The notes beneath the pieces are model-generated. The model was given only the letters and a program-made list of their open reading frames with translations, was not told the DNA's origin and searched no databases. Positions 1 through 58,724 of a stretch of 58,724 bases of DNA are shown in pieces; within the stretch, counting starts at the first letter, position 1; every line of letters begins with the position of its first letter. The position numbers and the translations under genes are program-made. Source of the stretch: Desulfoluna sp. (GTDB taxonomy: Bacteria > Desulfobacterota > Desulfobacteria > Desulfobacterales > Desulfolunaceae); assembly GCF_030145185.1 (NCBI RefSeq), contig NZ_JAQYWB010000036.1, forward strand, positions 1-58,724, given 5' to 3'.

Positions 1-205
1 CACCCTTTTTAAGGGTATGGGTTCGGTCACTTTTTTTTTGGCGCTGCTTTAAGCTGTGCTGATAAGCTCGCCAGTCCTGTTTTTGCTGTCGCATAGATCT
101 CGTCGGAGGTGTCGTGATGTTCACAGCATTCGGCCCCGGGGGGCGAACGCGACGTCCATGATGAGACCCGGTCAGGGGGATGATATGGGGTCTGCCTGCC
201 GGGTT

Positions 206-242
206 GCCACTCGCCCGAGGGGTCTCCCTCGGGTGAGGTGGC
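206..242. other. Stable hairpin downstream of metG
   Basis: An inverted repeat pairs CCCGAGGG (214-221) with CCCTCGGG (226-233) over a 4-base loop, with the outer arms GCCAC and GTGGC extending it. It lies 42 bases beyond the metG stop. There is no T-run on either side, so it may be a 3'-end stabilising or weak termination structure rather than a classical terminator. The remaining bases 1-283 hold no gene that I can support. Confidence 0.5.
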
Positions 243-283
243 GCAAGTGGGTCATCCTTTCTTCCACAAAAGGGGCGGAAAGG

Positions 284-2212
284 TTATTTGACGGGTGTTC
301 CCGGCTTCAATCCGTCCACGGCAAAGGTGGCCAGGGTGGCATTTTTACGCTTGGTGGCGGCAAGGAGCATGCCCTGGGATTCCACGCCCATGAGGGAGGC
401 CGGGGCGAGGTTGGCCACCACCACCACCTGGGCACCCTTGAGCTCTTCCGGGGTGTAGCTTTTCGCAATGCCGGCGACGATGGTTCGAGGGGTCCCTTCA
501 CCCAGATCGACGGTGACCTTGAGAAGTTTGTTGGCCTTGGCAATGGGTTCCGCATCCAGAACCGTGCCCACACGCAGGTCCAGGTTCTGGAAGTCGTCAA
601 AGCTGATTTCAGGCTTTAAGGGGGTCGACAGCTCTTTTTTGACGGGCGCGGCCTTCTCCTTTGTGGCTTCGAGGGCTTTCAGATCGATGCGGGGGAAGAG
701 GGCCTTGACCTTGGTAATGCTTCCGCCTGCCGGAAGGGCGCCCCATTGATTAAAAGAGGAAAGAACCATGGGGGTTTCAGCCATCCCCAGATGCTCAAGC
801 ATGATTTTCGCAGTGCCCGGCATGACGGGAGAGATCAGGCCTGCCACCACACGGAGGCCTTCCAGGAGGTTGTACATCACCGTTTTGAGTCGAGGCGTCA
901 GGGCCTCGTCTTTGGCGAGATCCCAAGGGGCGGTTTCGTCCACATATTTGTTCATGCGGCTGATAAATCCCCAGACCCCTTTCAGGGCTCGATCAAAGGC
1001 GAAGAGGGGCATCTCGGTGCTGAAGATGTCTAAGGCTGTCGTCGCGTCGCCGGCCAGGGAGAGCTCCTCCATGAGGGTGGCGTCGGGCTCGGGGACCACC
1101 CCGTTGAAATACTTAAAACTCATGGCGATCACGCGAGAAAAGAGGTTTCCCAGGTCGTTGGCCAGATCGTAGTTGATGCGTTTGACGATGGACTCTTCGG
1201 AAAAATTGGAGTCGTGGCCGAAAGACATGTCGCGCATCAGGAAGAAACGGTAGGCGTCTACCCCGTACTTGTCCAGAAGGGCTTCGGGGCTGGCGACGTT
1301 GCCCAGGCTCTTGGACATTTTTGCGTCCCCCATGTTCCAGAAACCGTGGACATTAAGGGTGTTGTAGATCGGGATACCTGCGGCTTTCAGCATGGTGGGC
1401 CAGTAAATACCGTGGGTCTTGAGGATGTCTTTGGCGACAATGTGCTGGACCTTGGGCCAGAAGGTGGTGAATTTTTCATCGTCGGGGTAACCGAGGGCCG
1501 AGACGTAGTTCAGCAGCGCGTCAAACCAGACATAGGTGACGTAGTTGTCATCAAAGGGCAGGGTGATGCCCCAGGTGAGACGGGTCTTGGGGCGTGAGAT
1601 GCAGAGATCTTCCAGGGGCTCCTTTAAAAAGGAGAGCATCTCGTTCCGGTACTGCTTGGGCCGAATAAAATCGGGGTTGGCCTCAATGTGGTCGATGAGC
1701 CACTGCTGGTATTTGCTCATGCGAAAGAAGTAGTTGGACTCCTTGATCCGCTTGGGCTCTTTTTTATGGTCCGGGCATTTGCCGTCCACCAGCTCACGTT
1801 CCAGATAAAACCGCTCGCATCCCACACAGTAAAGCCCTTCATACTCTGAGTAGTAGATGTCGCCGTTGTCGTAGATTTTCTGGAGGATGTCGGCCACGAC
1901 CTTTTTGTGACTTTCGTCGGTGGTGCGGATAAAATGGTCGTTGGCGATGGAAAGTTTGGGCCAGAGGTTTTTAAAGAGAGCGCTGATTTCATCGGCGTAC
2001 TCTTTGGGGCTGCATGCGTTGGCCTCAGCGGCTTCAGCAATTTTGTCTCCATGCTCATCCGTGCCGGTAAGGAAGTAGGTCGGTGCGCCGAGCATTTTAT
2101 AGAATCGGCTCACAACATCGGCTGCGATGGTCGTGTAGGCATGACCCAGATGGGGCTTGGCGTTTACATAGTAAATGGGCGTCGTAATATAAAAAGGATC
2201 AGTCTGATTCAT
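284..2212 (-). CDS. metG: Methionyl-tRNA synthetase
   Basis: Charges tRNA-Met with methionine in the cytosol. Of 642 residues, the N-terminal catalytic domain opens with the typical FYITTPIYYVN strand and the HIGH-type motif HLGH near residue 20. A zinc knuckle follows (CVGC then C-x-DH, about residues 125-150), then the KMSKS loop (KMSKSLGN, about residue 300), a helical anticodon-binding domain, and a C-terminal tRNA-binding domain (about 535-642) containing DLRVGTVLDAEPI, as in long dimeric MetG. A start three codons upstream (2221) is also open. I prefer 2212 because a purine-rich GAGATGAGATCC precedes it and MNQTDPFYITTPIYY matches the family N-terminus. It is last in a minus-strand housekeeping run after the ricT-like gene. 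Confidence 0.95.
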   Translation of the reverse strand: MNQTDPFYITTPIYYVNAKPHLGHAYTTIAADVVSRFYKMLGAPTYFLTGTDEHGDKIAEAAEANACSPKEYADEISALFKNLWPKLSIANDHFIRTTDESHKKVVADILQKIYDNGDIYYSEYEGLYCVGCERFYLERELVDGKCPDHKKEPKRIKESNYFFRMSKYQQWLIDHIEANPDFIRPKQYRNEMLSFLKEPLEDLCISRPKTRLTWGITLPFDDNYVTYVWFDALLNYVSALGYPDDEKFTTFWPKVQHIVAKDILKTHGIYWPTMLKAAGIPIYNTLNVHGFWNMGDAKMSKSLGNVASPEALLDKYGVDAYRFFLMRDMSFGHDSNFSEESIVKRINYDLANDLGNLFSRVIAMSFKYFNGVVPEPDATLMEELSLAGDATTALDIFSTEMPLFAFDRALKGVWGFISRMNKYVDETAPWDLAKDEALTPRLKTVMYNLLEGLRVVAGLISPVMPGTAKIMLEHLGMAETPMVLSSFNQWGALPAGGSITKVKALFPRIDLKALEATKEKAAPVKKELSTPLKPEISFDDFQNLDLRVGTVLDAEPIAKANKLLKVTVDLGEGTPRTIVAGIAKSYTPEELKGAQVVVVANLAPASLMGVESQGMLLAATKRKNATLATFAVDGLKPGTPVK

Positions 2213-2248
2213 GGATCTCATCTCTTTGCTTCTCTGGTGGTGTCATTT

Positions 2249-2260
2249 CTGACCGGTCAG
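2249..2260. promoter_or_regulatory. 12-bp perfect palindrome between ricT-like gene and metG
   Basis: CTGACCGGTCAG is a perfect palindrome in the 81-base gap upstream of metG. The identical 12-mer, extended to 14 bases, occurs upstream of the tetR gene at 27023-27036, so it is a candidate binding site for that regulator. The match is seen directly; the function is inferred. Confidence 0.4.
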
Positions 2261-2293
2261 GGGTGTCTTCTCGTATCGACGTAACGGCGATCG

Positions 2294-3103
2294 TTACCCT
2301 TTGGGTTTCTCCTGCTGAACGTCGGCCACGTCGGCTTCGTGTTCGCCTCCCTCATCGAGTCTCACGGTGAGGCGACTGCAGATGACGTTATGACGGATTA
2401 CTTTTCCGCGGCCTTTTTCCGTCATCACGAATTTGCCCACCTTGGGATAGCGCTCTTTGAGTTTCTTGTACGTGCCGTCTTCAAAGGTCAGGCAGCACAT
2501 GAGTCGCCCGCACAGTCCGGATATTTTGGTGGGGTTCAGGGAGAGTCCCTGCTCCTTGGCCATTTTAATGGAGACGGGCTCGAATTTTTCAATGAAAGAG
2601 GAACAGCAGATTTCGCGGCCGCACCGTCCCAGTCCCCCGCACATCTTCGCCTGGTTGCGGATGCCCACCTGACGCATTTCAATGCGGAGGCGGAACTGGC
2701 GGACGAGAATCTTCACAAGCTCACGGAAGTCCACACGGCCGTCGGCGGTGAAGAAAAAGGTGAGCTTGCTGGCGTCAAAGGTGCTTTCCACGGCAAAGAG
2801 ATTCATCTCGAGTTTTAATTTTTCAACCTCAACCTGGCAGAAATCGTGGGCTTCGGTTTCGAGAAGAATGTTCTTCTTTCTTTGCACCACATCGTCGTCT
2901 GTGGCCAGGCGAAACACCTTTTTCAAGGGGCTGCTGGACTCTTTTTTGTCCAGGGGTTCCGGTGGGGTGGCAACCACCCCGAATCCGAGCCCCTGCTCGG
3001 TGGTGACGATCACCTTGTCTCCCACATTGAGGACATAGGGACCACTGTTGAAATCGTATATTTTTCCGGCGGGTTTAAACCGAATGCCGACTACTTTTTC
3101 CAT
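2294..3103 (-). CDS. PSP1/RicT-family protein (YaaT-like)
   Basis: A 269-residue member of the PSP1 C-terminal domain family. In Bacillus the homologue RicT (YaaT) belongs to an Fe-S-containing complex that promotes RNase Y-dependent RNA processing. Outside Firmicutes its role is not defined. The diagnostic cysteine-rich core is present: MCGGLGRCGREICC followed about 30 residues later by GLCGRLMCCL, plausible Fe-S ligands. I chose the internal ATG at 3103 because MEKVVGIRFKPAGKIYDF matches the family start. The longer frame would begin with TTG at 3232 and add 43 unrelated residues. It lies between holB and metG, the same holB-psp1-metG order found in many bacteria. RNase J in this window is a possible functional partner. 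Confidence 0.85.
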   Translation of the reverse strand: MEKVVGIRFKPAGKIYDFNSGPYVLNVGDKVIVTTEQGLGFGVVATPPEPLDKKESSSPLKKVFRLATDDDVVQRKKNILLETEAHDFCQVEVEKLKLEMNLFAVESTFDASKLTFFFTADGRVDFRELVKILVRQFRLRIEMRQVGIRNQAKMCGGLGRCGREICCSSFIEKFEPVSIKMAKEQGLSLNPTKISGLCGRLMCCLTFEDGTYKKLKERYPKVGKFVMTEKGRGKVIRHNVICSRLTVRLDEGGEHEADVADVQQEKPKG

Positions 3104-3247
3104 AGCGTTGTGCCACACTGCTTGGGTGTAAAGGGGTTGCTTGTCACGGGTGTCTATACGCGAAAGCACCAATGCCCCTTTGTCTTGGATAGACCCTTTA
3201 AGGGGTCTGCCGTAAGATAAGGAGCACGACAAAGGGAAGCCGCAGGA

Positions 3248-4264
3248 TCAGCTCTGCATCAGCTTTAACGCCATAACCTCCAAGGTATGCCGGAGGACGG
3301 TGTTTCCCTCAAGGCGTACAAGGGTGTCACGAACCGTTTCGGCCATAGCTGCGAGGCGTGGCAAGGTAAACCGGGCCGCATCGGCTTCCAGCTGCGGCAT
3401 GAGATCGTGGTTTACCACACATTTCGGATCTATCCGACAGACCATCAGGTCGTGAAGGTAGTGCCCGATAAGGGAGAGGGACCGGAGGGCCTTCTCCTTA
3501 TCCCGCCCCAGCACTTCAGCGAAGGCCAGGGCGTGTGAAAGATCGCCCCTTCCCGGCAGGGGAAGGGCCGTAAAGATCCAGTTACGCTGTGCAAACCAGG
3601 CGTCCACGCCGCCCTTGCCGGAGACCATCTCGCGCGCGGTGGCGAAGCTGCCCTGACAGAGGGCGGCTACGGCCTCGGCTTGTGGCTTCTGCAGGTTGGC
3701 TTCTGTCATCAGGCCGCGTATGACCGTCTCTTGGGCGAGGGGCCGGAATCGGATGACCTGACAGCGTGAAAGCACCGTGGGCAGAAGCTCTGAGGGCTGA
3801 TGTGAGGTCAGGATAAAAAACGTTCCGGCCGGGGGTTCTTCAAGAACCTTTAAAAGGGCGTTTGCTGCCTCGCGGTTCATGCGGCCTGCGTCTTTGATCA
3901 GGATGACTCGATGGGTCGCCTCCAGTGGTTTTGCAAGCAGAGTATTGCATAGATCACGGATCTGCGCAATCTTGATATGACTGCCTTCCGGCTCGATAAC
4001 ACGGATGTCCGGGTGGGTTCCGGCGTCGATTTTTCGGCAGCTCCGGCAGGAGCCGCAGCGATGGAAGAAAAAGGGGGTAGGGCAGGGCTCCGGCGGCGCC
4101 GGGGGGATCTGGCAGTTAAGGATCTGTGCAAGAATCAGTGCCGCTTCGGCTTTTCCTGTCCCGGCGGGACCGGTAAAGCACAGGGCGTGGGGGAGGGTTT
4201 TGTGCTGTGCCATGGACAGGAGGATGGAGAGGCTTTCGTCCTGTTCTCGAAAATGCTCAAGCAT
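3248..4264 (-). CDS. holB: DNA polymerase III delta-prime subunit
   Basis: Clamp-loader subunit of the replicative polymerase, 338 residues. It shows an AAA+ P-loop-like GPAGTGKAEAAL near residue 36, a zinc-binding cysteine cluster (C-x8-C-x2-C-x2-C in CPTPFFFHRCGSCRSC), the ALLKVLEEPP stretch, and the SRCQVIRF sensor region typical of DnaX/HolB proteins. The start at 4264 (MLEHFREQDESL) fits the family. The open frame extends 25 codons upstream but those residues do not resemble the family. It is upstream of ricT-like and metG on the same strand, consistent with a conserved tmk/holB/psp1/metG neighbourhood, although tmk here sits 4 kb away on the other strand. Confidence 0.9.
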   Translation of the reverse strand: MLEHFREQDESLSILLSMAQHKTLPHALCFTGPAGTGKAEAALILAQILNCQIPPAPPEPCPTPFFFHRCGSCRSCRKIDAGTHPDIRVIEPEGSHIKIAQIRDLCNTLLAKPLEATHRVILIKDAGRMNREAANALLKVLEEPPAGTFFILTSHQPSELLPTVLSRCQVIRFRPLAQETVIRGLMTEANLQKPQAEAVAALCQGSFATAREMVSGKGGVDAWFAQRNWIFTALPLPGRGDLSHALAFAEVLGRDKEKALRSLSLIGHYLHDLMVCRIDPKCVVNHDLMPQLEADAARFTLPRLAAMAETVRDTLVRLEGNTVLRHTLEVMALKLMQS

Positions 4265-4471
4265 AGATGTTGCCACCTGTGTGGATGATGACGCGAGGTG
4301 TCCAGAGTGGGGAACGCCTTTTTTTAAAAAAAATGGCACGTGACTCGGGACGGTTTATAAGGGTACTGACCCTTGGTCTGCCGCCCCGGCAGTGCCTTGA
4401 TTGTCCCGACTGGTTGTCAGGGACACCGCTGACCCTTTGGAGGTGAACGGTGTCTTACCCGTTGGAAGGCG

Positions 4472-4747
4472 TTAGTAGTCGACGCGTTCCTTGAGTTCTT
4501 TGCCGCACTTGAAGAAAGGCAACTTCTTGGGGCTGATAAGAACCTTGTCACCGGTTTTTGGGTTTCTGCCGGTGTAACTCTTGTACTCTTTAACGTAAAA
4601 TGAACAGAGGCCGCGAATTTCCACGCGGTCACCTCGTGTGAGGGCATCGGTCATTGAGTCGAAAAAGATTTGAACAACCTCCGCAGCTTCCGCTTTGGAG
4701 ATATTGGCTTCGTTTTTCAGTGTGGAGATCAGCTCCAGCTTATTCAT
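4472..4747 (-). CDS. HU/IHF-family DNA-binding protein
   Basis: A 91-residue nucleoid protein of the HU/IHF fold, which bends DNA as a dimer. The N-terminal helical part (MNKLELISTLKNEANISKAEA) is followed by the beta-arm segment with GRNPKTGDKV, where the conserved proline intercalates at a DNA kink. RGDRVEIRGLCSFYVKEY resembles the IHF-beta-like GDRIEIRGFGSF signature, so an IHF-type role is possible. ATG 4747 is preceded by AAGGAGGATGT. A sigma70-like promoter lies upstream. It has its own transcription signals and probably forms a single-gene unit. Confidence 0.9.
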   Translation of the reverse strand: MNKLELISTLKNEANISKAEAAEVVQIFFDSMTDALTRGDRVEIRGLCSFYVKEYKSYTGRNPKTGDKVLISPKKLPFFKCGKELKERVDY

Positions 4748-4813
4748 ACATCCTCCTTAGAATACTAAGACTTATCTTTCAAACTTGACGCCTGCAAGGC
4801 GTTTCATCGCTCT

Positions 4814-4842
4814 TAAATAGATGTAAATCCATAGCAAGTCAA
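4814..4842 (-). promoter_or_regulatory. Predicted promoter of the HU/IHF gene
   Basis: On the minus strand, -35 TTGACT (4842-4837) and -10 TATTTA (4819-4814) are 17 bases apart, with the start codon about 67 bases downstream. A small hairpin (ACGCC/GGCGT around 4789-4803) sits in the leader. Confidence 0.6.
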
Positions 4843-4952
4843 GGGGTTATGATGAAGTTTTGGTGGGATTGCGTAAAAAAGTGAAATCTCAGCCCATCGT
4901 AAACCGATCCGCGTGCCGAAATGTTTCAGACCTTAGCCCTGTGAATTTCGAT

Positions 4953-5471
4953 TTATGGGATACTTTCGATGTCCGATTCGGAGACGTGGACCGCAGCCGA
5001 TTGGCCCAGGATATCGATGTTAACGATGACCCTTCCCTGGCCGAGGGCTTGGGTGAAAATGCCGGTAATTCCCTCAAATGGCCCTCGGATGACGAGGACC
5101 CGTTCGCCTTTGGTAAAGGCGACAGAGGTCATAATCTCCTCACCCGTCGTGACCATGATCCGAAGGGAGTCGAGGGCCTCTTCGGGGATAGGCACAGGGC
5201 CTTGGGCGCTTCCCAGGACCCGGACCACGCCCAGGGTTTTTAAGATGGAGATGTGATTTTCCGGTGTCAGGCCGGCTTTGACAAAAACATATCCGGGGAA
5301 GAAGGGAACATCGAGGACCACCCGACGGTCTTTTCTCCGGCTTTGTTTTTTCATTTTGGGAAGAAAGGTCTCAAAAGATTTTTTTGTCAGGTTGTCGAAA
5401 ACCACATTTTCAAATCGACTTCGCGTGTGAAGTGCATACCATGAGCTTTCAGTCGGGGTGATAATGGTCAT
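4953..5471 (-). CDS. NusG/RfaH-like transcription antitermination paralogue
   Basis: A 172-residue NusG-family protein. An N-terminal NGN domain (SWYALHTRSRFENVV ... PFFPGYVFVK) is followed by a C-terminal KOW domain (GERVLVIRGPFEGITGIF). It is not the housekeeping NusG, which sits with ribosomal genes. Insertions such as KKQSRRKDRR and the solitary context match specialised paralogues (RfaH, UpxY, LoaP) that reduce pausing in long operons for surface polysaccharides or secondary metabolites. ATG 5471 follows AAGGATCTTCGC. A GTG eight codons upstream is less likely. It lies 50 bases downstream of lptD on the same strand, which hints at envelope-gene control. No ops-like site was recognised in the window. 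Confidence 0.8.
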   Translation of the reverse strand: MTIITPTESSWYALHTRSRFENVVFDNLTKKSFETFLPKMKKQSRRKDRRVVLDVPFFPGYVFVKAGLTPENHISILKTLGVVRVLGSAQGPVPIPEEALDSLRIMVTTGEEIMTSVAFTKGERVLVIRGPFEGITGIFTQALGQGRVIVNIDILGQSAAVHVSESDIESIP

Positions 5472-5521
5472 GCGAAGATCCTTAAAAGGGGTCACTTAGA
5501 TTAGGGCCTCAACCCTTCATT

Positions 5522-7792
5522 TTAGTCTGGCTTGTAGCTGCTGTCAAAGCCGCCAAGTCCTGTGAGTTCGACACCAACGGTGATTTTTGTATCGTCGGTG
5601 GACTCTTCAAATCGGGTGAAAAGGGACCAGCAGGAGGCTTTGTAGGTGAGACCGACGGCTTTGATGATGTCTTCGTTTTCCAGAAGGTCACGTTCATATT
5701 CGAGATTGAGGTCAACGCTTTGCCCCAGCCCCAGGTCCAGCTTCGTCACCACGCTCTCGGACGATTCGTAGCTGGCGGCCGCTGCCATGCCGAGATGCTG
5801 ATGGATGCTCTCCAAGGGGTCCCGTTTCTTTCGATGGCTGACCGTGAATCGGTTTCCCGGGATGCTGCCGATAACAAGGGAGGTGTTCTGCGTCAGAATC
5901 TCGGATTCATACCAGCTCCAAGTCCCGTCGAGTGTAAACGCCAGCTGGCTGGCCGGGTGAAAGGCCAGCTCTGCATAGAAGGGCCGGAAGGGCTGTTTCG
6001 TGAGTCCGTTGCGCCAGTCGGCCTGCTGGGTCTCCCGATCCTCCTGGATGTCCCAGGTCTGGGAGAGGGTCCCTGTCAGGACGTCCCGGTAGACAGGGAG
6101 GTTTTCCGTCTCTTTTTTTGAGGTCAGAAAGGAGTTCAACTTCAGGGTCAGCTGGTTTTTGCCGTCCAGGTCGTCCACGGTGTCAAAGGTCGGGTAGAGG
6201 GTGTCGTTCAAGTGTTCCTGCCAGGCATAGGTAAGGGTGGGCTTGATTCGGTGGCGCACCTTGTCGGCCCAACCGGACTCCGTTTCGAAAATACGATAAA
6301 ACTCTGTGGAGATGTCCGTGGTGAATTCGGGGACGGCCGTTGAGTTCGTACCGGAAAGGGGGGTGGCGTCATTTAAGGTGTTGATGTCCCACCAGAGGCC
6401 ACGGAGCCCGACGTTCGGGTCGACGGAGAAGGCACCGACGGTGAAGGGCATGTAAACTTTGGGCAGGATGTAGGTGCGTTCGCCGTCATAGAGAGTGCTT
6501 GTGAGGTCCTGGCGATAAAAGCTGGCGGCTCCTCCTTCCATGGCAAACTGCAGGGGTGTTTTTCCGAGGGTGCTTCGGGATTGGCTGACCGTCAGGGTGG
6601 GGAGCTGCTGGAGCGTGGTGTCGTTGGTATCCTGGGAACGGGCCACGACGTTATCATTCCAGATGCCAGACATGCTGGCGGTGAAGGCGTGGGTGCTTTT
6701 GACCACAGAAACCTTGTTGGTTCGCACCGTGTCGGTCCGGTCTTCGATGGTTCGTCCCATGAACTCTTCCATGCCGCTCTGGGTGTCGGTGAATCCACCG
6801 GGGCCCTCTTTGAACTCTCTCAGGTAATCCTGGTCGCTCACCCAGTCTATATCGAGTTTGGCGGAGAAGCCACCGGGCAGCTTTTGATCGGCCTTGGCGC
6901 GAAACCAATATCGGTCGGTGTTGGTGCGGTTCGGGGTGCCGCTGTATCCGAAATCGGAGTTTTCGCTGGTGCCGTCGTCAATTTGCCGGTCATTGAATCC
7001 TTCGGCAAAAAAGAGCCCCTTGGAGAGGGGGCTGGCCATGTAACGGAACTCGGCCCCCGCTTTGGTGCCCCGCTTGTCCATATAGTGGGTATAGACGGTG
7101 GCGTCCATGCTGTCTCCCAAGGTGATGAACAGGGGCTGGATGGCTTCGAACCCTTTGCGTGAGGAGTAGCTGAGGATGGGGGCGAGCAGGCCTGTCTGGC
7201 GTTTGATTTTTACGGGAAACAGGAGAAAGGGGGTGTAGACCACCGGAACCCCGCCGGTCTCCAGCATCACGTGCCGTGCCGTGCCGTAGCCTTCGATGGT
7301 GAGATCGAACTTGCGTCCGGTGATGGCCCAGGCGGGGTCCTCGCCGTCGCAGGTCGTGATGCGGACCCGATCGGCGGTGTAGCGGTTTTCGCCTCGTTTT
7401 TCGAGTGTTTCACCCCGGATCCAGAGGTTGCGGCTTTTGATAAAGACGGTTCCGTTGGTGATGGTGCCTTCCTGGCTGTCCATGGTGTAGGAGACGGAGT
7501 CTGCGGAGATCTCTTCATCCTCAGAGAGAAGATTTACATGGCCGGTTGCTTCGGCGGTCCCCTGCTCCAGGTGGTAGGTAACATGATCGGCGTGCAGGGT
7601 GACGGCGCCGTCCGTGATCACCACGTTGCCCTCTGCGATGTAGACCCCTTTGGCCGAATCATGGGCCAGGCTGTCTGCAGTGATGTTGACTGGGGCGCTG
7701 CCCGGCGTCGGGAGGGCGGCGATGGCGACAGCGGGAAAGAGCGAAAGAAGGCAGAGCAGAAGGAGCCCTGTGAATCTGTACGAAAAGACCAT
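5522..7792 (-). CDS. lptD: LPS-assembly protein LptD (OstA)
   Basis: Outer-membrane beta-barrel that, with LptE, inserts lipopolysaccharide into the outer leaflet. The 756 residues comprise a signal peptide (hydrophobic LLLLCLLSLFPAVAIA, about 9-25), an OstA/LptA-like beta-jellyroll (about 35-150, with VNITADSLAHDSAKGVYIAEGNV split over strands), and a C-terminal LptD barrel with alternating aromatic strands ending near GLGGFDSSYKPD. Length is close to E. coli LptD (about 780). Ribosome binding upstream of ATG 7792 is weak. It shows the organism is diderm with LPS or a similar glycolipid. Confidence 0.9.
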   Translation of the reverse strand: MVFSYRFTGLLLLCLLSLFPAVAIAALPTPGSAPVNITADSLAHDSAKGVYIAEGNVVITDGAVTLHADHVTYHLEQGTAEATGHVNLLSEDEEISADSVSYTMDSQEGTITNGTVFIKSRNLWIRGETLEKRGENRYTADRVRITTCDGEDPAWAITGRKFDLTIEGYGTARHVMLETGGVPVVYTPFLLFPVKIKRQTGLLAPILSYSSRKGFEAIQPLFITLGDSMDATVYTHYMDKRGTKAGAEFRYMASPLSKGLFFAEGFNDRQIDDGTSENSDFGYSGTPNRTNTDRYWFRAKADQKLPGGFSAKLDIDWVSDQDYLREFKEGPGGFTDTQSGMEEFMGRTIEDRTDTVRTNKVSVVKSTHAFTASMSGIWNDNVVARSQDTNDTTLQQLPTLTVSQSRSTLGKTPLQFAMEGGAASFYRQDLTSTLYDGERTYILPKVYMPFTVGAFSVDPNVGLRGLWWDINTLNDATPLSGTNSTAVPEFTTDISTEFYRIFETESGWADKVRHRIKPTLTYAWQEHLNDTLYPTFDTVDDLDGKNQLTLKLNSFLTSKKETENLPVYRDVLTGTLSQTWDIQEDRETQQADWRNGLTKQPFRPFYAELAFHPASQLAFTLDGTWSWYESEILTQNTSLVIGSIPGNRFTVSHRKKRDPLESIHQHLGMAAAASYESSESVVTKLDLGLGQSVDLNLEYERDLLENEDIIKAVGLTYKASCWSLFTRFEESTDDTKITVGVELTGLGGFDSSYKPD

Positions 7793-8211
7793 GATGGGAC
7801 GTGCCTGTGTCGTCTGTCACCCCACGAGTGGGGGGAGGTTGAGCTCTCCGGCCGCTGGGCCTCTGCTGTCTTGCCTGCCACCTGGGGTGGCCGGAGGAGA
7901 CGAGGCATCGGAGAACGGGTGCGGCTTTGATTTTGATTTTTGCCCGACCATCACGTATGATGCCGACCACAGGTCGAAAGGCCGGGAACCGTTGGGCCTC
8001 TTATTGAGGAAACCTCATCGGTACCCGTTCTGACCGGGTCCGGCCCCTGCGGCCATGTGCGCATGTGTGTTTGCAGGGCCGGTGTTGAGCGATGCCACCA
8101 AGTTTTAAACCCTGAATGCCTTGAAAAGTCAAGTTGAACATGGGTCGCGTGGGTGGTCAGGAACCGTCGTGCGTGAATACGCAGCCATCGAAAACGAGTT
8201 AAGGAAAGATT
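7793..8211. other. Divergent intergenic region lptD/tmk
   Basis: About 420 bases separate two divergent genes and should hold both promoters. I see short GC-rich inverted repeats (for example CCCCACGAGTGGGG near 7820) but no convincing -35/-10 pair and no coding frame with a ribosome site. Confidence 0.5.
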
Positions 8212-8856
8212 ATGCTGATTACCCTTGAGGGGATCGAGGGCTCTGGAAAGAGCACTCAGATGAAACGGATAACGGCCCATTTGGAAAAAAAAGGGAAGCG
8301 GTGTGTCATCACCCGGGAGCCCGGAGACACGCCGATCGGGAAAAAGATCAGGGCGATACTTCTGGATCCGGAGAGCTGCGGGCTCACCTCCCTGGCGGAA
8401 CTCTTTCTTTATGCCGCCGACCGTGCCCAGCACCTGGGGGAGCGGGTGCTTCCCTGTCTGGCGGCCGGAGATGTGGTGGTGAGCGATCGGTTCTTTGATG
8501 CGACCACCGCGTATCAGGGGTATGCCCGGGGGTTGGATCTTGAGGTGATTGAAACGATCCATACCCTGGTGCTCAAGGGGCTTCGGCCTGATTTGACCCT
8601 GCTTCTGGATCTGCCTCCCGAGGTGGGCTTAAAACGGGCCATCTCTGCCCTTGAGGCCGGAGATCGCACCGTGGATGAATCCCGTTTTGAGCAGGAGGCC
8701 CTGGCCTTCCACGAGAAGGTGAGAAAGGGCTATCTGACCCTTGCCGACCGGGAGCCGGAACGGTTTGAGGTGATTGACGCCACCCTCTCTGCCGATGAGG
8801 TGACGGAAGAAATTTTACGGGCTATCGACGACCGATTGGCCCGGATCAATGGATGA
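8212..8856 (+). CDS. tmk: Thymidylate kinase
   Basis: Phosphorylates dTMP to dTDP. It has 214 residues, the usual length. Visible motifs are the P-loop EGIEGSGKST (about 7-16), the DR-type substrate motif VVSDRFFDATTAYQGYARG (about 91-109), and LTLLLDLPPEVGLKRA in the core beta strand. ATG follows TTAAGGAAAGATT. The stop overlaps the region just before the next gene, so the two are probably co-transcribed. Confidence 0.95.
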   Translation: MLITLEGIEGSGKSTQMKRITAHLEKKGKRCVITREPGDTPIGKKIRAILLDPESCGLTSLAELFLYAADRAQHLGERVLPCLAAGDVVVSDRFFDATTAYQGYARGLDLEVIETIHTLVLKGLRPDLTLLLDLPPEVGLKRAISALEAGDRTVDESRFEQEALAFHEKVRKGYLTLADREPERFEVIDATLSADEVTEEILRAIDDRLARING

Positions 8857-8869
8857 AAAGAGTCATAGA

Positions 8870-11167
8870 ATGAAGACCCATACGATATTGGACGCCATCG
8901 GCAACACCCCCCTTGTGGAGGTGACGCGATTGAACCCGAACCCCCAGGTGCGTATTTTTGCCAAGTTGGAGTATGTGAACCCAGGTGGCTCGATTAAAGA
9001 CCGGGCTGCTCTTTCCATGATCGAGTATGGGGAAAAAAATGGAGAGTTGACCCAGGACAAGACGGTCATTGAGGCCACCAGCGGAAACACCGGGATCGGT
9101 CTGGCCCTGGTATGCTCGGTGAAGGGCTATCGCCTTAAGCTTGCCATGAGCGACGCGGTGAGCGAAGAGCGTCAGAAAATTTTGCGGGCCCGGGGGGCTG
9201 AAATTGTCCTCACCCCCGGTCACCTCGGCACCGATGGGGCCATTGAAGAGGTGACCCGGTTGGTGGCGGAGCATCCCGACATGTATTACCGCAGCAACCA
9301 GTACAGCTCTCCGGCCAACTGGATGGCCCATTACAACGGGACGGCAACAGAAATTTGGGATCAATGCGACGGCCAGGTGGATTGTGTGGTGGCCTCCATG
9401 GGGACCACGGGGACGTTGATGGGGCTCTCCCGCCGAATGAAGGAGTATCGTGATGAGATCCGCATTGTTGGGGTCGAACCGTATCTAGGACACGGTATTC
9501 AAGGCCTTAAGAACATGAAAGAAGCCCATGAACCTGCGATCTATGAGCGTCGCCGCCTGGATGCCAAGGTCAACGTAGAAGATGACGAAGCCTTTGAGAT
9601 GACCCGCAGGCTGGCCTCGGACGAGGGGCTTTTTGTGGGGATGAGCAGCGGGGCGGCCATGGTCGCTGCGGTGAAGGAGGCTGAAACCATGGACACGGGA
9701 ACCGTGGTGGTGATTCTGCCTGATGGCGGGGAACGCTATCTCTCTACCCATCTCTTCTCGGTCAAGGACAAGCCCGGTCCGATGCTTTACAACACCCGCA
9801 CGGGGCGTCGTGAGATGTTTGCCCCGAAGGAGCCGGGGGTGGTCACCCTGTACACCTGCGGCCCCACCGTCCATCAGCGCATGGACCTTTCCCTGATGCG
9901 CCGGTTTCTCTTTTCAGATCTGCTGAGCCGTTACTTGAGCTTTCGCGGGTTTTCCGTCCGGCACATCATTAATATTACCGATCTTGATGATAAGACCATT
10001 GCCGGAGCCGCAGAGAAAGGGGTTCCTCTGGCTGAGTTTACCGCGCACTGGATCGATCTTTTTCACAGAGATCTTGCCGCGCTTGCCATCAAGTCCCCCG
10101 AAGCCTGCCCTAAGGTCAGCGAGCATGTGGATAAGATGGTTGCCGTGACCGAGGAGCTGTTGAAAAAAGGGGTCGCTTACGAGAAATTACGCTCTGTTTA
10201 TTTCGATATCTCCCGTGTGGCTCAGTATGGGGCCATGTCCGGGGTGGATCTCGAAAAGATCCGTCTTGGCGCCACCGTGGACCTGGACGAATACGAAAAA
10301 GAAAATCCTCGGGATTTCACATTGTTTAAGCGAACCCGCAGTCAGGAACGGGAGATGGGGGTGAGCATCGCCACGCGCTGGGGGCGAGTCCGTCCCTCAC
10401 TTCATGTGCAGTGTGCGGCCATCTCCATGGCCTTTCTGGGGGCCGGTTTTGATATTCATACCAGCAGCCGGGAGCTCTTGTTTCCCCACCATGAAAACGA
10501 AGAGGCCATTGCCCGTGCCCTGAGCGGTGGCCCTCTGGCGCGTTTCTGGCTCCATTGCGATCGGGTCCTGGCCCATGGACGGAAATTGGACAGCACCGGA
10601 TCGCGTATCACCTTAGAGGAGATCGAGGCCCTGGGGTTTGATGGCCGGGTTCTGCGGTACTGGCTTCTTTCAGGCCATTATCGAAAACCGCTTAATTATT
10701 CTCCCAAACGTCTGGAGGAGGCCGCCAAGGCCCTGTCGAAAATCGACGCATGCATGAAAGCCCTGGTGATGCGAGAGGAGGGGCTCCCTTATGCCGATAT
10801 AGATCAGGTGGTCTACGATATTCGGAAGGGCCTCATCGACGCCATGGATGACGATCTCAACCTTTCCCGTACCCTGGCCGTCATTTTCCGGGCGATTCGG
10901 CGTATTAATGCCCTGATGGGTGAGGGCTGGATTGATCCCGACGGGGCACGGGAACTGCTTAAAATTTTTAGAGACGTGGATCAGGTGCTGGGGATTTTCC
11001 ATTTCTCAGAAAAGGACATTCATCCTTCTGGCGGGGTGGAGGCTCTCCTTGCCGAGAGAGCTGCGGCCAGAAAAAGGGGCGAGTGGGAGAGGGCCGACGC
11101 CCTCCGGGTTCGCCTTGAGGCGCTGGGCGTCAGTGTTCACGATGCCCGCGCGGTACGGAACCCATGA
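8870..11167 (+). CDS. Cysteine synthase fused to a degenerate cysteinyl-tRNA synthetase
   Basis: A 765-residue two-domain protein. Residues 1-300 form a PLP-dependent O-acetylserine sulfhydrylase/CysM-type domain with IGNTPLVEV, the PLP lysine K43 (NPGGSIKDR), TSGNTGIG and SSGAA. Residues about 303-765 are a class Ia CysRS module beginning YNTRTGRRE and TLYTCGPTV. Its four zinc ligands appear intact (C330, C515, H540, E544). The ATP-binding signatures are lost: the HIGN position reads DLSL within HQRMDLSLMRR, and the KMSKS position reads KLDSTGS (from about 572). Ordinary aminoacylation is therefore unlikely from this domain, and a separate CysRS would be expected elsewhere. Cysteine sensing or a non-canonical ligase role are possibilities. 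A start at 8849 overlapping tmk is also open. A terminator follows. Confidence 0.85.
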   Translation: MKTHTILDAIGNTPLVEVTRLNPNPQVRIFAKLEYVNPGGSIKDRAALSMIEYGEKNGELTQDKTVIEATSGNTGIGLALVCSVKGYRLKLAMSDAVSEERQKILRARGAEIVLTPGHLGTDGAIEEVTRLVAEHPDMYYRSNQYSSPANWMAHYNGTATEIWDQCDGQVDCVVASMGTTGTLMGLSRRMKEYRDEIRIVGVEPYLGHGIQGLKNMKEAHEPAIYERRRLDAKVNVEDDEAFEMTRRLASDEGLFVGMSSGAAMVAAVKEAETMDTGTVVVILPDGGERYLSTHLFSVKDKPGPMLYNTRTGRREMFAPKEPGVVTLYTCGPTVHQRMDLSLMRRFLFSDLLSRYLSFRGFSVRHIINITDLDDKTIAGAAEKGVPLAEFTAHWIDLFHRDLAALAIKSPEACPKVSEHVDKMVAVTEELLKKGVAYEKLRSVYFDISRVAQYGAMSGVDLEKIRLGATVDLDEYEKENPRDFTLFKRTRSQEREMGVSIATRWGRVRPSLHVQCAAISMAFLGAGFDIHTSSRELLFPHHENEEAIARALSGGPLARFWLHCDRVLAHGRKLDSTGSRITLEEIEALGFDGRVLRYWLLSGHYRKPLNYSPKRLEEAAKALSKIDACMKALVMREEGLPYADIDQVVYDIRKGLIDAMDDDLNLSRTLAVIFRAIRRINALMGEGWIDPDGARELLKIFRDVDQVLGIFHFSEKDIHPSGGVEALLAERAAARKRGEWERADALRVRLEALGVSVHDARAVRNP

Positions 11168-11173
11168 GGAATC

Positions 11174-11197
11174 AGGAGGGACCCCCTCCTTTTTTTG
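11174..11197 (+). terminator. Rho-independent terminator after the cysteine synthase fusion
   Basis: AGGAGGG (11174-11180) pairs with CCCTCCT (11184-11190) and runs into seven T residues. It ends the tmk-fusion transcript. Confidence 0.85.
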
Positions 11198-11260
11198 CAG
11201 CCCCAGGGCAGACGACAACCCTTCGGAAAACACACCTTACTATATGACAGGGAGCTCTCA

Positions 11261-12181
11261 ATGCGCGTAAGATTTTTTCCCCATACCCATGTTTCCGATG
11301 CCACCTCCGATGTGTTAAGGCGCCTGTTTGATGAGGTGGCCGTCATCGTACCCTCTAACGAGGATCCGGTCCCCGAGGGGCTGACGGCCCTGGTGCCGAC
11401 CCCGGACGAAACGGAAAAGTTCAAAGGGCTGCTCGCCGTCTGGAGGCAGTTCGGCGGGCTGCATCAGGAGGCGCTGGTCACCTACGCCCTGGGGCGGGGA
11501 CGCCGGGTTGAGCCTCTCGATGACCTGCTCACCTCTCAAATTAAAAGCGAGCTGCAACGTCAGGTCAAAGGGGGGGCGAAGGTGGATCCAGAGGCAGATC
11601 CCCTCACGGTTGCCCGGGCCCTGTTGAGCCTTGCCGCTGAATACGATCTGCGTCACCGGGAACTTAACCTCGACCTGGCGCGGATTGACAAGAAGCAGCA
11701 GGATTTGTTGGGTGACTTGAAAGGCGAGGTGCCCGATTTCCCCGAACAGGCCGTGCTGGGGGACGAGGGCGGGGATGTGAGGATGCTCAAACGCCTTTCC
11801 GCCTGGGCCACTCTGTTTGTGGGGGAGGCGGCGGCCTGCCCGGACTGTGTTTTTGTGACGGAGAGCCGGGAGGCCCTTGAGCTGGTGGAAGAGTATGGGG
11901 CTCCCCTTGAGGAGCTTGGACGCTTCCGGGGCGAGCAGCTGGGGAGCGGCTTTCTGGAGAATATTCTAGGAGGTGATGGGGTGGCTCAAAGGGGCACCGT
12001 TGCGCCTGATGGAACCGTTACGGTCAGGATATTTATCACTCGTCGTGAACACCCGTATAATGTCTTTAACAAGTTTATTTCCGGGACAAATGTTTTCTCT
12101 GCGAATTATACCGCTCAACCCTCTGAGATTAATGGTAATGTTTTATTTTTATTGTTGGAGGGAATTACACCGAGGCAGTGA
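11261..12181 (+). CDS. Conserved-looking protein of unknown function
   Basis: A 306-residue soluble protein that I do not recognise. It starts MRVRFFPHTHVSDAT at ATG 11261, preceded by GGAG seven bases upstream. The frame is open 22 codons further upstream, but that would begin inside the preceding terminator. The middle (about 115-160) is helical and charged, with HRELNLDLARIDKKQQDLLGD suggesting a short coiled coil. One C-x2-C pair (AACPDCVF, about residues 191-196) could bind metal or form a disulfide. There is no signal peptide or membrane segment. It lies between the cysteine synthase fusion and a ferredoxin, each with its own signals, so context gives little help. Confidence 0.7.
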   Translation: MRVRFFPHTHVSDATSDVLRRLFDEVAVIVPSNEDPVPEGLTALVPTPDETEKFKGLLAVWRQFGGLHQEALVTYALGRGRRVEPLDDLLTSQIKSELQRQVKGGAKVDPEADPLTVARALLSLAAEYDLRHRELNLDLARIDKKQQDLLGDLKGEVPDFPEQAVLGDEGGDVRMLKRLSAWATLFVGEAAACPDCVFVTESREALELVEEYGAPLEELGRFRGEQLGSGFLENILGGDGVAQRGTVAPDGTVTVRIFITRREHPYNVFNKFISGTNVFSANYTAQPSEINGNVLFLLLEGITPRQ

Positions 12182-12226
12182 TGTGCGGAGGGGTTTTTCA
12201 TCGCGAAGCTTTTTTTAAAAACCATG

Positions 12227-12252
12227 TTGACAGCCCCTGAAAAATATATAAT
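12227..12252 (+). promoter_or_regulatory. Tentative promoter upstream of ferredoxin
   Basis: TTGACA (12227-12232) and TATAAT (12247-12252) are both perfect consensus hexamers, but the spacer is only 14 bases, shorter than the usual 16-18. A small hairpin AGGCG/CGCCT (about 12289-12304) lies in the leader before a strong AAGGAGG site. Confidence 0.4.
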
Positions 12253-12354
12253 GAATATACCTGACTTCGACAGGACAGATTATTTTTAGGCGTTTTCACG
12301 CCTGATTTAGTTTGGGTGAGAATATAACTGAATATTTTTTAAGGAGGCTTTAAG

Positions 12355-12543
12355 ATGGGTTTCGAACCTAAAGTAGATGTTGCCAAGTGTACCGGTTGCG
12401 AAGAATGTGTAGACGTATGCCCCACCGAGGTATTTGAGATGAAGGACGGCAAGTCCAACCCTGCAAATGCTGAAGAGTGCCTTGGCTGCGAAAGCTGCGT
12501 TGAAGTTTGCGAATCTGATGCGATTACAGTTGAAGAAAACTAG
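12355..12543 (+). CDS. 2[4Fe-4S] ferredoxin
   Basis: A 62-residue clostridial-type ferredoxin with two C-x2-C-x2-C-x3-C motifs (CTGCEECVDVC-P and CLGCESCVEVC-E), each binding a [4Fe-4S] cluster. The second ends in CES rather than CP. It is a low-potential cytosolic electron carrier for anaerobic metabolism, and could also serve corrinoid reactivation, although it is not adjacent to that cluster. The protein is strongly acidic. AAGGAGGC lies eight bases before ATG. It is a monocistronic unit closed by a terminator. Confidence 0.95.
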   Translation: MGFEPKVDVAKCTGCEECVDVCPTEVFEMKDGKSNPANAEECLGCESCVEVCESDAITVEEN

Positions 12544-12560
12544 CTGACGCTTTCTTCATG

Positions 12561-12598
12561 AATCCCCGACGTACATCGATGCGATCGGGGATTTTTTT
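12561..12598 (+). terminator. Terminator after ferredoxin
   Basis: AATCCCCGA (12561-12569) pairs with TCGGGGATT (12585-12593), followed by a run of T. Confidence 0.85.
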
Positions 12599-12760
12599 GC
12601 CCGCCTCATTCAGACTCACCTTTCAAATCCTCTTTTGAATACACATACTTTCGTGCTTTCAAGTCCATGTTCCGGTGGAACAACTACCTTGCCTGAGGCA
12701 GCAATTTGTGATACGTCGTTGCTTAATATATCTCTATATAAAAGTGGAATTGTCAGATTT

Positions 12761-13093
12761 ATGAAACAGTATGTCATCGATGAACTGAGACTCGAGGATC
12801 AAGAAAAGATTAAAGCCTGGCTTGATGCTCATCTTGAACCCTCTCCGCTGGGAGATCTCTACTGGCTTCCCCTGGACAGCGAGATCCTGAGTGAAGAGCA
12901 GAAGGCCCATGCAGCGTGTGGCCCCCATGTTTTTGCATTGGACTTGAGCCCCGGGCGCCTTTCGTGTGAATTGCTTGTTCGGACAAGGAAACGGGTGACC
13001 TGTCAGTGCATCGGCTATGCCACAGATCGCCAGTTCCTCTGGCTGGTCCGCCGAATGGATAGCCTGTTTGAAGCTGCGGGAGTTCTCTCCTGA
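12761..13093 (+). CDS. Small protein of unknown function
   Basis: 110 residues from ATG 12761. The frame is open another 42 codons upstream, but that stretch is low-quality sequence directly after the ferredoxin terminator. It has a charged amphipathic start (KQYVIDELRLEDQEKIKAWLDAHL), a central hydrophobic strand region around HVFALDLSPGRLSCELLVRT, and a single C-x-C (VTCQCIGYAT). No signal peptide or membrane segment. The lack of a clear ribosome site lowers confidence in the exact start. It precedes RNase J by 83 bases and may be co-transcribed with it. I cannot name a family. Confidence 0.6.
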   Translation: MKQYVIDELRLEDQEKIKAWLDAHLEPSPLGDLYWLPLDSEILSEEQKAHAACGPHVFALDLSPGRLSCELLVRTRKRVTCQCIGYATDRQFLWLVRRMDSLFEAAGVLS

Positions 13094-13176
13094 AAGACTG
13101 TTTGGGAGCGAGGCGCAGTGCCGGTGAATTTTGAGAATCCAGGCGTCAATTGAACGGATGAGAATTGGGTGAATAG

Positions 13177-14859
13177 ATGGAACACACAGTGCCACCGGAA
13201 AGCGAAAAAGCTCTGAGAATCATCCCGTTGGGAGGCCTTGGGGAGATCGGGCTCAATATGATGGTGATTGAGTACGGCAAGGAAGCCATTATTATCGATG
13301 CAGGGCTGATGTTCCCGGAAGATTACATGCTCGGGATCGACATCGTGATTCCCTCCATGGATTACATCAAACAAAATGCCTCGAACATTCTGGCCGTGAT
13401 TCTTACCCATGCCCACGAAGATCATATCGGTGCCCTTCCATACCTCCTGCGTGAGGTGGATGTCCCGGTGTATGGCACCCCGTTTACCCTGGGGGTGGTC
13501 CGCAGGAAACTTGAAGAGCAGGCAGGGCTGAGTTCCGCCTCGTTGAACGTTTTTCATGCCCGAGACCTGCTGCGTATCGGGCCTTTTGAAGTGGATCCCA
13601 TTCGGGTGAGCCATTCCACGGTGGACGGTGTCGGGCTGGCTATCCGTACGCCTCGGGGGGTCGTGGTTCATACCGGCGACTTCAAGATCAACCTCTCGGG
13701 CAAAGAGTCCACCATGACCGACGTCAACAGCTTTGCTCTGTATGGCGAAAAGGGGGTTTTGGCCCTCTTGTCGGACTCCACAAACGTCGAGAAACGTGGG
13801 TATACCATCTCCGACAGCGAGGTCGCTGACTCCTTAAAGCGCATCGCCTTCGATGCCGAGGGGCGGATCGTTGTGGCGCTGTTTGCCTCGAATGTGGCCC
13901 GCATCCAGCAGATTGTCGATATCGCAGAGATGAAAAAGTGCAAGCTGGTCTTCTGCGGGCGTTCCGTGGAGATGACGGTTAAGATCGCCCGCGAGCTGGG
14001 TTACCTTCAGATTCCTGCAGGGATGGAGCTCGATATCCGGCGCATCAATGATTTTGCCGCCAATCGCCTGATCCTGGTTACCACGGGGAGTCAGGGAGAG
14101 CCCATGAGCGCTCTGGCCCGTATGGCCGCCGGGAACCATAAGCATATCAAGATCCGCAAAGACGACACCATCGTCTTCTCATCCAAGATTATTCCAGGCA
14201 ATGAAAAAGCCATCGCCGGTATTATCAATACCATCTATCGGCTGGGGGCCACGGTGGTGTATGAAAAGACGGCGCCGGTGCATGTCTCCGGCCATGCCTA
14301 TCAGGAAGAACTCAAGACGATGATGCACCTGACCCGGCCCCGGTATTTTATCCCTATCCACGGCGAGTATCGGCACCTGGTAAATCACTCACGCCTGGCC
14401 CAATCTGCCGGGATCCCCGAGGAGAATGTGATGCTGGCCGAAAACGGGGACATCATCACCTTTGACGACAACGGGGCCCATCTGGGCGGCAAGGTGCCCA
14501 CCGGCCGCGTTCTGGTGGATGGCAAAGGGGTGGGAGATGTCGGACGCAGCGTCTTGAAAGAGCGTCAGATGCTGGCGAAAGACGGCCTGGTGGTGGTGAC
14601 CATCGTCTTTGATGAGGAGACCGGGGTCATTGTTTACGGCCCGGAGATCGTTTCGCGGGGGTTTGTCTTCTGGACGGCCACCGGACATCTTCTGGACGAC
14701 GCCCAGTGCGTGATTCTGGAAGTGGTCGAAGAGATCGGCATGGATGCGCCCAACCGCACTGACGTGATACGCACCAAAATTCAAAAGGCATTGCGGCAGT
14801 ATTTCAATTTCACCATCAAGCGCCGACCCATCATCGTTCCCGTTATCATGGAGCTATAG
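13177..14859 (+). CDS. rnj: Ribonuclease J
   Basis: A 560-residue metallo-beta-lactamase/beta-CASP ribonuclease with 5'-3' exonuclease and endonuclease activity on mRNA and rRNA. Motifs: the HxHxDH metal site THAHEDHIGALPYLL (His78, His80, Asp82, His83), GDFKIN, SDSTNVE, the beta-CASP segment SNVARIQQIVD, and the HVSGHA and PIHGEYRHL histidine motifs, followed by the RNase J C-terminal domain. This enzyme replaces RNase E in many Desulfobacterota. The ribosome site is weak (GGGTGAATAG before ATG). ftsK begins seven bases after the stop, so the two form an operon. Confidence 0.95.
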   Translation: MEHTVPPESEKALRIIPLGGLGEIGLNMMVIEYGKEAIIIDAGLMFPEDYMLGIDIVIPSMDYIKQNASNILAVILTHAHEDHIGALPYLLREVDVPVYGTPFTLGVVRRKLEEQAGLSSASLNVFHARDLLRIGPFEVDPIRVSHSTVDGVGLAIRTPRGVVVHTGDFKINLSGKESTMTDVNSFALYGEKGVLALLSDSTNVEKRGYTISDSEVADSLKRIAFDAEGRIVVALFASNVARIQQIVDIAEMKKCKLVFCGRSVEMTVKIARELGYLQIPAGMELDIRRINDFAANRLILVTTGSQGEPMSALARMAAGNHKHIKIRKDDTIVFSSKIIPGNEKAIAGIINTIYRLGATVVYEKTAPVHVSGHAYQEELKTMMHLTRPRYFIPIHGEYRHLVNHSRLAQSAGIPEENVMLAENGDIITFDDNGAHLGGKVPTGRVLVDGKGVGDVGRSVLKERQMLAKDGLVVVTIVFDEETGVIVYGPEIVSRGFVFWTATGHLLDDAQCVILEVVEEIGMDAPNRTDVIRTKIQKALRQYFNFTIKRRPIIVPVIMEL

Positions 14860-14865
14860 ATTCGG

Positions 14866-17139
14866 ATGAGAAAAGAGATCACCGGTACGCTTCTGTTTTT
14901 TCTTGTCGTGTTGACTCTGATCAGCCTTGTTTCGTACAACTGGACCGATCCCTCCATCAACCATGTCGGCGCCTCTGCCCATGTGAAAAATCTCTTCGGA
15001 TTACTGGGCGCTCATATTGCCGGATTTCTTATTGGCCTTGCCGGGATGGGGGCCTTCTGGATTCCCGTCCTGCTGCTCATCGCCAGCGTTCATTTTCTGA
15101 GCAATCGAAAAGGGAACAGTCTCTATTATATCACCGGGGGTGGGGTCATTCTGGTCTTTTCCACCGGCGCGCTGTTGGCCATGGTGTCTGGCCTCGATTA
15201 TTACATTCTTTTTGAAAATCGATTTCCCGCAGGGGGGCTGGTGGGAACCCTTCTTAAAGGGGCGCTTTTAAAATATACCAACCTCACCGGTGGTTTGATT
15301 ATCATCGGCGTGGCCATTTGTATCGGCCTGATTCTTTCCACCGGGTTCTCCTTTATCGCCCTTTATCAGTTCATGCGCAGCGGGTTGAAAAAGAGTCGGG
15401 AGAAACGCGCCGAGCATCGGGGTAAACGCGCCGAGCGCCGAGTGAAAAAAGAACTCGAAAAGAGCCTCAAAACAGCGCAGGGCAAAGAACGTAAGGCCAA
15501 TCGCAAGCTGGCCAAGCGCACCCCGGCCGAAGTGACCGAGGTGAAAATCAAGAGCGTTAAGCCCAAAAAAGCGCACACCGCCACCGTGGCTCAGCAGGAG
15601 GAGTTCAGCTTCATGACCCCGGCCGGGGCCGCCCAAGGCTACCGGCTGCCGACCATCTCTTTTCTGAATGATCCCGAGGAAGAGGAGGGCGCCGTCGTCG
15701 ACAACGACAGTTTGCGGATGCTCTCGGTGCTGCTTGAAAAAAAACTCGAGGACTTCGGGGTGATGGGCAAGGTGTCGGAGGTCTCTCCCGGACCTGTGAT
15801 CACCACCTTCGAATACAAACCGGCCCCTGGCGTAAAGATTAACAAGATCGTGAACCTGGCCGACGATCTGGCTTTGGCCCTTCGGGCCATCAGTATCCGC
15901 ATTGTGGCCCCCATTCCCGGTAAAGACGCCATCGGCATCGAGGTGCCCAACGATGTCCGGAGCAAGGTGTGGTTCAAAGAGATCGTCACCTCCAGCAGCT
16001 TCATCAAGTCCAAATCTCCCCTGTGTATCTGTCTGGGCCATGATATCGTGGGCAATCCCATGGTCGCAGAGCTCAACAAGATGCCCCACCTTCTCATCGC
16101 CGGTGCCACCGGAGCGGGTAAGAGTGTGGGCCTTAACGTGATGATTTCCAGCCTCCTTTTTAAATCTACCCCGGAAGATGTGCGGATGATTATGATTGAT
16201 CCCAAGCGCATCGAGCTCTCCGTTTACAACGGGATTCCCCATTTGATTACCCCGGTGGTGACGGATATGAAGAAGGCCACCAATGCCCTTTTCTGGGCTG
16301 TCCGGGAGATGGAACGGCGCTACGAGCTTCTGGCGGAACACAAAGCCCGAAATATCGATCAGTTTAATAAGATGGTGGAAAAATACGATCAGGAGTCGAA
16401 GAAAGGCGGGGCGAAGAAAAAGGTGCCTCAGCCTGCAGCGGGGACAACGGAGACGCCTGAAAACGAGGAGAGCTCAGAGCCGCTGGAGAAACTCCCCTTT
16501 ATTGTGATTATTATCGACGAGCTGGCCGACCTGATGATGGTGGCCTCCCGGGATGTGGAGGTGGCTCTGACCCGTCTCGCTCAGATGGCCCGTGCTTCAG
16601 GTATCCATATCGTTTTGGCCACCCAGCGGCCCAGCGTGGACGTGTTGACCGGTATTATCAAGGCCAACTTTCCCACGCGTATCTCTTTTCAGGTCTCATC
16701 TAAGACCGATTCGCGCACCATTATTGACTCCAACGGTGCCGAAAACCTGCTGGGTATGGGGGACATGCTCTACCTGCCGCCAGGTACCGCCAAGTTGATG
16801 CGAATCCACGGGGCTTTTATCTCCGATGAGGAGCTCAGTGAGCTCATCAGTTTCTGGAAGGAGCAACAGGGCCCAGGGTACGACACCTCTATTCTCGACA
16901 CCCCACCCGAGGTGGCGGCTGCTGAAGGAGGGGACGCCGACTATGATGAGAAGTATGACGAGGCCGTGGCTCTCGTGACCCGAACCCGTCAGGCCTCCAT
17001 TTCCAGCGTTCAGCGCCATCTTCGTATCGGCTACAACCGGGCCGCCCGCATCATTGAGGCCATGGAACGCGATGGGGTGATCGGACCCGCAGATGGGGCG
17101 AAATCCCGGGAGGTCCTGGTGGCCTCGTACGACGAGTAA
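14866..17139 (+). CDS. ftsK: DNA translocase FtsK/SpoIIIE
   Basis: Septal ATP-driven DNA pump that clears chromosomes during division. The 757 residues contain an N-terminal membrane region with about four helices (1-175), a short charged linker rich in Lys/Arg (about 175-250), and the motor with Walker A GATGAGKS (412-419) and Walker B FIVIIIDELADLMM. Downstream are ARASGIHIVLATQRPSVD and a C-terminal winged-helix gamma domain (about 690-757, YDEAVALVTRTRQASIS) that reads polar DNA sequences. An insertion of about 40 charged residues (YDQESKKGGAKKKVPQPAAG ...) interrupts the motor after the Walker A region, as in several FtsK homologues. It is co-transcribed with rnj. Confidence 0.95.
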   Translation: MRKEITGTLLFFLVVLTLISLVSYNWTDPSINHVGASAHVKNLFGLLGAHIAGFLIGLAGMGAFWIPVLLLIASVHFLSNRKGNSLYYITGGGVILVFSTGALLAMVSGLDYYILFENRFPAGGLVGTLLKGALLKYTNLTGGLIIIGVAICIGLILSTGFSFIALYQFMRSGLKKSREKRAEHRGKRAERRVKKELEKSLKTAQGKERKANRKLAKRTPAEVTEVKIKSVKPKKAHTATVAQQEEFSFMTPAGAAQGYRLPTISFLNDPEEEEGAVVDNDSLRMLSVLLEKKLEDFGVMGKVSEVSPGPVITTFEYKPAPGVKINKIVNLADDLALALRAISIRIVAPIPGKDAIGIEVPNDVRSKVWFKEIVTSSSFIKSKSPLCICLGHDIVGNPMVAELNKMPHLLIAGATGAGKSVGLNVMISSLLFKSTPEDVRMIMIDPKRIELSVYNGIPHLITPVVTDMKKATNALFWAVREMERRYELLAEHKARNIDQFNKMVEKYDQESKKGGAKKKVPQPAAGTTETPENEESSEPLEKLPFIVIIIDELADLMMVASRDVEVALTRLAQMARASGIHIVLATQRPSVDVLTGIIKANFPTRISFQVSSKTDSRTIIDSNGAENLLGMGDMLYLPPGTAKLMRIHGAFISDEELSELISFWKEQQGPGYDTSILDTPPEVAAAEGGDADYDEKYDEAVALVTRTRQASISSVQRHLRIGYNRAARIIEAMERDGVIGPADGAKSREVLVASYDE

Positions 17140-17230
17140 TAGTTCCCTTTTTATTTCTTTTGATGTGATCGGGACGTCCCGGCAGGGCGCCCCGTTTTTT
17201 TATCTGACATTTCAGGAAAGATGGTGTTGT

Positions 17231-17887
17231 ATGGCTTTAAACAGATCATTGATCGACAGTGTAAAAGGCTTTTTAAGCCATGATGAGGGCACGCGCCTTT
17301 ATACCCTAACAGCGGAGGCCTCGCAACGGGGACCCTGCCTTGAAATCGGCAGCTATTGCGGAAAATCGACGCTCTGGATCGGAGAGGCGTGTCGGGAGGC
17401 GGGAAGTGTTCTCTTTGCCGTTGATCATCACCGGGGCTCGGAAGAGCAGCAGAAAGGGGAGATGTTTTTTGATGCAGACCTCTGGGACGACACCGAAGAG
17501 AAAGTGGATACCTTCACGGTGTTTCGCAGGACTCTGGATCGGGCCGATCTCAATGACACCGTGGTGCCCCTGGTGTCAAAATCGTCGGTGGCGGGGCGTT
17601 TCTGGGCCACTCCCCTGAGCCTTGTCTTTATTGATGGCGGGCACACCTATGAGGCGGCCTACAACGATTACGCCTGCTGGGGTCGGCATGTGATGCCCGG
17701 GGGTTATCTCTTGATTCACGATATTTATGACTCCATCGACGAGGGGGGCCAGGCTCCCCATCATATCTACAAGATGGCCGTGGCCTCCGGGCAGTTCGAG
17801 GTCCTGGAGCGCACTGGGTCGTTGGGTGTCCTCCGGCGCTATCCTTGCGGTACCCTTCCTCCCGAGCTTCCGGAAAAGGATTATTAA
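17231..17887 (+). CDS. Class I SAM-dependent methyltransferase-like protein
   Basis: 218 residues of the Methyltransf_24 type. Visible are the SAM-binding strand-loop CLEIGSYCGKSTLWIG (the E/DxGxxxGxS motif I, about 36-51), an acidic residue at the end of strand two (VLFAVDHH, about 59-66), and LVFIDGGHTYEAAYNDY, a hallmark of this subgroup. The substrate is unknown. ATG 17231 is preceded by AGGAAAG. The open frame extends upstream into ftsK but those codons overlap it in another frame. It starts 91 bases after ftsK. A GC-rich stem followed by T7 at about 17173-17202 may separate the transcripts. Confidence 0.8.
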   Translation: MALNRSLIDSVKGFLSHDEGTRLYTLTAEASQRGPCLEIGSYCGKSTLWIGEACREAGSVLFAVDHHRGSEEQQKGEMFFDADLWDDTEEKVDTFTVFRRTLDRADLNDTVVPLVSKSSVAGRFWATPLSLVFIDGGHTYEAAYNDYACWGRHVMPGGYLLIHDIYDSIDEGGQAPHHIYKMAVASGQFEVLERTGSLGVLRRYPCGTLPPELPEKDY

Positions 17888-18253
17888 TGGGTCCGTTTCC
17901 CCCGGTTTTCGTTCCGTTTACCGGGGGGTTGCCATGGTTGAGTCCTTTTTATTGCCCGGGGAATATCCTTCTCCGGGTGCAAGGGTGTTGATCCCCTGAG
18001 CACTCTCTGATAAACTATCTGCACGTTTTTCCTCACAAAAGTAGTTCGCTTTCAAAGGTCAGGCCATTGCCTCTGCGACCGCTTTCACTTTCCTTCCAGG
18101 GCCTTCGTCTTGACTCGCCGTTCCTGTTTTTTTGGTTTTCTATCAAAATGATCCCTGCCGCACTCATATTTTGACCCGCCAGTGTCTTTGGCTGTCCATC
18201 GCAACCGGTGGGTGCCCTCACGTCAATAGATCCTAACCTGCGAGGTACACGAG
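17888..18253. other. Intergenic region before the oxidase operon
   Basis: No gene seen. It contains an inverted repeat, CCCCCGGT (17899-17906) with ACCGGGGG (17920-17927), probably the 3' end of the methyltransferase transcript although no T-run follows. The promoter of the oxidase operon should lie here but I could not pick a convincing pair of boxes. Confidence 0.5.
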
Positions 18254-18679
18254 ATGGTTGAGTTTATCTACGGACTTCTGGAGAACGTCGGTTTTCTCCA
18301 TCCCCTGCATCCGGCGGCCACCCATATTCCCATGGGGTTGGTGATGGGTGCGCTTATTTTTCGTATGGCGGCTGTGTTTACTTCCATGAAAGACCTGGCA
18401 CGAACCGGGTACCGTTGTGCCGTGGTGGGGTTGCTCGGGCTGCCTCCCACGGCGATTCTGGGGTGGATGGACTGGCAGCACCGGTATGGGGGCGAGTGGG
18501 AGTTTCTCATCGGACTGAAAATGGTCCTGGCCCTGACCCTGCTGGTGATTCTTATTCTGATCGTTGCCTTGGACGACCCGGAGACACCGAAGCCGGATCT
18601 GCGAAGTCTGCTTTATTTTCTTGGGTTACTCAACGCCATTGGCTTGGGTTTTTCCGGGGGAGAACTCATTTACGGGTGA
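18254..18679 (+). CDS. DUF2231-like membrane protein
   Basis: 141 residues with four predicted membrane helices (about 20-40, 52-75, 85-107, 115-135). The opening LHPLHPAATHIPMGLVMGAL matches the HPxxxHxPxG pattern of the DUF2231 family, whose conserved histidines could bind heme or metal. It is first in the oxidase operon, 11 bases before the DOMON gene. A role as a membrane cytochrome b-like partner or assembly factor of the oxidase is inference from position. Confidence 0.75.
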   Translation: MVEFIYGLLENVGFLHPLHPAATHIPMGLVMGALIFRMAAVFTSMKDLARTGYRCAVVGLLGLPPTAILGWMDWQHRYGGEWEFLIGLKMVLALTLLVILILIVALDDPETPKPDLRSLLYFLGLLNAIGLGFSGGELIYG

Positions 18680-18690
18680 AGGAGGACGAT

Positions 18691-19233
18691 ATGAAATATC
18701 TGATGGTCGCAGCGATGTGTTTGTGGATCAGCGCAGCCGGTGTCTCTCTGGCCGGGGAGGAGGCGCTTGATCATACCCTTGTTGACGGTCCCCTGGTTTT
18801 CAGCTGGACGGTGGGTGACGGGGCGCTTCGGGTGAAACTCACGGGGAAGACCACCGGGTGGGTGGCCGTGGGTTTCAATCCGGACAAGATGATGAAGGGA
18901 GCCGACTTCATCATGGGGTATGTAAAAGACGGAAAAGTGAAGGTGACGGACCATTTCGGAAATGGTGAGCGAAACCACAAGGCCGATACGCGGGTCGGGG
19001 GGCGGAACGACCTCACCCGAACCTCCGGTTCCGAAAAAGAAGGGGTGACGGAAATCTTTTTTACCCTTCCCCTTAAAAGTGGGGATCCCAATGATAAAGA
19101 GTTGGATCCAGAAGCGATGACCACGGTGCTTCTCGCCCTGGGAAGCGGACGGGACAGTTTTCGGTCGGTCCATAAATTCCGATCGGTGCATCGGGTTAAT
19201 CTCTCCTCCGGTGTCTCGGAGAAGGTGAAATGA
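18691..19233 (+). CDS. Exported DOMON-domain protein
   Basis: 180 residues with a cleavable signal peptide (MKYLMVAAMCLWISAAGVSLAG) and one DOMON domain. The pattern LVFSWTVGDGALRVKLTGKT then GWVAVGFNPDKMMKGADFIMGYVKDG is typical, and the methionines and a later histidine are candidate heme ligands by analogy with cytochrome b561-linked DOMONs. It is expected in the periplasm. GGAGG lies five bases before ATG. Together with the preceding DUF2231-like protein it could form a quinol- or heme-linked redox pair feeding the oxidase. The next gene overlaps its stop by 4 bases. Confidence 0.8.
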   Translation: MKYLMVAAMCLWISAAGVSLAGEEALDHTLVDGPLVFSWTVGDGALRVKLTGKTTGWVAVGFNPDKMMKGADFIMGYVKDGKVKVTDHFGNGERNHKADTRVGGRNDLTRTSGSEKEGVTEIFFTLPLKSGDPNDKELDPEAMTTVLLALGSGRDSFRSVHKFRSVHRVNLSSGVSEKVK

Positions 19234-20069
19234 GCCGGGCGATCGCTTGGGGATTTCTTATCCTGGGGCTGACTTTAGGGGCCGCGGCCCCCTGTTATTC
19301 GCACGGGGACGAGATCCCGGTGGAGGCCGTTCAGGGCGAGCCTTTGGCCCACGTGATGCCCGGGGAGGTGGCCGTGGACGTGGGAGTGGATGAGAAGGCT
19401 GGAGAGACCCTGGACACCGAAGGCCAGTGGTGGAACGAGACGGGGGAGAGGGTGTCCTTGGAAGAGGTCCTGGACCTGCCAACCCTTTTGATCCCGGCCT
19501 TTTACAATTGCCCGCGGTCCTGCAGCCTTCTCCTGGCCTCTATGGCGACGGCGGTACGGGATCTGGATCTTTTTCCGTCCATGGAGTACCGGGTTGTGGC
19601 CTTGAGTATCTCCAACGAGGAGACCCCTGACGACGCAGCCCGGGCCAAAGCGCAATACATGAAGCTCTTGGGCCGTGGCTATCCGGCAGATGCCTGGCCG
19701 TTTCTCATCGGAAATGAACGCAGCGTAAAGCGGCTCTGTGACTCCATGGGGTATCGTTTTACGAGGAAAGGCCCCCATTCTTATATCCATCCGAATGTGG
19801 CGCTTGCCGTCGCACCCCGTGGCAAAATTATCCGGTACCTTTACGGTCCTAATTTTCTGACGGCGGATTTGAAACAAGGGCTGAAGGAGGCCGCCGATGG
19901 GGTGGCCTCTGTCTCCATTCGCAAGGTGGTTACGTTCTGCTTTGACTATGATCCCAAGAACCGGAGCTATGTCTTGAATGTGTATCGAACCATGGGCAGC
20001 GTTACCTTGACCCTGGTGGGGCTGATGTTCCTCTACCTGGTGGTGGCCCCGAAGGTTCGAAAAAACTGA
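19230..20069 (+). CDS. SCO1/SenC-family copper chaperone
   Basis: 279 residues. An N-terminal signal peptide or anchor (about 5-24) leads to a thioredoxin-like SCO domain with the copper motif FYNCPRSC (C-x3-C) and the conserved His of SYIHPNVALAVAP. A C-terminal membrane helix (SVTLTLVGLMFLYLVVA) is unusual for bacterial SCO1, though seen in some anaerobes. It delivers copper to the CuA site of subunit II. The position immediately before subunit I supports this. Confidence 0.9.
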   Translation: MSRAIAWGFLILGLTLGAAAPCYSHGDEIPVEAVQGEPLAHVMPGEVAVDVGVDEKAGETLDTEGQWWNETGERVSLEEVLDLPTLLIPAFYNCPRSCSLLLASMATAVRDLDLFPSMEYRVVALSISNEETPDDAARAKAQYMKLLGRGYPADAWPFLIGNERSVKRLCDSMGYRFTRKGPHSYIHPNVALAVAPRGKIIRYLYGPNFLTADLKQGLKEAADGVASVSIRKVVTFCFDYDPKNRSYVLNVYRTMGSVTLTLVGLMFLYLVVAPKVRKN

Positions 20070-20081
20070 TGGAGATCCGAG

Positions 20082-21716
20082 ATGGAGAAGGTTCCTTCCT
20101 TTTTTGACACCCCGTCCCCCCCCCGTTATTCCGGTGTGCTCTCCTGGCTCATTACCACGGATCACAAACGCATCGGATTGATGTATCTGTGGGTGATCCT
20201 CTTCTGGTTTGTGGTGGCCATGTTTCTGGGTGGGGTCATGCGCCTTGAGCTGATGTTTCGCGGGGAGACCCTCATGGGGCCTTCGTCCTACAATGCCCTT
20301 TTCACCCTTCACGGGGTGATCATGATTTTTCTTTTCATCATCCCCGGCATTCCGGCGATCTTCGGGAATTTTTTCCTTCCCATTCAGATTGGGACGGATG
20401 ATGTCTTTTTTCCCCGGTTGAACCTTTTCTCCTGGTATCTCTACGTCGCCGGAGGGGGGCTGGCGCTGGCCACGCTCTTTATCGGCGGTCCTCCGGATAC
20501 CGGGTGGACGTTTTATGTCCCCTTCAGCGTGGGGACCCACAGCAACGTCTCCACCGCGGTCTTTGCCGCCTTCGTTCTGGGGATGGCGAGCATGATGACC
20601 GGGATTAATTTTGTCACCACCATCCATCGGATGCGACATGAAAAGATGGGGTGGTTTCAGATGCCGCTTTTTACCTGGAGCCTCTACGCCACAAGCTGGG
20701 TTCAGATTCTGGCCACCCCGGTGGTCTCCATCACCCTGCTTCTGATTATCGCGGAGCGGTTTCTTGGTGTGGGGCTCTTTGATCCGGCCAAGGGGGGGGA
20801 CCCCATTCTCTATCAGCATCTGTTCTGGATGTACTCCCATCCGGCCGTTTACATCATGATTTTGCCCGGAATGGGCGTGATCTCTGAGATCTTGCCGGTC
20901 TTTGCTCGAAAGCCGATCTTTGGCTACAAGGCCATTGTCTTCTCCAGTCTCGCCATTGCCATCGCCGGGTCCCTTGTCTGGGCCCATCACATGTACACCA
21001 GCGGCATGAGCGATACGGCGGTGTTTGTCTTCTCCCTTCTGACCTTTATTGTGGCCATTCCGTCGGCCATTAAGGTGTTCAGCTGGGTCGCCACCCTCTA
21101 CAAGGGGTCGGTGCTCATGACGCCCCCCCTTTTCTTTGCCTTATGCTTTATCTATCTCTTCTCCGTGGGAGGTCTGACCGGGCTGGTGCTGGGCGCTGCC
21201 GGCACGGACATCCATGTCCACGATACCCATTTTGTGGTGGCCCATTTTCACTTCACCATGTTCGGGGGTACCGGGTTTGCTTTTTTTGCGGCCCTTCATC
21301 ACTGGTGGCCCAAGATGTTCGGGCGGATGTATCATTTTAAAAGGGCCTATTGGGCTGCGGTCTTCATTACCTTCGGTTTTCTTCTGCACTATGTCCCCAT
21401 GTTTGTCATCGGGCTCCAGGGGATGCCGCGTCGTTATTACGACTATGTGGCGGAGTTTGAAACAGGCAATTTTGTGGCGGGCTTCGGGGCCGCTTTTATG
21501 CTCGTCGGCCTGGTGCTGATGCTGGGGAACCTGATGGTCTCTTTGCGGCAGGGCGCTGTCGCCGCCTCAGATCCTTGGGGAGGCACGACCCTGGAGTGGA
21601 CGATTCCCTCACCGCCGCCCTTGCATAATTTTATCAAGGAACCGGAGGTTCTCGATTATCCCTACGATTTTACCCAGGTTCTGAAAACAAGGCGTGACGA
21701 TGTGGAGGTGTCATGA
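20082..21716 (+). CDS. ctaD: Heme-copper oxidase subunit I, A2 type
   Basis: Catalytic subunit reducing O2 at a heme-CuB centre and pumping protons. 544 residues, about 12 membrane helices. LITTDHKRIGLMYLW marks the N-terminus. The CuB/Tyr segment reads YSHPAVYIMILPGMG (Tyr251, Ser252, His253, Tyr257). The Glu found in GHPEV of A1 enzymes is absent and replaced by the YS motif, placing it in subfamily A2 (caa3-like). Further histidines are in WAHHMYTSGM and HDTHFVVAHFHF. It has a short ribosome site (GGAG). Its stop overlaps the start of subunit III. Confidence 0.95.
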   Translation: MEKVPSFFDTPSPPRYSGVLSWLITTDHKRIGLMYLWVILFWFVVAMFLGGVMRLELMFRGETLMGPSSYNALFTLHGVIMIFLFIIPGIPAIFGNFFLPIQIGTDDVFFPRLNLFSWYLYVAGGGLALATLFIGGPPDTGWTFYVPFSVGTHSNVSTAVFAAFVLGMASMMTGINFVTTIHRMRHEKMGWFQMPLFTWSLYATSWVQILATPVVSITLLLIIAERFLGVGLFDPAKGGDPILYQHLFWMYSHPAVYIMILPGMGVISEILPVFARKPIFGYKAIVFSSLAIAIAGSLVWAHHMYTSGMSDTAVFVFSLLTFIVAIPSAIKVFSWVATLYKGSVLMTPPLFFALCFIYLFSVGGLTGLVLGAAGTDIHVHDTHFVVAHFHFTMFGGTGFAFFAALHHWWPKMFGRMYHFKRAYWAAVFITFGFLLHYVPMFVIGLQGMPRRYYDYVAEFETGNFVAGFGAAFMLVGLVLMLGNLMVSLRQGAVAASDPWGGTTLEWTIPSPPPLHNFIKEPEVLDYPYDFTQVLKTRRDDVEVS

Positions 21717-22309
21717 GGCGGGCAGCAGATCATCAAGGAACCCGTCTCGGCATGTGGCTCTTCCTCTATACGGAGATTGTCCTCTTTGGCGGGCTTTTTG
21801 TGCTCTATGCCGTCTATCTCTCGACGTATTCCTCTGATTTTATCGAGGGCGGGAAATCTCTGAGTCGTCTTTTCGGGGCGGCCAATACCCTGATTCTTCT
21901 GATCAGCAGTTTTGCCGTGGCGGCCTCTATCACCGCGGTCCAGAAAACCCAGAAAAAGAGAAGCCTGCTCTGTCTTGCCGTCGCCATTTGCTGCGGGTTG
22001 CTTTTTTTAATGAACAAATATTTTGAGTGGGGACACAAAATTCATGCCGACATCTATCCCGGTTCCGAGACCCTGGCATACGGGGCTCCGGGGCGTAATA
22101 TTTTTTTTGGCCTCTATTATGTGATGACGGGGCTTCACGGCCTTCATATTGTCATCGGCATGACCCTTTTGTCGGTGGCACTGGTGCTCACGGCCCGAGA
22201 GCGCGTAACAGCCGAGAATCACGTGCTGCTGGAGAATGTCGGGCTCTACTGGCATCTCGTGGACCTGATCTGGATTTTTATTTTTCCGCTGTTTTATCTG
22301 GTGTTGTAA
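21713..22309 (+). CDS. coxC: Cytochrome c oxidase subunit III
   Basis: 198 residues, five predicted membrane helices, matching the short bacterial subunit III family: GMWLFLYTEIVLFGGLFVLYAVY at the start, YYVMTGLHGLHIVIGM with the conserved histidines in the middle, and LVDLIWIFIFPLFYLVL at the end. It stabilises the oxidase and its proton uptake. It overlaps ctaD by four bases (ATGA) with GGAGG just upstream. Confidence 0.92.
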   Translation: MRRAADHQGTRLGMWLFLYTEIVLFGGLFVLYAVYLSTYSSDFIEGGKSLSRLFGAANTLILLISSFAVAASITAVQKTQKKRSLLCLAVAICCGLLFLMNKYFEWGHKIHADIYPGSETLAYGAPGRNIFFGLYYVMTGLHGLHIVIGMTLLSVALVLTARERVTAENHVLLENVGLYWHLVDLIWIFIFPLFYLVL

Positions 22310-22385
22310 CGGTCGCCTCTCAGGGGTGACGATCGGGAATCTTGCTGGGCCTTCTGGGGGAGTGGGGGGCGAATAAGGAAAAATC

Positions 22386-22658
22386 ATGCACATTGCATCC
22401 TACGGTCGATTGCTGGGGATTCTGGTGGCACTTGTCGCGTTAACGGGGGTGACGGTGGCCGCTTCATACGTGGACCTTGGGGCCTTTAATGTCTGGGTTG
22501 CCCTGGCGATCGCCTCCACCAAGGCTTCCCTGGTGCTGATTTTTTTTATGCACATCGGGGTGGAGGGCCGTCTGGTGGTGCTCTCCTTTCTCGGGACGAT
22601 TTTTTTTCTTTCCATCATGATCGGTTTCACCTTTTGGGATGTGGCGTTTCGGGGGTAG
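22386..22658 (+). CDS. coxD: Cytochrome c oxidase subunit IV (CoxD/CyoD-like)
   Basis: 90 residues with three membrane helices. STKASLVLIFFMHIGVEGRL is the recognised core of the prokaryotic subunit IV family (KxxLVxxFFMH). ATG follows ATAAGGAAAAATC. It lies 76 bases after subunit III in the same transcript. Confidence 0.9.
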   Translation: MHIASYGRLLGILVALVALTGVTVAASYVDLGAFNVWVALAIASTKASLVLIFFMHIGVEGRLVVLSFLGTIFFLSIMIGFTFWDVAFRG

Positions 22659-22724
22659 CGTGTGGTGAATCCATAAACCAAGAGCCAAGCCCTATTTTAT
22701 CTTCTATTGTCCAAGGAGTGTCTC

Positions 22725-23336
22725 ATGCCCATGGAGAACAATCCGGTTGAGTTGGTGGACCGAGCCTTCTATTTTATCCTCGGGTTTTCCTTTCTCTTTC
22801 TTTTTGCCATCACCGCGGTGATGATCTGGTTTGTGATTCGCTATCGAAGGAGTCGGAATCCGGTGCCTTCCGACGTCCGGGGCAACGTGTGGCTGGAGAT
22901 TGCCTGGACGGTGATCCCCACCCTCATCGCCCTGGCAATGTTTGTGTCGGGGTGGCAGGCGTATACGGGGCTTCGCACGGTGCCGGACGGAGCCATGGAG
23001 ATTAAGGTCTATGCCCAGATGTTCTCCTGGATTTTTGTTTACCCCAACGACAAAGAGACGGAGAATGAGCTGGTGGTTCCCGTGGGAACACCCATTAAAA
23101 TTACCTTGACCTCGGAAGATGTGCTCCACAGTTTTTATTTGCCCTCGTTTCGTGTGAAAATCGATGCGGTGAAAGGCATGACGACCTATGCCTGGTTTTA
23201 CCCCGATAAAGTGGGCGACTTTGTCTTTCACTGCACGGAGTTTTGTGGGACCGGTCATTCCAGCATGGATGGGGCCTTACACATTGTCTCCGTGGACGCT
23301 TACGAAACCTTTCTTGAGGAGGAGGTCGATGAGTGA
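22725..23336 (+). CDS. coxB: Cytochrome c oxidase subunit II with CuA site
   Basis: 203 residues: two N-terminal membrane helices (about 15-38 and 55-80) and a periplasmic cupredoxin domain. The CuA motif is complete: HSFYLPSFR supplies His, and FHCTEFCGTGHSSM supplies C-x-E-x-C-x3-H-x2-M. There is no fused cytochrome c domain, so an external donor is needed. I use ATG 22725 after CCAAGGAGTGTCTC; a TTG six codons upstream is less likely. The order I-III-IV-II, with subunit II last, is atypical but recurs in Desulfobacterota. Confidence 0.93.
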   Translation: MPMENNPVELVDRAFYFILGFSFLFLFAITAVMIWFVIRYRRSRNPVPSDVRGNVWLEIAWTVIPTLIALAMFVSGWQAYTGLRTVPDGAMEIKVYAQMFSWIFVYPNDKETENELVVPVGTPIKITLTSEDVLHSFYLPSFRVKIDAVKGMTTYAWFYPDKVGDFVFHCTEFCGTGHSSMDGALHIVSVDAYETFLEEEVDE

Positions 23337-24279
23337 TCGACCTGTCTCGAAGCCCGTGGAAAAAAAACGAGGGCGTTGCTTTCAGCCTGGGATGACCCTG
23401 GCCCTGGCACAGACAGACCCCTCCTCCCGGAGTGCCTCGAAAGGACGCGTGATCTCTTTTTTGCGTCTCTCCAAGATTTTCCTGTCCGTACATATTGGCC
23501 TGGCCGCCGCCGCAGGCTGTCTCTTTCATCCGGGGGGCCGAGCCCAAAATGCGTGCATGGCCTGGGCGGGAGTGACCCTTGCGGCCATGGCCGGTTCCCT
23601 GGTGAACAATATCCAGGATCGTATTCAGGACCGGGAGATCAGCCGAACCCAGTGGCGCTGGGAAGCGCTGGAGGCTGAAGGGATTTTGCCTTTGCTGAAG
23701 GGGGCGGGCCTGATGGGGGTGTTGGGGCTGATGCTGGTGGTGGATGCCTCCGATGGCCTCTGGCCTGCGGCCATGGTGCTCACCGGGCTGTTGATTTACA
23801 ACGGGGTGTATACCCCGTTAAAAAAGAAGAGCCACCTGGCCCTTCTCCCCGGCTCCTTGTGCGGGATGTCGGCTCTTCTCGCCGGCTGGATGGTTGCCGG
23901 TGGCTCGCCCATGGAAAAAGAGGCGCTCTCGGCGGCCCTCGTGGTGGGGATCTGGCAGATCCCTCACTCCATGATCCAGAACATTAAACATGCTGATGAA
24001 ATGCGAAAGAGTGATCAACCCTCCATCACCAAACTCTTTGAAGACACCGACCTTGCCTTTGTCACCCTGATGTGGGTGATGCTTTATAACCTCTCCCTTT
24101 ATCACCTCATTTTCATGGCTTCATTTTCCGACTGGGCCATGCTCCTCCTTTTTTCCAACGCAGGATTTTTGACCCCACTTTTTGCCCACACCCTCTATGT
24201 CCTCAAGAAGCCGCGGCTCGCCTTTGTTTTTTTGAACCTGTCGCTTCTGGTGTATTTTGTTGCCTTGATGATGGCATGA
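23329..24279 (+). CDS. ctaB: Heme O synthase-like UbiA prenyltransferase
   Basis: 316 residues, UbiA superfamily, expected to farnesylate heme B for the oxidase. The first aspartate-rich motif is NNIQDRIQDREISRTQWR (NxxDxxxD). The second region, GIWQIPHSMIQNIKHADEMRKSD, resembles the WQxPHF...DY block of CtaB and not UbiA. About eight to nine membrane helices. The N-terminal 40 residues are soluble and basic. It overlaps coxB by eight bases with GAGGAGGAGG upstream. It is divergent from typical CtaB but the operon position makes the assignment good. Confidence 0.85.
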   Translation: MSDRPVSKPVEKKRGRCFQPGMTLALAQTDPSSRSASKGRVISFLRLSKIFLSVHIGLAAAAGCLFHPGGRAQNACMAWAGVTLAAMAGSLVNNIQDRIQDREISRTQWRWEALEAEGILPLLKGAGLMGVLGLMLVVDASDGLWPAAMVLTGLLIYNGVYTPLKKKSHLALLPGSLCGMSALLAGWMVAGGSPMEKEALSAALVVGIWQIPHSMIQNIKHADEMRKSDQPSITKLFEDTDLAFVTLMWVMLYNLSLYHLIFMASFSDWAMLLLFSNAGFLTPLFAHTLYVLKKPRLAFVFLNLSLLVYFVALMMA

Positions 24280-24326
24280 CAAATGGAGCCGAAGATGATG
24301 TGCACAGTGACCTCCAGGAGGATCGC

Positions 24327-26897
24327 ATGTTCTCGATGCACCGCAGGATGAAAGCCATGTGGAAACAGGCTATTCAAGTCTCCGGCAGGTTTGGCCGCCG
24401 TGGCCTGGGGCGCTTTTTTTCCCGGGGCATGATCGTCTTGTTTTTGGGGGGATGTGTACTGACGGGTTGTGAGACCAGAGATCCTTTAACCTCTGAGGAG
24501 AGGGTGTGGCTGCAGGAGCATGACGGAAAAATAACGGTGATTAATAATGAGGGAGGGTGGCCTCCGATCATTGACCGGGACAGTGAGGGACACCTGTACG
24601 GTATCGTCATGGATTATCAGCGATTGCTTGAGAAGAAATTGGATTTTACTTTTAAAGTCGACAGAAAGGGAAACTGGGCGCAGTTTATGGAGCGGTTTCG
24701 CAGGGGCGAGGTGGATGTGAACAATAACCTGCAAATGAATTCCGTACGCAGCGAGTATGCGCTTTTTACCAAACCTTATATTTCCATTCCCAATGCGATT
24801 ATCGTCAGGAAAGAAGAGGCTCGGGTTTTGTCCCTCGAAACCATGGATAAAATGCGTATTGCTGTGACCCAGGGGTACGCCATCCATGAGCACATGAAAA
24901 AAAAATATGCAGAGGCCCGGCTTATCCCACAGGTCAATGATCTCGATTGCCTCCTGGCTGTTTCTACCAAAACCGCTGATGCTGCGGTCGTCAACCTCGC
25001 GGTGACCTCGTTTCTCATTGAAACGAAGGGGATCGCAAATCTCAGGGTTGCCGGGTATGCCGATTATACCAATATGCTGTCCTTTGCGACGAGAAAGGAT
25101 CTGCCGATTTTGAACAGCATCCTGGACAAAGGGTTGGATCTGATCACACCGGCTGAACGGCACGCTATTTATAAACGGTGGATCTCCCTGGGGCATCAGC
25201 CCTTTTATATGACCTGGAAGTTCTGGGTCATTACAGGGGGGACATCTGCTCTGATTGTTGCCATTATCGTTATGATTTTGTTGTGGAATCGAAGTTTGCA
25301 GAAAAAGGTGCAGCAACGAACAAAAAGCCTCGAAAGCCAGGCCAATTTCTTAAAAGAGGAGATCTCAGCCCGTCGGGAAGCTGAGAAGCAACTCCTGCGG
25401 ACCAAAAATTTTCTCGACAGCGTCATCAATGGCATCGCGGATCCTATTTTCGTGAAGGATGAGGCACATTGCTGGATCGCCATGAATACCGCCTTCTGCA
25501 GGATGTTGGGGTACAGTCAGGAAGAACTCCTCGGTAAAACAGACTATGACCTGTTTCCCAAAAAACAAGCGGATGTTTTCTGGGTGCATGACAACCTGGC
25601 TATGGCCAAAGACACCCCAGAACTTAAGGAAGAAGAACTCACCATTGATTCTGAAACCAGAATTATATTTACCACCAAGTCGTCTTTTACAAACCCTGTG
25701 ACCGGAAAGCGGAATATCGTGGGGGCTATTCGGGATATCACTGAAGTGAAACGGGCCGAGCAGGAACTTCAAAAGATGCAGAAACTGAAAAGCCTGGGGC
25801 TCCTAGCGGGGGGGATAGCACATGATTTTAATAATATTCTGATGGGGTTGTATGGTAATATTTCAATGGCGAAAAGTAAACTTTCCGAAACGCACCCGGG
25901 GTATTGTGAGCTTGAAGAGGCAGAGTCTTCCATGGACAGGGCGATTCGGTTAACGAAGCAGCTGATGACCTTTGTCAAGGGAGAGGTCCCCGTTACTGAA
26001 AATATTTGTATCAGCGAACTTGCAAAGGATGTGACCTGTTTTGATCTTTCAGGAAGCAATGTGGATGTGGTGTTGGATCAGGCCCCGAACTTATGGAGGG
26101 CAAAGGTTAATCAGGGGCAAATGCAGCAGGTGTTTTCCAATCTTGCGATCAATGCCATGCAGGCCATGCCTGAGGGTGGGCATGTCTACCTCGGTTTTGA
26201 AAACGTCGAGATATTCGAGGGGAATCCATTTAATCTCGCTACCGGTCAGTATGTCAGAGTGGTGGTTCATGATGAGGGCGTTGGCATCGATCCCGAGTAC
26301 ATGGACCGAATCTTTGATCCTTATTTCAGCACCAAAGCGACTGGAAGTGGCTTGGGCTTGGCCACGACCTACTCAATTGTTCTCAAGCATGGGGGACATA
26401 TTCGTGTGGAGTCAACGGTCGGCGAGGGCACTTCTTTTATCCTTTATTTGCCGGCCACAGACGAACCCCTTACCTCAGGGAATATGCAGAACGGGACTGA
26501 AGGCGTGGGGATGAAACGCGGAGGAAAAATCCTTGTCATGGATGATGATGCATCGATTCGCAAGCTTGTGAGAAAAATGCTGGAGAAAGAGGGGCTCAGG
26601 GTCGAGACCGCCGCGGATGGGGAAGATGCGCTCAATCAATATCTGATGTCTATGAAAACAGGAGATTCTTTTGATGTCGTGATTATGGATTTGACCATTC
26701 CCGGTGGGGTCGGGGGGGAGGAGACGATCAAACGATTACTTCAGATAGACCCTCAGGCAACAGCCATTGTGTCGAGCGGTTACGGGGAGGGTGCAATTAT
26801 GGCAAATTATACCAGTTACGGGTTTAAGGGGTGCGCAGTTAAGCCCTATACTGCGTCCAGACTGAAGGAAATCTTGAGCCGTCTATTGAAAGAATAG
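24327..26897 (+). CDS. Hybrid sensor histidine kinase with periplasmic substrate-binding domain
   Basis: 856 residues in a BvgS-like layout. An N-terminal hydrophobic segment ends in a lipobox-like VLTGC. A SBP_bac_3-type periplasmic domain follows (about 50-290, VINNEGGWPPIIDRD ... LYGIVMDYQRLL), then a membrane helix (about 300-322), a coiled coil, a PAS domain (about 365-470), and the kinase core with H-box GGIAHDFNN (phosphorylated His499), N and G boxes (NLAINAMQAMPEGG, GSGLGLAT). It ends in a receiver domain (phosphorylated Asp788 in VVIMDLTIPGG). The frame is open to 24276, overlapping ctaB, but AGGAGG five bases before ATG 24327 favours this start. It is co-directional with the oxidase operon and possibly co-transcribed. 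No output regulator is adjacent. Confidence 0.9.
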   Translation: MFSMHRRMKAMWKQAIQVSGRFGRRGLGRFFSRGMIVLFLGGCVLTGCETRDPLTSEERVWLQEHDGKITVINNEGGWPPIIDRDSEGHLYGIVMDYQRLLEKKLDFTFKVDRKGNWAQFMERFRRGEVDVNNNLQMNSVRSEYALFTKPYISIPNAIIVRKEEARVLSLETMDKMRIAVTQGYAIHEHMKKKYAEARLIPQVNDLDCLLAVSTKTADAAVVNLAVTSFLIETKGIANLRVAGYADYTNMLSFATRKDLPILNSILDKGLDLITPAERHAIYKRWISLGHQPFYMTWKFWVITGGTSALIVAIIVMILLWNRSLQKKVQQRTKSLESQANFLKEEISARREAEKQLLRTKNFLDSVINGIADPIFVKDEAHCWIAMNTAFCRMLGYSQEELLGKTDYDLFPKKQADVFWVHDNLAMAKDTPELKEEELTIDSETRIIFTTKSSFTNPVTGKRNIVGAIRDITEVKRAEQELQKMQKLKSLGLLAGGIAHDFNNILMGLYGNISMAKSKLSETHPGYCELEEAESSMDRAIRLTKQLMTFVKGEVPVTENICISELAKDVTCFDLSGSNVDVVLDQAPNLWRAKVNQGQMQQVFSNLAINAMQAMPEGGHVYLGFENVEIFEGNPFNLATGQYVRVVVHDEGVGIDPEYMDRIFDPYFSTKATGSGLGLATTYSIVLKHGGHIRVESTVGEGTSFILYLPATDEPLTSGNMQNGTEGVGMKRGGKILVMDDDASIRKLVRKMLEKEGLRVETAADGEDALNQYLMSMKTGDSFDVVIMDLTIPGGVGGEETIKRLLQIDPQATAIVSSGYGEGAIMANYTSYGFKGCAVKPYTASRLKEILSRLLKE

Positions 26898-27022
26898 CCA
26901 GGTGGCAGACGTCTCTTCTAACCGGGGCTTGTGGCGGTGCCGGGCGTGGCTCTGTCGGTGGAAAATGGGAAGGCCTTTGTCGGGGGGCGGGCTGTAATAT
27001 TCTGGAACTGCGACAAAATTGC

Positions 27023-27036
27023 ACTGACCGGTCAGT
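27023..27036. promoter_or_regulatory. 14-bp palindromic operator candidate upstream of tetR
   Basis: ACTGACCGGTCAGT is a perfect palindrome ending eight bases before a TTGACA box (27044-27049), which pairs with GATAAG (27066-27071) at a 16-base spacing. This is a classic place for TetR autoregulation. The 12-base core recurs upstream of metG. Confidence 0.65.
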
Positions 27037-27100
27037 TATCATGTTGACACCTTTGATACGACTCGGATAAGGTTTTTCCATGGCGTTGAATTAGGGACGC

Positions 27101-27721
27101 ATGCGCAGAGCGGAAAGAGACGGGAGGATGAGAGGTTTGGAAAAAATCAGCAACAAACGCAAAAAGATACTGGATGCCGCCGCCACCATTTTTTCACAAA
27201 AGGGGTTTCATCAGGCACGCATGGATGAGATCGCCGTCGCGGCCCATGTGGCCAAGGGGACGCTTTATTATAATTTCTCAAGCAAAAGCCTGCTCTTTGC
27301 CGCCACGGTCACCGAAGGGATGGAGACGATTGTTCGTCAGGTTCGGGCGGAAATGGTGTCGGACCTTCCTTTTCCTGAACATTTTCAGCTGCTGGTGACC
27401 TCCATTGTTCGGCTTTATCTTCAGCACAGCGACCTTGCCCATATTATCTTTAACGAGATCTCAAGCGGGATTGACGATGCGGTCCTTATGGAGATTGAGC
27501 GGGTTCGTGGCCGGTTTATTGAGTTTATCGCGGAGATGCTCGCCTGGGGGCAGCAGAAGGGGTATATCAAAAATATCGACCTGAAACTCTCTGCCGTGGC
27601 TCTGGCCGGAATCATCGACAGTGTTTGCAGCCATCTCCTTCAGTACCCTGAAGGGGCCAACGAAGAGAAGGCCGTGGAGACCCTCCATGATATCTTGTCC
27701 TCGGGGCTGCTGAAAAGATAG
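27101..27721 (+). CDS. TetR-family transcriptional regulator
   Basis: 206 residues. The N-terminal helix-turn-helix is clear: KRKKILDAAATIFSQKGF, then MDEIAVAAHVAKGTLYYNF, the TetR recognition helix ending in LYYxF. The C-terminal ligand-binding part (about 75-206) is helical and of unknown specificity. ATG 27101 follows AGGGACGC. A second in-frame ATG at 27128 is directly abutted by GGGAGG, too close to be ideal. It is followed at a distance by an OmpP1/FadL porin, so hydrophobic-compound or fatty-acid sensing is plausible. Confidence 0.9.
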   Translation: MRRAERDGRMRGLEKISNKRKKILDAAATIFSQKGFHQARMDEIAVAAHVAKGTLYYNFSSKSLLFAATVTEGMETIVRQVRAEMVSDLPFPEHFQLLVTSIVRLYLQHSDLAHIIFNEISSGIDDAVLMEIERVRGRFIEFIAEMLAWGQQKGYIKNIDLKLSAVALAGIIDSVCSHLLQYPEGANEEKAVETLHDILSSGLLKR

Positions 27722-28171
27722 CTTGGGTTCAAGGTGACCTGCGTTGACCCTGGAAAAACTTTTCCAGAGCAAAAGAATGCTTTTTTCGGCGAGGGGAAAA
27801 ACGGACCCTTCAGTAGACAGAGGCAGAGCGGCTTAAAGGGCTGCTGGCCGGTCATAAAGGGTTGACAGCAACCGAAAAATAACGCTAACGTCAGTTCTGA
27901 ACGTTGATCATCATAAAAAGCCACGTTTCCCATCGAAGCATCCTGTGCCATGTGTTTCTGCATGTGCGCAGTTCCTCAACGTGTATCCTGTAAGTCACGC
28001 ATCACCCAGTGGGTTGTATCGGCACGAAGCGCAGTTCATCATCGATGGCTTTGTCTTCCATATCACAGGCGAATGACGCACAAGGGGCCGTAGGCATGGG
28101 CCAGGACCTTCGCTTGGCCGGGCACGGCCACCATGGGCGGCAGGACCATCTTCATGACCAGGGAGGATGGT
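27722..28171. other. Intergenic region between tetR and the porin
   Basis: No supported gene. It contains a perfect inverted repeat CTGGAAAA/TTTTCCAG (27750-27767), followed by AGCAAAAGAATGCTTTTTT, which together may terminate the tetR transcript. No copy of the CTGACCGGTCAG palindrome lies here. Confidence 0.5.
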
Positions 28172-29515
28172 ATGAAACGATCGGTTCTCTTCATTGCAGT
28201 GCTTCTCTCAGTGTGTTTTGTCTCCACAGATCTTTTGGCCAACATCGATAATCTCTCCAACATGAGCGTGGAGTGGATGCGGACGGCGAACCGAAATGCC
28301 GCGACGGACCGGGCGGATATCGTGGTTTACAACCCCGGTGGCATCACGGAACTGCCGGATGGCGTGGCGATCAACATCGGCAACCAGAGCATGCGCCGCG
28401 AGCCGACGCACTCTTACAACGCAGGTGTGGCGAAAAGTTTCGAACAGGATGGTGACGATCCCTTTCTTCCCAACCTCTATGCAACGTATAATCAAGATAA
28501 CTGGGCCGTTTGGGGAGGATTTTACATCCCGGGGGGTGGGGCTGTTGTGGATTACCCGGGTGGTTCTTTTACAACCAATATTTTGATCCCTGCGGCCATC
28601 TCTGAAGGTGTTGCTGAGGTTATCGGTGGGGGGCTTGCAGGTCCTGATGTGTTTGCGACGCTTTCAACTTCAGGCGAGTGCCTTGAAGCAGAGTCCCTGT
28701 ATCTTACGTTTACTCTGGGGGGGGCCTATAAAATTAACGAGTTGGTTTCCGTGGCCTTGGGCCTTCGTTACATTGATGCGGAGAATAATATTAAGGGGAA
28801 AGTAGCGATCGGTTCCAGTGACTTGATGTATGATGCCGTCATTGTCGGTGGTGGATTTAATGATAATACGGTCGATGTAGATGAAAGTGCCGATGGCGTG
28901 GGCTTCATTATTGGCGTAAATATTAATCCCATGGAAAAAGTAAACGTTGGGATTCAATATCAATCTAAGGTGGACCTTGACTTTAAAGCCGATGTAAACC
29001 AGGACAATCTCGGGTTGTTTACACAGGGTGAAAAAAATGCCCGTGATTTACCCTCCATGCTGGGGTTGGGCGTCGGATACGATGTCTCCCAAAGGCTCTA
29101 CGTGGAGGCCAACTACAGCTACTGGTTTCAGGAGGACGCGGATTGGGGAAAAAACGACGCAGGCAAAGATATCTCCAAGATGGCAGGTGACACCCAGTCC
29201 TACGGTGTGACCGGAACCTGGAAGTGGACGGACGTCATTGCCACCAGTGTTGGCACGGTCTACACCGATTTTCTCTGGAACGACATGGACGGCTATTATT
29301 CCGCTAACCTGGGCTCTTACGAGGTCCTTTACTCAGACAACTGGCAGGTGTGCGGGGGTATCTCCTGGCAGATTACCGAGAGTGTGGAAGTCAACGCGGC
29401 TCTGGCCCGTACTCTCTGGGATGATGAAACCATGACGGATCAAAATACGGGTATCGAAGTCAAAACCGAAAACGCCACCACCACCATTGCCATCGGAGCC
29501 AATATCACCTTTTAG
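28172..29515 (+). CDS. OmpP1/FadL-family outer-membrane transport protein
   Basis: 447 residues. A signal peptide (MKRSVLFIAVLLSVCFVSTDLLA) is followed by the FadL hatch pattern NMSVEWMRTANRNAATDRADIVVYNPGGITELPDG, in which the NPAG-like NPGG motif is typical (only short parts quoted for recognition: NPGGITELP). The barrel ends in IAIGANITF with the C-terminal Phe needed for outer-membrane insertion. The family passes long-chain fatty acids and other hydrophobic molecules through a lateral opening. GGGAGGATGGT precedes ATG 28172. It is probably monocistronic, closed by a terminator. Confidence 0.88.
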   Translation: MKRSVLFIAVLLSVCFVSTDLLANIDNLSNMSVEWMRTANRNAATDRADIVVYNPGGITELPDGVAINIGNQSMRREPTHSYNAGVAKSFEQDGDDPFLPNLYATYNQDNWAVWGGFYIPGGGAVVDYPGGSFTTNILIPAAISEGVAEVIGGGLAGPDVFATLSTSGECLEAESLYLTFTLGGAYKINELVSVALGLRYIDAENNIKGKVAIGSSDLMYDAVIVGGGFNDNTVDVDESADGVGFIIGVNINPMEKVNVGIQYQSKVDLDFKADVNQDNLGLFTQGEKNARDLPSMLGLGVGYDVSQRLYVEANYSYWFQEDADWGKNDAGKDISKMAGDTQSYGVTGTWKWTDVIATSVGTVYTDFLWNDMDGYYSANLGSYEVLYSDNWQVCGGISWQITESVEVNAALARTLWDDETMTDQNTGIEVKTENATTTIAIGANITF

Positions 29516-29565
29516 AGAATCCACGCATGGGGCCGATGGCCGGATGCGTCCCGTTGTGTGAATAT

Positions 29566-29612
29566 GAAAAAGTCCCTGGGGAAGAGGTCAAATTCCCGCG
29601 GGACTTTTTTTG
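29566..29612 (+). terminator. Terminator after the OmpP1/FadL gene
   Basis: AAAAAGTCCC (ending 29575) pairs with GGGACTTTTTT (29600-29610), giving a stem that runs into a T-tract. Confidence 0.8.
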
Positions 29613-29667
29613 TGGCAGGCACCGACTCATCGCAGATGTCCTATCGTGGTACGAATCTCTCCCTGAC

Positions 29668-29762
29668 CCCTCGTGCGAATGCGGACGCGAGGTGCTGAGC
29701 GTACCGGCAGCCGTTTCGCATTCGCAAATCTGCGTTCGAGGTGGCTCACCTCGCCGCCGGAG
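29668..29762. repeat. Structured direct repeat, copy 1
   Basis: First of two roughly 95-base copies of one sequence, 178-179 bases apart. It contains GCGAATGC (29675-29682) paired with GCATTCGC (29718-29725), and a second hairpin GAGGTG-gct-CACCTC followed by GCCGCCGG. It is not coding in any convincing frame. See the finding on covariation. Confidence 0.75.
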
Positions 29763-29846
29763 TTATTCCGGTTAATGTCAACCCATGAGTTGATCCGGAA
29801 GCACCGGTAACTTATGCGCTTGCGACACACGAGGCACCCCATCACC

Positions 29847-29941
29847 CTTCACGCGAATGCGGACGCGGGGTGCTGCAAGTACCGATAGCCGTTTCGCCTT
29901 CGCAAACCCGCTTTCAAGGTGGCGTCACCTTGCCGCCGGAG
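29847..29941. repeat. Structured direct repeat, copy 2
   Basis: Second copy. The same blocks appear in the same order (GCGAATGCGGACGC, GGTGCTG, GTACCG, AGCCGTTTCGC, TTCGCAAA, GCCGCCGGAG). The second hairpin is AAGGTG-gcgt-CACCTT, with both arms changed relative to copy 1 so pairing is preserved. The 29613-30022 stretch otherwise holds no gene. Confidence 0.75.
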
Positions 29942-30022
29942 GCTTGCTTTTTCCCCTTTCCCTTTCCCCCACCATTACTGTAAGTAAGTTCGCATTGATT
30001 TAATGTTTGATCGGAGGATGTG

Positions 30023-30730
30023 ATGAGGTGGTGTGACGAGGAGCGGGATACGTTCCTGGAAGGGGTGAGGGCGTCCCTTCCGTTGATGTTGGGGGTGATC
30101 CCCTTTGCCCTGATTTGCGGGATTGCATCCATGGACGCCGGGCTTCCGGTCTGGCAGGCGCTGGTGATTCCCCTGGTGATTTTTGCCGGGGCGGCTCAGC
30201 TTGCGGTGACCCACCTTTTTGTGATCGGGGCTCCGGCCATGGTGATGGTGGTGACTGCGCTGGTGATCAACCTGCGATTTGTGATGTACAGCGCCTCTAT
30301 CGCTCCGCATTTCAGGCAGGTGCCGGGTCGGTGGCGTCCCCTGCTCTCCTATCTTCTCTCCGATCAGGCCTTTGCACTTTCCCTGACAAAGTTCAATCAG
30401 CGGGAAGGGTGCCGTTATCCTTTGGCCTATACCTTGGGCACCGGGGTGCCTGTTTTTTTTGTCTGGCATCTCTTTAACGGCCTGGGGGTTCTCCTGGGGG
30501 CCGGTGTGCCGGAGAGTTGGGGGCTCGATTTCGGGGTCCCTCTGACCTTTATGGCCCTATTGGTCCCGGCGGTCCAGGATCGGCCGACCCTGGTGGCGGC
30601 TTTGGTCTCTGGTATCACGGCTGTGGGGGCTTCCGGCCTTCCGTATGGGTTGAACATTATCTTTGCCGCCCTGTTGGGCGTTGGCGGCGGGCTTCTCTTT
30701 GACGCAAAGGCCGAAAGGAGGCCCGCATGA
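30023..30730 (+). CDS. azlC: AzlC-family branched-chain amino acid permease, large subunit
   Basis: 235 residues with several membrane helices. The typical AzlC pattern ASLPLMLGVIPFALICGIAS and FAGAAQLAVTHLF is clear, as is NLRFVMYSAS. With AzlD it exports branched-chain or other hydrophobic amino acids. I chose ATG 30023, five bases after GGAGG; a GTG one codon upstream is also possible. The next gene overlaps the stop by four bases. Confidence 0.9.
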   Translation: MRWCDEERDTFLEGVRASLPLMLGVIPFALICGIASMDAGLPVWQALVIPLVIFAGAAQLAVTHLFVIGAPAMVMVVTALVINLRFVMYSASIAPHFRQVPGRWRPLLSYLLSDQAFALSLTKFNQREGCRYPLAYTLGTGVPVFFVWHLFNGLGVLLGAGVPESWGLDFGVPLTFMALLVPAVQDRPTLVAALVSGITAVGASGLPYGLNIIFAALLGVGGGLLFDAKAERRPA

Positions 30731-31059
30731 GTCACGGATTGTTTTTTTTTGTCGTCTTGCTTTGCGGGGCCGTGACCTTCTCTGAGCGGGGGGCTTTTCT
30801 TCTTTTTCCAAGCGACAAAGAACCCCACCCCCGGCTGGCCAAAGGCCTTCGCCTCGTCCCGGCGGCGGTGCTCCCCGCCCTGGTGACCCCGGCTCTTTTC
30901 ATGCCCGATGGGGCCTTGGACCTTTCCCCTTCCAATCTGCGTCTCCTGGCCGGAGTCGTGGCCCTTGCCATCGCCCTCTGGAAACGAAGTGTCTTTCTGA
31001 CTCTGGTCTCAGGCCTCACCGCCCTCTGGTTTTTCCAGTGGGTGAGCGGGTGGCTGTAA
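30727..31059 (+). CDS. azlD: AzlD-family transporter small subunit
   Basis: 110 residues, four membrane helices, with FFVVLLCGAVTFSERGAFLLFPSDKEPHPRLAKGLR close to the AzlD consensus (short recognisable part: AVTFSERGAFLL). It overlaps azlC by four bases and has AAAGGAGGCCC before ATG. Function is coupled to AzlC. Confidence 0.88.
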   Translation: MSHGLFFFVVLLCGAVTFSERGAFLLFPSDKEPHPRLAKGLRLVPAAVLPALVTPALFMPDGALDLSPSNLRLLAGVVALAIALWKRSVFLTLVSGLTALWFFQWVSGWL

Positions 31060-31219
31060 TTCATGGCCCTTTTGATGGCGCAGGAATCGTGATATGAGGT
31101 TTTTAAAAGAACATTTTTTGTTGTCAGGTTTTCCTGCTTTTTGTCGATAAACAGAGACTCATCAGGTGTCCCGGAATCGGGGCCATGAAACAAAGACCCT
31201 CCAATATCGGATTGTTGAC

Positions 31220-32704
31220 ATGCAGCGTTACTTTTCTATCAGAACCCGTCTGATTTTGTGCTTGAGCCTTATTCTCATTGCAGCCTTTCTGATTATCACC
31301 ATGACCCATTACAACAGCTCCCGAAAGTTGCTTCGGGATAACCTGATTGAGAACACCCTGCCGCTTACCAGTGACAACATTTATTCAGAGATCCAGAAGG
31401 ATCTCATGAGCCCGATCTTTGTCTCCTCTCTGATGGCCAACGACACTTTTTTGAAGGACTGGCTCCTGGATGGGGAAGGGGGAGTGGAAAAAATCACCAA
31501 ATACCTTACCGAGATCAAGTCAAAGTACGGTTTTTTTTCCACCTTTGTGGTCTCTTCGCAGACCGGGCGCTATTATCATTTCGACGGGGTGCTTAAGACT
31601 CTTTCCCGTGAGGATGATCATGATGTCTGGTACTACCGCTTTCTTGAACAGCATCAGGAGTATGCGCTGGATGTCGACACCGACCAGGCATCGGATAACA
31701 GCCTCACCATCTTTATCAATCACCGGCTTGAGGATTACGAGGGGCATCTGATCGGGGTGACTGGGGCTGGGCTCAATGTGGACCATATCAATAAGATGGT
31801 TCATATGTATCAGAAGAAATACAACCGGAATATTTATTTTGTCTCACCAGACGGCACGGTACAACTGCACACGGAGACGGAGCGCATCGAAAGGGACAAC
31901 ATTATCAAGGGCTCCCGGTTGAAGGAGGTCGCCCCCCATTTGTTGGTTCGCGGGAAGCCGAGCGCGTCCTATGAGGTGGCATGTGACCGGAGCACTCTGC
32001 TGATCACCTCCCGGTACATTCCGGAATTCGATTGGTTTCTTATTGTGGAGATGGATGAAACCATGATGTTGAACCATCTCCGCAGGAACAGTCTGATCAA
32101 TTTTGGGGTGGGTCTTCTTGTGACCCTTTTGGTGATCGGGGTCAATATTGTGACGGTGAATTATTTTCAGGACCGGCTGGAGCGGATGGCCACCACAGAC
32201 AAGTTGACCCAGGTTAAGAATCGTCGAGCCTTTGAGCATGATTTTCACCGTTTCGCCTATACCATGTCCCGTGACGGTACGCTCTTTTCGTTGGTGATGT
32301 TTGATATTGACCACTTTAAGGCAGTGAATGACTCGAGCGGGCATTTGTTCGGGGATGAGGTGATTCGCGCCGTGGCAGGGGTCTCGGAGGCGAGCATCCG
32401 GCGTCTCGATGTCCTCGCACGGTGGGGTGGGGATGAGTTTGTGATTTTATTCCGGGGTGGCGAGGCCGAAGGGCAGATTTTCAGTGAGAGGCTTCGCAAA
32501 AATATAGAGGAGACCGATTTTTACGCGGACTCTTCGGTTCCAGTCGAAAAGCGCCTGCCGGTGACGGTGACCTGTGGGGGGGCAGAGTCTACTCCTGGGG
32601 AAGGGCTTGATGCATTGATTTCCAGGGCAGACCGGGTTCTTTATCGCGCGAAATCGGCCGGGCGCAATTGTTCGCTTTGGGACACCGAGGGCGACGAAGC
32701 GTGA
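31220..32704 (+). CDS. Membrane diguanylate cyclase with extracytoplasmic sensor domain
   Basis: 494 residues. A membrane helix (about 10-30) leads to a periplasmic Cache-like sensor (about 35-285), a second helix (about 294-316, FGVGLLVTLLVIGVNIVTV), and a GGDEF domain. The active-site signature is intact, RWGGDEFVILF, and an RRLD inhibitory I-site stands at the expected five-residue distance upstream, so product feedback by cyclic di-GMP is likely. It makes c-di-GMP in response to an unknown ligand. The start is uncertain: ATG 31220 has a poor ribosome site, and a GTG at 31166 would add 18 residues. It is a single-gene unit. Confidence 0.9.
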   Translation: MQRYFSIRTRLILCLSLILIAAFLIITMTHYNSSRKLLRDNLIENTLPLTSDNIYSEIQKDLMSPIFVSSLMANDTFLKDWLLDGEGGVEKITKYLTEIKSKYGFFSTFVVSSQTGRYYHFDGVLKTLSREDDHDVWYYRFLEQHQEYALDVDTDQASDNSLTIFINHRLEDYEGHLIGVTGAGLNVDHINKMVHMYQKKYNRNIYFVSPDGTVQLHTETERIERDNIIKGSRLKEVAPHLLVRGKPSASYEVACDRSTLLITSRYIPEFDWFLIVEMDETMMLNHLRRNSLINFGVGLLVTLLVIGVNIVTVNYFQDRLERMATTDKLTQVKNRRAFEHDFHRFAYTMSRDGTLFSLVMFDIDHFKAVNDSSGHLFGDEVIRAVAGVSEASIRRLDVLARWGGDEFVILFRGGEAEGQIFSERLRKNIEETDFYADSSVPVEKRLPVTVTCGGAESTPGEGLDALISRADRVLYRAKSAGRNCSLWDTEGDEA

Positions 32705-32892
32705 GGTTTGGGGCTTTTTATGATAGCCTGCCCCATGAGTTTCTGAAGGAAAAAGGCTTCGCGAACTTTGTCATCGGAGGCATGAGCTGAATCATTACTT
32801 TTTTTAACCCTTTGATTGCTGATATCTCGGGAAACGCTGGACGTTGCTTGTCTCTGTTGACGTTTTTTTGAGTTCATCACCTGTGTGATGCT

Positions 32893-33465
32893 GTGAAACT
32901 AATCCCTTTGATTTTCCTTGCTGTGGCCCTGGCCATGGATGCGTTTGCTGTGGCTGTGGCCGTTGGCATCAGCCTTAAAAAAGTCAATGCACGACAGATG
33001 TTTCGCCTCTCCTGGCATTTTGGCCTTTTTCAGGCCCTGATGCCTGTGATCGGATGGCTGCTGGGGGTGAAGGTCCTCGCCTATGTGGAGAGCTTCGATC
33101 ATTGGATCGCCTTTGGACTTCTTGCTTTTGTGGGCGGAAAGATGCTCTGGGAGGCCTTTGAAGAGGACGGGGAGACGGCTGAGCCCCGGGACCCTACGCG
33201 GTCTATGAGTCTTGTGATTCTTTCCGTGGCCACCAGCATCGATGCCCTGGCCGTGGGGTTTACCATGTCTGTTCTGGCCGTGCCCATCGCCTTTCCTGCC
33301 GTGATTATCGGGGTCACCGCCTCTCTTTTCACCCTTGTGGGCATGCAGCTGGGCACCCGGTTCGCCTCATCTTCCCGTCTCGGTCGCTGGGCTGAAATTC
33401 TGGGTGGCCTGGTGCTTCTGATCATTGGTCTTCATATCCTCTGGGAACATGGGGTGTTTGGCTAA
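32893..33465 (+). CDS. mntP: Manganese efflux pump MntP
   Basis: 190 residues, six membrane helices, DUF204/MntP family. The duplicated signature acidic motifs are visible: AVALAMDAFAVAVAVGI in helix 1 and SVATSIDALAVGFTMSVL in helix 4, supplying the two Asp residues that line the metal path. It begins with GTG at 32893; no in-frame ATG fits the family N-terminus. I looked for a yybP-ykoY Mn2+ riboswitch in 32705-32892 and did not see its conserved blocks. Confidence 0.9.
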   Translation: MKLIPLIFLAVALAMDAFAVAVAVGISLKKVNARQMFRLSWHFGLFQALMPVIGWLLGVKVLAYVESFDHWIAFGLLAFVGGKMLWEAFEEDGETAEPRDPTRSMSLVILSVATSIDALAVGFTMSVLAVPIAFPAVIIGVTASLFTLVGMQLGTRFASSSRLGRWAEILGGLVLLIIGLHILWEHGVFG

Positions 33466-33469
33466 GCGT

Positions 33470-34330
33470 TCAGTCTTGGCGTACTCTCAGATAAGACGCA
33501 AACCGGGGTTTCTTGGCCGGGGTAAACCCGTGGTGCCTGAAGGTGACGACGGTGCCGGGTTGGGGCGGGGCCTTTCGCAGGGCGTCAGAGAACCCTGTTC
33601 CGAGGTTGAACTCCACCCCGCTTTTCAGTTTGAGTTTCAAGCTTCCCATCATGCCTTTGTATTTTCCTTTCCCCTCGTTGATCTTGACGATCACCCCTTC
33701 CATATCCGACGTCTGTTTGACCTTTAACACGTGGGGAGATCGCCCCGTGTGGAAGGGAAGCGCCGGGTCTTTGATGATGAGGCCTTCTCCGCTATTTTTT
33801 GTGATGTCCGTCATGTATCGGTCAAGATGGCGTCGATCCTGGCAGGGGATCTGGGGGATGATCCGGGCTGGAGTGCCGGGGTGGTGGTCGAACCACCGGG
33901 TAGCCTTGGCCAGGCGGGTGGGGAAGGTGCCGGGGGCGTTGGGAACTTCGAAGATCTGGTAGGTGATCTGTGCCCAGTCTTCGGAAGGCTTTTTATCCAT
34001 GACGGTGCTTTGGATGAAGGTAAAATCGTCCCTTTTGCTCCAGAGTTCGCCGTCGAGTTCAAAAGGAGGGAATGCCTGAGTGAACCAGGCCGGGGCGTGG
34101 ATGATTTTTCCCTTGCGGGTGACAAGCTGTGAGCCGGTCCAGTAGCCTCTGATCCCATCGAGCTTTTCGCTCATGAACCATCCAGTGATGTTCTCTTCGC
34201 CGGTGTAGCGTTGGGCCTTCTGGAGGGCCGGAGGCTCGGCCGAAGCCATAAGAGCCCAAGGAAAAAGGGCCAGGAAGAAAAAGGCGAGGACCAGGATCCG
34301 GGTGCGATGGAACCCTCTGGGGCCGGTCAT
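33470..34330 (-). CDS. Periplasmic ATP-dependent DNA ligase (LigE type)
   Basis: 286 residues. An N-terminal signal peptide (ILVLAFFFLALFPWALMASA) precedes a minimal ATP-dependent DNA ligase. The nucleotidyltransferase motif I is EKLDGIRGYW (KxDGxR, adenylated Lys), motif III FELDGELW, and motifs IV-V EGLIIKDP and VLKVKQ. An OB domain follows (about 200-286) with GSLKLKL. Exported ligases of this kind (Lig E) occur in Gram-negative bacteria and are linked to extracellular DNA handling or uptake. It overlaps the preceding small secreted protein by four bases, so both are made together. Confidence 0.9.
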   Translation of the reverse strand: MTGPRGFHRTRILVLAFFFLALFPWALMASAEPPALQKAQRYTGEENITGWFMSEKLDGIRGYWTGSQLVTRKGKIIHAPAWFTQAFPPFELDGELWSKRDDFTFIQSTVMDKKPSEDWAQITYQIFEVPNAPGTFPTRLAKATRWFDHHPGTPARIIPQIPCQDRRHLDRYMTDITKNSGEGLIIKDPALPFHTGRSPHVLKVKQTSDMEGVIVKINEGKGKYKGMMGSLKLKLKSGVEFNLGTGFSDALRKAPPQPGTVVTFRHHGFTPAKKPRFASYLRVRQD

Positions 34331-34800
34331 GGTTCAGGTCTCTGTGTTATGGGTTGTTCGGGGCTGTGGGTCGGGGGGAGAATAAAGTCGATTTCTTCAA
34401 TTTGAATTTGAGGGTGGATCTTTTTGTAGTAAAAGTCCCCGTATCTTGGGATGCATACTTTCAAGAGTCCCTCAGCGGTTTTTTCTCCAGCAAGTGAAAA
34501 ATGGTCCCGGTTCTGATGACTGAGCGTTACGCTGTCTTTACTCACCAAAAAATCAAGGCGAAGGCGGTCCCATCCTTTTCGGGGGGAGTACCTCCGCACT
34601 TCTCCATCGGGGCGAAAAAGCAGAAGATGTTTTTTACCAGGCTTTTTTTGTAGCTTGGGCACCACGCCCGGGGTCGTGTCGGCAGCGACGGCGACTTGAA
34701 GCCATCGCCCATGGATCCATGTGAGTTCATTTTGCCGGGTGTCGAGATTGGCGGTGTCCGTACTGAGGGTCAGAAGCAGAGCAAAAAGGAATTGAGGCAT
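34327..34800 (-). CDS. Small secreted protein co-transcribed with DNA ligase
   Basis: 157 residues starting MPQFLFALLLTLSTDTANL, a likely signal peptide, then a soluble domain with basic patches (KLQKKPGKKHLLLFRPDGEV) and a proline-rich end. No recognised domain. The beta-strand-like pattern LLLFRPDGEVRRYSP...RLRLDFL suggests a small all-beta fold. ATG at 34800 is used; four residues upstream are also open. Its stop overlaps the ligase start (ATGA), so a joint role in periplasmic DNA handling is inferred only. Confidence 0.6.
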   Translation of the reverse strand: MPQFLFALLLTLSTDTANLDTRQNELTWIHGRWLQVAVAADTTPGVVPKLQKKPGKKHLLLFRPDGEVRRYSPRKGWDRLRLDFLVSKDSVTLSHQNRDHFSLAGEKTAEGLLKVCIPRYGDFYYKKIHPQIQIEEIDFILPPTHSPEQPITQRPEP

Positions 34801-34812
34801 ACAAGTCTCCAA

Positions 34813-35015
34813 TCAGGGATTGGTAAGGGTGTATGGCAAATGTACTGGATCTTTTGTGCTGACGTGAGCGTCGTCGTAGGAATGAGTATTTATTTCTATG
34901 ATATACGTTATATTGAACAAATGAGCAAGAGCCAAACAGTAAAAGGGGAAAGGCAAGAGAAGGAGTGTAATGCTTCGCTCTGGGCTTTGTTTTGGCCTTG
35001 AGCGAAGCGGATATA
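34813..35015. other. Intergenic region with inverted repeat
   Basis: A 9-base inverted repeat, GCTTCGCTC (34972-34980) and GAGCGAAGC (35000-35008), follows the rapA stop and may form its 3' end, without a T-run. No gene here. Confidence 0.5.
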
Positions 35016-37808
35016 TCAGGGCATGAGCCACACCAGGCGCATGGCATCGAGTCGGACGCGGCACTGGGTCAGGGCCTTTCCCATGTTTTTTTTCTCTGCG
35101 TTTAGCGCAACGATTTCTTTGTTTGTGACATGGGGATTTGTTTCTTTCAGGGCCGTCATCCGGTTGATCTCATGGTCCATAAATGCGTTCATGGCGTGCA
35201 GGGCTTTTTTCGTGACGGCGTTGCTCTGGTCTTCCATGTGAGCGCTGCTCTTTTTGATAAGGCCGGGAAGGAGCTCCCGGCAAAGGGTCGGGTGTTCAGA
35301 GAGCCAGGAGGGGGGAAGGTCCTGAAGCGTGCCGGACAGGGTATCCGATGGCCAGGCTTTTGAGCATTCGTCTCCCCTGTGGTTGAGGACGAGACGAAAG
35401 GGTGCCGTGGGGAGAAACCGATCCACGCGGAGAGATGCCGGGGCAATGCACTCGGGCACGCCGATGAGTTCCACAAGGAGGCCGTGGTCCCCGGTGTCAG
35501 GGAGGGCTGCCAGCGAGGCGTTGCCTGAATCCGAACCGAGGAAAGATTCCAGGGCGCCAACGACCATGGGATGATCGGCGGTGAGAAATTCGATCTCTTC
35601 GCGCTGGAGGGCGGTGGGGCGATCAAAGGTGACGGCCAGCGGATTTCGGCGAAAGGGAGGCAGGGGCAGGGCAGGCTCATCGCCTTCTTTAAATTCCAGA
35701 AGAACGGTTTTTTTGCCGATTTTGTCGATCTCGATGCCGTGCTGCTCAAAGAGCCGCAGGATAAAGCCTGAAAGCGAGGAGGACTCATCGTTTTCCCTGA
35801 TCTTGCCCAGCAGTTCGGCGATGCGCTCGGGGCGGTTGGCGGTGAGCTCCAGCAGCCGGTCCCGTCCGGCCTGCAACTCGTGGGAGAGGCGGGTTGAGAC
35901 ATCCTTTGTTTCGGAAAGGATGAGGTTTAATTCGGCCTCAGGAAATGGGCTTGGATTAAGGGTCGCTTTGATGAGGTTTTCAAGGGGCTCTTTAAAGGTG
36001 GCTCCGAGGGTGTGAAGCCCGGGAACACAGCGTGAAAAGATGCCTGATGTGTCGTACCATCGCGCGTGAATTTCGGAGGCGCTTCGGGCGAGATAGGGCA
36101 CATGGATTTGAATATCGTGTTTCTGGCCGATGCGGTCGAGGCGTCCGATGCGCTGTTCAACTTTTTCCGGGTTGGGGGGCAGGTCAAAGAGGATCAGGTG
36201 CCGCGCGAACTGGAAGTTTCGTCCTTCACTGCCGATTTCAGAGCAGATGAGAAGACGCGCGCCCTCTTCTTGGGCAAACCAGGCGGCGTTTCTGTCTCGC
36301 TGGATAAGGGTCATCTCTTCGTGGAAGAGCGCGATTTTGATGGAGAGCTCACGGAGCAGAGCCGTTTCAATGGCCTGTACCTTCTCCCGGCTGCTGCAGA
36401 TAAGCAGCATTTTTTCGTCTCGATGGGTTTTCAGGTGCGCGGCCAACCAGCTTATTCTGGGGTCGTCAGTCAGCTCGGGCATGGGCGCTTTCGGGGAGGC
36501 ATCGTGGTGCAGCTCATCATGATGCCGGGCGATTGTCGCCTTGGATGCGTCCAGCCTGTGGAGGTTGGGTATCCGGTCTGGAAAGCCCTGGATGACCTTG
36601 CGGGTGTTGCGAAAAATAACGCGGCCCGGTCCGTGGCGATCGAGAAGATCATCCACAATGGAGGAGGGGTCGGTTTCAAGGGCTTCTCTGGGGACAGGGG
36701 TGCCGAGTCGGGTTGAAAGTTCGGCCCGCTCCTGTTCCGTCAGTTCCGTTTTATCCAGGATTTTGACGGCAAGGGCAGCGGTGCTCTGGTGGCGGAGGGT
36801 TTCGTTTTCGTATTGCTTAAAGCTGGGATAACGGGCGGGATCCAGCAGGCGCAGCTGGGCAAAATGGCTTTTGCGGCCCATTTGTTCCGGGGTGGCCGTG
36901 AGAAGAAGCAACCCGCGGCTGAGGCGGCTCAAGGATTCGACGCATTGGAAGGGGTGACTTCCCGGTTCCATGTGGTGGGCTTCATCCACCACCACCATGT
37001 CGAAACCGGATTCCAGGGCCTGAAGCAGACGCGTCTCGGATTTCAGCAGGGGCATGGGGGCCAGGAAGAGCTGGTCCGCGGCAAAGGGGTTGCATCCCGG
37101 CTCGGTTTGTTCCATCTCCTTGAAATGGTTCTCGTTTGCGATACGAAAATGAAGGTTGAAACGCCGCAATAGCTCGACAAACCATTGGTGTATGAGGGCG
37201 TCGGGCACGAGAATCAGGACCCGGGCCACCTGCTCGGTGAGGAGGAGGCGGTGGAGGATGAGGCAGGCCTCAATGGTTTTACCCAGGCCCACTTCGTCGG
37301 CCAGGAGGACGCGGGGAAGATGGCGACCGGAGACTTCGTGGGCGATATGAAACTGGTGGCCGATGAGGTCCACGCGTCCTCCGAGAAAGCCACGAACCGG
37401 CGATGCCTTGGCCGCGAGGTGATGGGAGAGAGCTTCCATGCGGAGATCAAAGAGGTCGGATGCATCGGAAAAACCGCTGGTCAGGCGGTCCAGTGGGGTG
37501 GAAAAACTCAAGGTGTCGGCGAGTTCAGATTCGGGTAACTCTCGGCCCTCCCCGCAATAGATGAGGAGCCCTTCGATCTCTTCCACCGTATTCACCGCAA
37601 AGGAGGTCTTTTTCCGACTTGTGACCGAGTCTCCGGGTTTAAAGGTGACGCGTCGCAATGGGGCGGATGCTGCGGCGTATTGCCTGGTGCAGTCGCTCTC
37701 TTCAAAACGCACGGTAACCCGCCTTGTTTCCACGGACCAGACGGTCCCCAACCCCAGCTCCGGTTCGGTTTCGCTGACCCAGCGCTGGCCCACAACAAAT
37801 GGATGCAT
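35016..37808 (-). CDS. rapA: RNA polymerase-associated helicase RapA (HepA)
   Basis: 930 residues, Swi2/Snf2 ATPase that recycles stalled RNA polymerase. N-terminal Tudor/SH3-like strands (FVVGQRWVSETEPELGLGTV) lead to the ATPase with Walker A DEVGLGKTIEA, the DEAH box VVDEAHHM, LLLTATPEQMGRKSHFAQLRLLDP, the C-terminal helicase lobe (LICSEIGSEGRNFQFA; QRIGRLDRIGQ), and the RapA C-terminal domain. Length is near E. coli RapA (968). ATG 37808 is preceded by AAGGGACATTC; a TTG codon upstream is also possible. It is monocistronic. Confidence 0.92.
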   Translation of the reverse strand: MHPFVVGQRWVSETEPELGLGTVWSVETRRVTVRFEESDCTRQYAAASAPLRRVTFKPGDSVTSRKKTSFAVNTVEEIEGLLIYCGEGRELPESELADTLSFSTPLDRLTSGFSDASDLFDLRMEALSHHLAAKASPVRGFLGGRVDLIGHQFHIAHEVSGRHLPRVLLADEVGLGKTIEACLILHRLLLTEQVARVLILVPDALIHQWFVELLRRFNLHFRIANENHFKEMEQTEPGCNPFAADQLFLAPMPLLKSETRLLQALESGFDMVVVDEAHHMEPGSHPFQCVESLSRLSRGLLLLTATPEQMGRKSHFAQLRLLDPARYPSFKQYENETLRHQSTAALAVKILDKTELTEQERAELSTRLGTPVPREALETDPSSIVDDLLDRHGPGRVIFRNTRKVIQGFPDRIPNLHRLDASKATIARHHDELHHDASPKAPMPELTDDPRISWLAAHLKTHRDEKMLLICSSREKVQAIETALLRELSIKIALFHEEMTLIQRDRNAAWFAQEEGARLLICSEIGSEGRNFQFARHLILFDLPPNPEKVEQRIGRLDRIGQKHDIQIHVPYLARSASEIHARWYDTSGIFSRCVPGLHTLGATFKEPLENLIKATLNPSPFPEAELNLILSETKDVSTRLSHELQAGRDRLLELTANRPERIAELLGKIRENDESSSLSGFILRLFEQHGIEIDKIGKKTVLLEFKEGDEPALPLPPFRRNPLAVTFDRPTALQREEIEFLTADHPMVVGALESFLGSDSGNASLAALPDTGDHGLLVELIGVPECIAPASLRVDRFLPTAPFRLVLNHRGDECSKAWPSDTLSGTLQDLPPSWLSEHPTLCRELLPGLIKKSSAHMEDQSNAVTKKALHAMNAFMDHEINRMTALKETNPHVTNKEIVALNAEKKNMGKALTQCRVRLDAMRLVWLMP

Positions 37809-38064
37809 CAATGAATGTCCCTTATCTGCTCTTATTAAAAGGATGGCAAAAAGTCAGATAAATTACATGACTTTCTCTAAGATATCCAGATAATTTTGCT
37901 GGATGCATGGCACCCGGGGGAACTCTTTGTTGAAATTTCGTCTGAATTTATGCAATCATAACGATTGATATGTTCACTGTTTTTGGGGCTGGTTGGGAGT
38001 TTTGGGGTCCCATGGAAAAACAGGCAGAGGGCGAGCCTATCCCACAAAAAAATGAGGTGACAAC

Positions 38065-38832
38065 ATGGGGACTGGAAGAAAAGCCATGCTTCGCGACAGG
38101 GGTTTGTCGATGACGGAGCGTCAGATGATACACGGGCTTTGCGGATTTTTCGCGGGCGGGATCGGATATGCGGTGGTCATGGTTGTGGCGGTGGTTGCTT
38201 TGACCCTTGCTCTTCCTGGTCGGGCAACGGCGGAGGCCACCCCCGCGCAAGGGACCGTTGAAACAGCGCTGGAGCCTGCGGCAAATGGACCGGGAAACCA
38301 GAAAGAGGAGCCCCCCTCCAATGCGGAGATTACCCAACCGAGTGGCTCCACCGATGCGTTGATGGATGCCTACAATGAAAGAATTCAGCGTGTGATGGAT
38401 CAGGCCGACCCTTTTTCTTCGATCACCCCCGAGGACGCCTTTTCCGTCACAGAAGCATTAAAAAATAACCAGGAATACAAGAAGGCCCTGGAGCTCTACC
38501 TGAAGCTTGACGAGGAGACCAGCGAGCCGGAGGCATTCTCTGGCGCTGCCGAGGCTTCCGAGGCCATTGGCCTTGATGAGCGGGTGGGTGTGTTGGCGGG
38601 TGAAGCCCAGGACATGTATGAAAAGCAGTATGAAGCGTTTTTGATGAAAGCCAAAGCCCATGAGAACATGGGCGAGCTTCCGGAGGCACGTCTTTTGATC
38701 GAGCGGGCCATGATGTCGATGGCTGAGGACGGCACCGGTGTGGACGCGGCCGTACTGGATCTTTACAAAGAGATCATGGAAAAGGTCTCGGGGCGATCCG
38801 AATCGGAGCCCTCTGAGGAAGACATACCCTGA
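38065..38832 (+). CDS. Single-pass membrane protein with TPR-like domain
   Basis: 255 residues: a short cytoplasmic segment, one membrane helix (about 24-52), a low-complexity Pro/Glu/Ala linker (about 55-90), then a helical region (about 115-245) with TPR-like repeats (EYKKALELYLKLDEE; AHENMGELPEARLLIERAMM). It is expected to face the periplasm. GAGGTGACAAC precedes ATG. I cannot assign a family. It is followed by two paralogous membrane proteins. Confidence 0.65.
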   Translation: MGTGRKAMLRDRGLSMTERQMIHGLCGFFAGGIGYAVVMVVAVVALTLALPGRATAEATPAQGTVETALEPAANGPGNQKEEPPSNAEITQPSGSTDALMDAYNERIQRVMDQADPFSSITPEDAFSVTEALKNNQEYKKALELYLKLDEETSEPEAFSGAAEASEAIGLDERVGVLAGEAQDMYEKQYEAFLMKAKAHENMGELPEARLLIERAMMSMAEDGTGVDAAVLDLYKEIMEKVSGRSESEPSEEDIP

Positions 38833-39048
38833 TTTTATGCCATGCGACTCAACTCTTGGCCCTTGGCTGGGTCGCTGTGGTGCGTCTGTTGTCATGAACG
38901 GAACAAATACAAAGAGAACGTATTTTTTGTGTGTTATTTGTAAACATTGATAATGCAGCATAAACAATAGAGTCATGATTTGTGGTTTATACATCACGCG
39001 GTGGCGTTTATGTATGTGCCCGGATGACGTGGGGATGAGGGTGGTGTT

Positions 39049-39876
39049 ATGTCTGGAACACCGTGGTTGCTGGTAGGCGCCTCAGCGGTTCTGTGTTTTC
39101 CGTTGGCTCTGGAGCTCAGGGCTATCCTGAGGGTAGGCACCCTGTGCGCGGGGATTTTCTATCTGTTTCTTTTTGTTGGAAGCTGCATGTTGATTGATAT
39201 CTATTTGATGGATATTCCTCTGGTCAGCTTTCGCAAGCCGGTGGCGATGGCAGAAGAGGTCAAGAGCCGGTTGATGCAGGACCCGGTTTGCAGGGCGCTG
39301 AAGGTCTGCGATCCGCAAGGCTACCAGGAGGTGGCTGATTGCATGGTCTCGTCCGAATATGGGTTTATGCAGGAGGCCTATGCCTCGTGTGAAATCAATC
39401 GAATTCTTTCCAGATCCTTTCACACCCATCTGCCCAGGGCGTCTGATGATGCGCTGTCTCATTATCTTCAAGCGGTGATTCGTGAAATGCAGGAGAAGGC
39501 GTGGGATCAGTCAGATTTTTGTCTTTCCGCCCGCATTCGAGGGGACGCCGGAGCTGACAGGGCTTATTTTGAGACGGACGACATCCGATCTTTGTACATC
39601 GATGTGTTTATTGAGGTGCTGGAGTCGGCGGCCGAAGGGGGCCATCCCTGTGCCAGCCGCGCCGCGTATGACCAGTCGATGACCGCTGTTTTGGAGGAGC
39701 TTCATGGCAACTATGGCGATGAACTTCGACTCCTTGGCGACCCGGAACGGTATGTCAAAGACGATGCTGACAAGAGCACCTATTGCCGCTTGATTATGGC
39801 GTATTACGAGACGATATCCTTTCAGTCCTCCGATGACGTGGGGGCGATTGTCCGGTGGTTGTGTTCAAATCGATAA
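39049..39876 (+). CDS. Membrane protein of unknown function, tandem paralogue A
   Basis: 275 residues. The first about 55 hold one or two hydrophobic segments (WLLVGASAVLCFPLAL; ILRVGTLCAGIFYLFLFVGS). The rest is a soluble, acidic, alpha-rich domain. Shared with the next gene are the motifs IDIYLMDIP, INRILSRSF, RASDDAL, YDQSMTAV, PERYVKD and a terminal GAIVRWL. Eight cysteines are scattered through the soluble part. GAGG lies upstream of ATG. No named domain recognised. Confidence 0.7.
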   Translation: MSGTPWLLVGASAVLCFPLALELRAILRVGTLCAGIFYLFLFVGSCMLIDIYLMDIPLVSFRKPVAMAEEVKSRLMQDPVCRALKVCDPQGYQEVADCMVSSEYGFMQEAYASCEINRILSRSFHTHLPRASDDALSHYLQAVIREMQEKAWDQSDFCLSARIRGDAGADRAYFETDDIRSLYIDVFIEVLESAAEGGHPCASRAAYDQSMTAVLEELHGNYGDELRLLGDPERYVKDDADKSTYCRLIMAYYETISFQSSDDVGAIVRWLCSNR

Positions 39877-39926
39877 ATAAAGAGACCGAAGGCATGGCTC
39901 ATGCCCTCGGAGGTAAGGAATAGATC

Positions 39927-40757
39927 ATGTTTCCATGGCTTTGGGTGTGTGGGTCCGCGGTTGTCAGTGTGGTGGTGGCCCATGAGTTGGATCAGGAATT
40001 TGGGTTGGGACGTGTTTTACGCGCTGTTCTGGTTCTTTTTATTTTTTTTGGAAGCGTGACGGTTATCGATCGGTATATCGTGGATATTCCATCGTTGAAA
40101 ATCCCGAGGATGCTCACCTACCAGGAAGAACTGGAGGAGGAGGTCTCACAGGATTTGATTTACGGGGTCTTGAAAAAAAGAAATCAACAGGCTTTTGATA
40201 AGGTCCTGAGGTTGCTTTATTCCCTTCGGTATGAAAATGCGGATGAGCAGGCGGTCATGCGCAGTGTGAATAAAATTTTGACCCAGACATTCGAGGCCGC
40301 ACTCTATCGTGCCTCCGACTCGGCGCTGGTGGGGTATCTTGACTACAAACTTCAGGAGATGGCCGACCTTGCCGAATACCATGACGGCTTTTGTTATGGA
40401 TCCCTCTGGGACGAGGGGGAGGACGTGACCCAGGGCGGTGAACTCTCGGAAGAGACCCGGGTGCTTTTTCGTGAGGTGTTTATTCAGGTGATGGACCACT
40501 CGGTGGGCGGGGACAAACTTCCCTCCGAGGTGATGTATGACCAGGCGATGACCTCGGTAAATGAGACGATGTATGCACGGTTTGGCGAAGAAATCCGTAT
40601 TTTTTTTGAGCCTGAGATCTATGTGCGGGACTCTGAAAATCGGGCGCGCTATTGCGTTATCATGCGCGGGTATTACGAAGCGATTCTGGATGAACCACCC
40701 GCCCAGGCGGGGTTGATCGTGCGCTGGTTGAACCGACCCCGGAAAGATCGGGCTTAA
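39927..40757 (+). CDS. Membrane protein of unknown function, tandem paralogue B
   Basis: 276 residues, clearly homologous along its length to the preceding gene but only around 30% identical by eye. Matching blocks are IDRYIVDIPS, VNKILTQTF, RASDSALVGYL, YDQAMTSVNE, PEIYVRD, RYCVIMRGYYEAI and GLIVRWL. Two hydrophobic N-terminal segments (about 5-18, 28-48). Most cysteines of paralogue A are not conserved. GGAGGTAAGGA precedes ATG. The pair is separated by 50 bases and likely forms one transcript, with the DUF2293 gene 25 bases downstream. Confidence 0.7.
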   Translation: MFPWLWVCGSAVVSVVVAHELDQEFGLGRVLRAVLVLFIFFGSVTVIDRYIVDIPSLKIPRMLTYQEELEEEVSQDLIYGVLKKRNQQAFDKVLRLLYSLRYENADEQAVMRSVNKILTQTFEAALYRASDSALVGYLDYKLQEMADLAEYHDGFCYGSLWDEGEDVTQGGELSEETRVLFREVFIQVMDHSVGGDKLPSEVMYDQAMTSVNETMYARFGEEIRIFFEPEIYVRDSENRARYCVIMRGYYEAILDEPPAQAGLIVRWLNRPRKDRA

Positions 40758-40782
40758 AAATCAAGGGAAATGAAGGACAGGT

Positions 40783-41493
40783 ATGCCGGAAGATGTACGG
40801 GTTGTGAAGCCCGGCACCCAAAAGAACGAAGTGATCTGTGATACGGGGGCGGTGCTCTCGGTGCCTGTGGACTGGGAGCTGTTGTCCCCTGGTGATGCGG
40901 CGTTGACAAGACGTGTCAAGAAAGCCGGGCCGTATTGGCAGATGCAAGAGAAAAAAGGCCGGAAACTCTTTTCGCGAGGGGTCTGGGCCCCCGTCGAAAC
41001 CATCCGATCGATTCGCATGGTGCTGGAAAAGGAACGGGAGACTCCCGCCTACAAGAAAAAACTGGCCTCGGGTCGCGAGCGTCGGGAAAAACAGCAGGGG
41101 GACTATGTGGAGGATTTCAGGGGTGCCGTCCTGGCGTTCCTTCATTTTCATCCCCGTCACAGGTCCCTTGCCGACGCATTGGCAAAGGCTGTTACCGAAC
41201 TGGCCGCTCCCGTGGGGAGCGGCACCGTGGCGCGGACCCAGCGTATTCCTCTGAATGAACGGGCGGAAGCGGCGGTCATCGCCTGGTTGCGTCATCAGAC
41301 AACCGGTTACGATACCCTGAAGGTGGCCCGCATCAAAGGAGAGCGCCGGAAGGTCCGGCGTAAACTGGCGGCCGAGTCGGTGGCGCTTCTCCAGCGGTAT
41401 CGAAATGGCGAAGAAAACCCAGAGTGTCCCTTGAAAAAGGCGTTGTGTGCGAAGGCGAACAGGGACGGGGTCTGTGTCGAGGGGTGTGATTGA
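40783..41493 (+). CDS. DUF2293-domain protein
   Basis: 236 residues, soluble and basic. The N-terminal part (about 20-75) reads VPVDWELLSPGDAALTRRVKKAGPYW and GRKLFSRGVWAP, the distinctive DUF2293 pattern. The C-terminal half is Arg/Lys-rich with a cysteine-rich end (NPECPLKKALCAKANRDGVCVEGC) that could bind a metal ion. The role is unknown; basic character fits nucleic-acid binding. AAGGACAGG precedes ATG. Likely co-transcribed with the two paralogues upstream. Confidence 0.8.
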   Translation: MPEDVRVVKPGTQKNEVICDTGAVLSVPVDWELLSPGDAALTRRVKKAGPYWQMQEKKGRKLFSRGVWAPVETIRSIRMVLEKERETPAYKKKLASGRERREKQQGDYVEDFRGAVLAFLHFHPRHRSLADALAKAVTELAAPVGSGTVARTQRIPLNERAEAAVIAWLRHQTTGYDTLKVARIKGERRKVRRKLAAESVALLQRYRNGEENPECPLKKALCAKANRDGVCVEGCD

Positions 41494-41526
41494 AAAAAAA
41501 AAGTTAGGGCTTCCGAAAATAGTTTG

Positions 41527-41554
41527 TTGACACGTGCGATGGGCGTCTTATCTT
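41527..41554 (+). promoter_or_regulatory. Predicted promoter for the 45-residue protein
   Basis: Perfect -35 TTGACA (41527-41532) and -10 TATCTT (41549-41554) with a 16-base spacer. The leader carries GGGGGG-ctct-CCCCC-like pairing around 41568-41583 and ends in GGGGAGGAGATAAACC before ATG. Confidence 0.65.
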
Positions 41555-41623
41555 TAAAGTAAGAAGAAGGGGGGCTCTCCCCCACAGATAAAACAAACAT
41601 CCCTTTTGGGGAGGAGATAAACC

Positions 41624-41761
41624 ATGAAATTTACTGAAACCTATCATGATTACATTGAATCCGACGAAGAAAGAGAAGAGGGTCATATTGACGTGAGAAC
41701 CCTCAACCATCTGTGCGAAGACCCCACGGGATGTGATCTCGGGATCGATGTTGCCGGATAA
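41624..41761 (+). CDS. Small acidic protein, 45 residues
   Basis: Begins MKFTETYHDYIESDEEREE and ends DLGIDVAG, stop TAA 41759-41761. It is strongly acidic (Glu/Asp rich) with two cysteines (LCEDPTGCD) and no membrane segment. It is too short for most gene callers, but the evidence is unusually good: consensus promoter upstream, GGGGAGGAG ribosome site at ideal spacing, and a strong terminator downstream. No homologue recognised. Possible roles are a regulatory peptide, a small metal-binding protein, or a leader for the catabolic island that begins 400 bases on. Confidence 0.7.
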   Translation: MKFTETYHDYIESDEEREEGHIDVRTLNHLCEDPTGCDLGIDVAG

Positions 41762-41832
41762 CCGATTGTGTGAGTGGCTGGGCGGCTTCTTTATATAAGG
41801 CGCAGGCCGATTCGATATACCTTGACCCATGG

Positions 41833-41866
41833 AGAGGCGCTGAGTGATCAGCGCCTCTTTTTTTTG
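41833..41866 (+). terminator. Terminator after the 45-residue protein
   Basis: An 11-base perfect stem, AGAGGCGCTGA (41833-41843) with TCAGCGCCTCT (41848-41858), tetraloop GTGA, followed by eight T. Confidence 0.92.
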
Positions 41867-42011
41867 GGGTGTGGGGGGCGGACCGGCATCGCGCCGGCTG
41901 CGGTGAGCAGCCGAAGGGGTTCATCTTCCAGTCGATGGGAAAAGGTGATGGTATAATGGCCTTAATTTATGAGGAATAGATACGGCGCGCCCCACCTCTT
42001 TGTGATTGTAT

Positions 42012-42033
42012 AACTTATTTTATAAAATAAGTT
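42012..42033. promoter_or_regulatory. Palindromic operator candidate upstream of hisD-like copy 1
   Basis: A perfect 22-base palindrome centred at 42022.5, with core TTATTTTATAAAATAA. A degenerate second site (GGTTATAAAAGA, centre 42046.5) lies between it and the -35 box. The core recurs at three other promoter regions in this island. Confidence 0.7.
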
Positions 42034-42055
42034 CGAAAAAAGGTTATAAAAGATG

Positions 42056-42084
42056 TTGACACGGAAAGGTTCCCCGGATATAAA
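42056..42084 (+). promoter_or_regulatory. Predicted promoter of hisD-like copy 1
   Basis: -35 TTGACA (42056-42061), 17-base spacer, -10 TATAAA (42079-42084), about 72 bases before the start codon. Confidence 0.75.
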
Positions 42085-42156
42085 TATTTCATCCTCACAC
42101 TGTGGGGGGAGAATGCAGTTTTTTGGATTGATTTTATATACATGTGGAGTGTGTCA

Positions 42157-43467
42157 ATGGAATTTATCAAGAAGGCAGAGCTTAGCTTTGAAGAAGTAAG
42201 TGACCAGAAGCGCGTCATCGTCGAAGGGATTCTCAAGGACATTGAAACCCGAGGCGAAGAAGCCGTTCGTGATCTGGCCAAAAAATTTGACAACTGGGAA
42301 GGCGATTTTGTTCTTTCCGAAGAAAAAAAGCAGGCCCTGATCGATCAGGTTCCCCAGTCCGTTAAGGATGATCTTCAGTTTGCCTACGATCAGGTTTTTG
42401 GCTTCGCCAAGGCTCAGCGCGAAAGCATCGTTGAGTTTGAAAAAGAGACGATCAAAGGTGTCCGCCTCGGTCAGAAGGTCATTCCCATGGAAGTGGCGGG
42501 TTGCTACGTTCCCGGTGGCCGTTTTGCCCACGCCTGTTCTGCCATTATGAGCGTTGCGACTGCCAAGGCTGCCGGTGTGAAAACCGTCATCGCCTGCTCC
42601 CCTCCCCGAGGCGACAGCATCGCACCTGCCGTGGTTTACGCCATGCATATTGCCGGTGCTGATATTATCATCGAGATGGGCGGCGTTCAGGCCATCGCTA
42701 CCATGGCTTATGGTCTCTTCACTGGCAAGCCCGCCAACATCCTTGTCGGTCCCGGTAACGCCTTTGTTGCCGAAGCCAAGGCGATCCTTGCTGGCACCGG
42801 CCGCTGCGCCATTGACGTATTTGCCGGCCCCACAGAGTCTTCTGTGATCGCTGACAAGACCGCCGATGCGATGACCGTGGCTGTTGACCTGGTTTCCCAG
42901 GCAGAGCACGGACTCGATTCTCCTGTATGGCTTCATACCGACTGCCGTGAGTTGGCCGAAAAGGTCAACGAACTGATGCCCAAAGTGATTGCCGACATGC
43001 CCGACCCCGAAACGCCTGCGACTTCCTGGAGGGATTTCGGTGAAATCGTTCTCTGCGAGAGCCGAGAAGAGCTGGTGAAGGTCAGTGACGAGTACTCTTC
43101 CGAGCACGTTCAGGTCATGGCCGAAGATCTGGATTGGTGGGTCAAGAACCTGACGAATTACGGATCTCTTTTCTTGGGTGAAGGCAGCACCGTGCCCCAG
43201 GGTGACAAGTGCTCCGGTACAAACCACATCCTCCCCACCAAGAAAGCCGGTTACACCTCCGGTGGTCTGAACGTTCACAAGTTCCTTAAGATCATGACCT
43301 ATCAGGAGATTACGCCTGAAGCCAACAAGGTTGTCAGCGGTGCGGCTTCCCGCCTCTCCCGTGTTGAAGGCATGGAAGGCCACGCTCGCGCCTGTGACTG
43401 GCGTCTGCGTAAGTTCTTTCCCAGCGAAGTATGGGATTTCGAAGTCTACAACCAGACCAAGTACTAA
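42157..43467 (+). CDS. Histidinol dehydrogenase-family NAD-dependent dehydrogenase, copy 1
   Basis: 436 residues. The HisD fold is complete. Predicted zinc ligands Gln248 and His251 (SQAEHG), Asp350 (QGDKCSGTNH) and His409 (EGHARA), and the catalytic pair Glu316-His317 (SSEHVQV), are all present, so it should be an active Zn/NAD alcohol dehydrogenase. It is not in a his operon, exists twice here, and lies beside methyltransferase genes, so histidine synthesis is unlikely. Relatives such as HpsN oxidise sulfopropanediol; other members act on unknown alcohols. ATG 42157 begins MEFIKKAEL as in copy 2; an ATG five codons upstream is also open. Promoter and palindromic operator are upstream, a terminator downstream. 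Confidence 0.85.
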   Translation: MEFIKKAELSFEEVSDQKRVIVEGILKDIETRGEEAVRDLAKKFDNWEGDFVLSEEKKQALIDQVPQSVKDDLQFAYDQVFGFAKAQRESIVEFEKETIKGVRLGQKVIPMEVAGCYVPGGRFAHACSAIMSVATAKAAGVKTVIACSPPRGDSIAPAVVYAMHIAGADIIIEMGGVQAIATMAYGLFTGKPANILVGPGNAFVAEAKAILAGTGRCAIDVFAGPTESSVIADKTADAMTVAVDLVSQAEHGLDSPVWLHTDCRELAEKVNELMPKVIADMPDPETPATSWRDFGEIVLCESREELVKVSDEYSSEHVQVMAEDLDWWVKNLTNYGSLFLGEGSTVPQGDKCSGTNHILPTKKAGYTSGGLNVHKFLKIMTYQEITPEANKVVSGAASRLSRVEGMEGHARACDWRLRKFFPSEVWDFEVYNQTKY

Positions 43468-43790
43468 AGGGTCTGTCGGCTCAGGCCGACCCCGGGTCAC
43501 CTTAATGGGTGGCTCGGGGGCTCTTGTGATTTAATCCCGACGCACACAGGGAGTTCTTCGTAACAGGGATGATGCGGTTCTTCCTGTGGTGCGATTCATC
43601 GGGTTTACATATATTTTCTTCCCCCTGGCAGAGGCTGTGCGTCACTTTTTCTGGCCGGGGTTTATATATGGGTATTTCTTGATGCCCAGGCAGTCTGACT
43701 TCGTGTGAATACGTCGGAAAATATGGCATGCTGAACCTGTTGTACAGGACGGTTCCTGCCGGGCTGCCGACTTCTCTCCTTACATTCTGA

Positions 43791-43828
43791 AAAAGGCCGG
43801 CGGCACCCTAATGCCTCCGGCCTTTTTC
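43791..43828 (+). terminator. Terminator downstream of hisD-like copy 1
   Basis: AAAAAGGCCGG pairs with CCGGCCTTTTT, flanked by A on one side and T on the other, so it can act in both directions. Confidence 0.85.
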
Positions 43829-43934
43829 AGTTTAAATTTTCTTCACAGGCGGTATCTTTCCAGGTGCCTTCTGGGAAAAGCCTTCTGCAAGCCCCCCTTT
43901 GAAGGCGAAGCTGTGTGCAGCAAACACAACGAAG

Positions 43935-43971
43935 AAAAGGCCGCGATTCTTAAGAGTCGCGGCCTTTTTTT
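43935..43971 (+). terminator. Second terminator-like hairpin
   Basis: AAAAGGCCGCGA (43935-43946) pairs perfectly with TCGCGGCCTTTT (43957-43968), followed by further T. It also looks bidirectional. Confidence 0.85.
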
Positions 43972-44176
43972 GTGAACAGAGGTTTGCTTCAGGTCTTGAT
44001 GGGTGAGGCACACCTGGAAGGTGCTGTGATTTGGAGGCTGACTGGTGTAAAAGAAGAGAGTGAGTCTTGGCGGTACATCCCGGCATTTGTTCGGGCCGTC
44101 CAGCGAAACGGTGGTCGGTAAGGGCTGCCTTTGCATCTGTTTATATTTTTTAAGACGTAAGGAAGATCTTTTATTT

Positions 44177-44404
44177 ATGAGTGAGCAACAAGCCAACGAC
44201 CCCTTGCATGGTGTGACCCTGGAGCAGATGGTGACCCTTCTGGTGGCCCATTACGGATGGGATGCCTTGGGGAAATGCATTGATATCCGATGCTTTATCC
44301 TTGACCCTTCCATAAAATCCAGCCTGAAATTTCTCCGAAAGACCCCCTGGGCACGGAAAAAAGTAGAAAAATTGTATCTCTCCATGAAAAAAAATGCCGG
44401 GTAA
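44177..44404 (+). CDS. VF530-family small DNA-binding protein
   Basis: 75 residues matching the VF530/DUF2132 family over its whole length: [32 protein letters not shown] and [22 protein letters not shown] (recognised by short blocks such as [13 protein letters not shown]). The family is a small helical fold reported to bind DNA. ATG 44177 follows GTAAGGAAGATC. The upstream open frame does not fit. It converges on the DUF1638 gene. Not an obvious part of the catabolic pathway. Confidence 0.85.
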
Positions 44405-44453
44405 CAGAGCCCCGGAAGAATCCCAGGGATCACCCGGCGGTTTGTAAGGGGCT

Positions 44454-45203
44454 TTATTCGTTATCCTTCGGGGGGAGGGCGGGCTTTTCAGCATGGAACA
44501 CCTCCTCGGTGTCCATGCTCTGGCAGAGGATTTGGCCGGGAGGGATACGGACAAATTGGGAGGTGTCCCATGGGCCGAAGAGAAGCGCCTTGATGTAGGT
44601 GGAGGCACCCTTCATGGTGGACAGGGGCAGGCGGGAACGCTTGGCGGCTTCGGCGGCTTTATCACGGAAGGTCTCTCCCAGCCCCGGCCATTCGATGAGG
44701 CAGGCCCGGGTGTAGTTGGCAAGAACCCCCTCTTCCATCTCCATGAGGAGCTTTGCTTTGTCTGATCCGTATTGCTTCTCGTAGTGGGCAAGGCGCATCG
44801 TTTGGTTGTCCAGGTAGGGCAGAACCGACCAGGTAAGCCATCCCGGTGAAAACCAGTAGGTGCCGCATTCGCGGCTGTGTTCTTTCTGATGGGCCGCCAC
44901 GGAGCCTATAAGCAGGGGGATGCAGTCATGGACCCGTGGGAGTACCAACTCACAGCGCTCTGCCCGTATGCCGGTGAGGCCCTGTCCGCAGAGCCCATAG
45001 CCCAGAATCAGGTGGGTGAGTGTTGGGTTTGCGCTCTCCACTTCATTTATTTTGGCCTGAAGCTCCTCTTTCAGGAGCTTTGGGGTGTCATGGAGTCCCT
45101 GGCGAAGAAAGTGAAGGCTCGGGGCCTTCTCTTTCTGGCTGTCCGCACAAAGCTTTTCCATTTCATATCGCATCACTTCGCAGGCGATCACCGCTCTATT
45201 CAT
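44454..45203 (-). CDS. DUF1638-family protein
   Basis: 249 residues. MNRAVIACEVMRYEMEKL at the start and ILGYGLCGQGLTGI, HDCIPLLIGS and GTYWFSPGW blocks identify DUF1638, a family that recurs beside corrinoid methyltransferase genes in methanogens and anaerobic bacteria. Its function is not established; conserved Cys/His (ECGTYWFSPGW, RVHDC) suggest metal or corrinoid handling. Two adjacent ATG codons (45206, 45203) follow GAGGAGGGAGG; I use the second. It is last in the operon, 38 bases after the CobW-type gene. Confidence 0.8.
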   Translation of the reverse strand: MNRAVIACEVMRYEMEKLCADSQKEKAPSLHFLRQGLHDTPKLLKEELQAKINEVESANPTLTHLILGYGLCGQGLTGIRAERCELVLPRVHDCIPLLIGSVAAHQKEHSRECGTYWFSPGWLTWSVLPYLDNQTMRLAHYEKQYGSDKAKLLMEMEEGVLANYTRACLIEWPGLGETFRDKAAEAAKRSRLPLSTMKGASTYIKALLFGPWDTSQFVRIPPGQILCQSMDTEEVFHAEKPALPPKDNE

Positions 45204-45241
45204 CATCCTCCCTCCTCGGGTGACGTTCACCCGGCGCTTCT

Positions 45242-46135
45242 CTACGCTAAGAATCCGGCCTCTTTGAGGCGATTTTGGACCCCTTCCCCTTTGTCCTGCA
45301 TGGTGATGACCACCACGGGGGTAAGATTCTCTTTCTCTTCTCTTTTTTCGATGGCGGCTCCGGTATCTGAAATGTAGTAATGGCGGCCGTTTTCTGTCAG
45401 GCATCCTTTCACGCGCAGGAGATCCTCTTCCTTTTCAAGGGCATTGAGAAAGGCGTCGATGGGTCCGTTGACACTCTCGACGGTAAAGGCATCGGGTCGG
45501 TTGTCCGAGGTGTTGAGGCTGGGCATCATGGCAAACGGATTTTCCATCTCTTTTTTCAGGCGGTCCACATCAAACCGGCAATGGGTGGTGGGAAAGATGA
45601 TCGCCCGGTTGTTTTTCTCTCGAATATAGGCTGTGGCGGCGTCCACGTCTTTCTGGGGGGCAATATCGATTTTGTTGAGAAGGATATAGTGGGCGTTTGA
45701 CACCTGGCGTTCGATGGTGGTCAGGTTTTGGGCCAGTTTGAGGCTTTTGATGGCGTCAAAGACGCAGAGGGTGCACATGAGCTCGCACACATCGGCGAGT
45801 CCTGCGTTTCGAATCATGGGGCTGATACCTGAGGGGTCGGCCATCCCGGAGGCTTCCACCAGGATCAGGTCAGGGCTGCATTCGACCAGGGCTTTGAGGC
45901 CAAGGGCGAAGCTGTCCTTGAGGCAGGCGCAGAAGATGGACCCGCCGTTGACTTCGTAGAGCATGTCATCAGGGATGCCGTGTCCGGAGAGAACGGCTGC
46001 ATCCACAGGGACCTCGCCAAAGTCGTTTACGAGAACGGCGACTTTTTTGTCCGAAAATTGATGGAGAAGGTACTGCATCAGGGTGGTTTTTCCGCTTCCG
46101 AGGAAGCCGGTAAGGACAACGATGGGGGTTTTCAT
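45242..46135 (-). CDS. CobW/COG0523-family G3E GTPase
   Basis: 297 residues. The P-loop is TGFLGSGKTTL (9-19), the base motif LNKID, with Walker B/switch LILVEASGMADP. The metal-binding CxCC motif of the family is altered to FCAC (GGSIFCACLKD), leaving a C-x-C. Such GTPases insert metals or cofactors into partner enzymes. Position after the corrinoid protein and before DUF1638 suggests cobamide or zinc loading of the methyltransferases. A C-terminal CobW_C-like domain (about 215-297) is present. Confidence 0.85.
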   Translation of the reverse strand: MKTPIVVLTGFLGSGKTTLMQYLLHQFSDKKVAVLVNDFGEVPVDAAVLSGHGIPDDMLYEVNGGSIFCACLKDSFALGLKALVECSPDLILVEASGMADPSGISPMIRNAGLADVCELMCTLCVFDAIKSLKLAQNLTTIERQVSNAHYILLNKIDIAPQKDVDAATAYIREKNNRAIIFPTTHCRFDVDRLKKEMENPFAMMPSLNTSDNRPDAFTVESVNGPIDAFLNALEKEEDLLRVKGCLTENGRHYYISDTGAAIEKREEKENLTPVVVITMQDKGEGVQNRLKEAGFLA

Positions 46136-46325
46136 GGCGAGACTCCTTGTTTGCTTGTCGGTTGAAAAATATACCTTTTTCCGTCGGGTTTGGAAACAGG
46201 GAAACCCGCCCCCTTTTTTCGGATGGTATCCGGGTGGGGAGCGGGTTCTCTTTATGGATCAGGACGAACTGAGTGTTTATCACCTCACGGGGCGTAGGGT
46301 GCGTCTCGTGGGGTGATAAAAAAAA
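46136..46325. other. Intercistronic hairpin between corrinoid gene and cobW-type gene
   Basis: An inverted repeat, TTATCACC (about 46277-46284) with GGTGATAA (about 46313-46320) plus inner CACG/CGTG pairs, lies just after the corrinoid-protein stop. On the transcribed strand the T-run precedes the stem, so it looks like a stabilising or processing element and not a standard terminator. Confidence 0.45.
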
Positions 46326-46979
46326 CTAAGCGGCGATGCCCATGAGTTCCTTAGCCATTTCCACACACTTGGATGCATCGGCGGCGTAGCCGTCACATCC
46401 TGCATCTGCGGCGAACTGGGGGTTCAAGGGGGCGCCGCCTACGAGGACCTTGTATTTGTCCCGCACGCCTTTGGCTTTCAGGAGTTCCACGAACTCGGGG
46501 ACAATGGACATGCAGGTGGTCATGAGGGTGGAGAGGCCCACGATGTCGGCATTGTTTTCTTCGGCTGCTGCGAAGATTTCTTCTTTGGACTTGTCGCTGC
46601 CCAGGTCAATGACGTCGAATCCAGCAGAACGGAGCATCAGGGCCACGATGTTTTTGCCGATGTCGTGGAGGTCGTCTTTTACTGTGGCGATGACCACTTT
46701 GCCCAGCTTCTGGTCGGCGTTGCCGGCGGCAAGCATGGCAGGCTCGATGATGGCAACCGCAGAGTCGGCGGCACGACCGGCAAGCATCAGCTCGGGAAGA
46801 AAGCAGTCGCCGTTGCTGAAACGCTCACCCATGATATCGAGTCCCGTGCGGATGCCGTAGGTGATGAGGTCAACAGGTTCAACACCGTCAGCAATAGCGG
46901 TGGTGGCAATCTCTGTTGCGCCGGCGGCGTTGAGGGAGGTGATGGCATCGCGAAGGTTGTCAAAATGAATCTGAGACAT
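46326..46979 (-). CDS. Corrinoid methyl-carrier protein (MtmC/MttC type)
   Basis: 217 residues. An N-terminal helical cap domain (about 5-88, with EPVDLITYGIRTGLDIMGERF) and a C-terminal Rossmann B12-binding domain with the lower-ligand motif DLHDIGKNIV (His105) and later GLSTLMTTCM and VLVGGAPLN. It accepts a methyl group on Co(I) from the substrate-specific methyltransferase and passes it on. It is the only corrinoid protein in the window, although two substrate methyltransferases are present. AAGGAGTACACC precedes ATG 46979. A 147-base gap separates it from the mtmB-like gene. Confidence 0.93.
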   Translation of the reverse strand: MSQIHFDNLRDAITSLNAAGATEIATTAIADGVEPVDLITYGIRTGLDIMGERFSNGDCFLPELMLAGRAADSAVAIIEPAMLAAGNADQKLGKVVIATVKDDLHDIGKNIVALMLRSAGFDVIDLGSDKSKEEIFAAAEENNADIVGLSTLMTTCMSIVPEFVELLKAKGVRDKYKVLVGGAPLNPQFAADAGCDGYAADASKCVEMAKELMGIAA

Positions 46980-47126
46980 GGTGTACTCCTTGTTATTTCC
47001 CCTGATCGGGTGCAATTGTTTTTTTTATATTGGGTCGGAATGGGTTGGATCATTCCGGTAAAGCCTGTGCGCAGGGGGTGAGCTTGATTGGCGTGTTGTC
47101 CCCTGTCGCTTTATTTTAAAAACGAA

Positions 47127-48497
47127 CTATTTAATGGGGACACCCATTTCAACGAGTTCTGCTTTCACCTCTTCATACATTTTCTGGTAGAAATCCTTGG
47201 GTGTGTTGGTGTCGAGATCGAAGAGCTCGGGGTAGGTCATGCCCAGGTCGGGTGTATCCAGGGTGTGCTCGTATTTCTCGAGGAGCTTGACGACGATGGG
47301 GCTTGCCTGAGCCCTTGTGAGCTGGCAGGCCGCGTCGGCCATCTCGGTGTGGAATTTGGGCTCCAGGGGCGTCATGCCATCCATTTTTACGCCAGCAGCG
47401 GGGAAGGGGGTGCCTGTGGTGACCCCTGAGGTGACGCCGGTGAGGATGTAGGCCGCAGACTGATAGAAGTATTCTTTGGTCCCGGCACCGGCGGCGGAGT
47501 ATCCGGAGTTGTAGGTGGCCAGGTAGATGTTACGGGAGATGGCCTGTGAACCGAGCCCGAGGCCCCAGAGGAGCTGGCGTGTGGTGGAGATGGCCCCTTT
47601 AAGGGTGACAGGGAAGTTCAGGAAGTAGGTGGCACCCAGCATGCAGGACATCATGGCGTAGGCTGTGACGCCGACGGCGATGCCTTCGGGGCCGCCGCAG
47701 TAGCCGCCTAATAGGGTACTGGCTTCCCCGGCGATGTTGCCGCCGATTTCCTGGAGGAAACACATTTTGTTCAGGGTGTCCATTTTGAGCTTGTACTCGG
47801 GGTAGAAGGCGCAGAGCCATCCGTCGGAGGTGCGGGTGCCGCAGTTGGGGTGGCTGGCCGCAATGGTGCTGACGGGGCCGCCGGAGGCGGGAACCACGTT
47901 GAAGACAGGGAAGCCGGGACGTCCAGCGTTCTCAGTGGCCTTTCTGGCCATTTTCATGTTGTGGATACAGGCCATGACTTCCGAGGGGTGAAAGGGCACG
48001 TCGGAGTTGCTCTCGGGATCGTTCATCAGGGTCGGGACGGCCATGGAATCGGCGCGGTCGATGCGGGCGTAGCCTTCCACCAGCTTGAGGAAGAGCTCAT
48101 CGGTGCTGGTGTAGATACCGGAACCGATATGGCACCAGGGACGAGAGTTCTCGTCGGGCTTGCGGCAGCGCCATTCTCTGCGGCTCTCTTTCTCACCGCC
48201 GATGCAACGGGGACGGGCCGAATCACCGATAGCGTAAAGAATCTCTTCTTTGGTGAACTTAACCACGCGCCCGGTGTCCTGGCAATACATGCCGGTATTA
48301 ATGAAGAACTCAAGGGCAGCTTCAAAGACACGATCAGCCAGATCGTCATCGGACGAGACGGGATCAGCCGGATTGTATTTAATGTTGTGTTTCTGAACCA
48401 CTTGCATGATCCCGGGGAAAACAACATTAATATCGAAGTCGGTCTCGTTCATTTCTTCGCCGTTAAGGCATCTTCTGTAGATGTCGATGATTTTCAT
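47127..48497 (-). CDS. MtmB-family methyltransferase lacking pyrrolysine
   Basis: 456 residues, close to archaeal monomethylamine methyltransferase MtmB (458). Recognisable blocks are GMYCQDTGRVVKFTKEEI, AGRPGFPVF, GGYCGGPEG, ISTTRQLLWGLGLGSQAISRN and DTNTPKDFYQKMYEE. In MtmB the sequence after AGRPG is MGV followed by pyrrolysine (residue 202, UAG); here that place is Phe199, an ordinary TTC codon at 47903-47901, and there is no internal stop. Pyl-dependent amine binding is therefore not expected, so the substrate probably differs from monomethylamine. ATG 48497 follows TAGGAG. The frame is open 54 codons further upstream but lacks family resemblance. The stop is TAG. Operator and promoter lie about 250 bases upstream. 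Confidence 0.85.
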   Translation of the reverse strand: MKIIDIYRRCLNGEEMNETDFDINVVFPGIMQVVQKHNIKYNPADPVSSDDDLADRVFEAALEFFINTGMYCQDTGRVVKFTKEEILYAIGDSARPRCIGGEKESRREWRCRKPDENSRPWCHIGSGIYTSTDELFLKLVEGYARIDRADSMAVPTLMNDPESNSDVPFHPSEVMACIHNMKMARKATENAGRPGFPVFNVVPASGGPVSTIAASHPNCGTRTSDGWLCAFYPEYKLKMDTLNKMCFLQEIGGNIAGEASTLLGGYCGGPEGIAVGVTAYAMMSCMLGATYFLNFPVTLKGAISTTRQLLWGLGLGSQAISRNIYLATYNSGYSAAGAGTKEYFYQSAAYILTGVTSGVTTGTPFPAAGVKMDGMTPLEPKFHTEMADAACQLTRAQASPIVVKLLEKYEHTLDTPDLGMTYPELFDLDTNTPKDFYQKMYEEVKAELVEMGVPIK

Positions 48498-48720
48498 GCG
48501 CCGGTCTCCTACCAAAGAGAGTGTTGTGTATTTGCAGGCAACGGACGGACCGCCTGTTTTGTGACGGCAGTGAACCACTTTCACTGTCGCCTGGTCGCCG
48601 TTGATTGTTTTCAGCCAAATTGTCCGGTAAAAGGTGCCGCGAATACCTTGTGTCCGCAACGGTGAGTGCGCCAGGTTTGTGCCTGGATTTCAACTCAGTT
48701 TTTTTACCGAAAGATATTAT

Positions 48721-48754
48721 GTATTATTTTATGAACTATTTTATAAAATAATAC
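48721..48754. promoter_or_regulatory. Palindromic operator candidate upstream of mtmB-like gene
   Basis: GTATTATTTTAT (48721-48732) and ATAAAATAATAC (48743-48754) form a perfect 12-base inverted repeat. Overlapping it, TATTTTATAAAATA (48737-48750) is the compact 14-base palindrome shared with the other sites. Confidence 0.7.
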
Positions 48755-48769
48755 AGCCTGGTTTGTCAA
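48740..48769 (-). promoter_or_regulatory. Predicted promoter of the mtmB-like operon
   Basis: On the minus strand TTGACA (48769-48764) is followed after 18 bases by TATAAA (48745-48740), so the -10 box lies inside the palindrome, an arrangement suited to repression. Confidence 0.55.
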
Positions 48770-48956
48770 GGATTTTGCTAAAGTAAATTAGAATTATTTT
48801 TTATCTACCTGCAAAAGAGCATTATTTTTTAGTACTCGATATTTTAACATTTTTTATATGCCTAATGAGGATAAATAAAACTGTGGCTCTGGCTTAAATT
48901 TGACCTGGTCGCAAGTTATTTTCCCTCGTTGATTCTTCCTCGACGCGTCTCCTTTT

Positions 48957-48993
48957 GAGGGCAATGTGGCCAGGTGCGAGCCGCATTGCCCCT
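48957..48993. other. Hairpin downstream of the mttB-like gene
   Basis: GGGCAATG-TGGC and GCC-GCATTGCCC form a long stem between the mttB-like stop and the mtmB-like promoter. No T-run follows. It probably separates or stabilises the mttB-like transcript. Confidence 0.5.
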
Positions 48994-49011
48994 TGAGAGA
49001 CTGCGTCGGGT

Positions 49012-50448
49012 TTATTCTTCGCTTAGTTTGCTTTCCAAAAAGGCGGTGACTGCCTTTTCCCTTTCGGCAGAAAGTAGGCTCTCCGGCGCGTCGGCAAGTA
49101 TTTTTTGCCATCGCTCACGGGCCAGTATTCTGAAATCCTTGGACCCTGCGTCAGCCCAGTTTTGATACGCTTCCTGGGTGGAGACGGTGGGGCGCCAGGG
49201 GTTTCTGAAGTTCATGACCGTGGTGGGCTCCATGAAGTAGGTGCCACGGGGGCCGGCATGGGTGATTTCTGAGACGGTGGTGTCTTTGTCCCAGTCCCTC
49301 ATGCCATCAAGCAGGCGCAACACGCGGGAGAAGGCCTCCTCGCCGAGCATGATTTTTTCAAAGGAGGTGGAGTTCAGGGAGTCCAGGGATCCGAAGCAGC
49401 CATGGATCCAGTGGGCACCGGCCATGACGGCGTGGATGAGGGTCTGCATGGTCTCCATGCCGGCCTGGGCGTCCACCACCTTGGCGTCGGTGATACCGGC
49501 CATGATACGGACGGGGATTTTGTATCGTTCCACGGCCATCTGGATGCTGAGGCCGTTGATCATGTTGGCTTCAGGCGATCCGTTGGCGTAAAGTCCGGAC
49601 TTCATGTCCGGACGGCAGGATGCAGGACCCAGGATGTAGGGGGTGCCGGGGTTGACGAGCTGGAGCAAGACGTTGCCTGCCAGCATTTCGGCATTTTGCA
49701 TGACCGCCGCACCCATCATGCTCATGGGGGAGGAGATACCGCTCATGGCGCAGGTCAGCGTACAAATCGCCTGTTTTTTCTTGGCGTGTTCAATCATGGT
49801 CTGCAAAGGAAAGGCGGCATAGGTCAGGGGGCTGACCGGGTTGATGCTCGCAAACATACAGGTATGGTTATCGAGGTACCCTTTTTCACCCTTGGCAATT
49901 TCAAAGAGTTCGAAGTATTCCTGGACCTCTTCGGTGGTCCCGACAAAGCTTCGAAGGGGCTTGTCGGTGTGGCGGACCATCTCGCGGAAGACATGAAGAT
50001 GGGCCTTTTTTTCAGGGATGTCTGTGGGCTCGACGGGCCATCCGCCACCAATGTCACAGATGTCACTGGACTGGATCAGGGTGAAGAAGTTTTTCATGTC
50101 TTCCATGGTGCAGTCGCGGTCGCCGGTTTCTATGTCGTTGATTCGAACGGCGCCAAAGCTGGGGTCGGTGTGGGGGCGGCTCTGACCTTCACCCACCAGA
50201 AAAGATTGTTCTTCATTGCGGCCGTGGAACATGAAGGAGCTGGGCGCTAACTCAATGGTCTTTTCAAGGATGGCACGGGGAATTTTGATGCGCCATCCGT
50301 CTACCTCGCACCCACCATCTTTCATGATCTGACGGGCGGTTTCATCTTCAAAATCCACGCCGCAGGTTTCAAGAACCTCCACGGTGGCTTCATGGATTTC
50401 GTCGAGCATCTTATCGTCCGCAAGTCTGAATCTGTTGGATTTCAGCAT
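49012..50448 (-). CDS. MttB-superfamily methyltransferase (non-pyrrolysine)
   Basis: 478 residues of the trimethylamine methyltransferase superfamily. Family blocks are ILETCGVDFED-like EVLETCGVDFED, FMFHGRNEE, SRPHTDPSFGAV, INPVSPLTY, TCAMSGISSPMSMMGAAV and LGPASCRPDMKSGLYANGSPE. There is no in-frame UAG, so it belongs with the Pyl-free branch that includes glycine betaine methyltransferase MtgB and relatives for proline betaine, carnitine and butyrobetaine. Which quaternary amine it uses cannot be told. GAGGAGG lies ten bases before ATG. A 500-base gap with a terminator separates it from the upstream ramA-like gene. Confidence 0.92.
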   Translation of the reverse strand: MLKSNRFRLADDKMLDEIHEATVEVLETCGVDFEDETARQIMKDGGCEVDGWRIKIPRAILEKTIELAPSSFMFHGRNEEQSFLVGEGQSRPHTDPSFGAVRINDIETGDRDCTMEDMKNFFTLIQSSDICDIGGGWPVEPTDIPEKKAHLHVFREMVRHTDKPLRSFVGTTEEVQEYFELFEIAKGEKGYLDNHTCMFASINPVSPLTYAAFPLQTMIEHAKKKQAICTLTCAMSGISSPMSMMGAAVMQNAEMLAGNVLLQLVNPGTPYILGPASCRPDMKSGLYANGSPEANMINGLSIQMAVERYKIPVRIMAGITDAKVVDAQAGMETMQTLIHAVMAGAHWIHGCFGSLDSLNSTSFEKIMLGEEAFSRVLRLLDGMRDWDKDTTVSEITHAGPRGTYFMEPTTVMNFRNPWRPTVSTQEAYQNWADAGSKDFRILARERWQKILADAPESLLSAEREKAVTAFLESKLSEE

Positions 50449-50953
50449 CTAAAAACAACCTCCTCAAGTTATGTGTGGGCCATCGAATGTTGACCGGGAC
50501 CACGTACTGATGAATGTCTTTTTTTCATAAAAGTTCGATTTCGGAGCCGGGTGACAAAAAGGCCGGCCTCATAGGCAATCGCTTATTTTTTTTGTCTTCC
50601 CGATGTCTCCCTGGGGGTGTTCCCGGCGGCATGTAAGCGGGGGTTTTAGAAAGTTTCGAAGTTCTACTATAAAATCGAATTCCCTCTTTCTGGGGCCTGC
50701 CCTCAGCGGGGAGGATCTCTCCTCCTCGGGGTGGCTTAACAGGGGTTGAAAATGGTTTGATTTCCCCTGATTACCTTGAATGGCAGGCTTTTATGCCTCC
50801 GGGCTGTCCGACGCGTTGCTTTGTGCTTGTGAGCGCTTCGGAGATCCCTCAATGTCTTAACTTTATAATGAGCAACATTCATGCCAGATTTTTGACTGAC
50901 GGAGATCGGTCTTCTGAAGAAAAAGACGGGACCCCGTTTTATCCGTGAGGAGG
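50449..50953. other. Intergenic region between ramA-like and mttB-like genes
   Basis: No gene seen. It contains the ramA-like terminator (listed separately) and an imperfect copy of the island operator, GATTTTATAG on the minus strand (about 50676-50667), upstream of the mttB-like gene. I looked for a cobalamin riboswitch and did not recognise one. Confidence 0.4.
50920..50940 (-). terminator. Terminator after the ramA-like gene
   Basis: On the minus strand ACGGGG-t-CCCGT is followed by CTTTTTC. It lies 14 bases past the stop. Confidence 0.65.
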
Positions 50954-52699
50954 CTAATCCTCTGCGAAGATCATGCGGTTCATGTATTCGGAGCTGAAGG
51001 ATTTGTGGGCGGACAGTTCAATGTGCCGCGTGTGGTGGCGAATGGTGTCTGCCGTTTCGATCCCCTTTTTTTCTGTGGCATAACGAAGGGCACCGAAGGA
51101 GGCGGCATTGCCCAGGACAGAAATTTTGTTCAGGAGCCCGTGGGGAATCATGCCGATGCGCGTAGCGCTTTCCGGGTGTATGGCAGAACCAAAGCCTCCG
51201 GCAAGGTACAGGGTGTCGATGTCATCGCAGGTGACCCCTGCTTCCTGCATGAGAATTTCGATGCCGGCACGGAGAGCGGCCTTGGCCAGCTGGACTTCCC
51301 GGATATCCTTTTGGGTAAGGAAGACCCGCGGGGTGAGGTTGAACCGGATTTGATTTTTTTCTCCTTCGATGGAGTCTGCGAGGGTTCCGCGTGACTGAAG
51401 ACGCCCGGTGGCATCCATGGCCTCTTCATCCAGGAGCAGGGCAATGGCATCGATGACGCCAGAACCGCAGAGCCCGGTGCTTGGACGATCGTCAATCACC
51501 GTGAGCCCAAATCCTTCATCAGTCTGGAAGACGGAGTCGATGGCACCGGGCTGGCCCGGCATACCACAGCTGAGGTTGGCCCCTTCAAAGCAGGGACCGG
51601 CGGCCGCTGAGCAGGCATAGCAGGTCCCGTTTGCGTAGAGAACGGTCTCAGCGTTGGTGCCGATGTCGGCCATGAGAAAGTTTTTGTCTTTGCCAACGGC
51701 ACCCGTGGCCAGAAGGGAGGCGACGATGTCCGCCCCGATATATGCGGAAACTCCGGGGAGCAGCAAGGCTCGGCTATCGGAGAGAATACCCAGGTCGCGG
51801 GCAGGCATCTGCATGGCGCTCAAGGTGGCCGGAATAAAGGGGGCCTTGCTGATGAACTCAGGGTCTATGCCGCACAGGAGGTGCATCATGGTGGTGTTGC
51901 CGGCCAGGGCGATCAGGCTGACGTCATTGACGTCGCAGCGGGTGAGAAGGCCTGCCAGCATGGAGTTCAGCTGATCGATAATGGCAGAATTCAGCGCGTC
52001 GGTGCTGTGTTCCATGCAGTATTGGATGCGGGTCATGACATCGGCACCGAAAGGCGCCTGGGCATTGTGGGAACCGCTGACGGCCAGGGTTTTACCTGTG
52101 GTCAGGTCCACGATCATGCCGGCGACGGTGGTGGTTCCGATGTCCACGATCAACCCCAGGTGGTCTGCTTTATCGCTGTAGCCCACAAGGGTCTCATTGG
52201 AGAGGAGAGCGTACCCTGAAAAGGACTGGCGACGAAGGAAATCAGGGAGTTTCCGAAGTTGGTCGAGGGAGAGGGCGTTCTCGGTTGCGCCGACGCTCTT
52301 CATCAGGCGGTCAATGTCCGGTTCCTGGTCGAGGATCGCAGGGGCAGGTGCCTGGAAAAATTTTTTGGTCAGGGCGGGTTCCAGGGTATATTCCGAGGTG
52401 CGGAACCGGGTCAGGACCTTGAGGTCCTGCCTGTCTGCGATGGTGATGTTCATGCCTTCTGAGGGCCATGTATAACAAGCGAGGCGTACTCCGGCCTCAA
52501 GTTCCATGGGGGTCAGGTGGCTTTTTTCCTCGTCGGAGGGGGTCGTCTCGCATAAAATTCGGCATTTTCCGCATTTACCGATGCCGCAGGGCGCCACGAT
52601 GAGCCGGGCTTCGCGAAGCGAACCGACAATGGGTTTGTCTTTGGGGACGACAAGGGAACTCTTTTTTTGGTCGTGGGTGACGGTGATGGTAACAGTCAT
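50954..52699 (-). CDS. RamA-type reductive activator of corrinoid proteins (DUF4445/ASKHA)
   Basis: 581 residues. An N-terminal [2Fe-2S] ferredoxin domain has Cys38, Cys43, Cys46 and Cys75 (PCGIGKCGKC ... LACYT). A linker leads to the DUF4445 ASKHA ATPase domain with LIVDIGTTTVAGMIVDL, ADIGTNAETVL and GLCGSGVIDAIA phosphate-binding loops, and the C-terminal LYLAGGFGSAI. Such proteins use ATP to reduce adventitiously oxidised Co(II) corrinoid back to Co(I). Bacterial members carry [2Fe-2S], archaeal RamA two [4Fe-4S]. It lies between the UroD-type and MttB-type genes, with its own terminator. Confidence 0.95.
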   Translation of the reverse strand: MTVTITVTHDQKKSSLVVPKDKPIVGSLREARLIVAPCGIGKCGKCRILCETTPSDEEKSHLTPMELEAGVRLACYTWPSEGMNITIADRQDLKVLTRFRTSEYTLEPALTKKFFQAPAPAILDQEPDIDRLMKSVGATENALSLDQLRKLPDFLRRQSFSGYALLSNETLVGYSDKADHLGLIVDIGTTTVAGMIVDLTTGKTLAVSGSHNAQAPFGADVMTRIQYCMEHSTDALNSAIIDQLNSMLAGLLTRCDVNDVSLIALAGNTTMMHLLCGIDPEFISKAPFIPATLSAMQMPARDLGILSDSRALLLPGVSAYIGADIVASLLATGAVGKDKNFLMADIGTNAETVLYANGTCYACSAAAGPCFEGANLSCGMPGQPGAIDSVFQTDEGFGLTVIDDRPSTGLCGSGVIDAIALLLDEEAMDATGRLQSRGTLADSIEGEKNQIRFNLTPRVFLTQKDIREVQLAKAALRAGIEILMQEAGVTCDDIDTLYLAGGFGSAIHPESATRIGMIPHGLLNKISVLGNAASFGALRYATEKKGIETADTIRHHTRHIELSAHKSFSSEYMNRMIFAED

Positions 52700-52933
52700 G
52701 GGTATGTTCCTGCGGTGGACGAATGAAAATTGTGGGATTCTCGGTCTGGAGTGGCCTCTATCGAGGTGAGGACAAGGCGGTGGAGAATGCCCGTTATTTT
52801 AAGGGGGGATAGGTCAAAGAGGGAGGTTTACGATCGGTTGTGTCCTTCTATCAATCCACCCGGTTGGTCTGTGGTGAAGCCATCAGAGAAGGCAGTGGGA
52901 AACGCTGCAGGCGATTCCCACTGCCGGGTTCTC

Positions 52934-54283
52934 TTACTTTTTCATGGCGGCGTTGATTTCAGCCGTCAGGGTCTCGCTGGTGGGGATCAGGGAGACGTGT
53001 TTGAGTTCACCATGGACGAGCATGGCTGGCGCATTGGCGAGGCCAATTTTATTCATGAAGCTGACGTTTTCGGGGTACATGATGGAGCGTTCCACCACCT
53101 TCACCTTGTCACCGAAGGGGGCGGCCGCGTCATTGGCGGAGGCCACCATGTAGCCGCAGGCGGCGCAGGTCTGAGAGTCGATGGTCACAACCTCGATGAG
53201 GACATGGTCCAGGCTGTCATAATCGGGCAGTTCGATTTCAGGGAGCTCATCTTTTTTTACATAGGTCTCGAGGGCTTTTCGGACGGCCTCTTTGTTGTGG
53301 ACGGCCATGCTGACACCCACAATGTTTTCCGGGGGAACGCCAAAGGGCATGTCGCAGCCGGGGGCGAGGATGAAGTTTTTCTGACCCAGGGCATCCATTA
53401 ACTCGATGGCTGCCTGCTGGTTGTCCTGCTGGGTGCCGAAAAGCATGGTGATGGTGAGCTGAAGGTTGCCGGAAATGAGGATATTGTGTTCATCGGTGAC
53501 TTTTTTGGCGGCCACGATGTCCACGTTTTCATCAATGGCGATGGCGTCCGGAAGGGTCTTGCACATGCCGGGGATGTTTTTGGTGGCATCGCCGCAGACA
53601 AAGAAGGTGGAGGGCACGTTTTGTGCGCGCACTTTATCAAAGAAGGCAGAGAAGGGCTCAGAGAGAAACTGGTCAAAGGAGACAGGGGAGATCTGGGAGA
53701 CGAGGGGGTCAACGGCGCCGATGACGTCGCACCCTGCTTCAACCAGAAAGCCTGCATATTCACTGACCACCTCTTCACAGTAATTAATCAGCTCTTTTAC
53801 TTTTTCAGGCTGGTCGTACATGTCCATGAAAATATTGGTACCACGAAGGTGCGAGGCCAGGGTGAAGGGGCCGCAAACCAATCCGTACAGGGCAATGTTG
53901 GGCTTGGCTTCTTTCAGCCGCCTTGTGGCTTCCAGGATAATGGGAATGCGTCCATCTTCCCGGGTCAGGTGCTGCGTGGGGATGGTGAAGTCGCTGGCAA
54001 GGGGGTGTGTGTAAACGGTGGGTGGGGTATTGGGATACCATTTGAGGTCACACCCTAAGATTTCAGCCTCAACCTGCAGGTCGAACATGACGGGCAGTCC
54101 GTCGGGATCGTATTGTGCATCGGCTTCCAACAGGCACTCCACGAGTTTATCGACATCTTTAAAAATTTCATCCGCAGCATACCCCTTGAGGTTTGCGATC
54201 TGGGCTCCAGTATAGGGGACCCAAGGTGTGCGGGGAACTTCTTCATGGTTGAGTGCTTTTAAGATGAGAGACTTACCGTTCAT
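52934..54283 (-). CDS. MtaA/UroD-family methyltransferase fused to a thioredoxin-like domain
   Basis: 449 residues. The first about 345 form a uroporphyrinogen decarboxylase/MtaA-type barrel (LKALNHEEVPRTPWVPYTG, GLVCGPFTLASHLRG, ILAPGCDMPFGVPPENI). Such enzymes move the methyl group from the corrinoid protein to a thiol or to tetrahydrofolate. The zinc site of MtaA/MtbA is His-x-Cys plus a distant Cys; here Cys230 and Cys310 are present but the His position is Phe228 (FFVCGD). Residues about 358-449 are a thioredoxin-like fold with C-x2-C (Cys373, Cys376 in QTCAACGYM) and a cis-Pro-like NAPAMLV. AGGAGG is six bases before ATG. It begins a minus-strand unit with promoter and operators upstream. 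Confidence 0.88.
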   Translation of the reverse strand: MNGKSLILKALNHEEVPRTPWVPYTGAQIANLKGYAADEIFKDVDKLVECLLEADAQYDPDGLPVMFDLQVEAEILGCDLKWYPNTPPTVYTHPLASDFTIPTQHLTREDGRIPIILEATRRLKEAKPNIALYGLVCGPFTLASHLRGTNIFMDMYDQPEKVKELINYCEEVVSEYAGFLVEAGCDVIGAVDPLVSQISPVSFDQFLSEPFSAFFDKVRAQNVPSTFFVCGDATKNIPGMCKTLPDAIAIDENVDIVAAKKVTDEHNILISGNLQLTITMLFGTQQDNQQAAIELMDALGQKNFILAPGCDMPFGVPPENIVGVSMAVHNKEAVRKALETYVKKDELPEIELPDYDSLDHVLIEVVTIDSQTCAACGYMVASANDAAAPFGDKVKVVERSIMYPENVSFMNKIGLANAPAMLVHGELKHVSLIPTSETLTAEINAAMKK

Positions 54284-54384
54284 TATAGACCTCCTGAAAT
54301 CTAAGCGTCATGGCTTATAATTGTCATGTTGAGCCCCGATGAAAACAGGGCTGATGAAAATGTTCCTTCGGGGCTTTTAATTAC

Positions 54385-54413
54385 TTTATGAGTCTTTTTT
54401 ATTATGCCGTCAA
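54385..54413 (-). promoter_or_regulatory. Predicted promoter of the UroD-type gene
   Basis: Minus strand -35 TTGACG (54413-54408), 17-base spacer, -10 CATAAA (54390-54385). A TTTTATAAAA site (54418-54427) abuts the -35 box. Confidence 0.6.
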
Positions 54414-54450
54414 GCGCTTTTATAAAAAAAATTCAATGAAATGTTAAAAC

Positions 54451-54466
54451 ATATTTTATAAAATAT
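54451..54466. promoter_or_regulatory. Palindromic operator candidate upstream of UroD-type gene
   Basis: ATATTTTATAAAATAT is a perfect 16-base palindrome of the island type, 36 bases (centre to centre) beyond the weaker TTTTATAAAA site. Confidence 0.7.
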
Positions 54467-55225
54467 TTTACGCAAATCTTGAGAGGGGTTGGGTGCCATT
54501 CTCGCTGTGGGGCAGAGGGGCAAAAATGACTAAATGACTTGTAGAAATCCTCGAAAAACCAGCCGTTTTGAGAGGTGTTCTTGTTGAGGTAAGTGGGTAG
54601 GCGTTCCGACGATCCTCCCGGTGGTGGCTGCGGGGGGGCAAGGGGCGGGTGGCCGGCTTGTTGGACGATTGCGAATTGTTCGCATAATTACCATTTCGAT
54701 GTTTCATGAAAAAATCATCTCTACGTTCTGGTTTGTGCCTGTCTTCTTTGCAAGGTACGGGAGTGGACGGTTTGTGACGCTCGGGGACGCCCCTGACGTG
54801 CTCGGACCGCAAGGTCGTTTTCCGCAGGCTTATTGCGTTTCAAAAGAGTTTATATACAAAAAGCATACCGAGATGGCCCCTTCGCCTGCGATTAAGCATC
54901 AATACATGAGCTATGTGGGAAAAACTACAGCAAATTTTATAATATGGGATCAATCTTAACTTATACCATTTAAATATGTGTGGCGGATAGGTCTTGTGTT
55001 ATGATGTTCCCGCTTTGGTTACGACGGGGGTTGATTGAAAAGGACCGCTGAAAATAAATGGGCCGCGAAGCGGGTAACCACTGTTTCGCTTCCTGATTTC
55101 CGCAGTATCGTAAAATAGATGTTTGGGTCTTATTCTGTATATCTCTTGATTTACAAGGCATTTGGTCCGATGCCCCAGGCTTCGATCAAAATGTTTTAAC
55201 GAAAGTTTAAAAAAATCTTTAAAAA

Positions 55226-55239
55226 GATTTTATAAAATC
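55226..55239. promoter_or_regulatory. Palindromic operator candidate upstream of hisD-like copy 2
   Basis: GATTTTATAAAATC is a perfect 14-base palindrome, one base before TTGACA (55241-55246). It overlaps a second inverted repeat, AAAATCTTT-aa-AAAGATTTT (55212-55231). No good -10 box follows the TTGACA at 17 bases, so the exact promoter is uncertain. Confidence 0.65.
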
Positions 55240-55340
55240 ATTGACAATGTGCTCTGGGATTGGCAAATTTACTTCCATACCAATGGGAAATTTCTGACTT
55301 CAAATATAGAGAGCGATTTAGCTACGGAGATTTTTTTACA

Positions 55341-56651
55341 ATGGAATTCATTAAAAAAGCAGAGCTCAGCTTCGAAGACGTGAGCGATCAGAAGCGTGTG
55401 ATCGTCGAAGGCATCCTCAAGGACATTGAAACTCGTGGGGAAGAGGCCGTTCGTGACCTGGCCAAAAAATTTGACAACTGGGAAGGGGATTTCGTCCTTT
55501 CTGAAGAAAAAAAACAGGCCCTGATCGATCAGGTTCCTCAGAGTGTCAAGGATGACCTCCAGTTTGCCTTCGACCAGGTGTCTGGTTTCGCCAAGGCTCA
55601 GCGTGAGAGCATCGTTGAATTTGAAAAAGAGACCATTAAAGGCGTGCGTCTCGGTCAGAAAGTCCTCCCCATGGAAGTGGCTGGCTGCTACGTTCCCGGC
55701 GGTCGTTTTGCCCACGCCTGTTCAGCCATCATGAGTGTGGCCACTGCCAAGGCAGCCGGTGTTAAAACCGTCATTGCCTGCTCCCCTCCCCGTGGCGACA
55801 GCATCGCACCTGCCGTGGTTTACGCCATGCATATTGCCGGCGCTGATATTATCATCGAAATGGGCGGCGTCCAGGCGATTGCTACCATGGCTTACGGTCT
55901 CTTTACCGGCAAGCCCGCCAACATCCTTGTTGGCCCTGGTAACGCCTATGTTGCCGAAGCCAAGGCGATCCTCGCCGGTACCGGCCGCTGTGCCATTGAC
56001 GTGTTTGCCGGCCCCACAGAGTCTTCTGTGATTGCCGACAAGACAGCTGATGCCATGACCGTTGCTGTCGACCTCGTTTCTCAGGCAGAACATGGTCTTG
56101 ATTCTCCTGTATGGCTCCACACCGATTGCCGCGAGCTGGCCGAGAAAGTCAACGAGCTGATGCCCAAGGTGATTGCTGACATGCCCGACCCCGAAACTCC
56201 CGCCACTTCCTGGAGGGATTTCGGAGAGATCGTTCTCTGTGAAAACCGTGAAGAACTGGTGAAGGTGAGTGATGAGTACTCATCTGAGCATGTCCAGGTG
56301 ATGGCTGAAGATCTGGATTGGTGGGTGAATAATCTTTCCAATTACGGTTCACTTTTCCTTGGCGAGGGCAGCACCGTACCCCAGGGTGACAAGTGCTCCG
56401 GTACCAACCATATCCTCCCTACCAAGAAAGCCGGTTACACCTCTGGTGGCCTGAACGTTCATAAGTTCCTCAAGATCATGACTTACCAGGAGATCACACC
56501 CGAAGCCAACCGTGTGATCAGTGGCGCCGCATCCCGTCTTTCCCGCGTGGAAGGCATGGAAGGTCACGCCCGCGCCTGTGATTGGCGTCTGCGTAAGTTC
56601 TATCCTGGCGAAGAGTGGGATTTCGAAGTGTACAATCAGACCAAGTACTAG
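55341..56651 (+). CDS. Histidinol dehydrogenase-family NAD-dependent dehydrogenase, copy 2
   Basis: 436 residues, differing from copy 1 at only 13 positions by my count (about 97% identical), all away from the predicted active-site residues, which are conserved. Nucleotide identity is much lower in the first 120 bases (about 85%, nearly all synonymous) but almost complete in the middle. ATG 55341 is preceded by ACGGAGA; the 27-codon upstream extension is not shared with copy 1. The aminotransferase gene follows 95 bases downstream and is probably co-transcribed. The two likely act in sequence on the same carbon skeleton. Confidence 0.87.
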   Translation: MEFIKKAELSFEDVSDQKRVIVEGILKDIETRGEEAVRDLAKKFDNWEGDFVLSEEKKQALIDQVPQSVKDDLQFAFDQVSGFAKAQRESIVEFEKETIKGVRLGQKVLPMEVAGCYVPGGRFAHACSAIMSVATAKAAGVKTVIACSPPRGDSIAPAVVYAMHIAGADIIIEMGGVQAIATMAYGLFTGKPANILVGPGNAYVAEAKAILAGTGRCAIDVFAGPTESSVIADKTADAMTVAVDLVSQAEHGLDSPVWLHTDCRELAEKVNELMPKVIADMPDPETPATSWRDFGEIVLCENREELVKVSDEYSSEHVQVMAEDLDWWVNNLSNYGSLFLGEGSTVPQGDKCSGTNHILPTKKAGYTSGGLNVHKFLKIMTYQEITPEANRVISGAASRLSRVEGMEGHARACDWRLRKFYPGEEWDFEVYNQTKY

Positions 56652-56746
56652 GGTCTGCTCGGCGTTTATTGCCGAAGGTTGATTGTATGGGGTGGGGAGC
56701 GATGTGTTGCTCCTCACTCCTGATTTTGTGATATTCAGGAGGTCGC

Positions 56747-57955
56747 ATGGGAAACGCATCTGTTAAACGGTTTACCAAGGAATTTACTCAGCAGGAAGCC
56801 ATCAGTGAAGAGTCCATTGAGCGCGCGGTTGAAATTATGCGCACCGGAAAACTTCACCGTTACAATGTCAGTGCCGGTGAGAAGGGCGAAGCCGCTCTTC
56901 TTGAAGAGGAGTTTGCCGCCTACATGGGCGCAAAGTATTGTCTCTCCTGCGCGTCATGCGGCATGGCCATGTACCTTGCGTTGAAAAGTGTCGGGGTTGA
57001 GCCCGGTGATAAAATTCTCTGCAATGCGTATACGCTGGCCCCGGTTCCCGGTGCCATCCATAACGCAGGTGCTGAAATTGTTCTGGTTGAGATCACCGAT
57101 GATTACACCATTGACTTGGAAGACCTCGATAAAAAAGCTGCAGACCCTGATGTGAAATGGTTCCTTATTTCTCACATGCGTGGCCATTTGACCGATATGG
57201 ATCGTTTGATGGCTATCTGTGAAAAGCATGGGCTGGTTTTGATTGAAGATTGCGCTCACACCATGGGTGCTACCTGGGACGGAAAGAAGTCCGGTTCCTA
57301 TGGCAACGTGGGCTGCTTCAGCACACAGACTTATAAACATATGAACTCAGGTGAAGGTGGATTGCTTACTACCGACGACCCCGAGGTCATTGCTCGTGCC
57401 ATTATCCATTCCGGTTCCTACATGCTCTACGAAGGGCATACGTCAAGGCCCGGTATGGAGGTGTTTGAAAATATCAAAAAGCTTACCCCCAACTACTCCA
57501 GCCGCATGGACAACCTCCGCGCTTCATTGCTTCGATTTCAGCTTCGCAATTTGGACAACCAGTGCAAACGCTGGAACGAGCGTTACCGTGTCCTGGAAGC
57601 CGGGTTCAACACGATCCCCGGCATCACCTGTCCCAAGCGTCCTGAAAAAGAAGTTTTTGTGGGCAGTTCCATTCAGTTCTCCCTTGTGGGACAGGATGAA
57701 ACCACCATCCGCAAATTTCTTGCAGCGGCCCTTGAACGTGGTGTGGAGTTGAAATGGTTTGGGAATTCCGAACCTGTTGGATTTACCAGCGCCTACGGCA
57801 GCTGGCAATACTTCGACAATCTTCCGGAACTCAAAGAGACCAACCGCATTCTCGCAGTGATGTGTGATATGCGCGTTCCCCTGACCTTTGATTTGGATGA
57901 CTGTCGGCTGATTACAGAAATTGTTGGCCAGGTTGCCAAAGACGTTCTTTCTTAG
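56747..57955 (+). CDS. DegT/DnrJ/EryC1/StrS-family PLP aminotransferase
   Basis: 402 residues. The fold is evident from CLSCASCGMAMYLALKSVGVEPGD (short hallmark ALKSVGVEPGD), VLIEDCAHTMGA, and the PLP lysine Lys197 in QTYKHMNSGEGG. Most family members aminate keto-sugars. Some non-sugar members exist, and its position behind a HisD-like dehydrogenase in a catabolic island suggests transamination of a small keto or aldehyde product (or its reverse). The Cys-rich patch near residue 67 (SCASCG) is unusual. CAGGAGG is four bases before ATG. A terminator follows. Confidence 0.85.
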   Translation: MGNASVKRFTKEFTQQEAISEESIERAVEIMRTGKLHRYNVSAGEKGEAALLEEEFAAYMGAKYCLSCASCGMAMYLALKSVGVEPGDKILCNAYTLAPVPGAIHNAGAEIVLVEITDDYTIDLEDLDKKAADPDVKWFLISHMRGHLTDMDRLMAICEKHGLVLIEDCAHTMGATWDGKKSGSYGNVGCFSTQTYKHMNSGEGGLLTTDDPEVIARAIIHSGSYMLYEGHTSRPGMEVFENIKKLTPNYSSRMDNLRASLLRFQLRNLDNQCKRWNERYRVLEAGFNTIPGITCPKRPEKEVFVGSSIQFSLVGQDETTIRKFLAAALERGVELKWFGNSEPVGFTSAYGSWQYFDNLPELKETNRILAVMCDMRVPLTFDLDDCRLITEIVGQVAKDVLS

Positions 57956-57966
57956 ATCAGCAAAAA

Positions 57967-58019
57967 GGGACAGAGAGGGGCTCTCCCCCCTTCGCCTCTC
58001 CTGTCCCGGCCTTTTTTTG
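57967..58019 (+). terminator. Terminator after the aminotransferase
   Basis: GGGACAGAGAGG pairs with CCTCTC-CTGTCCC (one bulged base), followed after GGCC by a run of seven T. Confidence 0.8.
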
Positions 58020-58691
58020 TTTGTACCGAATAATTTGAGTTTTTTTGGGGGGGCGGGGTTTTAGGGAATCCCGATTGATTTTTTTTATAGGGTGAGGCGA
58101 GGTCCTGTTTTTTGAGAAAATACTGAAGGTGTTCGGAAGTTTCATGCCGCACTTTCAGCTCCTCGCGAATGAATTAGGGTACGATCTGAATCATGGCGTC
58201 AGAGGGTTCTACGGGAAGAGAACTTCTGATTGATGACAATGGATACGGCGTAAATCTATTGAAGATTGCTTCCGTCATGCGACTGCATTCTTGACGGTTG
58301 CCTGGCTTTAAATTGGGGCCAGAGGTTGCATGAAAAGTTACCAGGTTTAATCCTTAAAAGGATGAGCCTCTGAGGTGGTCTGAGTATATTTTGACTTTCG
58401 TTCAGAGATTTGCAGGGCAGTTCATGTGTCACCGCATCATGGATTGGCTTGTTTGGAGGTCTCGTGAAAGGAAGGATGATCATTTTCAGAATAGGTATGT
58501 CAGTTTTGTTTGCGGGGGTGGCCCGTATTCAAATATGTCCTCTATAAACAGGGGGCCCGTTTCCTTCGGGGCGGTTCAGGATGTGGGTTATTTGAAGGTG
58601 CTAAATGTTGACATTTAACACGTATAACTTTTGTTCTGGCGCTCAACAAGGATGATGGAACTTGTTGCAACAACGACGTTAGGAGGAAGAG
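58020..58691. other. Intergenic region before the last partial gene
   Basis: No gene supported. TAAATGT-tg-ACATTTA (58602-58617) is a perfect inverted repeat, and CAACAAG/CTTGTTG (58644-58650 with 58661-58667) forms a second. Both could control the gene at the window edge. Confidence 0.5.
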
Positions 58692-58724
58692 ATGTTCAGG
58701 AAACTTTGTATTACCGCCATCGCA
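58692..58724 (+). CDS. Start of a gene cut by the window edge
   Basis: Only 11 codons are visible, MFRKLCITAIA, after a strong AGGAGGAAGAG ribosome site. The basic start and hydrophobic run look like a signal peptide or lipoprotein leader, so an exported solute-binding protein for the catabolic island is a reasonable guess, but not shown. Confidence 0.55.
   Translation, partial: MFRKLCITAIA

Follow-up and report, generated by a model that had tools for sequence, protein, structure and literature searches.

MtmB, the monomethylamine methyltransferase of Methanosarcina barkeri, carries pyrrolysine (Pyl), and both its need for this residue and the roles of its many Pyl-free relatives are a live question. 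The window, by which we mean the whole 58,724-nucleotide stretch of Desulfoluna DNA analysed here, poses that question for a marine sulfate-reducing bacterium, since it encodes a protein (P0001) initially annotated as an MtmB homologue with phenylalanine in place of Pyl. At issue are whether P0001 belongs to the family, whether its phenylalanine occupies the Pyl site, and what such an enzyme might demethylate.

A full-length MtmB homologue with phenylalanine at the pyrrolysine site

On the minus strand the gene is a single open frame of 456 aa with a Shine-Dalgarno-like TAGGAG 5' of its ATG, and the plus-strand translation is interrupted by stops; the coordinates of the initial annotation (47127-48497) are correct, with the gene read from 48497 to 47127. 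Against Pfam, P0001 matched PF05369 (MtmB) alone, with 229.7 bits (gathering score 25) over profile positions 2-449 of 450, in agreement with the full-length homology first proposed. None of the NCBIfam models matched the protein at E <= 0.001, and the window gave no Rfam match at gathering score. A phmmer search of the PDB (E <= 0.001) returned MtmB1 as the sole match (1l2q/1nth and 1tv2/1tv3/1tv4; E 2e-41). The AlphaFold model of P0001 (pLDDT 92.7) has the predicted MtmB TIM-barrel fold, superposing on 1nth over 446 of 456 residues (Z 54.3, rmsd 1.7, TM 0.94; 25% identity in the structural alignment), and the next-best family is MttB/MtgB at Z about 23. By profile and by predicted structure the gene is confirmed as a real, full-length member of PF05369/MtmB.

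Table 1. Features of the window discussed in the text
Feature	Position	Strand	Remarks
HpsN-like dehydrogenase, first copy	42142..43467	plus	HpsN 8v35, E 3.5e-150
DUF1638 protein	44454..45206	minus	250 aa; PF07796, 118.7 bits
CobW-type GTPase	45242..46135	minus	PF02492, 124.5 bits
Presumed cognate corrinoid protein	46326..46979	minus	B12-binding + cap domains; PF02310/PF02607
Pyl-free MtmB-family methyltransferase (P0001)	47127..48497	minus	456 aa; ATG..TAG; PF05369
Phe199 codon, TTC	47901..47903	minus	At the position of Pyl202 of M. barkeri MtmB
Pyl-free MttB-family methyltransferase (P0002)	49012..50448	minus	PF06253, 343 bits
RamA/RACo-type corrinoid reductive activase	50954..52699	minus	RACo domains PF14574, PF17651, PF17650
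UroD/MtaA/MtbA-family protein	52934..54283	minus	PF01208, 200.9 bits
HpsN-like protein, second copy	55341..56651	plus	Sulfopropanediol dehydrogenase/HisD family; 97% to the copy at 42142-43467
DegT-family aminotransferase	56747..57955	plus	PF01041; same operon as the second HpsN-like copy
TRAP solute-binding protein, first codons	58692..58724	plus	Cut by contig end; contig overlap with C50

In the phmmer alignment the last residue of GRPGFPVF in P0001 stands over the X (Pyl) of GRPGMGVX in MtmB1, and a MAFFT alignment of 108 rows likewise puts Phe199 in MtmB1 column 202. Both alignments and the codon agree with the annotated Phe encoded by TTC, no in-frame TAG is found in the 456-aa frame, and the placement at exactly Pyl202 is matched by a predicted fold that follows 1nth over 446 residues. 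The Pyl enzymes that were fetched carry TAG at this column in an RPxxxx-O-G context; therefore Phe199 is no alignment slip, and the agreement of three alignments likewise excludes one. Four further residues of MtmB1, E229, E259, Q333 and Y335, which we take to lie around or contact Pyl, are present in all ten Pyl rows of the alignment. P0001 keeps the second and fourth (E258, Y333) and exchanges the first and third (E229 for L228, Q333 for S331; MAFFT alignment). Thus, with no TAG at position 202 and with E229 and Q333 changed, P0001 lacks these marks of a Pyl-dependent monomethylamine methyltransferase.

Among 97 rows without Pyl, the residues at the Pyl column are M (28), I (17), H (16), F (7), L (6), K (6), Y (5), V (4), G (3) and C, T and N (1 each), with gaps in two; a 98th such row (L064) has M there and an ambiguous letter in the row that is not TAG. 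Six of the seven F rows are from Desulfoluna and the other is L043. Phe as a diagnostic residue is ruled out, since M, I, H, L, K, Y, V and further residues occupy this position in relatives.

Pyrrolysine machinery of the genome

TAG is the stop codon of four of the seven cluster genes, in line with the initial view that it is an ordinary stop here. Profile searches of the genome gave a best PylS score of 21 bits (cut-off 178.15), a best PylB score of 148.8 bits (cut-off 348.2) and no match for PylD; in each of these searches one of 14 control genomes had a match above cut-off. PylS was also below cut-off in seven of seven genomes behind named loci, including D. spongiiphila and D. limicola, the latter titled a complete genome. 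Because the assembly consists of 152 contigs (96.9% complete, 3.9% contaminated), the missing pyl genes are strong evidence only jointly with the D. limicola PylS result. The suggestion that the cell need not have Pyl is borne out for the three proteins tested.

A conserved corrinoid methyltransferase cluster

The cluster runs, on the minus strand, in the order UroD, RamA, MttB-like, MtmB-like, corrinoid protein, CobW and DUF1638, and methyltransferase, corrinoid protein and reductive activase are thus encoded together. This composition, with its MttB-like partner, corrinoid protein and RamA/DUF1638 pair, did not figure in the initial annotation. The MttB-like P0002 has no in-frame stop, and its nearest solved structures are the glycine betaine methyltransferase 9yce, and 2qne. 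The corrinoid protein is the sole one found in the cluster; it scored 185.2 bits against TIGR02370, below the cut-off of 215.3, and its PDB matches include 3ezx (monomethylamine corrinoid protein) and 7xcn (MttB corrinoid protein). The longest open reading frame of the DUF1638 gene extends to 45404 and overlaps CobW, and the start at 45206 was chosen instead.

P0001 resembles M. barkeri MtmB (1NTH/1L2Q) in full-length homology, predicted fold, the retained E259 and Y335, and the company of a corrinoid protein and a RamA-type activase; it differs in having Phe for Pyl202, Leu for E229 and Ser for Q333 at 25% identity. The Desulfoluna system is, unlike that of MtmB, bacterial, with an MttB-like partner and no PylS, PylB or PylD above cut-off. 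The non-Pyl MttB family (MtgB and relatives), of which P0002 is a member, likewise comprises Pyl-free corrinoid methyltransferases for N-methyl compounds but belongs to PF06253, and its fold is only remotely similar to that of P0001 (Z about 23).

By analogy, the DUF1638 protein is presumed to be a corrinoid-reactivation partner of RamA: in the parts of the two studies available to us, Phaeobacter fitness data tie DUF1638 and RamA-like proteins to corrinoid reactivation (PMC5764234), and in R. pomeroyi both are more abundant with betaine-type substrates (PMC12478193). The same sources describe a RamA-like protein, a DUF1638 protein and a separate corrinoid protein as one set in the split methionine synthase of Phaeobacter (PMC5764234), and parts common to betaine demethylation and methionine synthesis in R. 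pomeroyi (PMC12478193), as would suit an anabolic methyl shuttle resembling split methionine synthase and not a catabolic system. However, the cluster contains no recognisable gene for a homocysteine or pterin methyltransferase and holds two substrate-side methyltransferase families instead, and we regard an anabolic role as highly unlikely.

Aligned with 4ay7 (MtbA-type), the UroD-family protein has Phe-x-Cys where MtbA has His-x-Cys and retains the second Cys; the Phe and both Cys occur in four of four sequences. The zinc site of S-methyltransferases of the UroD superfamily is described as His-Cys-Cys in the portion of PMC10418091 consulted. The protein also has an extra C-terminal stretch of about 90 aa that is weakly thioredoxin-like (1nho, E 9e-4; PF13192, 15.6 bits, below cut-off) and carries a CAAC motif, present in all four sequences; the model of this UroD-thioredoxin protein had a pLDDT of 44.5 and was left unused.

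Elsewhere the genome has two further MttB-family genes, each adjoining a BCCT transporter gene and each with a corrinoid protein nearby (judged by eye), one locus also having an activase (by eye) and a pterin-binding methyltransferase (PF00809). These loci resemble typical betaine modules, and their PF00809 enzyme could serve the window cluster. Three corrinoid-dependent methyltransferases were detected in a Desulfoluna proteome, according to the available text of PMC7031245.

The cluster order is conserved in D. spongiiphila, D. limicola and D. butyratoxydans, and the best conserved parts are the MtmB, MttB, corrinoid and UroD proteins (84-97%). The three sister species have a gene for a TRAP solute-binding protein between RamA and MttB; at that place the window has no TRAP solute-binding open reading frame listed.

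Conservation and phylogeny

A tblastn scan of named genomes gave 77 distinct loci from the best 80 of 99 matches. Five of these, from a Desulfobacteraceae MAG, D. spongiiphila, D. limicola, D. butyratoxydans and a Desulfobacterales MAG, are 88-97% identical to P0001, whose identity to the rest does not exceed 44%. Each of the six genus genomes searched (own genome included) has one MtmB-like copy, the other five again 88-97% identical, and Phe stands at the Pyl column in all six rows. In a sample of the phylum any MtmB match occurred in 13 of 395 genomes, own included. Between the window and the other genus genomes, dN/dS is 0.03-0.07 for the MtmB-like gene, 0.05-0.06 for MttB, 0.05-0.11 for the corrinoid protein, 0.05 for the UroD protein and 0.15-0.19 for RamA. 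Judged from these ratios, the MtmB-like gene is under strong purifying selection across the genus. Chance or decay as the source of Phe199 was rejected, given its occurrence in six of six genomes, the Phe in all rows and the low dN/dS.

Two trees were built, a quick one of 108 rows and a careful one of 48, with the Pyl enzymes (ten rows) in the first only. The quick tree left out 16 rows shorter than 440 aa (fragments, some with masked letters) and five duplicates, and retained nine of 33 full-length Pyl rows; its Pyl rows are MtmB1 and sequences from a single archaeal phylum, that of genome G400. Although 98 of its 108 rows lack Pyl, the set was fetched mostly by non-Pyl queries, so the sampling is biased. 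The Pyl enzymes form a single clade in the quick tree (support 100), and the Desulfoluna rows form a separate one away from it, on a stem of 1.2-1.4 changes per column and inside a 39-row bacterial group (support 100/100). The join of Desulfoluna with a phosphonate-linked branch has moderate support, 92/72 for 27 rows and 69/71 for 26 rows, and the tree program warned that the join of the Desulfoluna stem with that of L057/L045, both long, may be false.

On this phylogeny, the Desulfoluna MtmB-like protein is no fresh loss of Pyl. The idea that P0001 reflects a recent loss of Pyl from a monomethylamine methyltransferase, now weakly active or decaying, would fit the common family and the slight monomethylamine activity reported for the Pyl-free homologue MtqB (PMC13044021, in part). 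It is extremely improbable in view of the long separate branch, the Phe fixed in six of six rows, the dN/dS values and the additional changes at E229 and Q333.

A predicted pyrrolysine-independent demethylase

The family assignment, the predicted fold, the lost Pyl-site residues, the genus-wide conservation and the conserved cluster are the basis on which we propose that P0001 is, most probably, a Pyl-independent, corrinoid-dependent demethylase of the MtmB family whose substrate is N-methylated and other than monomethylamine. The expectation of a new substrate in the initial annotation is in keeping with this prediction, a compound other than monomethylamine being likely. In the proposed mechanism, Phe199 would help shape a pocket for a substrate whose methyl group needs no covalent activation by Pyl, presumably a quaternary or protonated tertiary ammonium compound, and the corrinoid protein encoded at 46326-46979 would accept the methyl group on its Co(I). 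The MttB-like enzyme (49012-50448) would serve the same corrinoid protein, and the two demethylases may remove successive methyl groups or handle two related substrates; the role of the MttB-like partner could also be independent of the MtmB-like enzyme. RamA and the DUF1638 protein would restore oxidised Co(II) to Co(I), and the methyl group would next reach tetrahydrofolate or another acceptor via the UroD-family protein or a pterin-binding methyltransferase encoded outside the cluster, elsewhere in the genome (L117:13642-14502). Counting against this proposal, no H4folate methyltransferase gene was seen in the cluster and its UroD protein lacks the MtbA-site His, both of which weaken the acceptor step; moreover, among the 77 loci (best 80 of 99 matches) there are 12 whose fetched stretch shows no corrinoid-protein gene. 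The existence of an active non-Pyl MtmB homologue (PMC13044021, in part) was counted in favour.

That homologue makes outdated the initial statement that Pyl-free MtmB-type proteins are hardly described: they are numerous, and MtqB of Methanococcoides methylutens Q3c has been expressed and assayed (tetramethylammonium and choline; PMC13044021, 2026). The sections of that paper available to us present MtqB as the first function demonstrated for a non-Pyl MtmB and place it in a tree of 1,061 MtmBs with and without Pyl, in which the non-Pyl ones other than MtqB are without known function. A further non-Pyl MtmB superfamily protein is strongly raised on dichloromethane (PMC9768040, 2022, in part).

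P0001 might itself be an MtqB-type enzyme for tetramethylammonium and choline. Both are Pyl-free MtmB homologues with their own corrinoid protein, MtqB is the sole one with shown activity, and bacteria are said to be among the members of its clade, in which an active-site Met and Cys are conserved (PMC13044021, in part). However, MtqB is a methanogen enzyme that branches near the Pyl-encoding MtmBs (PMC13044021, Figure 6 legend), whereas in our phylogeny the Desulfoluna clade lies far from the Pyl clade and is nested in other bacterial lineages. The window cluster, moreover, has no BCCT transporter, unlike the two other MttB-family loci of the genome. We therefore consider an MtqB-type function unlikely. 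A scan of the G400 phylum for MtqB-like rows gave mostly TAG-containing MtmBs.

Relatives linked to phosphonate genes

In 61 of the 77 loci (best 80 of 99 matches) the MtmB gene has a corrinoid-protein gene no more than 500 bp away, and in 65 no more than 3 kb away. The same set has a class-III aminotransferase cluster of 18 members in 14 loci; 11 of the 18 were scanned for PbfA, and six of these 11 are not PbfA. PhnW exceeds its cut-off at two loci, L037 and L057, and PhnX at L045, and L035 has PhnW and PhnX with 65% and 58% identity to those of L037/L057/L045. In L057 the PbfA frame stops 4 bases ahead of the MtmB frame on the same strand. Aminoethylphosphonate ABC transporter models are the best match, below cut-off, for two solute-binding proteins (L032, L038) and for the L032 permease.

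PhnW, PbfA or PhnX, which belong to the catabolism of aminoethylphosphonate, occur in six of the 16 loci of the branch joined to Desulfoluna and in none of 56 others (best 80 of 99 matches), or in seven of 16 against none of 56 in a lenient count that adds L032, which has sub-cut-off homologues only (Fisher 5e-5 strict, 8e-6 lenient, with loci that are not independent and markers drawn from the same loci). These counts exclude matches at 36% identity or less and compare loci of median length 15,950 and 12,995 bases; the 16-locus group was fixed from the quick tree before the markers were counted, PbfA in L057 having already been seen. The other ten loci of the branch have none of the three genes. 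Outside the genus, few named relatives (best 80 of 99 matches) come as close to P0001 as the six phosphonate-linked loci (L035, L037, L038, L039, L045 and L057; 41-43% identical by tblastn). They have M, C, G or L at the Pyl column and tandem MtmB copies in five of six cases, and they differ from P0001 in these two respects and in their nearby phosphonate genes. None of the UroD/RamA/CobW/DUF1638 set was seen at the six loci save a DUF1638 gene in L038.

PhnW cannot use N-methyl-aminoethylphosphonate, a compound said to be common in nature, for which the flavin enzymes PbfB-D are a known route (PMC10590968, in part). The PhnW, PbfA and PhnX neighbours in six of 16 loci therefore suggest that the Pyl-free MtmBs of this branch are corrinoid demethylases for N-methylated aminophosphonates. 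The fetched stretches of L045 and L057 contain no corrinoid-protein gene, which counts against this reading. A literature search, in which most subscription journals were not covered, found no statement linking MtmB or corrinoid demethylation with aminoethylphosphonate, and a word search of a study of the genomic context of PbfA (PMC12366243) gave no occurrence of methyltransferase, corrinoid or MtmB.

The Desulfoluna substrate could by extension also be an N-methylated aminophosphonate. Besides the marker genes, the neighbouring-branch rows have columns in common with P0001, namely L228 in 20 of 20, E258 in 16 of 20 and Y333 in 17 of 20. Against this stand the five Desulfoluna loci, where none of PhnW, PbfA and PhnX was found, PhnX scores below cut-off in six of six genus genomes, and a branch join with support between 69/71 and 92/72 whose long stems may make it false. 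We regard an aminophosphonate substrate in Desulfoluna as distinctly unlikely.

An aminosulfonate operon beside the cluster

The preferred reading of P0001 as a demethylase for an N-methylated compound gains a possible substrate class from the genes beside the cluster. The second HpsN-like gene is divergent from the methyltransferase cluster and is the first gene of an aminosulfonate operon, which we treat as gene context and do not count with the enzyme system; the first copy lies downstream of the cluster and convergent with it, as in D. butyratoxydans (L030). These hisD-like neighbours were ruled out as histidine genes, the copy at 42142-43467 scoring 504 bits for HpsN against 224 for HisD. 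DegT is followed by SBP-DctQ-DctM-CuyA in L154, L168 and L171. In D. butyratoxydans (L154) the full operon comprises eight genes, HpsN-DegT-SBP-DctQ-DctM-CuyA-racemase-GntR, and begins at a distance of about 1.1 kb from the UroD gene, running divergently from it. The window genome has the same placement by an inferred contig join, in which the ends of contigs C93 and C50 overlap by 138 bp at 97.1% and C50 carries SBP-DctQ-DctM-CuyA-racemase-GntR.

The cluster thus adjoins the operon in two of three testable Desulfoluna genomes, in one via the inferred join; the D. spongiiphila contig is too short to judge. CuyA (D-cysteate sulfo-lyase) is above cut-off in six of six genus genomes, and the solute-binding protein encoded within the cluster of the sister species shares 77-80% identity with its counterpart in the L154 operon and 85-88% with the one on C50. 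In D. limicola the HpsN-CuyA operon (L168) lies apart from the MtmB cluster, and the window has no in-cluster TRAP solute-binding gene, both of which count against an aminosulfonate link. A link of the cluster to N-methylated aminosulfonates is possible, and HpsN might act on cysteinolate here, to judge from its likeness to histidinol dehydrogenase.

A joint reading of the neighbouring branch and Desulfoluna, which we put forward tentatively as rather unlikely, is that Pyl-free MtmBs include demethylases for N-methylated aminophosphonates and aminosulfonates. On the neighbouring branch the MtmBs would free aminoethylphosphonate or its 1-hydroxy form for PhnW, PbfA or PhnX, as the corrinoid-based equivalent of the flavin enzymes PbfB-D. 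The MtmB/MttB pair of Desulfoluna would demethylate an aminosulfonate, for example N-methylated taurine or cysteinolate, the product could enter the adjacent HpsN-DegT-TRAP-CuyA operon, and the sulfate reducer would be fed both a methyl group and sulfite.

Significance

The value of the locus lies in the Desulfoluna-specific cluster and in the phosphonate/sulfonate lead, for a family with very few assigned substrates. What is new here is the Desulfoluna branch as a separate, long-stemmed clade, together with its conserved cluster and that lead. The locus offers a compact cluster, close relatives in three described Desulfoluna species and a gene context that names specific candidate compounds, of which N-methylated aminosulfonates are the boldest candidate for the Desulfoluna enzyme. 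If the phosphonate/sulfonate reading is true, a single enzyme family would tie together the C1, phosphorus and sulfur cycles of anoxic sediment.

Genomic context of the methyltransferase cluster

The UroD/MtaA-family protein of the cluster carries a C-terminal CAAC stretch, weakly thioredoxin-like, and phenylalanine in place of the zinc-site histidine, both of which are kept in 4/4 Desulfoluna sequences. A truncated-looking MttB ORF lies 5' of the UroD gene in D. limicola. A second association of a methyltransferase with TRAP was observed on another contig of this genome (C18), with a corrinoid protein and, judged by eye, a regulator close by; its TRAP solute-binding protein matches that of the methyltransferase cluster in sister Desulfoluna species at about 63%.

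An HpsN-like gene lies on each side of the cluster, the two proteins sharing 97% identity. The Desulfoluna operon order is HpsN-DegT-TRAP-CuyA-racemase-GntR, and the sharing of this operon by a HisD-family enzyme and CuyA suggests sulfonate respiration with oxidation of cysteinolate or DHPS. Conserved operon order suggests that the window's contig (C93) and C50 are genomic neighbors; their ends overlap by 138 bp (97.1%). Three further ORFs gave zero matches in Pfam and NCBIfam searches at E 0.001.

Coordinates of the features discussed
Feature	Location	Remark
UroD/MtaA-family gene	window 52934-54283
HpsN-like pair	window 42142-43467; 55341-56651
Contig-end overlap	window 58587-58724	with end of C50 (L116)
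ORFs of 255, 275, 276 aa	window 38065-40757	plus strand
TRAP solute-binding protein gene with adjoining UroD-family gene	L119:8467-13402	C18
MttB-like ORF, 174 aa	L153:2340-2864	adjoins BCCT-like gene
Phosphonate-linked MtmB loci	L057:3818-9191; L037:1-9371; L045:58-3790; L038; L039; L035

Phosphonate-linked MtmB homologues

Pyl-free MtmB genes adjoin PhnW, PbfA and/or PhnX at six loci from MAGs labelled Planctomycetota, Chloroflexota and Syntrophaceae, possibly constituting a corrinoid route for N-methylated aminophosphonates.
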